Made by a program: the position numbers and the translations under genes | Notes under the pieces: generated by a model | The model's input: only the letters and a program-made list of their open reading frames with translations | The model's database searches: none | Told to the model about the DNA's origin: nothing | In this document: positions 1 to 34,770 of the stretch, in pieces | Position numbering within the stretch: the first letter of the stretch is position 1 | Layout of the letters: the number at the start of each line of letters is the position of its first letter | Origin: Tannerellaceae bacterium | GTDB lineage: Bacteria > Bacteroidota > Bacteroidia > Bacteroidales > Tannerellaceae | Reading direction: 5' to 3' | DNA: 34,770 nt | Assembly (NCBI GenBank): GCA_031267775.1 | Contig: JAIRYL010000088.1 | Span: 1-34,770, forward strand

Positions 1-972
1 ATCAGACGGATGCTTGAGCCAGTGAGAAACGTCGGGCGAAAGGTTGCGCCGGGCGTCGCCGTTTTTTCGCCCCTTTTCGTTGCGGACGGGTAGCGCCCTG
101 CCTTCCTGCTTCTGTATTACCGCCAGAAAAAAGCCCTCGCCCCGGGTTAGATGCGGAAAAAAGCGGTAGGCGGGATGGTTGTATTTTAGCGCGCCGGTAA
201 TTTTCCATTCGTCCCGCACCGGCACGGGCAGGGCTTCTCCGCCCAGGGTTTGGATGATGTACTGGAGGTTGTCTTCGTTTTCTTCTATATTATATGTACA
301 GGTACAATATATTAACAGTCCTCCCGGCTTTAAGGCGTCCCAACAGTCGTGCAGGATGCGTCTTTGCCTCAGCGCGCAGCCCGCCACGTTGTTTGCGCTC
401 CATTGCGCCGCGCTGGAGGGGTCTTTTCGGAACATTCCCTCGCCCGAACAGGGCAGATCGGCCACCACCACGTCGAAGAAATGCGGCAGGCGGCTCATTT
501 CCGCCGGATGATTGCTGGTAACCAGGGCGCCGGGGTTTCCCCACTTGATAAGGTTTTCCTGCAAAACGGCAGCCCTGCTTTTCAGTATCTCGTTGCTAAC
601 CAGCAAACTTCCGGCCGGAAGCAGGGCCTGCAGGTGGGTAGACTTCCCGCCCGGCGCGGCGCAAAGGTCTAAACATTTTACCGGCCCGCTCACATGGGCG
701 CGGATGGCTTGCTCCAGAAACATAGACGACGCTTCCTGCACATAATACGCCCCGGCGTGGAAAAGGGGGTCGAAGGTAAACGACGGACGTTCCTTCAGGT
801 AATATCCACAGCTACACCAGCTTACGGATTCTTCACCCGGATCGGCCGGCCCTTTGGCGGGGTTGAGGCGGACGCTTACCGGCGGAGGAGACTGCAAGGC
901 GGCGTGAAAGGATGCGCAGGCGGCGCCTGTTAAAATTTGCATGCGCAAAAGAAAGTCGGCAGGAAGAATCAT
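1..972 (-). CDS. RsmF/NOL1-NOP2-Sun family 16S rRNA m5C methyltransferase, 3' end truncated by window
   Basis: Own translation of minus strand from ATG at 972: MILPADFLLRMQILTG...PPPVSVRLNPAK...CLDLCAAPGGKSTHLQALL...VVADLPCSGEGMFRKDP...LIYCTCTYNIEENE; SAM-binding APGGKS and catalytic PCSGEGMFRKD motifs. Open to the window edge, not in supplied ORF track. Confidence 0.93.
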   Translation of the reverse strand, partial: MILPADFLLRMQILTGAACASFHAALQSPPPVSVRLNPAKGPADPGEESVSWCSCGYYLKERPSFTFDPLFHAGAYYVQEASSMFLEQAIRAHVSGPVKCLDLCAAPGGKSTHLQALLPAGSLLVSNEILKSRAAVLQENLIKWGNPGALVTSNHPAEMSRLPHFFDVVVADLPCSGEGMFRKDPSSAAQWSANNVAGCALRQRRILHDCWDALKPGGLLIYCTCTYNIEENEDNLQYIIQTLGGEALPVPVRDEWKITGALKYNHPAYRFFPHLTRGEGFFLAVIQKQEGRALPVRNEKGRKNGDARRNLSPDVSHWLKHPSD

Positions 973-1001
973 CCGGTTCTTTTTTATTCGGACAAAAATA
1001 C

Positions 1002-1009
1002 TACTTTTG
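1002..1009 (+). promoter_or_regulatory. Bacteroidetes -7 element (TAnnTTTG) for the methyltransferase at 1025
   Basis: TACTTTTG 16 bp upstream of ATG; no clear -33 element seen. Confidence 0.45.
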
Positions 1010-1024
1010 TAAAAAACAATTCGT

Positions 1025-1729
1025 ATGAGAGCTTCCCTTTTTCTGATTCCCGTAACGCTGGGCGACACGGAAATTCGCAGCGTTCTTCCCGATTACAACC
1101 GGGAGGTAATTCTGCAACTCAAACACTTCATCGTAGAGAATGTGCGAACGGCCAGGCGTTTCCTTAAAAAAACGGAGCCTTCCATCAAGGTGGACGAGCT
1201 GTTTTTTTACGAATTAAACGATCATACGCCGCTGCCCGACGTGCTTACGTATCTTACGCCGCTGGAGCGGGGCGAATCTATGGCCATTCTTTCCGAGGCG
1301 GGCTGCCCCGCCGTGGCAGACCCCGGCACCATCCTGGTGGCGATAGCGCAACGGAAGAATTATTCCGTCATCCCGCTGGTGGGGCCTTCTTCTATCCTTT
1401 TGTCGCTGATGGCGTCGGGTTTCAACGGGCAATCGTTTGCCTTTAACGGATACCTGCCGATAGATGCGCAAGACCGGGCGTGCGAACTCAAAAAAGCGGA
1501 AGGCCGGGTTTATACCGAACACCAAACGCAGTTGTTTATCGAGACGCCTTACCGCAACAATAAATTGCTGGACGAACTGCTTCGCGTCTGCATGCCTGCC
1601 ACCAAACTGTGCATCGCTTCCGAAATAACTACCCGCAACGAGTTTATCCGTACGCGCACCATCAGAGACTGGTCTACCCGGAAGCCCGACCTGCACAAGA
1701 AGCCTACCATCTTTCTTCTTTACAAATAA
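1025..1729 (+). CDS. SAM-dependent methyltransferase, tetrapyrrole methylase / RsmI-like family
   Basis: 234 aa; [10 protein letters not shown]..., [47 protein letters not shown] motifs. Confidence 0.85.
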
Positions 1730-1736
1730 TCCTTCC

Positions 1737-2315
1737 ATGGCAACGTATCAGGCGCACGAAACAGCGATTATAGACCCCGGCTGCACGATAGGAGACGATA
1801 CGCAGATATGGCACTTCTCTCACCTGATGGCCGGCTGCCGCGTGGGAAGGGCGTGCCGCATCGGACAGAATGTGGTGGTTTCGCCCGGAGTTGTTCTGGG
1901 AAACAATGTGAAGGTGCAAAATAATGTGTCGATATACAGCGGCGTGACGTGCGAGGACGATGTGTTTCTGGGCCCGAGCTGCGTTTTTACCAATATAACC
2001 AATCCCCGCAGCGCCGTCCCCCGGAATCATCTGTACCGGGAAACGCTGGTGCGGCAAGGCGCTACCATCGGCGCAAACGCCACTGTTCTGTGCGGAAACG
2101 TGATAGGACGGTACGCGCTGATAGGCGCCGGCGCGGTAATTACCCGCCACGTGCCTCCTTACGCGCTGATGACGGGGAATCCCGCCCGCCAAACCGGTTG
2201 GGTGAGCGAATTCGGCCTCCGGCTTCATTTTAACGAAGCGGGAATGGCTATCTGCCCCGAAAGCCGTTCGCGCTACCTGCTGGAGGCGGGGGAAGTGCGG
2301 AAACTGGACGGCTAA
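1737..2315 (+). CDS. Left-handed beta-helix (hexapeptide repeat) acyltransferase, WbpD/WlbB-like sugar N-acetyltransferase
   Basis: 192 aa; repeated [LIV]G-x4 hexapeptides, [45 protein letters not shown]. Confidence 0.85.
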
Positions 2316-3166
2316 TAGGCGGCGGCTATCAATTCTTTTCGCAATTTAGACGGACATTGCCCGAATTGCTTTTTACAGTAGGTGGTGAAGTGCGCCGGCG
2401 AGCTAAACCCATATTCCTTGATGATAGCGCCAAACGTTACTCTGTCGCTGCTTAATTTTATTTTAATCTGGCGGGATTTTTGCTTGAGCATCCAGCTATA
2501 GGGCGAATCGCCGAAAAACTGGTTGAATTTGCGGTTAAACGACCGTACCGACATTTTACTCATATTGGCCAGCTCTTCTACGTTTTTCACGCTTTGGTAA
2601 TGCTGCAGCACAAAGGCCTTGAAGTCCATATTCCCTCCCAGTATGGGCGAAAGGAAACGCGCCATTTCTTCTTTTGTATAAAACGCCCGGAAAACCAGAA
2701 ACATTTCTTTTTGCTTCATGGCATGCAGATGTCTGCACTGTATTTTATGCCCCAGATAAAAGATTACGCTGTCTATAACCGACTGAAGCGGCGGACGGAT
2801 GTCTATTTTGTTAAAAACGGCCGGTTTCCGTTCAAAAGCCAGCAACGCCTCCAAAGCCAACTGGTCGCACAGCGTAAACTGGTTGTCAAAGCTTAGTATT
2901 ACATATTTCAGGCCGGTAATCGCTTCGGCCGTCGCGTCGGCGCCCTGCACAATAAAAACCACTTCTCCCCCCTTGCAATAATGGTTTTTAAATTCGTTGC
3001 AAGACATCATAGCTTCTCCGTCAAGGAAAAAAATAAGATGATTGAAATAAGTATCCTCCGGACGCCAAATTTCGCCCTGACTTACTTCCTTATAATTAAA
3101 TCCGATATGAAAGTCCGATACGTAATTTTTACATACTACATGCTCGTGGGGATATAAAAGCTTCAT
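2312..3166 (-). CDS. AraC-family transcriptional regulator
   Basis: 284 aa; C-terminal [38 protein letters not shown]...[33 protein letters not shown]. Confidence 0.92.
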
Positions 3167-3479
3167 AACAACAAATATTTAGTTTAACAAAAATAAGTTT
3201 GCAGATTAAATTAACGGCATAAAGATACGCGAAAGTTCCAAACTTCCTAAACATCCTGACCGTTTTTTGATATAAATTTTCATTTTCTTTGTTTCCTTTC
3301 CTTCCGAATCATACATTCTATCTGAATCTTGCACAGGATATTGCCGGCGTATAGCCGTTTCCGGGCGTCTCTTATTCATTTCCACTTAATATAAATACTG
3401 GCGCCGCCAAAAACCGGTATATAAAATATATCAAAAAAACAGATTGTATCTTAAATTGTATTTAATAGAAAATTAATAC

Positions 3480-3509
3480 TTGGTTTTCCGTTCCGATTCG
3501 CTATTTTTG
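3480..3509 (+). promoter_or_regulatory. Bacteroidetes sigma-ABfr-type promoter for the pyrE operon
   Basis: -33 TTGG (3480-3483) and -7 TATTTTTG (3502-3509), 19 bp between TTG and TA. Confidence 0.6.
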
Positions 3510-3535
3510 CACCGGATAAAAACGTTAGGAAAAAA

Positions 3536-4180
3536 ATGAAAGCGTTAGAAAGATTAGTGGCAGAGAAATTATTAAAAATCAAGGCCGTAAAGTTGCAGCC
3601 TACCAATCCGTTCACGTGGGCTTCCGGCTGGAAGTCTCCCATTTATTGCGACAACAGGAAGACTCTTTCGTATCCGGCCATCCGCAGTTTTATAAAAATA
3701 GAGCTGGCACGCGTTATCAGCGAAAAATACGAACAGGCCGACGCCATTGCCGGCGTAGCTACCGGAGCTATCGCGCAGGGCGCGCTGGTAGCCGACTTAT
3801 TGGGCCTTCCGTTTGTGTACATTCGCGCCACGCCAAAGGATCATGGCCTCGAAAATCTGATAGAAGGCGAACTCAAGCCTGGCTCTAAAGTAGTTATCCT
3901 GGAAGACCTTGTTTCCACCGGCGGGAGCAGCCTGAAAGCCGTAGAAGCTATCCGCAATTTCGGATGCGAAGTAATCGGGATGGTGGCTATCTTTACGCAC
4001 GGATTTCCCATAGCCGCCAAACATTTTAAACAGGCCAAAGTGGAATTGACTACGCTGAGCCAGTACGACGCCGTGATCGAAGAGGCGGTGCGCACGCATT
4101 ACATCGACCCGGCCGAAATAGCTACGTTGCAGGAGTGGCGCAAAGACCCGGCCAACTGGAAACCGAATAATGAACAATAA
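3536..4180 (+). CDS. pyrE: Orotate phosphoribosyltransferase
   Basis: 214 aa; FTWASGWKSPIYCDNRKTLSYP and PRPP motif VVILEDLVSTGGSSLKAVEAIR. Confidence 0.95.
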   Translation: MKALERLVAEKLLKIKAVKLQPTNPFTWASGWKSPIYCDNRKTLSYPAIRSFIKIELARVISEKYEQADAIAGVATGAIAQGALVADLLGLPFVYIRATPKDHGLENLIEGELKPGSKVVILEDLVSTGGSSLKAVEAIRNFGCEVIGMVAIFTHGFPIAAKHFKQAKVELTTLSQYDAVIEEAVRTHYIDPAEIATLQEWRKDPANWKPNNEQ

Positions 4181-4183
4181 ATC

Positions 4184-4603
4184 ATGATAAAAATGACCGA
4201 ATTCGTCAGCGACGTTAAAACGATTCCTTACAGCGACGACCGTATCTTTGATACCTTGTCGAACTTGTCAAATATCGACAGAATTAAAGAGCGTATCCCG
4301 CGCAAACAAATGAAAAACCTTACCTACGACAAAGATTCGTGCAGTTTTTCGGTAGATCCGCTGGGACAGATAAGATTTGAGATTGTAGAGCGCGAACCCA
4401 ACAAATCTATCAAGATTGTCGCCGCCGAATCGCCTGTCCCGCTCCTGATGTGGATACAGCTCGCGCAGGCGTCTGAAAATAAAACCTGCATGAAGCTTAC
4501 CGTCCACGCCGACCTCAGCCCCTTTGTCAAACCGCTGATATCAAAACCGATGCAGGACGCTTTGGGTAACATATCTACCATTCTCGCCGCATTACCTTAT
4601 TAA
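4184..4603 (+). CDS. SRPBCC (START-like) family protein
   Basis: 139 aa between pyrE and argH; polyketide-cyclase-like pattern, e.g. LGQIRFEIVEREPNKSIKIVAAESPVPLLMWIQL. Confidence 0.75.
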   Translation: MIKMTEFVSDVKTIPYSDDRIFDTLSNLSNIDRIKERIPRKQMKNLTYDKDSCSFSVDPLGQIRFEIVEREPNKSIKIVAAESPVPLLMWIQLAQASENKTCMKLTVHADLSPFVKPLISKPMQDALGNISTILAALPY

Positions 4604-4607
4604 ATGT

Positions 4608-5951
4608 ATGCCTGAGAAACTTTGGGAAAAAAATACGCCCGTCGATCGCGCCGTAGAAACTTTTACCATCGGCCGGGATCGCGAAATAGACCGATACCTG
4701 GCTACATACGACGTTCTCGGCTCGATAGCGCACGTCATCATGCTGGAGAGCGTCGGACTTCTTTCCAAACAGGAGCTAAACGCTTTGCTGCCCGAATTAA
4801 AAGAAATTTACCGCCTGGCCGACAGGGGGGAACTGCTGATTGAAGAGCATGTAGAAGACGTGCATTCGCAGGTGGAATTAATGCTCACCCGCAAACTGGG
4901 CGACGCCGGAAAGAAGATTCACAGCGGGCGCTCGCGCAACGATCAGGCGCTGTTAGACCTCAAACTTTTTACCCGCGCCAAAATACAGGAGATTGTTCGC
5001 CTGGCGTCCGGATTATTCACTGTCTTGCAAGAACGGAGCGAACGTCATAAAAACAGTTTGTTGCCTGGCTATACGCATCTGCAAATCGCCATGCCTTCTT
5101 CCTTTGGCCTGTGGTTTGGCGCGTATGCCGAAAGTTTGACCGACGATATGCTTCTTATGCAGGCCGCCTATAAAATATGTAACCGCAATCCGCTGGGATC
5201 GGCCGCCGGCTACGGTTCTTCGTTTCCGCTCAACCGGCAGATGACGACCGACTTGCTGGGCTTCGATTCCATGAACTACAACGCAGTGTATGCGCAAATG
5301 GGACGCGGCAAAATGGAACGTACCGCCTCTTTTGCCCTGGCCGGAATGGCTGCAACGCTCTCCAAGCTGGCCTGCGACGCCTGTTTATTCAGCAGCCAGA
5401 ACTTTGGCTTCATTAAACTGCCCGACTCGTTTACTACCGGCTCAAGTATCATGCCTCATAAAAAAAATCCCGACGTGTTTGAACTCGCGCGGGCCAAATG
5501 CAACAAAATACAAGGCCTCCCTCAGCAAATTACGCTCATATCCAACAATCTCCCCTCAGGCTACTTCCGCGACCTGCAAATTATAAAAGAAATTTTCCTC
5601 CCATCGTTTGACGAACTGATGGATTGCCTCCGCATGATCACCCGCATGATGCAGGAGATGATTGTAAACGAGCAGATTATAGAAGACGACAAATACGCCT
5701 TCCTGTTCAGCGTAGAAGAAGTAAACCGCCTGGTAACCTCCTCCGGAATGCCCTTTCGCGACGCCTACAAAAAAGTAGGACTCGCTATCGAAGCGGGAAC
5801 GTTCGTCCCCGACAAAACGGTGCGCCATACCCACGAAGGAAGCGCCGGAAATTTATGTAACGACCGTATCGCCGCCCTGATGCAAACCATTCTGGATGGT
5901 TTCCCGTTTGATAAGGTAAATGAAGCCGAAAATAAACTGGTAGACAAATGA
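4608..5951 (+). CDS. argH: Argininosuccinate lyase
   Basis: 447 aa; fumarase/aspartase superfamily signature GSSIMPHKKNPD; HSGRSRNDQALLDLKLF; GYTHLQIAMP. Confidence 0.95.
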   Translation: MPEKLWEKNTPVDRAVETFTIGRDREIDRYLATYDVLGSIAHVIMLESVGLLSKQELNALLPELKEIYRLADRGELLIEEHVEDVHSQVELMLTRKLGDAGKKIHSGRSRNDQALLDLKLFTRAKIQEIVRLASGLFTVLQERSERHKNSLLPGYTHLQIAMPSSFGLWFGAYAESLTDDMLLMQAAYKICNRNPLGSAAGYGSSFPLNRQMTTDLLGFDSMNYNAVYAQMGRGKMERTASFALAGMAATLSKLACDACLFSSQNFGFIKLPDSFTTGSSIMPHKKNPDVFELARAKCNKIQGLPQQITLISNNLPSGYFRDLQIIKEIFLPSFDELMDCLRMITRMMQEMIVNEQIIEDDKYAFLFSVEEVNRLVTSSGMPFRDAYKKVGLAIEAGTFVPDKTVRHTHEGSAGNLCNDRIAALMQTILDGFPFDKVNEAENKLVDK

Positions 5952-6418
5952 AATATACGTATCGTCTTGTTTTTCTGTTATCCATCCTGTTTAGCTCATG
6001 CGATAAAACGTATGTGTCTACTATTCCCGATTTCCCCGTATACCTGGAGTTAGACCTGCGTTTTGAAGATAAAAATTTAGTACCCATTCAGGCATATACG
6101 GTTTTTACCCCTCAAAATATCAATCAAGCCCTTGAAAAAACAGGTTATGGAGGCGTACTGGTATACCATGGGTTAAATAATACGGCTACCACCTCTTATT
6201 ATGCGTTCGACGCCTCCTGCCCCCATGAAGCAAGCCGAACCACCGTTATAACGGTAGACAAAGACCATATATACGCCATCTGTCCCAAATGCGGGAGCAA
6301 ATACGAATTGCTGAACGGCATAGGCAATCCGGTAAGCGGCCCAAGCCTGCAGGAAGGATATTATCTGAAATCATACCATGTATCGGTAAATGGCGACAGA
6401 ATTACCGTTAGAAATTAA
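5948..6418 (+). CDS. Rieske-like [2Fe-2S] domain lipoprotein
   Basis: 156 aa; lipobox LFSSC; CPH...CPKCGSKYELLNGIGNPVSGPS; ATGA overlap with argH. Confidence 0.75.
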   Translation: MKYTYRLVFLLSILFSSCDKTYVSTIPDFPVYLELDLRFEDKNLVPIQAYTVFTPQNINQALEKTGYGGVLVYHGLNNTATTSYYAFDASCPHEASRTTVITVDKDHIYAICPKCGSKYELLNGIGNPVSGPSLQEGYYLKSYHVSVNGDRITVRN

Positions 6419-6434
6419 TTTTCCCGTCAATTAT

Positions 6435-6464
6435 TTGCATAAATAAAAAAGTTCTATACCTTTG
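6435..6464 (+). promoter_or_regulatory. Promoter for tRNA-Gly
   Basis: TTG (6435-6437), 19-bp spacer, TACCTTTG (6457-6464). Confidence 0.6.
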
Positions 6465-6474
6465 TAGCCGTAAT

Positions 6475-6550
6475 GCGAAAGTAGCTCAGTTGGTAGAGCA
6501 TAACCTTGCCAAGGTTAGGGTCGCGGGTTCGAGTCCCGTCTTTCGCTCCA
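6475..6550 (+). tRNA. tRNA-Gly (anticodon GCC), CCA encoded
   Basis: Full cloverleaf: GCGAAAG/CTTTCGC acceptor, GCTC/GAGC D stem, TAACC-TTGCCAA-GGTTA anticodon arm, GCGGG-TTCGAGT-CCCGT T arm. Confidence 0.97.
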
Positions 6551-6586
6551 TCATTGAAGTGGTAATAAAGGGGATAAATCAAGAGT

Positions 6587-6624
6587 ATAGCTTCCAAATC
6601 GGGTGATTTGGAAGCTATTTTTTT
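6587..6624 (+). terminator. Rho-independent terminator after tRNA-Gly
   Basis: ATAGCTTCCAAATC-GGGT-GATTTGGAAGCTAT (14-bp perfect stem) then T7 on + strand. Confidence 0.9.
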
Positions 6625-6635
6625 ACCGTTTGTTT

Positions 6636-9600
6636 CTAATACACATTTATTTCGTCTACAAAGAACCAGGCAGGGTTTCCCACGCCATAATGCCAGGGCG
6701 GACAAAGGCCGATTGTTTCTATCTTTATCTTTATGTAACGCGCTTTCAGCTTCTTATCGGCCGAGACGGCTACCGGCACATATTTTACCTCCACGTCCCG
6801 GTCTTCGGCAACGTTTGTATGTCCCATCAGTTGATACGCGTCGTTATCTGCAGAAACCGAACAGGTTATGCTCTCCGGCAATAAAATCCACGACCCTAAT
6901 TTATGCAAAAAATCAGCCTCTACGCGCTGCACTTCTTTTGTTTCCTTCAAGTCTATTATAAATTCCGCATCTTTGCCTGCCCATCCTACCCAGCTTTCAT
7001 TAAAAGTAGCGCCGCCATATAATCCGTCGGTCAAGGCTTTGCCGGCAATCCTGTCATAGGGCGAATCCGCCGGCAAAAGATAAGTAACCGGACAGTCTCG
7101 AGCCAAACTTACGCGCGTATCGGATAAATTACGCCGGATGTATAACTCGGCATATTCTTTTACCGTATTTCTCCGTTCGTTCAGCGTTACTACATGATAT
7201 TCATCCGCGCGATCGTTGAACAGTTGCAGCAACTCGCTGAGTTCTGCTTTGTTTTTGACCGGTTCGGTACGGGCAATCTCCAACTCGGCATACATAACGG
7301 GCAGGCGAGCTTCGCGCACTCTGTTTAAGAAGGTTTGATTATGAGCAACCGCCTGTTCTGCCTTGTCAAACAATTCTTTATAACGCTTTATCATGATTTT
7401 GTTCAGCATTCCATCCTTATGCGTGACGGGGGTATCGTATATCCAAAGCGATTTTTCGCTTCCCATGAGCGCCCCTTCGCGCAATTTGATATATTGGTAC
7501 AGATAGAAAGCGGCCGGTTCTCCGTAGTATTCCTGGAGGAAAGTCTGCATGATGGAATCTACGCCGGCGGATGTATTCCACATAAGCTTGGCGACAAGAT
7601 AGGCGCGCAGTTCTGAAAAATCGCCGCCCTTTACGCTGTTTATCTGCGAAAAGTGCATCGTAGCCTTGTTCCGCAGGAACAACTGCATGTTTGGCTGCAA
7701 GACATGCAGGTTAGGGAAAGGCGAAATGTAGTTGTCAAAGTTAATGCCATAGTCCCATACAAAAATATTATCCGAGATAGCCGCCCATCCTTCCATATCC
7801 TTCACAAATTTTTGTCCCGAAGCATTTTCCGTCAGAGGAACTTCGCGGTGACAATCAATATCGCAAAGCATGATATTGACGTTTGGCAAGGGTTTGGTAT
7901 GGCGGGGCGGAGGTACGGAATACAGGTAAGCCAGGGTAGAAAATTCTTTGTCGGGAAAACGTTCGGCCAATTTATTGACAAAGCGAATGATTGTTCCCGA
8001 CGGACTACCTTCGTATTCGTCAATCGCTTGACATGCGTCGCAAAAGCAATGCGTCTGGCTATCGTTCTGGCTTACGGAAATCATCCGTCTGTCCGGATGG
8101 GCTTTGAACAGGGAGTCTATCCGCGAAGCAACAATTTCAAACACTTGGGGATTTGCGAGACACCACTGGCTGGCGTCGCCCGGCCGTCGACGCCCGTTGA
8201 TATACGCATAATATTCGGGATGAGATTCTCCGTATTGCGAAGCGGGAAGCAAGCGGTTGAAGGTGTGTACCCACAGATTCTGGACAAAGACTTCGCCGGG
8301 AGATTCCAGGCGATGCCACAGTTTGTAGACAGGGTCTCGCTGGCTGCCGACGGCAACCTGGCGGTAACGAAACGCAGGATTGTCGACGCGCTTTATGCCG
8401 GCCGGCACGCACATATCCTTATTTTTGTGAATGGTATATACGTTTTCGGCCAAACAATGGACGCCGAAATAATCGTCCAGCAGGGCGACTACCCCATATA
8501 TGCTCCCCCTTCCCGTCGCTCCCTGAATAATACGGAGATAATCGGTTGTTATCAGGGCAAAACCATCCTCTTTGATATCTCCGGCCTCGAGGTCTTTTAC
8601 GGGGAGCTGAAAACGTCCGATCAAGACGTCGCCTTTCCTTCTGTCGCTCTCTGCCGGAAGAATTTCCAATTCAGCGCCGGTTATCCGCCGGACAAAATCT
8701 TGCAGTAATTCTGCAGTTTTTACATCCATCGTATCCGATCGGTCTATTAAAATACGCGAAAGCGCTTTTCCATTTTTTACCAGTTCAATTTGCGCCTGCG
8801 CAGGAGCGCCGGATACCGGCTGTTTCACATTAAAAATTCCTTTTAAACGGATATCCTTCGACGAGCTGCCCAGCATAACCCTGAAGTCTCCCGGTTCTAC
8901 CATCCGCTCCATGTTTACGTCGAGGCAAGAGAGGTCTTCCGGCGTAAGTTGGAACTGGACTTCTTTTGTTTCTCCGGGATTGAGAGAAATACGTTTAAAA
9001 CCCTTCAGTTCGTTGATAGGGCGGCTGAGGGTAGACGCCAGCAAATCATGAAGGTATAGCTGCACGACTTCGTCTCCAGCTACCTTTCCCGTATTGGTTA
9101 CTTTGCAGGAAACCCGGATATTTTCGTCGGGCGAGATAACAGGCGAGGAGAATACCAAATCCGAATAAGCAAACTGCGCGTAACTCAGTCCATGTCCAAA
9201 AGGGAACAGCGGTTCGCCGCTTAAATCCAGGTATTCGTCGCCCCGTCCGGTTGGTTTATGATTGTAGTTCAAGGGCAACTGTCCCTCTTGCCGGGGGAAA
9301 GTGAGCGGCAGTTTACCGCCCGGATTACAAGCGCCAAACAATACGCCGGCTACGGCCAAACCACCCACATCGCCCGGATACCATACATCCAGGACAGAAG
9401 GAATGCGTTCTATCCAGGCGTCCATCGTTATGGCGCTCCCACCCACCAGGACAACCACTGTGGGCACGCCGGTTTGAGCGACGCGATTGATAAGTTCTTC
9501 CTGCCTTCCGGGTAATGAAAGAAAAGCGCGGTCGCGAAATTCCGCTTCCTCAATACCGGCTACGACGATGGCTACGTCGCTGCTCCGGGCCGTTTCTACG

Positions 9601-11483
9601 GCTCGACGCATCGTATCGTCTTCGCTTTCCACGCCCACATTCCACAGCAAGCGAACACGCCCGTTGCGGCAGTTTTCGTAAAACTCCAAACGGATATCAT
9701 ACAGTTTGTCTTTTTCAAATGCAAAGGGAACGGTTTGTTGCGTATAAGTTGTTTTTGTCGGGCGCTCTACTATTTTTTTATTATCGATATAAAGCGCATA
9801 TCCATCGTTACCCTCTACGCCAATTTCAAAAGTTCCCGAGGCAGGCGCTTTCAACTGTCCGGTCCACCTGACCGAATACCAGTCGAAAGCAAACAGTTTC
9901 GGACTGGGCGAGTTTAGCGTCCACTGCATGCGCATATTCCTGTCGTACCTGGTCATCAGAGGTTCGCCCTCCCACCGGATATTATTAAAATATTCGCCTT
10001 TCAGTCCCTTTTCCCCACCGGCAGAGAGGCAAGAATCAGGAATTGTAACATATAAAGGCGCGTTTCTCCTGCAACCTTCGGCATAAAGCACGCGCGTTTC
10101 ATTGCCGGCTTCTTTTTCGATTCCTTTCAAGATGCTGATCCGTTCGACGCCCGGCCCGCTGTACCCCCCCAGCCGAGCTTGCGCCGCATCCTGTCCGAGC
10201 ACGGCAATTTGCTTCAGATTCCGGGACAGAGGCAGCGCGTTTCCTTCATTTTTAAGGAGAACGATAGACTTCTGCGCCGCTTGGAGGTTTAGCTCGCGAT
10301 GAGCCGGAGAAGCGCTCAGGCGGGAAGCCTCTCCAGGTTCTACGTATGGATTTTCGAACAATCCCAGCCGGAACTTTTCGCGCAATACGCGGCGGACGGC
10401 AGCGTCCAGGTTTTCGGGCGCCACAAGCCCTTTCCGGCACGCCTCCAGATAAGGCTTGTGCATATCGTAAGTAGCCTGAAATATCACATGCAGACCGTTG
10501 TTGAGCGCCGCGGCGCCCGCTTCTTCAAAATCAGCTACGGTATGATGAAGGTAATACATGATATCTACGGCGTTGGCGTCGGAAACGGCTACGCCATCAA
10601 ATCCCCATTCGTCGATCAACTTATCTTTCAGCAAAAAAGAACTGGCCGAACAGGGTACGCCGTCGAAGGTGTTGTAGGCCGTCATGACGGCATGCGATTT
10701 TCCTCTGGTAAAGCAAGCTTTAAAAGGCACGTAATACGTTTCTTCCATGAAACGATTGGAGAAATGCGCCGGATGACTGTCTCGCCCGCCGTCTCCATGG
10801 TTGACGACAAAATGCTTGGGCGTGGTAATTACGCCCATCTGTTCAAAACTGCTCACAAAAGCGACGCCCATGCAAGCCGAAAGATACGGGTCTTCGCCAT
10901 AGGTTTCTTCTACGCGCCCCCATCGCGGATCGGTAGCCAGGTTTACTACGGGAGAGAGAATCTGGCGGATACCCCTTGATTTACATTCGCTTGAAATGGC
11001 AGACGCCACCTGGCGCATCAGCGTAGTGTCGAAGGTTGCGGCCAGGGCGATGGCCTGCGGGAAAATGGTAGAGCCTCTGCGGATTAACCCATGCAAAGCC
11101 TCGTCGAACGGAATGATGGGGATACCCAGCCGGGTTTCTTCCACAAAAAACTTTTGAATATCATTTATATGTTCAGCGGTAGCCTGCGCGGTAAGTCCCG
11201 GTTCGTAATTAAGTATTTGCCGCTCCACGCCGGCGTCGTTACTGTACGTATGCACCTGAAGTCCGAATATACCCTGTTTCAGTTTATCCCGGCCGATGAT
11301 GTTCAGGTCGCCCGGCGTCATGTATACCTGCCAGAATTTTTCTTCGAGCGTCATTCGCGACAGCAGGTCGTCCACCCGCGTCTCTATCGGCAATCCGGGA
11401 TTTTTGTAAGGTAATCCGGTATTATCCCGTGCGGCTGCAAGCGTGCATAAAAAGCAGGCGAGCGCTATTAATTTTGTCTTCAT
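6636..11483 (-). CDS. Multidomain secreted protein: GH3 (with PA14 insert and Fn3-like tail) fused to DUF4838 region and C-terminal F5/8-type (discoidin-like) domain
   Basis: 1615 aa, one signal peptide. GH3 motifs TPKHFVVNHGDGGRDSH, GFDGVAVSDANAV, AGIEEAEFRDRAFLSLPGRQEELI; PA14 GLKGEYFNN...GNDGYALYIDNKKIV; DUF4838 part aligns by eye along its length with the 16513-18789 product. Confidence 0.9.
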   Translation of the reverse strand: MKTKLIALACFLCTLAAARDNTGLPYKNPGLPIETRVDDLLSRMTLEEKFWQVYMTPGDLNIIGRDKLKQGIFGLQVHTYSNDAGVERQILNYEPGLTAQATAEHINDIQKFFVEETRLGIPIIPFDEALHGLIRRGSTIFPQAIALAATFDTTLMRQVASAISSECKSRGIRQILSPVVNLATDPRWGRVEETYGEDPYLSACMGVAFVSSFEQMGVITTPKHFVVNHGDGGRDSHPAHFSNRFMEETYYVPFKACFTRGKSHAVMTAYNTFDGVPCSASSFLLKDKLIDEWGFDGVAVSDANAVDIMYYLHHTVADFEEAGAAALNNGLHVIFQATYDMHKPYLEACRKGLVAPENLDAAVRRVLREKFRLGLFENPYVEPGEASRLSASPAHRELNLQAAQKSIVLLKNEGNALPLSRNLKQIAVLGQDAAQARLGGYSGPGVERISILKGIEKEAGNETRVLYAEGCRRNAPLYVTIPDSCLSAGGEKGLKGEYFNNIRWEGEPLMTRYDRNMRMQWTLNSPSPKLFAFDWYSVRWTGQLKAPASGTFEIGVEGNDGYALYIDNKKIVERPTKTTYTQQTVPFAFEKDKLYDIRLEFYENCRNGRVRLLWNVGVESEDDTMRRAVETARSSDVAIVVAGIEEAEFRDRAFLSLPGRQEELINRVAQTGVPTVVVLVGGSAITMDAWIERIPSVLDVWYPGDVGGLAVAGVLFGACNPGGKLPLTFPRQEGQLPLNYNHKPTGRGDEYLDLSGEPLFPFGHGLSYAQFAYSDLVFSSPVISPDENIRVSCKVTNTGKVAGDEVVQLYLHDLLASTLSRPINELKGFKRISLNPGETKEVQFQLTPEDLSCLDVNMERMVEPGDFRVMLGSSSKDIRLKGIFNVKQPVSGAPAQAQIELVKNGKALSRILIDRSDTMDVKTAELLQDFVRRITGAELEILPAESDRRKGDVLIGRFQLPVKDLEAGDIKEDGFALITTDYLRIIQGATGRGSIYGVVALLDDYFGVHCLAENVYTIHKNKDMCVPAGIKRVDNPAFRYRQVAVGSQRDPVYKLWHRLESPGEVFVQNLWVHTFNRLLPASQYGESHPEYYAYINGRRRPGDASQWCLANPQVFEIVASRIDSLFKAHPDRRMISVSQNDSQTHCFCDACQAIDEYEGSPSGTIIRFVNKLAERFPDKEFSTLAYLYSVPPPRHTKPLPNVNIMLCDIDCHREVPLTENASGQKFVKDMEGWAAISDNIFVWDYGINFDNYISPFPNLHVLQPNMQLFLRNKATMHFSQINSVKGGDFSELRAYLVAKLMWNTSAGVDSIMQTFLQEYYGEPAAFYLYQYIKLREGALMGSEKSLWIYDTPVTHKDGMLNKIMIKRYKELFDKAEQAVAHNQTFLNRVREARLPVMYAELEIARTEPVKNKAELSELLQLFNDRADEYHVVTLNERRNTVKEYAELYIRRNLSDTRVSLARDCPVTYLLPADSPYDRIAGKALTDGLYGGATFNESWVGWAGKDAEFIIDLKETKEVQRVEADFLHKLGSWILLPESITCSVSADNDAYQLMGHTNVAEDRDVEVKYVPVAVSADKKLKARYIKIKIETIGLCPPWHYGVGNPAWFFVDEINVY

Positions 11484-11525
11484 ACGATACTTGTTTATTC
11501 AGGTTTATGCTTTATTCTTATTCTG

Positions 11526-11533
11526 CAAATGTA
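11526..11533 (-). promoter_or_regulatory. Possible -7 element upstream of the GH3 fusion gene
   Basis: TACATTTG on minus strand 43 bp from ATG; no well-spaced -33 element. Confidence 0.3.
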
Positions 11534-11578
11534 ACAGATTAAAATCCAATGCCGTCGGGTTACGAAAAAAATACCGGC

Positions 11579-11910
11579 GTCGCGTCGGGGATTCCCGATC
11601 CTCTCCCCCAAACTTCCCGCCGACTTTCGGGGTTTCCGAACTTCGCCCCCAAACTTCCCGCAGGCTTTCGGGAATCCCCGAACTCCTCCCCAAACTTCCC
11701 GCAGGCTTTCGGGAATCCCCGAACTTCTCCCCCAAACTTCCCGCAGGCTTTCGGAATCCCCGAACTTCTCCCCGAAACTTCCGGCAGGTTTTCGGGAATC
11801 CCCGAACTTCTCCCCGAAACTTTCGGCAGGCTGCCGGAGTTCCCGAACTTCCCGCCCAAACTTCCGGCGTCCCGTCGGGGATTCCCGAACTTCTCCCCCA
11901 AACTTCCGGG
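11579..11910. repeat. Tandem array of 8 units of 41-42 bp (consensus aggctttcgggaatccccgaacttctcccccaaacttcccgc)
   Basis: Units at 11579, 11621, 11662, 11703, 11745, 11786, 11828, 11869 (to 11910); inner units carry the inverted repeat TTCGG(G)-N-(C)CCGAA. Confidence 0.93.
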
Positions 11911-11950
11911 GAAAAGGCTCTAACTAAACGACGCCGGAAACAAATACAGC

Positions 11951-13774
11951 CTATTTTTTCTTTGTTTGCCTGTCTTCCCAGCCGCTTTTGCCGTTATCCA
12001 TAAATACTTCCTGCAAGGATTTGGAAACGCGGTCGTCTACCTCTTCCACCAGATGAATCCGCAGCGGTTGCATGAGTTGTTTTCTCCAGGAAAGAACCGG
12101 GCCGAAGGGATTGGATTCCGTATCGATATGATAGATCATGAAAGCCCATTTCTCGGAAAAGATATTTCCTTTCGGCACGGGAACTACCTGCTGCATGTTG
12201 GCCGACAGGAATGGATGGGCCAAGGCGCGCGCCCAGTAAACCCAGGGACCTGTGGTAACATAAAAGTAAGGATTGAGCGTTCGGGGAGCCGATTCTATGC
12301 CGCTGTTGTCGTACCCCAACTGTATGCCGGCAAAAGCAATCCCGTTTGGGCGGTTGAAAAGCACAATCCATGGAACGTCGGCCTCCATCTTCAAGTCGGT
12401 TAGATCGGGCACGCTATTTACATCGTAAACGATAATGGTATCGCGCAAGGCGTCGTACCAGGCGGCATGCGTGATAAGTTCGCGTTTGAAAACCATTTCC
12501 GCATTCCGGAGCGCCAGCGCCTGCACCGTTTCATTAATCCGCATGCAGGTGGAACTGATAAAATAAGGCACGCCCGGATAAAATTCATACCTTACGGAAA
12601 CGTCTACCTGAGGCACGCCGCGGAGGTTATCCCAAAATTCCGTTTTGGCGACGACAGGCCCCGTCAGGATATGCATGCCCTTAGGCGCCTTCCAGTCGGC
12701 CGAGTGCGTCCAGGCCGAAGGCGGCACATAAATATCGGGATTCCAGTGCACCGCGCCGTTTGTTTCCATGCGGTGGAAAAGAGGTACATCCGGCCGGCTT
12801 TTCAGCGCCAACTGATCCAGATGCCCCGACCCGTTGTGCAGGGATACGGAATAGAGGCTGTTTGATATCTGAAGTCCCGGCGCGTCTCCCTGTACCTGCA
12901 GATCCGAATAGCAAGGCTCGACAAGGGCCTTCGGATTGTTATAATAAATCAGAAACACGCGGCTTGTTTTTGCCGGCACGCTGGCCAGAAACGAAACCCG
13001 CGCCGTAACGGTGGGCAACCAGAGCGGCACGCTGCGCGTGGGATTTCCGTTTTTGTCCGGCCCCATATCGTCTTCCTTCAGGTATTCCTGCACGTCGTAC
13101 ACCTGAGAAAGCGTCTCTTTAACCTCGTGCGTTTCGGGGTCTACCGATACCACGCGCACGTCGCGGGCTATGGATTCGGCTTCGTCGGGATAAAAAGCGA
13201 GCAAGACTTCCACGGGTTCGTTTTGGCGGTCGATCCCCGCCGTTTCGCTCAGCACGACAGATTTGTAATTCTTCCAGTCGGAGTTGAAAGTAGCGGCCTG
13301 GGCGGGCGCTTTCACTTTCCAGCTACCGCTTATAATTACGTCGTTGCGGGTAGCCTGCACCTCTTTTTTCATGCGTACGGCTACGCGGACGTCATATTCC
13401 TGTCCGGGTTGCCACTTCACCCAGCCTACTACCGTAAAATTCGTATAGCTTGCGCCATCCTGCGACAGTCCGTAGCCCGAAGAAGAACGTTCGGTTTGGG
13501 GAGGATGATTCCTGTCTGCCCTTCCCCTGCGGATATCTACCGCCCGGAGGACTTTTCCGTCTACCGTAACTTCTACCTCCATCATGGAAGATTGGGGCAG
13601 TTCTATATCTGCCTTGAAATGATAGTACGGAATTTCGGGATATGGAAATCCGAGTTCAATTCCCGACGCCTGCAAGGCGCTCGTTTCTTTCAGCTTTTGC
13701 GCTCCGATAACCAGCGAAGAGGCTATTATAAACAAAAGCGTTAGTCCTGTTTTAGATAAAATGTCAAGTTTCAT
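11951..13774 (-). CDS. Secreted protein of unknown function, probable beta-sandwich-rich glycan-active protein
   Basis: 607 aa, signal peptide; ISNSLYSVSLHNGSGHLDQLALKSRPDVPLFH and PYFISSTCMRINE resemble supersandwich/mutarotase-like segments by eye only. Confidence 0.8.
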   Translation of the reverse strand: MKLDILSKTGLTLLFIIASSLVIGAQKLKETSALQASGIELGFPYPEIPYYHFKADIELPQSSMMEVEVTVDGKVLRAVDIRRGRADRNHPPQTERSSSGYGLSQDGASYTNFTVVGWVKWQPGQEYDVRVAVRMKKEVQATRNDVIISGSWKVKAPAQAATFNSDWKNYKSVVLSETAGIDRQNEPVEVLLAFYPDEAESIARDVRVVSVDPETHEVKETLSQVYDVQEYLKEDDMGPDKNGNPTRSVPLWLPTVTARVSFLASVPAKTSRVFLIYYNNPKALVEPCYSDLQVQGDAPGLQISNSLYSVSLHNGSGHLDQLALKSRPDVPLFHRMETNGAVHWNPDIYVPPSAWTHSADWKAPKGMHILTGPVVAKTEFWDNLRGVPQVDVSVRYEFYPGVPYFISSTCMRINETVQALALRNAEMVFKRELITHAAWYDALRDTIIVYDVNSVPDLTDLKMEADVPWIVLFNRPNGIAFAGIQLGYDNSGIESAPRTLNPYFYVTTGPWVYWARALAHPFLSANMQQVVPVPKGNIFSEKWAFMIYHIDTESNPFGPVLSWRKQLMQPLRIHLVEEVDDRVSKSLQEVFMDNGKSGWEDRQTKKK

Positions 13775-13779
13775 ATCAA

Positions 13780-16500
13780 TTAGCGTGTAGATATTAAATT
13801 ACGATTTCGGAGTTCGTCTACTCCCTTCTGCCAGTGACCGCCCATCCCCCACATATAGTAAGAAAAATACATGGTACTTTTTTGATAAACGGGCGTCCAC
13901 GGCTGCAATTCGGCATAGTAATAATGCGCGTCCCTGTTTCGCGGATGATTCATCCACAGGTGCAGAAACAAAGGTTCGGTCACAGGGAAAGCGCCTGTAA
14001 AAGAAACGTCTTCCTCCGTATCATACCCTGCATTCCATCCCTCTTTCAGATACAAAACCCGGCCGTAGGTACGTTCCGGCTCCATCACAAATTGCCGGAT
14101 ACCGTCTTTTTCGGGTACGATAAAAACATCCTCCGTCCAATGCCTTTTCCCCAGTTCAAGTATCGGTTGCGGCCCGATTACATTCGCCTCCGGATTTTTA
14201 AACGTAAGCGCAAACCTCACTTCCAGCAGCGGCGAATTTCCATACAGCGTAAATATTTTCTCGATTTTATTGCCAAAATAATCCGCCGTCATCTTCAACT
14301 GCACATAATCGCCTTTGCTTTTAACCATTTCCGCCTGATAGATTTGATGCGTCTCCAGGCTGGCCTGCCCCAGGAAATCTTCAAATCCGCCAAAGGGATA
14401 ATACCCCCGCTTTCTGTAGGCGCGTTTATCGTCGCCGGCTTTTTCGGGCCACAGCTTAAACAGCACGTTATCGTTTCTCGACCTGACGATATACTCTATC
14501 ACGCGCGCGCCTGTTGCCAGCAAGGTAATCTGCACGCTGTCGTTTTCCATCCGGTATTCGTTCACGCCGTCGGCGTTCAGGTCTACTTCAGACAAAACAG
14601 AAACGCCCCCGCCGGCCGTTCCCACGCCCAGCCGGCTGCTGTTTTCCAGGCCCAAAGCGGTTACTTTTACGGTATAATGACCCGGCGGAACGTGCAGGTT
14701 GAAAGATAAATCCTGGAAAGCGCCGGTTGACGCCGTACACAGGCTCGAACTTTTGTATACGGTTCTTGCGGGATTTTCCATACTCAAAACCTCTACGTTT
14801 ACGGGGAATGACGATCGATCCGAAAAATTATGCACCGTAACCGGGTAAACAACCTCCGGCGCATGTCCGTACAACAACTGGTGAACGGAAATAAAACGCG
14901 GCAAACGAAGCGCCGTAACCGTACTTTTCCGCCGATCGCCCCAACTGAAATGCAAGGCAACCGGATTGACCTTCCCCATGGCCGAAGCAAGCGGGCGCAG
15001 ACTGAACTGCATCTTTTTCACGCCATGAGCGTCCAGATGCACCGGCAGCGACGCCTCTTCCATCATTTCCAGCTCCGGAGGAAGCGTCAGTTCCAGCTTG
15101 CCGTCGACCGCCTGCGGATACGTATTGGTTAAAACCACCTGGAGCGTATACCCTTCTACAAACGCATTTATCCTGATCCGGCCGGCAAAGTATTCTTCGG
15201 GAAAAACGCGGTCGAGCAGCAACAGCCCCATGGCCTGCCTGTACCGGTCGGGGCCCATCATTTTCCCGCCGTCCAGTACAGCCACTTCGCGCCGGTTCAT
15301 AATAGCGTCCCACAGATTCTTTTTTGTCAAAGGCTCATGCTTTTTGACAAAAAGAACCATCGCCGGTATGGCGTCGTCGTGCAGGTCGAGCGTAGGGCAG
15401 ACAAAAGGGACGTCTTCGTTATCAAGCTGCTCCTTATTACCGTCGAATCCTGCCGGCGACGGAAGCGTCCTCGCGGCGTCGTACGCTATATATCCGTCGT
15501 ACGGAAGATGCTCTACCAGCGCCGGCGTATCCGCCACCTGCCTGAACGCATACCCTCCCCGCTCGTGCGCGTACGCTATCCATTCCTCCCTGGAATAATT
15601 GCCCTGCACCTGCAAACCGTCGTAATTCCCGCACCCATAAACGGGCGGCGTTCCCACATCGGCTACCACCGGAAGGTTAACCTGCCCAACCCATCCGTCT
15701 ATTTCTTTCTGCGCCAGAAAGTCCATATACCCGTCAAAAACAAACCAGTCGTTCCCTTCGTCCATCCCTTTGCCCATCACGTCCAGGTAGTGGCCGGGCG
15801 TGCAGGTAACGCTTTTTTCCAGCGTTTTAGCGCCAAACCAGCCTTTATGAAGATCGTACTCCGCCAGTATTTCTTTGGTGGTATCGATCAGCCCGACTAA
15901 CTTGTTGCGACTATCTCGATGGGCCGACGCAATCACAAAAAGCTTCCGGTTGTCCCTTTCCAGCGTAAAGGCGCTTATTTCTACCAAACCTTCCGCCCCG
16001 TACTGATGGCTTTTCAGCGCCTCCCTGGCCGTTGCATGAAGGGTGGGAATATCCCTTGTAAGCCTCCGGCCCGTTTCCGAATTGGGATCGACGGTTATCA
16101 ACAGATCGCTCTTGGCCAGCGCCTCTTCCACCTGCCGCAGAGAAGGTTCTTCCAGCAACCGGCAGCCGGCGTCCAGCCAGTCGCTAAAAAAACCCTCCTG
16201 CAAGGATAATCCCGGAAGCCCCAAATCTTCGGCCACGTCTACCTTGCTCTGCATAATGCTGCGCGCTATATCCGGAACGGCTATCTTGTAAAGATTCCCG
16301 TAATAAATCCACTGCCGGTAAAGGTCGTGCCAGTAATTGGTATAGCCGTTAAACTGAAAGTCGGCGCGGACTATGTTTTCCTCAACGCCGGCGTCGCCTC
16401 TGTATAAAAAGCCATCCGCCGTTTGAGCGGCTACCAAAGCGTTTATACAAAGAAAAACCGGCATTATACATGCCACTTTAATTCTTGAACATATCGTCAT
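13780..16500 (-). CDS. Large secreted protein of unknown function, C-terminal beta-sandwich-like region
   Basis: 906 aa, signal peptide; DLNADGVNEYRMENDSVQITLLATGARVIEYIVRSRNDNVLFKLWP recalls C-terminal sandwich domains of glycosidases; N-terminal half unassigned. Confidence 0.8.
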   Translation of the reverse strand: MTICSRIKVACIMPVFLCINALVAAQTADGFLYRGDAGVEENIVRADFQFNGYTNYWHDLYRQWIYYGNLYKIAVPDIARSIMQSKVDVAEDLGLPGLSLQEGFFSDWLDAGCRLLEEPSLRQVEEALAKSDLLITVDPNSETGRRLTRDIPTLHATAREALKSHQYGAEGLVEISAFTLERDNRKLFVIASAHRDSRNKLVGLIDTTKEILAEYDLHKGWFGAKTLEKSVTCTPGHYLDVMGKGMDEGNDWFVFDGYMDFLAQKEIDGWVGQVNLPVVADVGTPPVYGCGNYDGLQVQGNYSREEWIAYAHERGGYAFRQVADTPALVEHLPYDGYIAYDAARTLPSPAGFDGNKEQLDNEDVPFVCPTLDLHDDAIPAMVLFVKKHEPLTKKNLWDAIMNRREVAVLDGGKMMGPDRYRQAMGLLLLDRVFPEEYFAGRIRINAFVEGYTLQVVLTNTYPQAVDGKLELTLPPELEMMEEASLPVHLDAHGVKKMQFSLRPLASAMGKVNPVALHFSWGDRRKSTVTALRLPRFISVHQLLYGHAPEVVYPVTVHNFSDRSSFPVNVEVLSMENPARTVYKSSSLCTASTGAFQDLSFNLHVPPGHYTVKVTALGLENSSRLGVGTAGGGVSVLSEVDLNADGVNEYRMENDSVQITLLATGARVIEYIVRSRNDNVLFKLWPEKAGDDKRAYRKRGYYPFGGFEDFLGQASLETHQIYQAEMVKSKGDYVQLKMTADYFGNKIEKIFTLYGNSPLLEVRFALTFKNPEANVIGPQPILELGKRHWTEDVFIVPEKDGIRQFVMEPERTYGRVLYLKEGWNAGYDTEEDVSFTGAFPVTEPLFLHLWMNHPRNRDAHYYYAELQPWTPVYQKSTMYFSYYMWGMGGHWQKGVDELRNRNLISTR

Positions 16501-16512
16501 CTCCGCCCGGTT

Positions 16513-18789
16513 TTATTTTACTACAATTTCATCGCAAAACATCACGGCGGCGCCCCCTGCATTGACATGCCAAACCGGATTTTTCAATATACTCTCCGCA
16601 TGTACGTTAATATAGCGCGCGCGTCTGTCCGTATTCGCCTCAAAAGACTGCACATAAATAACCCTTGGCATGGAATCTACTTCGGGCTCCATCGGATCTA
16701 CCGGATTAACCACTTTTATTTCGTCCGAATAGGTTTTACCATCCGCCGAAAACGAATAGGTTACATAGCGCGGCAACGCCATGGTATACCAGGTATCTTT
16801 TGCGTCGAAGAAATCCATATTGAGGTACTTGACGGGTTTCACTTCGCCCAGGTCGAGAACAAAATCGATATGGCTGTTTTCGTAGGCAACCCAGTTGTCA
16901 AACCTTACGTCGCGCCAGTCTTCATACGACCCGAATATACCGTCTGTCAGCGATCCGGCGCCTTTATACCTCGCGCTCGGTTCAACCGCCGGTATAACCG
17001 TTTTATTCAGCGAAAGCGCCTCCCTGGTATCTTCTACCTTTTTAAATATCCGCTGATAAGAAGCCATATAGTCGTCGGGCGATATACTGCGTTCACGCAA
17101 GCGGTTCACGCCCTGTTTTTTTGCAACTTCGACAAACTGATTTAACAACGACACGATTTCGGGATTAAACGTAATCTTTTGATTGGCGTCGGACTGAAAC
17201 AAACTTCGCGGCGTATCAACTTCCGTCCGGCTGATTTGAATTTGCGCATAGCTAACGGGCAAACGGGCAATCCTTACACGTTGCAGACAGGCGGTATCCT
17301 GTTCAACCGCCTTTTCCGCCTGGTCGAACAGTTGATTATACCTGTCCATCAGTCGAGCCGACAGGTAACTTTCCCTTGCCGCTTCGGGACTGCCGAAAAT
17401 ATCCAGGCGAAATCCGCTTTCGAGCAAGGCTTCGCGCATAACGTCGATATACTGGCGGATAAACGGCCCCGCAGCGCCAAAATACCCCGTAACAAAATCG
17501 TCTATTATCGCATCAGCATCCGCCTTCGGATTCCAAAGAAGCTTGCTGATAAGATACGCCCTCAGTTCGGCCATCTCCCCTCCTGTCTGGCTGTTAGACT
17601 GCATAAAGAAGGAGTTAACCCGGTTATCGGTAAAGAAATCGAGGTTCGGCCCGATGGTATGCAGGTTTGGAAACGGACTGACCAAATTGCTGAATTGAAT
17701 ATTATAATCCCAAATCAAGATATCCTGCGCCAGTTTTCCCCAATTCCTCAAATCGCGCGAAAAGGCGGTATCCGTTTCAAAAACAGGCCTGTTGCGCTTG
17801 CTCTCAATGTTACAGAGCATAATATTTACATTCGGTTCGGGTATAATATGGTCGGGCGCAGTCCGTGTATACCAATAAGCCAGGGTAGAAATCATCTTGT
17901 CGGGAAAAGCCTTTGCCACCCGGTTGACAAAATAAATCATCGACCCGCTGCTCCTGCGGGCGTCTCCTCCGAACGTCTCGTTCAGCGCCAGGCATTTGTC
18001 GCATAAACAATACTTATCGTTATCATTTTGGCTCACCGACCAATATTTTAATTCCGGCTTTTGCGCTATCTCCTTTTCAAGGTTTTCGATACATATCCTA
18101 AGCACGTCCGGATTCGACAAACACAACTGGGTGGGCATACGCTGTCCGTTCCTGAGGGAATAATACTCCGGATGCGTACCCATGTATTCGCTGGGAGGAA
18201 CCAGCCTGTCGAACGTATGAACAAACAACCCCCACTCGCTTCGCGACGACAGCTTATGCCACTCGGCATACTCCCTGTCGCGCGTATCGCTGTAAGACGT
18301 CGTGCGATAAACGATGGAAGGAATAAACTCCGTATCAGGGGGTAAGGATACCGCCTTCTTGTGAGGAACAAGCATGGCGGCAGAGGTATATTTTCTGAAA
18401 CCGAATGTTTCCAGCAAGTCATAAACCCCGTAAAGCGTCCCTTTCTTTTCACCCCCGGCTATAACAAAATTGTTTCCAACCGATTTATAAATATATCCGT
18501 CGTCTTTTAATGGAGCCAGTTTCAGATCAAGCGCCTTGGCATACGCCGTTTGTCCAAGATAGATTGCGTTCTTCCCTGTATATTTTGCTTCTTCAACAAT
18601 CGGAAGTTTCGTTCCGGACATTTCAAACAAATAACGCTGAAGCTGCTGCGAAGCTCTTGTTTCAATCGTATCGGCGTTGGAGGGAATAACAATCTGATAG
18701 TTGGCCGCGCCGTTTATTTTCAATCCCGGATTACACCCGCATAACGACAGGACAAACAGGATACATACATAATAAGTTAGCTGTTTCAT
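16513..18789 (-). CDS. DUF4838-family lipoprotein with C-terminal discoidin-like domain
   Basis: 758 aa; lipobox SLCGC; HPEYYSLRNGQRMPTQLCLSNPDV, YWSVSQNDNDKYCLCDKCLALNETFGGDARRSSGSMIYFVNRVA. Confidence 0.85.
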   Translation of the reverse strand: MKQLTYYVCILFVLSLCGCNPGLKINGAANYQIVIPSNADTIETRASQQLQRYLFEMSGTKLPIVEEAKYTGKNAIYLGQTAYAKALDLKLAPLKDDGYIYKSVGNNFVIAGGEKKGTLYGVYDLLETFGFRKYTSAAMLVPHKKAVSLPPDTEFIPSIVYRTTSYSDTRDREYAEWHKLSSRSEWGLFVHTFDRLVPPSEYMGTHPEYYSLRNGQRMPTQLCLSNPDVLRICIENLEKEIAQKPELKYWSVSQNDNDKYCLCDKCLALNETFGGDARRSSGSMIYFVNRVAKAFPDKMISTLAYWYTRTAPDHIIPEPNVNIMLCNIESKRNRPVFETDTAFSRDLRNWGKLAQDILIWDYNIQFSNLVSPFPNLHTIGPNLDFFTDNRVNSFFMQSNSQTGGEMAELRAYLISKLLWNPKADADAIIDDFVTGYFGAAGPFIRQYIDVMREALLESGFRLDIFGSPEAARESYLSARLMDRYNQLFDQAEKAVEQDTACLQRVRIARLPVSYAQIQISRTEVDTPRSLFQSDANQKITFNPEIVSLLNQFVEVAKKQGVNRLRERSISPDDYMASYQRIFKKVEDTREALSLNKTVIPAVEPSARYKGAGSLTDGIFGSYEDWRDVRFDNWVAYENSHIDFVLDLGEVKPVKYLNMDFFDAKDTWYTMALPRYVTYSFSADGKTYSDEIKVVNPVDPMEPEVDSMPRVIYVQSFEANTDRRARYINVHAESILKNPVWHVNAGGAAVMFCDEIVVK

Positions 18790-18807
18790 ATTTACGTTTA
18801 TTAAAGT

Positions 18808-20127
18808 TTATTTTTGTAATATCAGTTTGGCAACTTTGATGGAAGAAGCGTTCTCCGGCGGAGGCGTACCCGTCCGGGGTAGTAACGAAGTAAGAAAAAG
18901 ATCGTTTTTCCCCACATACGGGCCATTCGTATTTACGTTTGAAATCTCTCCCATCCTTATTTCCGTTCCGTCGGCAAGTAACGTGGCGCTTTTCACCCGC
19001 CCGTTCATCCCTCTCAGGCAAACCTGCCCGATGTTGAAATTCGTAACATGGGCATATACCACGTCGCCCTTTTGCGTATACCATCCCCATTCGGGTTTCT
19101 CTAATCCAGCCGGGCCGCAGCCGTATATAGCCTCCTGGTTTGCATCCATCCATTCGCCTACTTCTTCCAGTATTTCGACCGATTTTTCGGGAATCTTACC
19201 CTTCGCGTCCGGGCCTACGTTGAGCAGTAAATTTCCGTTTTTACTGACGCAATTGATAAGCGTGTAAATCAAGTTGCGAGCCGTTTTATAATTAAAATCA
19301 TTTTTGTTATACCCCCACGAATTATTCAGCGTCAAACATAATTCCCATGGTACGGGACGTTCCGAACCGTCTTTTATAACGGCCGGAGGCGTAATTTGCT
19401 CAGGCCCGCCAAAATCTCCCGCGTATATTTCGGGCGCATCCGCCATCATATTTCCGCCAAGTCTATTATCTATAATCACGTGAGGCTGGTGTTTCTTCAC
19501 CATTTCAACCAGCTTGGTAGCTTTCCATTTTTCCCCCCGGTATTCGCCGTAAGAGTAATCAAACCATAAAATATCAATTTTACCATAATTCGTCACCAAT
19601 TCTTCTACCTGTTTATGCATGTAGTCGATATACTCGTCGAATTTTTCGTCCTTTCTTTCAAAATTGGGCTGATACCAGTCTAATAACGAATAATAAAATC
19701 CAATCCGTAAGCCTTCAGCCCGGAATGCATCTACAAATTCCCGGATCAAGTCGCGGCGTGCAGGCGTTTGGATTGCTTTATAATCGGTATATTTGCTGTC
19801 AAACAAACAAAAACCATCGTGGTGCTTAGCGGTAATTACAGCATACTTCATCCCGGCCTTTTTGGCAAGTTTCGCCCATTCTGCGGGATTGTAATCAACC
19901 GGGTTAAAGGCATCGAAATATTGCCGGTAGTTTTCGGTCGATATATTCTCGCGGTTTTTCACCCATTCGCCCCGTGCAGGAACGGCATAAATACCCCAGT
20001 GGATAAACATGCCAAACCGGGCTTCGCGAAACCATTCCGTCCGTTCTTGACGGGCTTCGTACGCAGACTGCCCGAATATTGCGGACAACGATAAAATAGA
20101 AAACAATAGAATAAATACGTATTTCAT
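18808..20127 (-). CDS. Alpha-L-fucosidase, GH29
   Basis: 439 aa; RFGMFIHWGIYAVPARGEW, YAVITAKHHDGFCLFDSKYTDY, KIDILWFDYSYG; signal peptide. Confidence 0.92.
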   Translation of the reverse strand: MKYVFILLFSILSLSAIFGQSAYEARQERTEWFREARFGMFIHWGIYAVPARGEWVKNRENISTENYRQYFDAFNPVDYNPAEWAKLAKKAGMKYAVITAKHHDGFCLFDSKYTDYKAIQTPARRDLIREFVDAFRAEGLRIGFYYSLLDWYQPNFERKDEKFDEYIDYMHKQVEELVTNYGKIDILWFDYSYGEYRGEKWKATKLVEMVKKHQPHVIIDNRLGGNMMADAPEIYAGDFGGPEQITPPAVIKDGSERPVPWELCLTLNNSWGYNKNDFNYKTARNLIYTLINCVSKNGNLLLNVGPDAKGKIPEKSVEILEEVGEWMDANQEAIYGCGPAGLEKPEWGWYTQKGDVVYAHVTNFNIGQVCLRGMNGRVKSATLLADGTEIRMGEISNVNTNGPYVGKNDLFLTSLLPRTGTPPPENASSIKVAKLILQK

Positions 20128-20157
20128 AGTAACTTTTTTTAATAAGAAGTATCAACT

Positions 20158-20198
20158 GAAAAAAAGACGTATCAAAATCAGGGGGATTTTGATACGTC
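20158..20198 (-). terminator. Rho-independent terminator/attenuator between DUF3823 and GH29 genes
   Basis: Minus strand GACGTATCAAAATC-CCCCT-GATTTTGATACGTC (14-bp perfect stem) followed by T7. Confidence 0.85.
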
Positions 20199-20209
20199 TC
20201 GTCATTTTA

Positions 20210-20938
20210 TCACAAAGATATAACCACCAATGGAGCGTAATTATACCGTATCGTACCTACGTCCGATACGCTTGCCAAAGCGCCAATCCGGAAATAATAA
20301 TTTTTCTTGTATTTAAAAAATTCGTTGGTATTACTTGGAATATCGATGCTTAACGTATACGTCGTATTGGCGTCAATCGTTTCGGCGGGGCTGAACGTTT
20401 TATAACACGAAGGATCCGAAATATTATACTTCACCTGTTCGCCCACATACATATCCGAAAAAGCGAACAGACGAACAGCTCCAAGCTTTACTTCAGGTTT
20501 TCCCGCCTGAAGCTTAAACGTAGCCACCACTTGATCGCCCTGTCTTGTAATCGACACATCCCTCGCCCGAATGTACGGGACAACCTCAAAATCATACGTA
20601 TTACTTCCTTTCTTAATATCGAGGTCTTCAATCGTAAACGGATAGAAATTACAGTCCATAAATACCACTTTATAATGAGCCGCAAAAACCATATCGTTCT
20701 GAAATTCTCCATTCTGTTTCACCACCCACGTTTGAACGCCTTCGGGCCAACCTAATTCGTAAACGCGAATAGCCGATCCGTTTTGAATATCCGTTTCAAC
20801 CAAAGCTCCTGTTTCGGCGTCTTTTATTCCACCTTTTAAAGAAGCGTTCGGAGCATCGTAATTGTCTATTTTAAACATGTCGCATCCCGATAAGAATAAA
20901 AGAGACGTTAATAGAAAAAATATGCTATGTACTTTCAT
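20210..20938 (-). CDS. DUF3823 domain-containing lipoprotein
   Basis: 242 aa; lipobox FLSGC, CDMFKIDNYDAPNASLKGGIKDAETGALVETDIQNG; directly downstream of susD. Confidence 0.85.
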   Translation of the reverse strand: MKVHSIFFLLTSLLFLSGCDMFKIDNYDAPNASLKGGIKDAETGALVETDIQNGSAIRVYELGWPEGVQTWVVKQNGEFQNDMVFAAHYKVVFMDCNFYPFTIEDLDIKKGSNTYDFEVVPYIRARDVSITRQGDQVVATFKLQAGKPEVKLGAVRLFAFSDMYVGEQVKYNISDPSCYKTFSPAETIDANTTYTLSIDIPSNTNEFFKYKKNYYFRIGALASVSDVGTIRYNYAPLVVISL

Positions 20939-20957
20939 CGTATAAAGTTTTAAAAGA

Positions 20958-22973
20958 TTAATGTCCCGGATTTTGCGTCAAACGATTGGTTTCCGTACTT
21001 GGAATAGCCTTATAGTAGTTTATCGGATTGAATTGCCGCCCGCCCGCTTGTTCGTCATGAAACTGATTGACGCGAACAAAAATGTATTTGGGCGTTCCTT
21101 CGCGAAGATCAACCAAAGGAACCAGCGCATGTCGCCTGCCTACGTTGAAAAAGGTGTGGTATTCGCGCCGGCGAAGCATATCGTCGTATCTCCTGCCTTC
21201 AAAAGCCAATTCTACCCTTCGCTCTTTCATAACGGTTTGAACCGTTAGCGGAATCTCGTCGGTATGGCCGGCTCTTTTCCGTAATTGATTTATATAGCTT
21301 CCGGCCAGCGTAGCGTCGCCCTGTCCGCTTTCTACGGCCGCTTCGGCATAATTCAGGTAGATTTCGGCCAGGCGGAAATCAATCCACGTTGTAGTAGACA
21401 CGGCCGTACTTCCGGTAACTACCACATTTTTATTCTCGGCCAGGTATTTCCGGATAGAAAATCCGGTACAGGAAAAATTCGAGTTTTCCATCCCTCCGCC
21501 TAAATTATCGAAGCCCGAATAACCGGCCGGACTGGCGGCGCCATAGGTGTAATACATTTTTCCGTCAAGCCCTTCTTCACTGCCGACGGCGTAAGCCACA
21601 ACATCTCCGTTTTTGCGGACAAGGCCGCCCTGCATAATAATTTTCACATCTTTATACATCGCTCCCGGAACGATTACGCTGCTAAGCAGACGCACGTCCT
21701 TCCCGGCAAAGGGTTCGTACAGATCATCGTATTTTTTGAACGGAACCGTCAGTTGGATATTATTCGGATTTGCATAGTAAAAATCCTCGTTGCCATCCTC
21801 GCGGGTTATTATTTTTGCGCTGGCGCCGCTTCCGTTATCGGTATAATCTTCGTATACGTCGACGATATCCAGGGTCACGCTGAAACGTCCGTGACGGAGA
21901 AATCCGGGATGGTTTTGCGCCGGGCTATAGAAGGCGTCGTAACTATGTCCCTGATTACTGACAAGCGATCCGTCTAAAAAAGCTTTTCCGAAAATAATTT
22001 CATTATTGGCCGTTAAAAACAAGTTTTGATAATTGGCCGCCGCCTCTTCCCTGTTTGCCGGATTGGGCATATACAAGGTATATCCCGAATTATCAATAAT
22101 CGCCTTGCAAGCGTTGATACATTCCAAATAATACCGATTTGCTTCGGAAGAAGAAACGCCCACATATCCTAACGTGGCAGCTTCGCCGATTAAGGGAGCG
22201 CTGTTCCAGAATTTTGCAACCGAAGCGGCATACAAAGCAACCCTCGATTTCAAGGCGTATGCAGCCCATTTACCGGCGCGATATTTACCATCTGCAAGCG
22301 TTTCCGGAAGACTGGCTATTGCTTTGTCGCAATCGCCCAAAATAAAATCCCACGTATCCTTTTCCGTACTGCGGGGAATATACAAAGCCGCGCTCTCCGT
22401 GCCCGGCGTATAATCGTTGTCCAGCGGCTTTTCCAGGATGGGAACGCCTCCGTAGCTTTTTGTCAGGCCAAAGTAAAGGTAAGCCCGTATAAAATAAGCT
22501 TCGCCTTGCAAGCGAGTAAATGTAGCTTCGGTAAGAACCTGCTCGTCTCGGGCTTTTTCAATACCTGTCAGAAACAAATTCAAGTCGCGAAGGCGCGCGT
22601 AAGCATATTCAAAATAATTGTTATCCGGCTGTCCTATGGGGTCGCTTCCGTCCGAGCGAATGGCGTCGCCGGTATACATATCGGTCGTAGCAAAATGAGC
22701 GCCCTGCCCTATACCGCGAATATAAAAGCCGCCATATCCCTGTGCATCGGTAGCAGTGCCAACGCCCGGATGATAATTGAAATCTTCCACAGGCATGGCA
22801 TTATATAATTCCGCCAAAAGCGTAAGTATACCTTTTTCGCTGGTTAACAGTTGATCTCCGCTTACTTTCGTTAACGGCTCCACTTCGAGGTATTGCGTAC
22901 ATCCTGCATGCAACGTCAACAAAAAAGCCGTAAAAACGATCCATGCTTTACTTTTCAATATATTCTTTTTCAT
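20958..22973 (-). CDS. SusD/RagB-family nutrient-binding lipoprotein
   Basis: 671 aa; HAGCTQYLEVEPLTKVSGDQLLTSEKGI..., RLQGEAYFIRAYLYFGLTKSYGGVPI, VMKERRVELAFEGRRYDDMLRR. Confidence 0.95.
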   Translation of the reverse strand: MKKNILKSKAWIVFTAFLLTLHAGCTQYLEVEPLTKVSGDQLLTSEKGILTLLAELYNAMPVEDFNYHPGVGTATDAQGYGGFYIRGIGQGAHFATTDMYTGDAIRSDGSDPIGQPDNNYFEYAYARLRDLNLFLTGIEKARDEQVLTEATFTRLQGEAYFIRAYLYFGLTKSYGGVPILEKPLDNDYTPGTESAALYIPRSTEKDTWDFILGDCDKAIASLPETLADGKYRAGKWAAYALKSRVALYAASVAKFWNSAPLIGEAATLGYVGVSSSEANRYYLECINACKAIIDNSGYTLYMPNPANREEAAANYQNLFLTANNEIIFGKAFLDGSLVSNQGHSYDAFYSPAQNHPGFLRHGRFSVTLDIVDVYEDYTDNGSGASAKIITREDGNEDFYYANPNNIQLTVPFKKYDDLYEPFAGKDVRLLSSVIVPGAMYKDVKIIMQGGLVRKNGDVVAYAVGSEEGLDGKMYYTYGAASPAGYSGFDNLGGGMENSNFSCTGFSIRKYLAENKNVVVTGSTAVSTTTWIDFRLAEIYLNYAEAAVESGQGDATLAGSYINQLRKRAGHTDEIPLTVQTVMKERRVELAFEGRRYDDMLRRREYHTFFNVGRRHALVPLVDLREGTPKYIFVRVNQFHDEQAGGRQFNPINYYKAIPSTETNRLTQNPGH

Positions 22974-22984
22974 ACTTTTTGCTG

Positions 22985-25900
22985 TTAAAAGTTAATACTT
23001 AACCCGAAATTCACGGCTTTCATAATCGGATACGTCAAATTCGCATTATAATCCTTTTCCTGTTTTTCAGGGTCGATTTTTTTCAATTCTTTATTCGTGA
23101 TTGTAAAAATATTAGTGGTTTTCACAAAGAGCTTTACATCCGATATATTCCATTTTTTAAGGATGGAAGAAGGCAGGGAATAACCAAGCTCAATATTCTT
23201 CAAACGCAGATAGTTACCCATCGGACGGAACAAACTGATCACGTTATCGCTTGTAACCCCCGGCCGCGGATTTACCCAGGGACGCAAGGGAGCGAATTTA
23301 CCGGGAATCCAGGCAGTAGCCGGATCGTAAGGATCGGCTTCTATGCTGTTTGTATGCCAGCGATCATAGTATTTTTCGTGCAAAGTAGGATATCGTCCGT
23401 AACCCCAAATATCATTCGAGGCAAAATTGACGGAATATAACGCAGCTCCCTGGAAAAGCAAATTCAAACTGAATGATTTATACGTACCCATAAAGGTAAG
23501 ACCATACTGCAAAGGCGGATTAACGGCCCCCGTGCTATTGCTTGTGCCGGAAGTGTATCCTTCGTCGCCAAATGTCCAATTGTCGAAAACCCTGTCGTTA
23601 TTATTAATCACGCCGTCTCCATTTGTGTCTATAATACGAAATTCGCCCGGCAACATTTTTGAATTTCCCAATGTCCCTCCATGCAAAGGTCCCGTTTCAA
23701 ATTGTTCCAACGACGTATATTGCCCGTCGTAGTTAAAAATCAAGGAACGTCCCGTGTAACGATCTTCGTTTCCGTTTTGCCATCTGTCCCACTGGCTTGT
23801 GAAGGCCGCTCTTTCCGTATGCAACCGTTTTTGACGCGCATACGTTGCATTCGCCGTTACACTATACGTAAAATCGTTTCCTATTTTTCCCTGATGCGTC
23901 AGATTCAGTTCCATTCCGACATTCATATCCGAGTTGATATTCTCCTGCGGAAATGAAGCGCCGAAGAAATTGGGCACCGTCGTGATACGGGTAGCTAAAA
24001 TACCTGTGTTTTTACGTTTGAACAGGTCAAAAGAACCTCCGAATTTTCCGCCCGGCAAATCGAAATCAATACCGATATTGGATATTCGGGTAGTTACCCA
24101 CGACAGCAAATTATTAACGACGCCAGGAGGATACATGCCCGTAGTTAACGTGCCTGCATCAAAAATATACCCCCTGGCCGCATTGCTTGTATATCCCGGT
24201 ATGTATTGAAAAGCGTCTCCCGCGTCGCGACCGCTTTCGCCATACGAAGCCCTAATCTTCAGGTTCTCCAGGAAAGGCAGCAGATTTTTCACAAATTTTT
24301 CTTCCGACAAACGCCATCCTATACTTGCCGAAGGGAAAAACACCCATCGTTTTTCCGGCGCATACCGGAACGAGCCGTCGTATCGCCCCACCAGTTCCAC
24401 TAAATATTTATTGGCATAATCATAATTCAAACGTCCGAAATAGGCGGCCAGCCGGCCAAATTCACGAAAGCCCAGGTTGGTTGCCGTAGTAGCGGTACCC
24501 TGGTTCAGGATGTCATGCGTATACAAGTCGCTATACAAGCGCTGCCCTCTCAGTCGATCCGCCCGCTCATTGGAACCTTCCATCGCGCCCATAACATTAA
24601 ATGAATGCGAACCGACGCGTTTATTGTAAGTAGCCATCAGGCGGAGATAGGCTTTTTCATAAAGGTCGATTTGGTTATAATAAGAATCTGTGCCGTAAGT
24701 GGCCTGGTAGAGATCGGAAAAATAGTCGTATAACTCGTAGCTTCTCGAAAGGTACGATTCGTTGATTTGACGGATGTTGTAATCCGTCAAGGCCGAAAGC
24801 GTCAAACCTTTTACAAAAGGAACCGTATACGTCAATTCAACTTGCGCTTGCCCGTTGAGCGTTTCCCAGCGGCGATACCCGTCTACATCCGGATCGATAA
24901 ACGCCATCAGGTTTTTGCCTTCGGGAGCTATTAGCGTATAATGTTCGTCATTATCCATCGTATGCCAGTTTTTACCGCGTTCGCTGGTCATAAGCGCTTT
25001 ATATACAGCCCAGAAATCATCCCGTTTACTTTGTCGCTTATCCTGGCGGCCCGAAAAGCCGATGTTCATCTTCAAATCTTTCGTCAGGGCGGCCGTTACA
25101 TTGGAACGGAAATTATAGCGTTTGTAATACATGATATCGCTGCTTAAAAGTCCTTCATCCGACGTAAATCCCGCACTGGCAAAATACTGCACCTTGTCGG
25201 TTCCTCCCCTGACAGACAGGTTATGATTTTGCTGGGACACGGAATTGTGCATGGTCAGGTCTATCCAGTCGATATCCTGATAGCCGGGTTGATTTGTCCT
25301 GTATTTTTCAAGAAGGTCAAAATCATACGCCGCATACATCCCTTTGCCGTCATTCCGTTGCATTTCATTGGCCATCTGCATATAATTATATGCGTCCATG
25401 GTCAGTTCCATACCGGTCGGCGTTTTCACGCCGTACAATCCCGTATAGGTGAACCGCGCTTTTCCCTGCGCAGTTCCTTTCTTTGTCGTTACGATAATAG
25501 CGCCGTTGGCGGCATTCATTCCATAAATGGCGGCGGAGGCGTCTTTCAGGATAGAGACGCTTTCAATATCTTCCGCGCTCAATTGCGCCAATTCTTTAAC
25601 AGCGTCGCCGGCTTCCCTGCCGCTACGCGTAACGCCGTCAATAATGATAAGCGGATTGCCATAACCGCGAATACTGATCATATTGTCAAACACGCCCGGT
25701 TCGCCGGTTTGCTGACGAATCAATAAGCCGGCTACTTTTCCCTGAATATTGGTGACAAAATTCTCCGTTTTGGTGGAAATGATTTCTTCGCCTTTTATAG
25801 CCGTAACGGCGCCAGACAGGGTTTCCTTTTTTTGTACCCCATAACCTACGACAACTACCTCTTCCAACATCTGACGGTCTTCCGCCAACCGGATAGTAAA

Positions 25901-26512
25901 TGCGCTCTGATTGCCTACGTTAATTTCCTGCGTTATATACCCTATATAACTAATCACTAACTGATTGTCGGACGAAACCTGGGTAATGGCAAATTTCCCT
26001 TCCGCATCGGTGATAGTGCCTTTGGCCGTTCCTTTAACGCCTACAGACGCTCCGATAAGCGGTTCGCCGGCTTCGTCAACCACCGTGCCGGTAACCGTTT
26101 TGGTTTGCTGCTGAAAAACAATATTGCTTTCGGAAGAAGACCTGTTTTTTGCCAGAGCAATGTATTTGTTCTGAAATTCATAACGAATATCCGTATCGGA
26201 AAAAACTTCGTTCAACATAGATACCAGATTTCCCGTTTTATTCTGAATACGTACAACGCGATTCATATCAACGTCTTCATTACGATACAGAATTAAGAAA
26301 TCGGTCTGACGCTCAATTTCCGTTATAAACTGTTTAATGGACAGTTCATTCGAATAAATCTCAATTTTAACATTCTGAGCGTCTGTATTAATAGCTGTTG
26401 CATGAAAAACAACGGCAAAAAGAAAGAGAAATGAAATTCTTGTGATTCTTGAAAAATTTTTAAAGTGTTCCTTTTTGAAGATAAAAGGAATCACAAATCG
26501 TTTTTTTTCCAT
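22985..26512 (-). CDS. SusC/RagA-family TonB-dependent transporter with N-terminal STN signalling domain
   Basis: 1175 aa; STN-like VKIEIYSNELSIKQFITEIERQTDFLILYRNEDVDMNRVVRI; carboxypeptidase-regulatory-like domain; VVVVGYGVQKKETLSGAV TonB/plug motifs. Confidence 0.95.
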   Translation of the reverse strand: MEKKRFVIPFIFKKEHFKNFSRITRISFLFLFAVVFHATAINTDAQNVKIEIYSNELSIKQFITEIERQTDFLILYRNEDVDMNRVVRIQNKTGNLVSMLNEVFSDTDIRYEFQNKYIALAKNRSSSESNIVFQQQTKTVTGTVVDEAGEPLIGASVGVKGTAKGTITDAEGKFAITQVSSDNQLVISYIGYITQEINVGNQSAFTIRLAEDRQMLEEVVVVGYGVQKKETLSGAVTAIKGEEIISTKTENFVTNIQGKVAGLLIRQQTGEPGVFDNMISIRGYGNPLIIIDGVTRSGREAGDAVKELAQLSAEDIESVSILKDASAAIYGMNAANGAIIVTTKKGTAQGKARFTYTGLYGVKTPTGMELTMDAYNYMQMANEMQRNDGKGMYAAYDFDLLEKYRTNQPGYQDIDWIDLTMHNSVSQQNHNLSVRGGTDKVQYFASAGFTSDEGLLSSDIMYYKRYNFRSNVTAALTKDLKMNIGFSGRQDKRQSKRDDFWAVYKALMTSERGKNWHTMDNDEHYTLIAPEGKNLMAFIDPDVDGYRRWETLNGQAQVELTYTVPFVKGLTLSALTDYNIRQINESYLSRSYELYDYFSDLYQATYGTDSYYNQIDLYEKAYLRLMATYNKRVGSHSFNVMGAMEGSNERADRLRGQRLYSDLYTHDILNQGTATTATNLGFREFGRLAAYFGRLNYDYANKYLVELVGRYDGSFRYAPEKRWVFFPSASIGWRLSEEKFVKNLLPFLENLKIRASYGESGRDAGDAFQYIPGYTSNAARGYIFDAGTLTTGMYPPGVVNNLLSWVTTRISNIGIDFDLPGGKFGGSFDLFKRKNTGILATRITTVPNFFGASFPQENINSDMNVGMELNLTHQGKIGNDFTYSVTANATYARQKRLHTERAAFTSQWDRWQNGNEDRYTGRSLIFNYDGQYTSLEQFETGPLHGGTLGNSKMLPGEFRIIDTNGDGVINNNDRVFDNWTFGDEGYTSGTSNSTGAVNPPLQYGLTFMGTYKSFSLNLLFQGAALYSVNFASNDIWGYGRYPTLHEKYYDRWHTNSIEADPYDPATAWIPGKFAPLRPWVNPRPGVTSDNVISLFRPMGNYLRLKNIELGYSLPSSILKKWNISDVKLFVKTTNIFTITNKELKKIDPEKQEKDYNANLTYPIMKAVNFGLSINF

Positions 26513-26670
26513 AACTTTGCGATTGTAAAGTGAATACTAAAATCCTATTTTAATTTGCTCGCAAAATAAATTACAGTGATTTCTTAGGAAAATAAGAAGT
26601 TCTTTTTGTGATAACAGCAAATTATTTGAACAAAAAGATGTTTCGATTTAACAAAAGAGGATATAATTTA

Positions 26671-26786
26671 TTGCGAAAAACTCAACTAATCATTCCTTTG
26701 CGGAAAATTCTGACAGGCTTTAAACTTATTTTTCATGGTGTTTACTTTTCCACGACAGAAGTGGCCGCTTCTGCCGTGCTTTTTTT
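26671..26786 (+). ncRNA. Candidate plus-strand (antisense) small RNA, transcript approx 26706-26786, with promoter-like sequence and terminator
   Basis: TTG (26671-26673), 19-bp spacer, TTCCTTTG (26693-26700; one mismatch to TAnnTTTG); hairpin CACGACAGAAG-TGGCCG-CTTCTGCCGTG (26751-26778, one A.C mismatch), then C and T7. Confidence 0.45.
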
Positions 26787-26879
26787 GAAACATTTTACTT
26801 CATGAGCGTAGCCTCTGACAAGTCATACGTTTTTTCTCATAGGCGCTTGTTTTTAAAGGGTTCGATATTATGTTTATTC

Positions 26880-27851
26880 TCACAGACTTATTATCACGGT
26901 ACTCTTTTCTTCAATCTTCCGAATCTTTAAGGGATAAACTTTGCAAAGCGCCCTCAAGATTTCGTCAATACCATCCCGTTGCCGGAATTTCATGGTATAC
27001 TTCCATTTAAGTATAGCCGGGTTTTTTACTTCTATTTTGATATCATAATAGAGTTCTAATTTTTTTAATATATTACCCAGCGTTTCGTTTTCAAAACTGT
27101 ATATGCCTTCTTTCCACAAAAAATAATCATTATTCGGAATTTTGCCGATAATCATGGTTTGATTTTGAACTATCACTTCTTCCTGCGGACGAAGCGTCAC
27201 TTCTATATCCGGCGACGTTTTACTGTGTACCGATATGCTGCCTTCCAGAAGACTGATGCGGCTAACAGGTTCGTCCGGGTAGCTATACACATTGAAAGAT
27301 GTGCCTGCTACTTTAACTTCCGTTCCATTTGCAGAAACAATAAAGGGTTTGCTTTTATCTTTTGCCACTTCAAAAAAAGCTTCTCCTTCGACGGAAACGC
27401 GCCGTTGAGCGCCAACAAAAGCTGTAGGATAGGTTAAGCGCGTCCGGGCGTTCAGCCATACCGCCGTACCGTCGGAAAGGGTTAGTGAAACGCGCTGGCC
27501 CGCAGGTACAAACAAGGACGTTTCGGATATGTTTACCGAATGCCGGTAGTAATAAACATGATAGAAATGAACGGATATCGTCAGTAACGCAATTGCCGCC
27601 GCATAACCGACTGTTCGACAGGCATATCGATAGAACGTACGCAGTTTCATACGACGCATGAATTGCTTATAGCTGCGAACCGCATCGAAGGGATTATCCA
27701 CATCTCCGGAAAAAGCAAGCAATGCTTCGGCATTCTGATACCGGCCAAATGCCTCTCGCTTTTCTTTATCAGACGTCAATTCGCACAGGAAAGCCATTCT
27801 TTCATCCCTGTTCATCTTTCCAAGAAAATAATCCTCAACTTCTCTGTTCAT
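26880..27851 (-). CDS. FecR-family anti-sigma factor
   Basis: From MNREVEDYFLGKMNRDERMAFLCEL; FVPAGQRVSLTLSDGTAVWLNARTRLTYP...GEAFFEVAKDKSKPFIVSANGTEVKVAGTSFNVYSY. The track's longer ORF (to 28046) runs into the palindromic element and is probably a false extension. Confidence 0.92.
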   Translation of the reverse strand: MNREVEDYFLGKMNRDERMAFLCELTSDKEKREAFGRYQNAEALLAFSGDVDNPFDAVRSYKQFMRRMKLRTFYRYACRTVGYAAAIALLTISVHFYHVYYYRHSVNISETSLFVPAGQRVSLTLSDGTAVWLNARTRLTYPTAFVGAQRRVSVEGEAFFEVAKDKSKPFIVSANGTEVKVAGTSFNVYSYPDEPVSRISLLEGSISVHSKTSPDIEVTLRPQEEVIVQNQTMIIGKIPNNDYFLWKEGIYSFENETLGNILKKLELYYDIKIEVKNPAILKWKYTMKFRQRDGIDEILRALCKVYPLKIRKIEEKSTVIISL

Positions 27852-27964
27852 TTTTTCTGTGTTTATAATATGAAAACACATGGGGGAAAAAAATCCGCTA
27901 ACTAATTGTCGGGAAATTCTTCCAAGCGATGAAAAATAAACAGGATATACCCGTTTTCGTTCCT

Positions 27965-28161
27965 GAACGCCGCAGGCGTTCCATGTGGGTAACCCCCGGC
28001 GAGGCGAAGCTACCGGGTGCATGCGGAGCACGCCGCGCCGCCCCAACCTGTAAGGTTGAACTCCTCGGAGCGAGGAGAGAGGAGAGAGGGGGAGAGCGTC
28101 TCGCTACCCCCCGGTCGTTTCGCTTTACTGGGGGTTACTAACATTTGTCCCGTCAGGGACA
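27965..28161. repeat. Composite palindromic (REP/MITE-like) element
   Basis: GAACGCC-GCA-GGCGTTC (27965-27981); outer inverted repeat GTAACCCCC (27989-27997)/GGGGGTTAC (28130-28138); CAACCT-GTA-AGGTTG (28044-28058); CTCCTCG-GAG-CGAGGAG (28061-28077); TGTCCC-GTCA-GGGACA (28146-28161). Confidence 0.8.
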
Positions 28162-28214
28162 GAAAAACCATTACACAGTATTTATTTCACGTTACTAAAT
28201 AGATTACTTTTCCT

Positions 28215-28340
28215 TTCCAGGTAACTACTTTAAGTTTCAAAGTAACTACTTTAAGTTTCAAAGTAACTACTTTAAGTTTCAAAGTAATTACTTTAAGTTT
28301 CCAGGTAACTGCCTGAAGCTTCCAGGTAACTGCCTGTAAA
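28215..28340. repeat. Tandem array of six 21-bp units
   Basis: ttccaggtaactactttaagt / ttcaaagtaactactttaagt x2 / ttcaaagtaattactttaagt / ttccaggtaactgcctgaagc / ttccaggtaactgcctgtaaa. Confidence 0.95.
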
Positions 28341-28490
28341 TTTGTAATTCAGATTTCAATTATTGTCTGAAAACAAAATAATGATACGGTAAGAAAAAAA
28401 TTCCTGCAAGTTTTTATGGAAGAATTCAGGTATTCAGGTATATTTCATTTCCCAATTCAACCGTAATAATGAACGCTTTAAAAACTTTCT

Positions 28491-29057
28491 TTAATAGAAA
28501 CAGATGGCAAGAACAAGCGTGAAATATTGTTTTAGCTCTTTTCTGAGACGCCGGTATGCAATTCCCATTTGCGTTTCAACCGTATGGGGGGATATTTGAA
28601 GCTCTTCGGCAATTTCTTTCTGCTTTTTGTTTTTTATTTTACTCATGACAAAGATTTGCCGGCAGCGTTCCGGCAGCGTATCCAGCGCTTTTTTCAGTTT
28701 TTCTTCAACGCCGTTCGGATCAGATAAAAAATCCAGGTTAAGCACTTCCAGTGAATTTATACCGGCTTGTAAGGTTAATTTGTATTCTTCTTGAATTTTA
28801 TCCGCAGATTCTTGCTTCATAGTCTGGTGGCGCAAATAATTAAGGCATCTGTTTTTGGTCGAAACAAAAAGATAAGCTACCAGGTTGTCATATTCAAATC
28901 GTATATCCCGTTTTTCCCATAGTTCGGCAAAAACATCCTGTACAATATTTTCCGCTTCTTCTTCCGACAAAACATATACCTTGGCAAAATATTTCATCTT
29001 TGAAAAATATAGTAAGTAGATTTTTTCAAAGTTTGCAATTTGATCATTCTTTTCCAA
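28491..29057 (-). CDS. ECF (FecI-like) RNA polymerase sigma factor
   Basis: 188 aa; AENIVQDVFAELWEKRD, KNRCLNYLRHQ, LPERCRQIFVMSKIKNKKQKEIAEELQISPHTVETQMGIAYRRLRKEL. Confidence 0.93.
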   Translation of the reverse strand: MEKNDQIANFEKIYLLYFSKMKYFAKVYVLSEEEAENIVQDVFAELWEKRDIRFEYDNLVAYLFVSTKNRCLNYLRHQTMKQESADKIQEEYKLTLQAGINSLEVLNLDFLSDPNGVEEKLKKALDTLPERCRQIFVMSKIKNKKQKEIAEELQISPHTVETQMGIAYRRLRKELKQYFTLVLAICFY

Positions 29058-29303
29058 GAGCGCCTATTTCTACTTTAACAGATTTCATTTTTGTGTTTAT
29101 CATAAGCCTGCTTACTGTCGGTCTGTCTTCTGCAATGTCGTTCAACCGGTTGATCAATTATTTCATCTTCTGACATTTGTCGATATAACTTAACATGATA
29201 TAAGGAAAAAGGAATCACAGCCATGCTAAAAACGAACGAAATTACAGAAATTTTCCATTTAATCGATGAATTTTCAAAAGAATTTGCGAATCATGCGCGG
29301 CGT

Positions 29304-29343
29304 ACCAAAAAAAGGGGCGCCCTCCCAATCGAGGCCGCCCCTT
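29304..29343 (-). terminator. Rho-independent terminator downstream of second susD
   Basis: Minus strand AAGGGGCGgCCTC-gattgg-GAGGgCGCCCCTT followed by T-run. Confidence 0.85.
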
Positions 29344-29370
29344 CGTATAATATACCTGCGTTGAATCAAA

Positions 29371-31047
29371 CTATTCGGCCGACGTGCAATAGTTGCTGTT
29401 TATATCCCACCATAAGGGGGTGGCTACATTGTCTGCTCCGCCCAGTAACTGAACGCCTTTTTCATATTCCGCTTTGTTAATCAGCGCTTCCTGTTCGGGG
29501 TACTGTACGCGCTTGATGAAGTTTTTGGGGTCTTTTACGTTTTTGTTGCCTGCATTATAATACAGTTCATTTCTTTCGATCCCTACATCCATGCGCGGGA
29601 GGTTCAGACGACGCTTGTCGTTCCACGATTCAAAAGAAACGTCGGGGAATGCGGCGATGTATTTCTGGGTAATGATTTTTTCCAAAGCCGTATTGCCGGC
29701 GCCCGTCTGGTCGTCGAAGTTTGCGCTGGCGCCTGCCAGGTTTTTATCTGTGGAGGCTAAATAATCGTCGGCGTCGGCAGATACCTCCCAGGCGTCGAAC
29801 GAAGCGCGCACTCCCTTTTCATACTCCGCTTTGGCGTCGCCGGCAATAAATCCGCGCAAGGCCGCTTCGGCTTTGAGGAAACAAACCTCTTCGTACAGGA
29901 ACAGATCGTACGGACGGGTTTTGTAGGGAGCTCCATTCTTGATAAGATGTCCAAACTCCGCATAATCGTTCTTTTTATAGTTTGCATCTTCATTATATAC
30001 CGACGGACTCAAGCCATAAGGCATCCCTTTCCAGTCGCCGCTCGTATAAGCCGGATCAAACATGAAGGTAGCTCGCGGGTCGGCCTTTGCCGGGTGTATG
30101 GCAGAGAGGGGAGTTCCAGCAGCGCCCGACAGCGCTTTCCTTTTGTTTACAAGATAGGCCGGAAACTCTTTTCCTCCGATGTTTGCAAGTAATTTTTCAA
30201 ACGAAGCAGTCAGGTTAATCGGCGCGCTCCAGGTTATCTGAAACATGGTATAATTATAATCCTTGCCCCAATCTCCATTTGCTAAAGGAGCGATTGTAGC
30301 GTTATCGGCTACGCCGTCGAATACGCCCGATTCTATGGCTTTCCCGGCTTCGGCCGTGCAGGTAGCCGGTTCTATTTCCGACAAGCGCAGGGCAAAACGC
30401 AAGCGCAGCGAATTGGCAAACTTCTTCCACTTCTTCATATCGTTTGCATACAATGCATCCGAAGCCGAATTAACAAATGCCGGCGCGCCTGCTTCCTTGT
30501 CGATAAGGGCAATTGCCTCATCCAATTCGGCAAAGAACTCCGTATAGGTATCTTTCACCGATTTGTAGGGCGGATTTTCTTCTATCTCCTTATAAGTTGG
30601 GAAAGGGATGGGGCCAAAAAAGTCTACGCCCGTCATCTGCACATATACGCGCCATATCTTGGCCAGGGCCAAGCTGTTAGTATACGTGTCGCCTTTGTCG
30701 GCCTCGCTCAGGTTACGGATCACAATATTGAGCGAAGCCACATTTGACTGAACGCGCTTGTACATCCTGCGGCTCCAGTCTTCTATCATAACATAGTTTT
30801 TGGTAGACTGTCCGCCTCCGTCTCCTATTTGCGCAAAAAAGTCGATCATCAGCGATTTAACGCGCTGTTCGTCGTCTCCTTCTATAGAGAGACCGTCCCG
30901 TAAGGCAGATCCCAGTCGCGGATCCATCATATTATAAGCCACTTCGTCTGTCGGTTCATTTGGATTTTCATTCAGCGCAGTCAGATCGCAGCCTGTAAGC
31001 GCCAACAAAAACAAAGAACAAGCGATATATTTCCTGAATGTTTTCAT
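29371..31047 (-). CDS. SusD/RagB-family lipoprotein (second pair)
   Basis: 558 aa; lipobox LALTGC, CDLTALNENPNEPTDEVAYNMMDPRLGSALRDGL; SusD_2-like pattern. Confidence 0.9.
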   Translation of the reverse strand: MKTFRKYIACSLFLLALTGCDLTALNENPNEPTDEVAYNMMDPRLGSALRDGLSIEGDDEQRVKSLMIDFFAQIGDGGGQSTKNYVMIEDWSRRMYKRVQSNVASLNIVIRNLSEADKGDTYTNSLALAKIWRVYVQMTGVDFFGPIPFPTYKEIEENPPYKSVKDTYTEFFAELDEAIALIDKEAGAPAFVNSASDALYANDMKKWKKFANSLRLRFALRLSEIEPATCTAEAGKAIESGVFDGVADNATIAPLANGDWGKDYNYTMFQITWSAPINLTASFEKLLANIGGKEFPAYLVNKRKALSGAAGTPLSAIHPAKADPRATFMFDPAYTSGDWKGMPYGLSPSVYNEDANYKKNDYAEFGHLIKNGAPYKTRPYDLFLYEEVCFLKAEAALRGFIAGDAKAEYEKGVRASFDAWEVSADADDYLASTDKNLAGASANFDDQTGAGNTALEKIITQKYIAAFPDVSFESWNDKRRLNLPRMDVGIERNELYYNAGNKNVKDPKNFIKRVQYPEQEALINKAEYEKGVQLLGGADNVATPLWWDINSNYCTSAE

Positions 31048-31073
31048 ATTCTTTTCTTTCTTATGGATAATGA

Positions 31074-34000
31074 TTAAAATGTAACATTGACGTTAAACCC
31101 AATGCTCCTCATCGTAGGCATGGAAGCAAATTCGATACCCTGTACGGAACTTGAGTTACTAAATCCCGATTCCGGATCAAACTTCTTTGTTTTATGATAT
31201 ATCATAAAGAGGTTGCGGGCCACCAGGCTAGCCTTCACGCTGGCAAACGGCGTTTTTGCCAGCAACGTTCCGGGCAACGAATAACCCAGGTTCACTTCGC
31301 GCAAACGAGCGTTTGTGGCGTCGTAAATAAAAGCTTCCGTTATGCCTGCAATCCCTGTCCAGTATTGTTGCGACGTAACTTCCTTTGCGTTTTGAACGCC
31401 GTCTTTTGTTACGCCCGGCGCCACCATCCCGTCGCGTCCGTCCAGCGTCATCTTTAAATTACCCCAGCGAGTTCCCTGCTGGATAGAACCCATATAAATA
31501 TCGCCTCCATAGTTCAAATCAAAAAGGAATCCGAACGTAACGTTTTTATACGAGAAATTATTCCACCAGCCCAGCATCCATTCGGGCTGATTGTTTCCCA
31601 GCTTCTGCATGGAAGCGGCCTGGACAGGGAGGCCGTTGTCGCCAATTACGATTTGGCCGCTGGCGTCGCGTTCGTAGGCCGTACCATACATATCGCCGTA
31701 GGCCCCCCCTACTTCGGCCACAATCTGCATAAAATTCACGCCGGTACCGTCGCTTATTATCTGCCGGTCGGTACCTTCGGTCAGTTTTATAATTTTGTTT
31801 TTATTCTTCGACCAGTTAACAAGCGTTTCCCAGGTAAAGCCATTCGAGGTTTTCACCGGAGTAGCGTTCAGGGCGATTTCCAGCCCCTTGTTTTCAATAT
31901 TACCCGCGTTAATCAGCTTGTAGCTATATCCGGTAGCGGCAGGAACCGAAGTCTTTAATATCTGGTTTTTTGCATTCTTCTTATAATACGAAACGTCTAA
32001 GCCCACGCGATTTTCAAAGCCTCTCAATTCAAGCCCCAGTTCCCACGATTCAATAATTTCGTTCTTCAGATTCGGATTGGCAATCCAGTCTTTATTTGAA
32101 GCGTTGAACACGCCGCCTTTAATATCATAAGTAAGGCTATAATAATCGCGCAGCATATACGGATCGGTATCATTACCCACCTGCGCCCACGAAACGCGCA
32201 ACTTGCCAAAGTTCAAAGGCCCCATATTATACCCCGCATTGTGCATCATCTGGGTAAATATCCAGCTTCCGCCTGCCGAGGGATAGAAATACGAATTATT
32301 GTTTTCAGGCAGGGTAGACGACCAGTCGTTGCGCCCCGTAACATCCAGATACAGATAGCTGTCCCACGAAAAAGAAGCCGTTGCGTATAAAGAATTTATC
32401 TGCTTGCGTTTTTTTGTAAATTCGCCGCTGTGGATTTTGCCGTTATTGATAGCATAAAAATCCGGGATAACCAACTCGCCCGACCAGTCGTTGTTTTTAG
32501 AAGTAGACCTATACATAATATTTCCGCCCGCCGTGCCTGCTATACTAAGCTTGTTCCAGTTACCCTGCGCCGCGAACAGGAAGTCTGAGTTAAGTTCCTT
32601 AAACCTTTCCGTTTGTACGCGATAGCTTCCGTTGGTTTCCCAATACGGATTACCGGTAGCGCGCGTCCAGTCGTACAGGAACGAATAATTATCCATCCCG
32701 GTGCGCAGCTTCAGGCTCAACCAGTTTGTAAATTTAAAATCAAACGCGGCAAAGCCAATATAGCGGTCTCTCTTATCCGAGTTCAGGTTACGCTCGGTAG
32801 CCCAGTACGGGTTATTAGGCGCAGTATTGTGCACTACCTTCCACGCCGCCGGCTTGCCGTCTTCCCTTTTCCAGTCGTTATCCCTGTATGCGTTCCAGTC
32901 GGAAAAGCCAACGCTTCGCGGCATCGTCAGGTAATCGTAGAATACGTTGTTCGGGTCGGCGGCAACCGCTACGCGGTTATTGGCTCTCGAATTAACGTAA
33001 TTGATCTTGAAGTCGGCAGACAGCCAATCGGCCAGTTTGGTTGTGGTGCGAAGATTAATCGACGTACGTTCTATGCCGCTATTAGGAACAACCGATTGAT
33101 TATCCAGCCTTGTTACCGATGCGCGGAAAGTCATATCTTTGGTAGATTTACCCAGTTCAACGCTGTTCGTCCAGCTCGTACCCGTTCTCAGGAAGTCTTT
33201 ATACAAATTATTGTCGCGTGCGGCATACGAAAAAGAGCCTAAGGCCATTTCCTGCGCAGATCCATCCATCTTAGGCCCCCAGCTACCCACCTGGTCATTG
33301 CCGAATACATTGTTCGAGCCCTGTCCGTAGAGGTTCTGAAAGTCGGGCGTCATCATCGGGCTTTCAAAGGTAAGGTTCGTATTCAGCGAGATACCCAATC
33401 CCTTGCCCGTTCCGCCGGTTTTGGTTGTTATCATCACCACCCCGTTACCGGCGCGGCTCCCATACAGAGCGGCCGCAGCCGGGCCTTTCAATACCGACAT
33501 ACTCGCGATATCGTCGGGAGAGATATCCGAAATACCCGATCCCTTGTCAATATTGCTGTTACCCCAGTATTCGCGCGTATCGCTGCTAAAGTTGTCGATA
33601 GGCACGCCGTCTACCACTACCAGAGGCTGGTTATTTCCGGCAATAGAGTTATTACCGCGTATCACAATCCGGGTTCCCCCGCCAACGCCCGTGCTGCTCT
33701 GATTAATTTGCACGCCGGCAATCTTCCCTGCCAGGGCATTGGCAACGTTTACATTGCGGGTTTCTGTTAACTGATCGCCCTTCACCTCCTGCATGGCATA
33801 GCCCAACGCTTTCTTCTCGCGCTTGATACCCAGAGCGGTAACAACCACTTCGTCCAGTTTCTGCGCATCTTCTGCCAGCTTAACAGACAACGTTGCCTGT
33901 CCGGTATAAACAATTTCCTGCGAGATATACCCGATATAAGAAACTACAATAACGTCGCCGCTTTTGAGGCCATCCAGCTCAAAACCCCCGTCCATATTGG

Positions 34001-34205
34001 TAATTGTACCATGGGTAGTCCCTTTTATAAGTATAGAAGCTCCCACTACCGGGCCAAAAGCGTCTTCTATCGTACCCGTAATTTTACCGCTCTGCTGCAG
34101 CGTCCCGGCTCCCGGCTCAACCGCAATATTTTCGGCGTATATGTTTCCGGAAAAACACAAGGCTGTCATTACGATCAAGCTCACTAATTTCAAGTTCTTC
34201 AACAT
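31074..34205 (-). CDS. SusC/RagA-family TonB-linked outer membrane transporter (second pair, no STN domain)
   Basis: 1043 aa; KITGTIEDAFGPVVGASILIKGTTHGTITNMDGGFELDGL, LDEVVVTALGIKREKKALGYAMQEV, plug and C-terminal barrel ending GFNVNVTF. Confidence 0.95.
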   Translation of the reverse strand: MLKNLKLVSLIVMTALCFSGNIYAENIAVEPGAGTLQQSGKITGTIEDAFGPVVGASILIKGTTHGTITNMDGGFELDGLKSGDVIVVSYIGYISQEIVYTGQATLSVKLAEDAQKLDEVVVTALGIKREKKALGYAMQEVKGDQLTETRNVNVANALAGKIAGVQINQSSTGVGGGTRIVIRGNNSIAGNNQPLVVVDGVPIDNFSSDTREYWGNSNIDKGSGISDISPDDIASMSVLKGPAAAALYGSRAGNGVVMITTKTGGTGKGLGISLNTNLTFESPMMTPDFQNLYGQGSNNVFGNDQVGSWGPKMDGSAQEMALGSFSYAARDNNLYKDFLRTGTSWTNSVELGKSTKDMTFRASVTRLDNQSVVPNSGIERTSINLRTTTKLADWLSADFKINYVNSRANNRVAVAADPNNVFYDYLTMPRSVGFSDWNAYRDNDWKREDGKPAAWKVVHNTAPNNPYWATERNLNSDKRDRYIGFAAFDFKFTNWLSLKLRTGMDNYSFLYDWTRATGNPYWETNGSYRVQTERFKELNSDFLFAAQGNWNKLSIAGTAGGNIMYRSTSKNNDWSGELVIPDFYAINNGKIHSGEFTKKRKQINSLYATASFSWDSYLYLDVTGRNDWSSTLPENNNSYFYPSAGGSWIFTQMMHNAGYNMGPLNFGKLRVSWAQVGNDTDPYMLRDYYSLTYDIKGGVFNASNKDWIANPNLKNEIIESWELGLELRGFENRVGLDVSYYKKNAKNQILKTSVPAATGYSYKLINAGNIENKGLEIALNATPVKTSNGFTWETLVNWSKNKNKIIKLTEGTDRQIISDGTGVNFMQIVAEVGGAYGDMYGTAYERDASGQIVIGDNGLPVQAASMQKLGNNQPEWMLGWWNNFSYKNVTFGFLFDLNYGGDIYMGSIQQGTRWGNLKMTLDGRDGMVAPGVTKDGVQNAKEVTSQQYWTGIAGITEAFIYDATNARLREVNLGYSLPGTLLAKTPFASVKASLVARNLFMIYHKTKKFDPESGFSNSSSVQGIEFASMPTMRSIGFNVNVTF

Positions 34206-34647
34206 AAGATTGATGATTTAGTTAATAAATAAATTAGCATAGATTAATTCCATAAAAAAAGTTTGCGTTTAAATAATTACGGTTCAGGCGTCAAAGAAGA
34301 AAATAAAATACCGCGAAAAAATTTCTGTATAATAGAAAAATATCCACAGGTATTGCAATTAATTTAGCAAAATTTTGTTAGCAATTAATTTATTCCGCGA
34401 ATATATGATAAAAAAAAACATCAAATATAACATTTTGACAAAAAAGTATCTTTTGCCTTAACTTTTAACATACCGGATTTGCCGGGAACAATACAGTATC
34501 CGCTTGCCAAACGGCCATGCATGCCTCTCCGGGCAAACGCATCTAAAAGCAGTACCCCTGGCTGAAGCCGGCGCTGAACAACGCCGCCAATCCGGGAGGC
34601 GTCCGGAAATAAATCATCCATATACCGGCCTGTTTTCCGCCCGAAGG

Positions 34648-34770
34648 ATGGCGGAAAGCCGTATTTGCCAAAACCGGCCTCCTTCCCCCGGAACGTATTA
34701 TATACCTTATAATGAACTGATTAATACGTATGTTTTTGATTCGGACGCTTCCCTGCGGGAGGTTTTCAGG
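34648..34770 (+). CDS. Possible 5' end of a plus-strand ORF running off the window
   Basis: Frame open from 34462 to the edge; from ATG 34648: MAESRICQNRPPSPGTYYIPYNELINTYVFDSDASLREVFR; family not recognised, start uncertain. Confidence 0.25.
   Translation, partial: MAESRICQNRPPSPGTYYIPYNELINTYVFDSDASLREVFR

Follow-up and report, generated by a model that had tools for sequence, protein, structure and literature searches.

The window analysed here is a 34,770-nucleotide stretch of Tannerellaceae bacterium contig JAIRYL010000088.1, and all of its genes and coding features described below lie on its minus strand. At 6636..11483 it carries an uninterrupted ORF of 1615 aa in which a GH3-PA14-Fn3 glycosidase is followed by a DUF4838 (GH163-like) module and an F5/8-like domain. 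A Pfam scan found the GH3, PA14 and DUF4838 domains that an earlier note on this DNA had placed together in one ORF. Inspection showed a single signal-peptide-like segment, located at the N-terminus, as the note had described. The GH3 half (residues 1–888; 8820..11483) consists of this segment, GH3 N (residues 90–368), GH3 C (residues 407–768) with PA14 (residues 491–615) inserted in it, and an Fn3-like domain (residues 805–875). Both GH3 domains (PF00933 and PF01915) exceed their curated cut-offs, with 191.8 vs 27 and 185.8 vs 31 bits, respectively.

The DUF4838/GH163-like half (residues 896–1615; 6639..8798), delimited by alignment to the two closest relatives, G013 and G016, opens with a GH20b/GH67N-like front, seen as a weak, sub-threshold GH20b match at residues 913–1002. 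The DUF4838 core (PF16126; residues 1012–1332; 7488..8450; E 1.8e-110) scores 369.6 bits against a gathering cut-off of 26.6 and covers model positions 3–324 of 325. The module was thus rightly called complete as far as the Pfam model goes, but its own signal peptide is gone. A helical part separates the core from the C-terminal F5/8-type/CBM32-like domain (approximately residues 1481–1591; 6711..7043). The Pfam F5/8 C match here (residues 1481–1590) is weak and sub-threshold; the earlier identification of an F5/8-like C-terminus gains support from a match to the end of 6q63, a solved Bacteroides beta-hexosaminidase (phmmer, E 3.6e-9), and from CBM32-like Foldseek matches of the structural model.

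The surrounding genes encode an ECF sigma factor (28491..29057; TIGR02985), a FecR-like anti-sigma factor (26880..28046), SusC (a TonB-dependent receptor with plug domain; 22985..26512), SusD (20958..22973), a DUF3823 protein (20210..20938), a GH29 alpha-L-fucosidase (18808..20127) and a second, standalone DUF4838 protein of 758 aa (16513..18789) that is approximately 36% identical to the fused one; from SusC to this protein the assignments are from Pfam. Two proteins of the same operon, of 906 aa (13780..16500) and 607 aa (11951..13774), have no Pfam or NCBIfam match and, among 61 relatives, occur in G013 and G016 only. The 906-aa protein, whose predicted structure is of low confidence (pLDDT 40.5), has a 47% identical paralogue in G016 (C136) beside an ORF that is GH16-like by eye (L149). 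Both are candidates for novel carbohydrate-active proteins. A 41-bp unit is repeated in tandem approximately 7.8 times in the intergenic region upstream of the fusion ORF (window positions 11585–11907), and this array is absent from the corresponding gap of G013; a 21-bp tandem repeat of 5.6 copies lies in the interval that separates the ECF sigma gene from the FecR-like one (28214–28331). Examining the operon as a complex N-glycan utilisation locus, Pfam searches over the window found no GH18 ENGase, GH92, GH130 or GH125, and GH20 was not found in the operon either.

G013 and G016 have the same operon, gene for gene, but in both the GH3 protein (892–896 aa) and the DUF4838 protein (742 aa and equipped with a signal peptide) are encoded by two distinct ORFs with 5 bp between them. 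Identity to these sisters is 84–85% for the GH3 half and 86–87% for the DUF4838 half. The alignment showed that the sisters' NVKQN, stop codon, gap, ATG, signal peptide and AQAQIE correspond in the fused ORF to NVKQ-PVSGAP-AQAQIE: approximately 83 bp, comprising the stop, the gap, the start and most of the signal peptide, give way to 26 bp, a net loss of 57 bp that keeps the frame. The resulting linker, P-V-S-G-A-P-A (residues 889–895), lies at 8799..8819, within tens of bases of the position near 8830 proposed earlier, and the start of the DUF4838 half is of low confidence and disordered in the AlphaFold model. Since the two halves are unfused in the nearest relatives, which are 84–87% identical and have the same operon, the fusion appears to be young and lineage-specific, joining operon neighbours. 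The earlier claim of a GH3-DUF4838 joining therefore stands as regards the single ORF, but what was joined is a pair of operon neighbours in one lineage, rather than an established architecture.

The GH3 half has the residues expected of a working enzyme. KHF is present at residues 223–225, and the half aligns over its full length, the PA14 insert apart, with 7zb3, a beta-xylosidase. The putative nucleophile D302 (VSDAN; codon 10578..10580) and acid/base E648 (AEFRDR; codon 9540..9542) align with Asp and Glu in 7zb3 and with Asn and Gln in 8c7f, a variant of 7zb3 with D to N and E to Q changes at the presumed nucleophile and acid/base. Both residues are conserved in all close GH3 orthologues, in line with the earlier view that this part looks catalytic. 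The nearest solved relative, 7zb3/8c7f, has the two-domain GH3 core, the Fn3-like tail and the Asp/Glu pair in common with the fused protein, whereas it lacks the PA14 insertion, and the C-terminal DUF4838 extension is a feature of the fused ORF. The specificity can only be predicted: the best-scoring references were beta-xylosidase models and 7zb3, but every NCBIfam specificity model scored below its cut-off (516 vs 1250 bits for Xyl3A beta-xylosidase). Our foremost guess is a beta-xylosidase-like activity. A NagZ-type hexosaminidase was rejected, as the NagZ-like model gave 42.6 bits against a cut-off of 207. By description alone, the GH3 half can be likened to B035DRAFT_00995, a Bacteroidales GH3 beta-1,2-xylosidase that acts on plant N-glycans alongside GH29 and GH2 enzymes (PMC9522356).

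Of the acids in the DUF4838 half, D1141 and D1244 show no variation across an alignment of 108 homologues and E1291 is present in 94%. Conserved acidic residues in a DUF4838-type sequence are in keeping with GH163, and these acids are candidate catalytic residues. The AlphaFold model is a confident multi-domain fold (mean pLDDT 89.8), the closest folds to which in Foldseek are GH20 (BT0459), GH84, GH115 and GH67 enzymes; no solved structure matched the DUF4838 core by sequence. dN/dS was 0.082–0.089 for both halves against each sister, compared with 0.084–0.086 between the sisters, these values being averages over a divergence most of which may predate the fusion. With the catalytic residues and conserved acids in place and a dN/dS of approximately 0.085 in both halves, we see no sign at the sequence level that either half is decaying, and the DUF4838 module, too, may be catalytic, as the note had suggested.

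The note's suggestion that some DUF4838 proteins belong to GH163 is borne out at the level of family and synteny: a DUF4838 protein carries a GH163 annotation (PMC9870897), and orthologues occur in complex N-glycan loci. BT_1035 of Bacteroides thetaiotaomicron, a protein of the ‘coagulation factor 5/8 type’, is entered as GH163 (PMC12834350). Judged by annotation and locus synteny, it shares with the fused half the DUF4838 core, the GH20b/GH67N-like front and the C-terminal F5/8-like domain; the link is synteny-level orthology in locus L106, and orthologues occupy SusC-SusD-GH18-DUF4838-MFS-GH130-GH92 loci. The B. thetaiotaomicron GH163, which is described as a separate enzyme, is reported to cut GlcNAc-beta-1,2-Man and free LacNAc antennae (PMC10154615), whereas the fused copy trails GH3 and has no signal peptide of its own. 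Hence the connection to complex N-glycans stands, but the description as an endo-acting enzyme has to be amended from a core chitobiose ENGase, which we rejected on this ground, to one that would release antennae. The alpha-glucuronidase reading suggested by the GH67N-like front was also set aside: the likeness to GH115/GH67 folds is real, but the gene context favours GH163.

The DUF4838 orthologues of the fused half formed a set of 82 loci with at least 53% identity, and the comparison of related loci drew on the best 80 of 227. Leaving aside one GH20 fusion and a small number of copies that are truncated or split, the orthologues are standalone proteins of 730–750 aa. The same group contains the copies at GH18-BT1044-like loci: at 14 of the 82, the neighbourhood of the DUF4838 gene includes a BT1044-like GH18 together with a BT3987-N/LamG protein, and several of these also have GH92, GH130, GH125 or a sialidase-like protein. 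Frequent partners are GH20 (adjacent in nine) and GH3 (adjacent in six). Gene groupings of GH3 with DUF4838, or of GH3, GH20 and DUF4838, are found both in Tannerellaceae and on plasmids of Parabacteroides, and on Parabacteroides distasonis plasmids the orthologous GH3-DUF4838-GH20 trio adjoins SusC/SusD. In these plasmid trios and in the GH3-GH20-DUF4838 trios of Tannerellaceae MAGs, the GH3 is 59–76% identical to that of the fusion and the DUF4838 orthologue is adjacent or near and co-directional; they differ in being separate genes accompanied by GH20.

Several other observations were made at these loci. A Prevotella MAG has a GH92-GH29-F5/8 fusion of 1353 aa (L133:883-4944) that adjoins genes for DUF4838 and GH3. 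DUF4838 orthologues are split by frameshifts or stops in Bacteroides xylanisolvens XB1A (L106:9950-12133) and in G024 (C115/C124), possibly as pseudogenes or through sequence errors. One P. distasonis plasmid (L141:3740-6419) has the trio's GH3 broken into two annotated genes; another (L142) has it intact. A contig labelled Spirochaetaceae (L063) has a DUF4838 gene 73% identical to a Bacteroidales one, reflecting either mis-binning or transfer.

The possibility that the architecture is common in databases was addressed with samples of 393 genomes of the order, 396 of the phylum and 19 of the genus. No second GH3-DUF4838 fusion was found among the 82 orthologous loci or about 850 sampled genomes, showing that the fusion is rare in the samples searched. 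Other long DUF4838 ORFs (G458, G294, G516) contained no GH3; their partners were CBM9/HYR/sorting tail and amidohydrolase, and the DUF4838 hit of G516 disappeared on rescanning. The nearest parallel is the GH20-DUF4838 fusion of 1432 aa in MAG contig JAISGW010000064 (G023:C29; L026:1-4296; L070), open at the contig end. Here, too, an orthologous DUF4838 (66%) stands behind an exo-glycosidase with stop and signal peptide lost, which shows that the module can be fused; the partner there is GH20, the contig is cut at its end, and the event is an independent one. The parts of the protein are known, and their combination is a new architecture, present nowhere else in the loci and genomes sampled.

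Could the fusion be an assembly or consensus error, the genome truly having two adjacent genes and the contig having lost a short stretch or had it replaced? The fusion is seen in one contig of one MAG (66.6% complete, 232 contigs), and all near relatives have two separate genes. However, the clean swap of 83 bp for 26 bp keeps both frames and leaves a joint without start or signal, which a one-base slip is unable to yield; the sequence on either side is unique and runs collinear with that of the sisters, and its own genome contains the junction sequence once. We consider such an error improbable. Still less credence can be given to a long-established bifunctional family that has merely been under-sampled: the GH3/GH20/DUF4838 module trio is old and recurrent, but the orthologues are standalone at nearly all loci examined and the sisters are unfused.

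A real fusion acting on something other than N-glycans has to be taken more seriously, although we regard it as rather unlikely. The substrate would then be a polysaccharide from plants or fungi, or else a glycan of host or microbial origin with fucose and beta-linked HexNAc, and the DUF4838 specificity would be different. The operon, with GH29, two DUF4838 proteins and two proteins without matches, has none of the N-glycan core enzymes; the DUF4838 fold is also similar to those of GH115/GH67 alpha-glucuronidases; and the paralogue of the 906-aa protein lies next to the GH16-like ORF. Against this, the copies in GH18-BT1044-like loci fall into one orthologue group with the fused DUF4838, and the genes that usually accompany it encode GH20 and GH3. 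Taken together, the GH163 annotations, the GH18-type orthologous loci and the GH20/GH3 partners link the DUF4838 half with the breakdown of N-glycans. Since the fusion operon itself lacks the core enzymes, we infer an N-glycan substrate for the fused protein by carrying it over from the orthologues.

The reading we prefer, with a probability of about 60%, is that the ORF is a genuine, recent fusion of two operon neighbours into a GH3-GH163-like protein that would act in the periplasm as a two-step glycoprotein-glycan enzyme. Its ancestor would have had the GH3-PA14 exo-glycosidase and GH163-type (DUF4838) genes adjacent in one SusC/SusD polysaccharide-utilisation operon, from which the small in-frame deletion or replacement seen in the alignment took the GH3 stop, the intergenic bases and the DUF4838 start and signal peptide. 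The protein would be exported once, via the GH3 signal peptide, and both modules would remain in their original compartment. Judging from family, orthology and synteny, the GH163-like module may free beta-linked GlcNAc-containing antennae from N-glycan-type chains; the GH3 module might take off a neighbouring terminal sugar, perhaps most likely beta-xylose or a beta-glucose-like one. Tethering would set a fixed enzyme ratio and may aid consecutive cuts on one glycan. It is possible, though doubtful, that a GH163 N-glycan enzyme was joined independently to GH3 here and to GH20 in the other MAG because the coupling of blocking-sugar removal to antenna release was the selected benefit.

The locus presents operon-neighbour enzymes caught soon after fusion, for which the unfused sisters, at approximately 85% identity, serve as controls. 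The link of DUF4838/GH163 to particular exo-enzyme partners, GH3 and GH20, narrows the guess at the substrate of an under-studied family. The fused protein is also a natural two-step construct for asking whether tethering helps the breakdown of glycoprotein glycans.

Follow-up and report, generated by a model that had tools for sequence, protein, structure and literature searches.

A predicted DonS-like antisense RNA of unusual length at the anti-sigma/susC junction of a Tannerellaceae PUL

Introduction

Antisense RNAs at PULs with ECF sigma factors are already known in human-gut Bacteroides. DonS belongs to a family of cis-antisense RNAs, 78-128 nt long, described as lowering susC expression in Bacteroides (PMC7366714). 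For B. thetaiotaomicron, 32 PUL-associated cis-antisense RNAs are on record, some anti-correlated and some positively correlated with susC (PMC10994844). A preliminary description of the DNA studied here proposed a DonS-like RNA of about 80 nt, antisense to the susC leader, in a Tannerellaceae bacterium, a host that is related to Bacteroides, the home of DonS, but does not belong to it. This raises the question of whether the junction between the anti-sigma gene and susC encodes such an RNA, from which promoter it would start and how long it would be. Judging from comparison with related junctions, the locus very probably encodes a small RNA antisense to susC, and an unusually long one.

Results and discussion

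The locus

The window, by which we mean the whole 34,770-nt stretch of DNA that was analysed, covers positions 1-34,770 of contig JAIRYL010000088.1 (GCA_031267775.1, Tannerellaceae bacterium). Its genome, G000, is an incomplete draft of 232 contigs that is 67% complete. We confirmed the gene order ECF sigma factor, FecR, susC and susD, with all four genes on the minus strand:

28491-29057, minus strand: ECF sigma factor (Sigma70_r2 and Sigma70_r4_2)
26880-28046, minus strand: anti-sigma factor of the FecR family (FecR and FecR_C)
22985-26512, minus strand: susC, TonB-dependent transporter (Plug and CarbopepD_reg_2), whose leader the predicted RNA opposes
20958-22973, minus strand: susD

An orthologous locus is present in G013 and G016, where the junction is 83% and 80% identical, respectively, to that of the window. 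The PUL carries genes for an alpha-L-fucosidase and for GH3 and DUF4838 proteins, which would be compatible with fucosylated glycans. One of its products, a 1615-aa protein (6636-11483, minus strand), combines a GH3 glycosidase carrying PA14 with DUF4838 and an F5/8 type C domain, and the same PUL also holds a separate DUF4838 protein besides the alpha-L-fucosidase. Two further large PUL proteins of 607 and 906 aa (11951-13774 and 13780-16500, minus strand) have no Pfam match at E 0.001.

A terminator and two promoter-like boxes in the window

Three plus-strand elements of the junction could delimit an antisense RNA:

26512-26519, plus strand: -7 box TAACTTTG of a putative antisense promoter, identical in G013 and G016 and at the position seen family-wide
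26671-26700, plus strand: TTG-N19-TTCCTTTG, the promoter named in the preliminary description, an unconserved candidate start for an 80-nt form
26751-26786, plus strand: predicted Rho-independent terminator with a 12-position stem, one A.C mismatch, a GGCC loop and a T7 tract

The terminator can be read directly from the DNA, and its earlier coordinates are correct: the hairpin CACGACAGAAGT-GGCC-GCTTCTGCCGTG at 26751-26778, with its single A.C mismatch, is followed by a C and by T7 at 26780-26786. It sits on the plus strand between FecR and susC, with no plus-strand gene upstream. A generic scan of 2 kb returned 2 terminator-like sites against 2.3 expected from shuffles, so the window site alone proves little, and RNA of 26700-26790 folds no more stably than shuffles do (z 0.10). 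By a stricter score, the site is one of only 4 that good on both strands of the 34.8 kb, and a three-way alignment of the window with G013 and G016 shows that both orthologues keep the hairpin and the T-tract. Its significance comes from comparison across loci, that is, from the box position, the restriction of terminators to the antisense strand and covariation.

The TAACTTTG box is a perfect TAnnTTTG and begins at the T of the plus-strand CAT that corresponds to the susC start codon. G013 and G016 share with the window the box, the AAAGTGAATACTAAAAT that follows it, and GGTGTTTRCTTTT. The preliminary description had noted this box as a second, perfect -7 element, and it proves to be present, conserved in both orthologues and family-wide. 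The motif as such is common, with TAnnTTTG seen 29 times in the window (26 expected) and TTG-N19-TnnnTTTG 6 times (1.9 expected). In the window, the TAACTTTG box has no TTG at the usual -33 spacing, and across the family a -33 TTG is not enriched, accompanying only 10 of 76 boxes. The housekeeping (sigma-ABfr type) TAnnTTTG signal of DonS-type RNAs is thus carried here by the -7 box alone, with the -33 TTG missing. For comparison, 52% of the B. thetaiotaomicron cis-antisense RNAs have a canonical promoter (PMC7366714).

The promoter favoured earlier is also present as described, with TTG at 26671-26673, a 19-bp spacer and TTCCTTTG at 26693-26700 on the plus strand. However, it is not conserved, as both G013 and G016 have CTCCTTTA where the window has TTCCTTTG. 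Both boxes exist, but the conserved one is the start-codon box, which the preliminary description had listed as secondary.

The box and the terminator recur at FecR-susC junctions of the genus

We parsed 130 FecR_C loci of the window's genus for a following susC and obtained 112 usable FecR-susC junctions from 19 genomes. An antisense TAnnTTTG overlaps the susC start codon in 71 of the 112, and in 76 after start re-calling, while at other junction positions the box occurs 0.12 times on average per position. It was found at 0 of 27 SusC-type genes without FecR and at none of the 18 other genes of the window; in sequence terms, it is not a general start-codon feature.

Terminators follow the same pattern. 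At the strict score, they were detected on the antisense strand of 52 of 111 junctions and on the sense strand of 0 of 111, compared with 2 in 333 shuffles, and 0 of 24 non-FecR control genes had an antisense terminator of this quality. About a third of the junctions have no exact match to the box, and in half of them no terminator passes the strict score; since the parsing chooses start codons automatically, some of the box-less junctions may be mis-called starts. The RNAs predicted from these signals have a median length of 87 nt (all 43). In L165, L159, L096, L202 and similar loci, TAnnTTTG is found 40-100 nt upstream of the annotated start of susC, followed by a stem and a terminator; in these cases the start codon may have been annotated wrongly, or the promoter may have shifted.

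Stem I covaries and points to selection on the antisense strand

The sequence between box and terminator is predicted to form a further shared element, which we call stem I, in which the first ~25 nt of the RNA pair with the stretch immediately 5' of the terminator. In the window, the predicted RNA and its parts are as follows:

26524-26786, plus strand: predicted antisense RNA of ~263 nt, from 5 nt after the box to the end of the terminator
26527-26539, plus strand: stem I 5' arm, AAAGTGAATACTA
26540-26735, plus strand: region between the stem-I arms, with an insertion of ~180-200 nt found only in the orthogroup G000, G013 and G016
26736-26748, plus strand: stem I 3' arm, TGGTGTTTACTTT

The start at 26524 follows from the published spacing of the Bacteroidota sigma-A box, at -12 to -5 (PMC9723704). 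The two arms form 13 consecutive pairs, including G.U pairs that are possible only in plus-strand RNA. The family-wide arms read AAGTGAATAC/GTGTTTACTT in the window and TTAATAC/GTGTTAA, GTTAATAC/GTGTTGAC and others elsewhere, and the stem is also seen in the short loci L119 and L243.

In a plain sequence alignment of twenty short members the terminator aligns and stem I does not; the stem was therefore assessed by anchoring its arms and swapping them between loci. Each locus's own partners pair better than swapped ones (P 2e-5, an optimistic value because the junctions are related and not independent). Swapping the 3' arms reduced the canonical flank pairs from 122 to 99.7 +/- 5.1, and only 1 of 20000 shuffles came up to 122; one flank pair occurs as G.U, U-A, A-U and U.G. 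The family terminators covary at 12 of 13 pairs. Within stem I, G.U outnumbers A.C by 63 to 10, and this excess indicates that selection acts on the antisense strand. Consistent with this, pre-terminator folding is stronger in the antisense than in the sense direction (z -2.48 vs -0.61; n = 44, P 6e-8, again optimistic given the relatedness of the junctions). Taken together, a box over the start codon of susC, a stem I and a terminator make up a rule that picks out candidate loci from DNA alone.

An insertion in stem I lengthens the predicted RNA

Predicted RNAs of the orthogroup G000/G013/G016 are 255-264 nt long, compared with 70-127 nt for every other predicted RNA, and the ~263 nt of the window is explained by the insertion between the stem-I arms. 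G013 and G016 both keep the box, the two arms and the terminator. No match to the insertion was found elsewhere among the fetched loci. It is predicted to fold, with double changes at only two pairs among the three sequences. The complete predicted RNA (26524-26786) folds at z -2.07 relative to shuffles, and the pre-terminator part of the window beats shuffles modestly (z -1.8).

The length of ~80 nt proposed earlier did not hold up, as the start-codon box gives ~263 nt and the promoter for the shorter form is unconserved. A transcript of ~80 nt could still start at TTG-N19-TTCCTTTG inside the insertion and use the same terminator, leaving the start-codon box unused or minor. Such an RNA would have the length published for the DonS family, and its TTG stands at the right distance, which the start-codon box lacks. 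However, its box deviates from consensus (TTnnTTTG) and is replaced by CTCCTTTA in the orthologues, whereas the competing start-codon box is invariant in them and found family-wide; moreover, the short form would be without the 5' arm of stem I, although the pairing of the arms is conserved. We therefore consider the ~80-nt form improbable.

A candidate ECF promoter faces the predicted antisense RNA

Upstream of the susC leader, the junctions share a further motif, represented in the window by two elements:

26837-26844, minus strand: GCCTATGA, a conserved motif and candidate -10 region of the susC promoter (ECF sigma)
26850-26862, minus strand: AACCCTTTAAAAA, an AACC/TTTAAA-like candidate for the upstream element of that promoter

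In the genus, 77 of 111 junctions have GCCTATGA within one mismatch, against 11% of shuffles, at a median of 28 nt after the FecR stop, and an AACC/TTTAAA-like element lies upstream of it across junctions. Prediction of ECF-dependent susC promoters has been called a challenging task (PMC3878776); we propose GCCTATGA and its upstream element, on grounds of sequence, as a candidate common promoter for ECF-controlled susC genes. The distance from the end of the antisense RNA to the motif is a median of 22 nt in the junctions and ~50 nt in the window. On this reading, a single motif would have to serve numerous distinct ECF sigma factors within a genome. The leader itself contains a 35-codon minus-strand ORF (26686-26793, MFQKKHGRSG...) that may encode a leader peptide.

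Proposed mechanism and alternatives

We favour, with a probability of roughly 0.74, a DonS-type cis-antisense RNA that starts from the start-codon box, is lengthened by the insertion in stem I and holds susC down. The sequence evidence covers the box, the terminator, the stem, the strand, the conservation and the length; transcription, the precise ends of the RNA, repression and its mode are inferred. The housekeeping sigma factor would start the RNA at the -7 box over the susC start codon, ~12 nt before that codon on the mRNA, and transcription would head toward the anti-sigma gene. The RNA would fold into stem I and the terminator hairpin and end ~50 nt before the putative ECF promoter, so that it would be complementary to most of the leader while the sense promoter is not transcribed over. 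Without glycan, the RNA most likely lowers susC through leader pairing and possibly through head-on transcription; upon release of the ECF sigma factor, sense transcription would prevail. Repression of susC is proposed here by analogy with DonS. As the terminator would stop the antisense polymerase before the sense promoter, leader pairing seems likelier than promoter occlusion.

It could be argued that the act of antisense transcription alone matters, through interference with susC transcription, and that the RNA itself is inert. The antisense promoter is indeed placed where the sense leader ends, facing the sense promoter, and the leader-covering RNA does not reach the susC start codon. Nevertheless, the compensatory changes in stem I and its strand-specific G.U pairs indicate selection on the RNA, and terminators that end short of the sense promoter limit promoter occlusion, so we give this explanation only a small chance.

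Less probable still is that the hairpin is an element of the leader of susC mRNA, serving as an attenuator, for stability or as the site at which a trans-acting RNA like FopS binds, and that the box is part of the translation start region. The minus strand can fold the hairpin too, as the preliminary description had rightly cautioned, and repression of susC by FopS RNAs takes place close to the start codon (PMC11697453). Yet across 44 junctions structure is stronger on the antisense strand, sense terminators are absent from all 111, other genes lack the box, which retains the nn spacing of a -7 element, and no Rfam family matches; the reading of the junction as a FopS target site was rejected. 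A small protein from the 55-codon plus-strand ORF through the hairpin (26638-26805, an open frame beginning MFRFNKRG...) is scarcely credible, and the ORF was rejected as a coding gene, as, read by eye, its frame stops after 24 codons in G013 and lacks the start codon in G016, and an RNA ending at 26786 would truncate it.

Returning to the DonS-type RNA, one may speculate that Bacteroidales use such junctions as a compact two-way switch, in which every sense polymerase has to pass an antisense promoter built into the susC start codon, while the antisense RNA would extend over the leader and end just before the ECF-type promoter; the insertion of the orthogroup, as a folded domain, could add an input or a target. 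This wider proposal is tentative, and we regard it as rather unlikely.

Likeness to DonS and to FopS/GibS

The likeness to DonS as described in PMC7366714 and PMC10994844 is one of place, strand and length, and agreement in these three respects is the main reason for the DonS-type reading. DonS, like the window RNA, lies between the anti-sigma gene and susC on the strand opposite susC, and both have a housekeeping-type -7 box and a Rho-independent terminator at the 3' end. The DonS length of 78-128 nt is matched by the sister loci and not by the window RNA itself, which would measure ~263 nt from the conserved box owing to the stem-I insertion; only the unconserved internal promoter would yield ~80 nt. 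Of the original DonS-like proposal, position and strand are thus strongly backed by comparison, whereas the main promoter and the length differ. A search of Rfam returned no relevant family in the window or in twelve sister loci, and no structural model of antisense RNAs at ECF-sigma PULs came to light.

FopS and GibS (PMC11697453) are likewise small RNAs with a terminator, and they repress susC genes. Unlike the window RNA, they act in trans, are 65-70 nt long and begin with a single-stranded seed at the 5' end in place of stem I. Membership in the FopS family was discarded, as there is no Rfam hit and the 5' end of the window RNA lies in stem I.

The arrangement outside the genus

The comparison would extend the known class to Tannerellaceae and Butyricimonas, with precise ends predicted from sequence. 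The start-codon box is found at 6 of 10 junctions in P. goldsteinii and at 7 of 10 in Butyricimonas. Among FecR-linked junctions of Flavobacteriia and Sphingobacteriia (L013-L087) it occurs at 11 of 72, so the arrangement is weaker there; this count is far above chance and much rarer than in Bacteroidales.

The FecR at locus L259 of B. cellulosilyticus DSM 14838 is the second-best relative found (42% identity). This locus has the same stem I as the window (AGAGTGAATACT / GGTGTTTACTTT), the box at the susC start and the terminator, but its predicted RNA is about 80 nt long and lacks the insertion. Three further genomes of Bacteroides, the genus to which B. cellulosilyticus belongs, have the box at 15 of 26 junctions, with 15 antisense and 0 sense terminators and predicted lengths of 76-124 nt.
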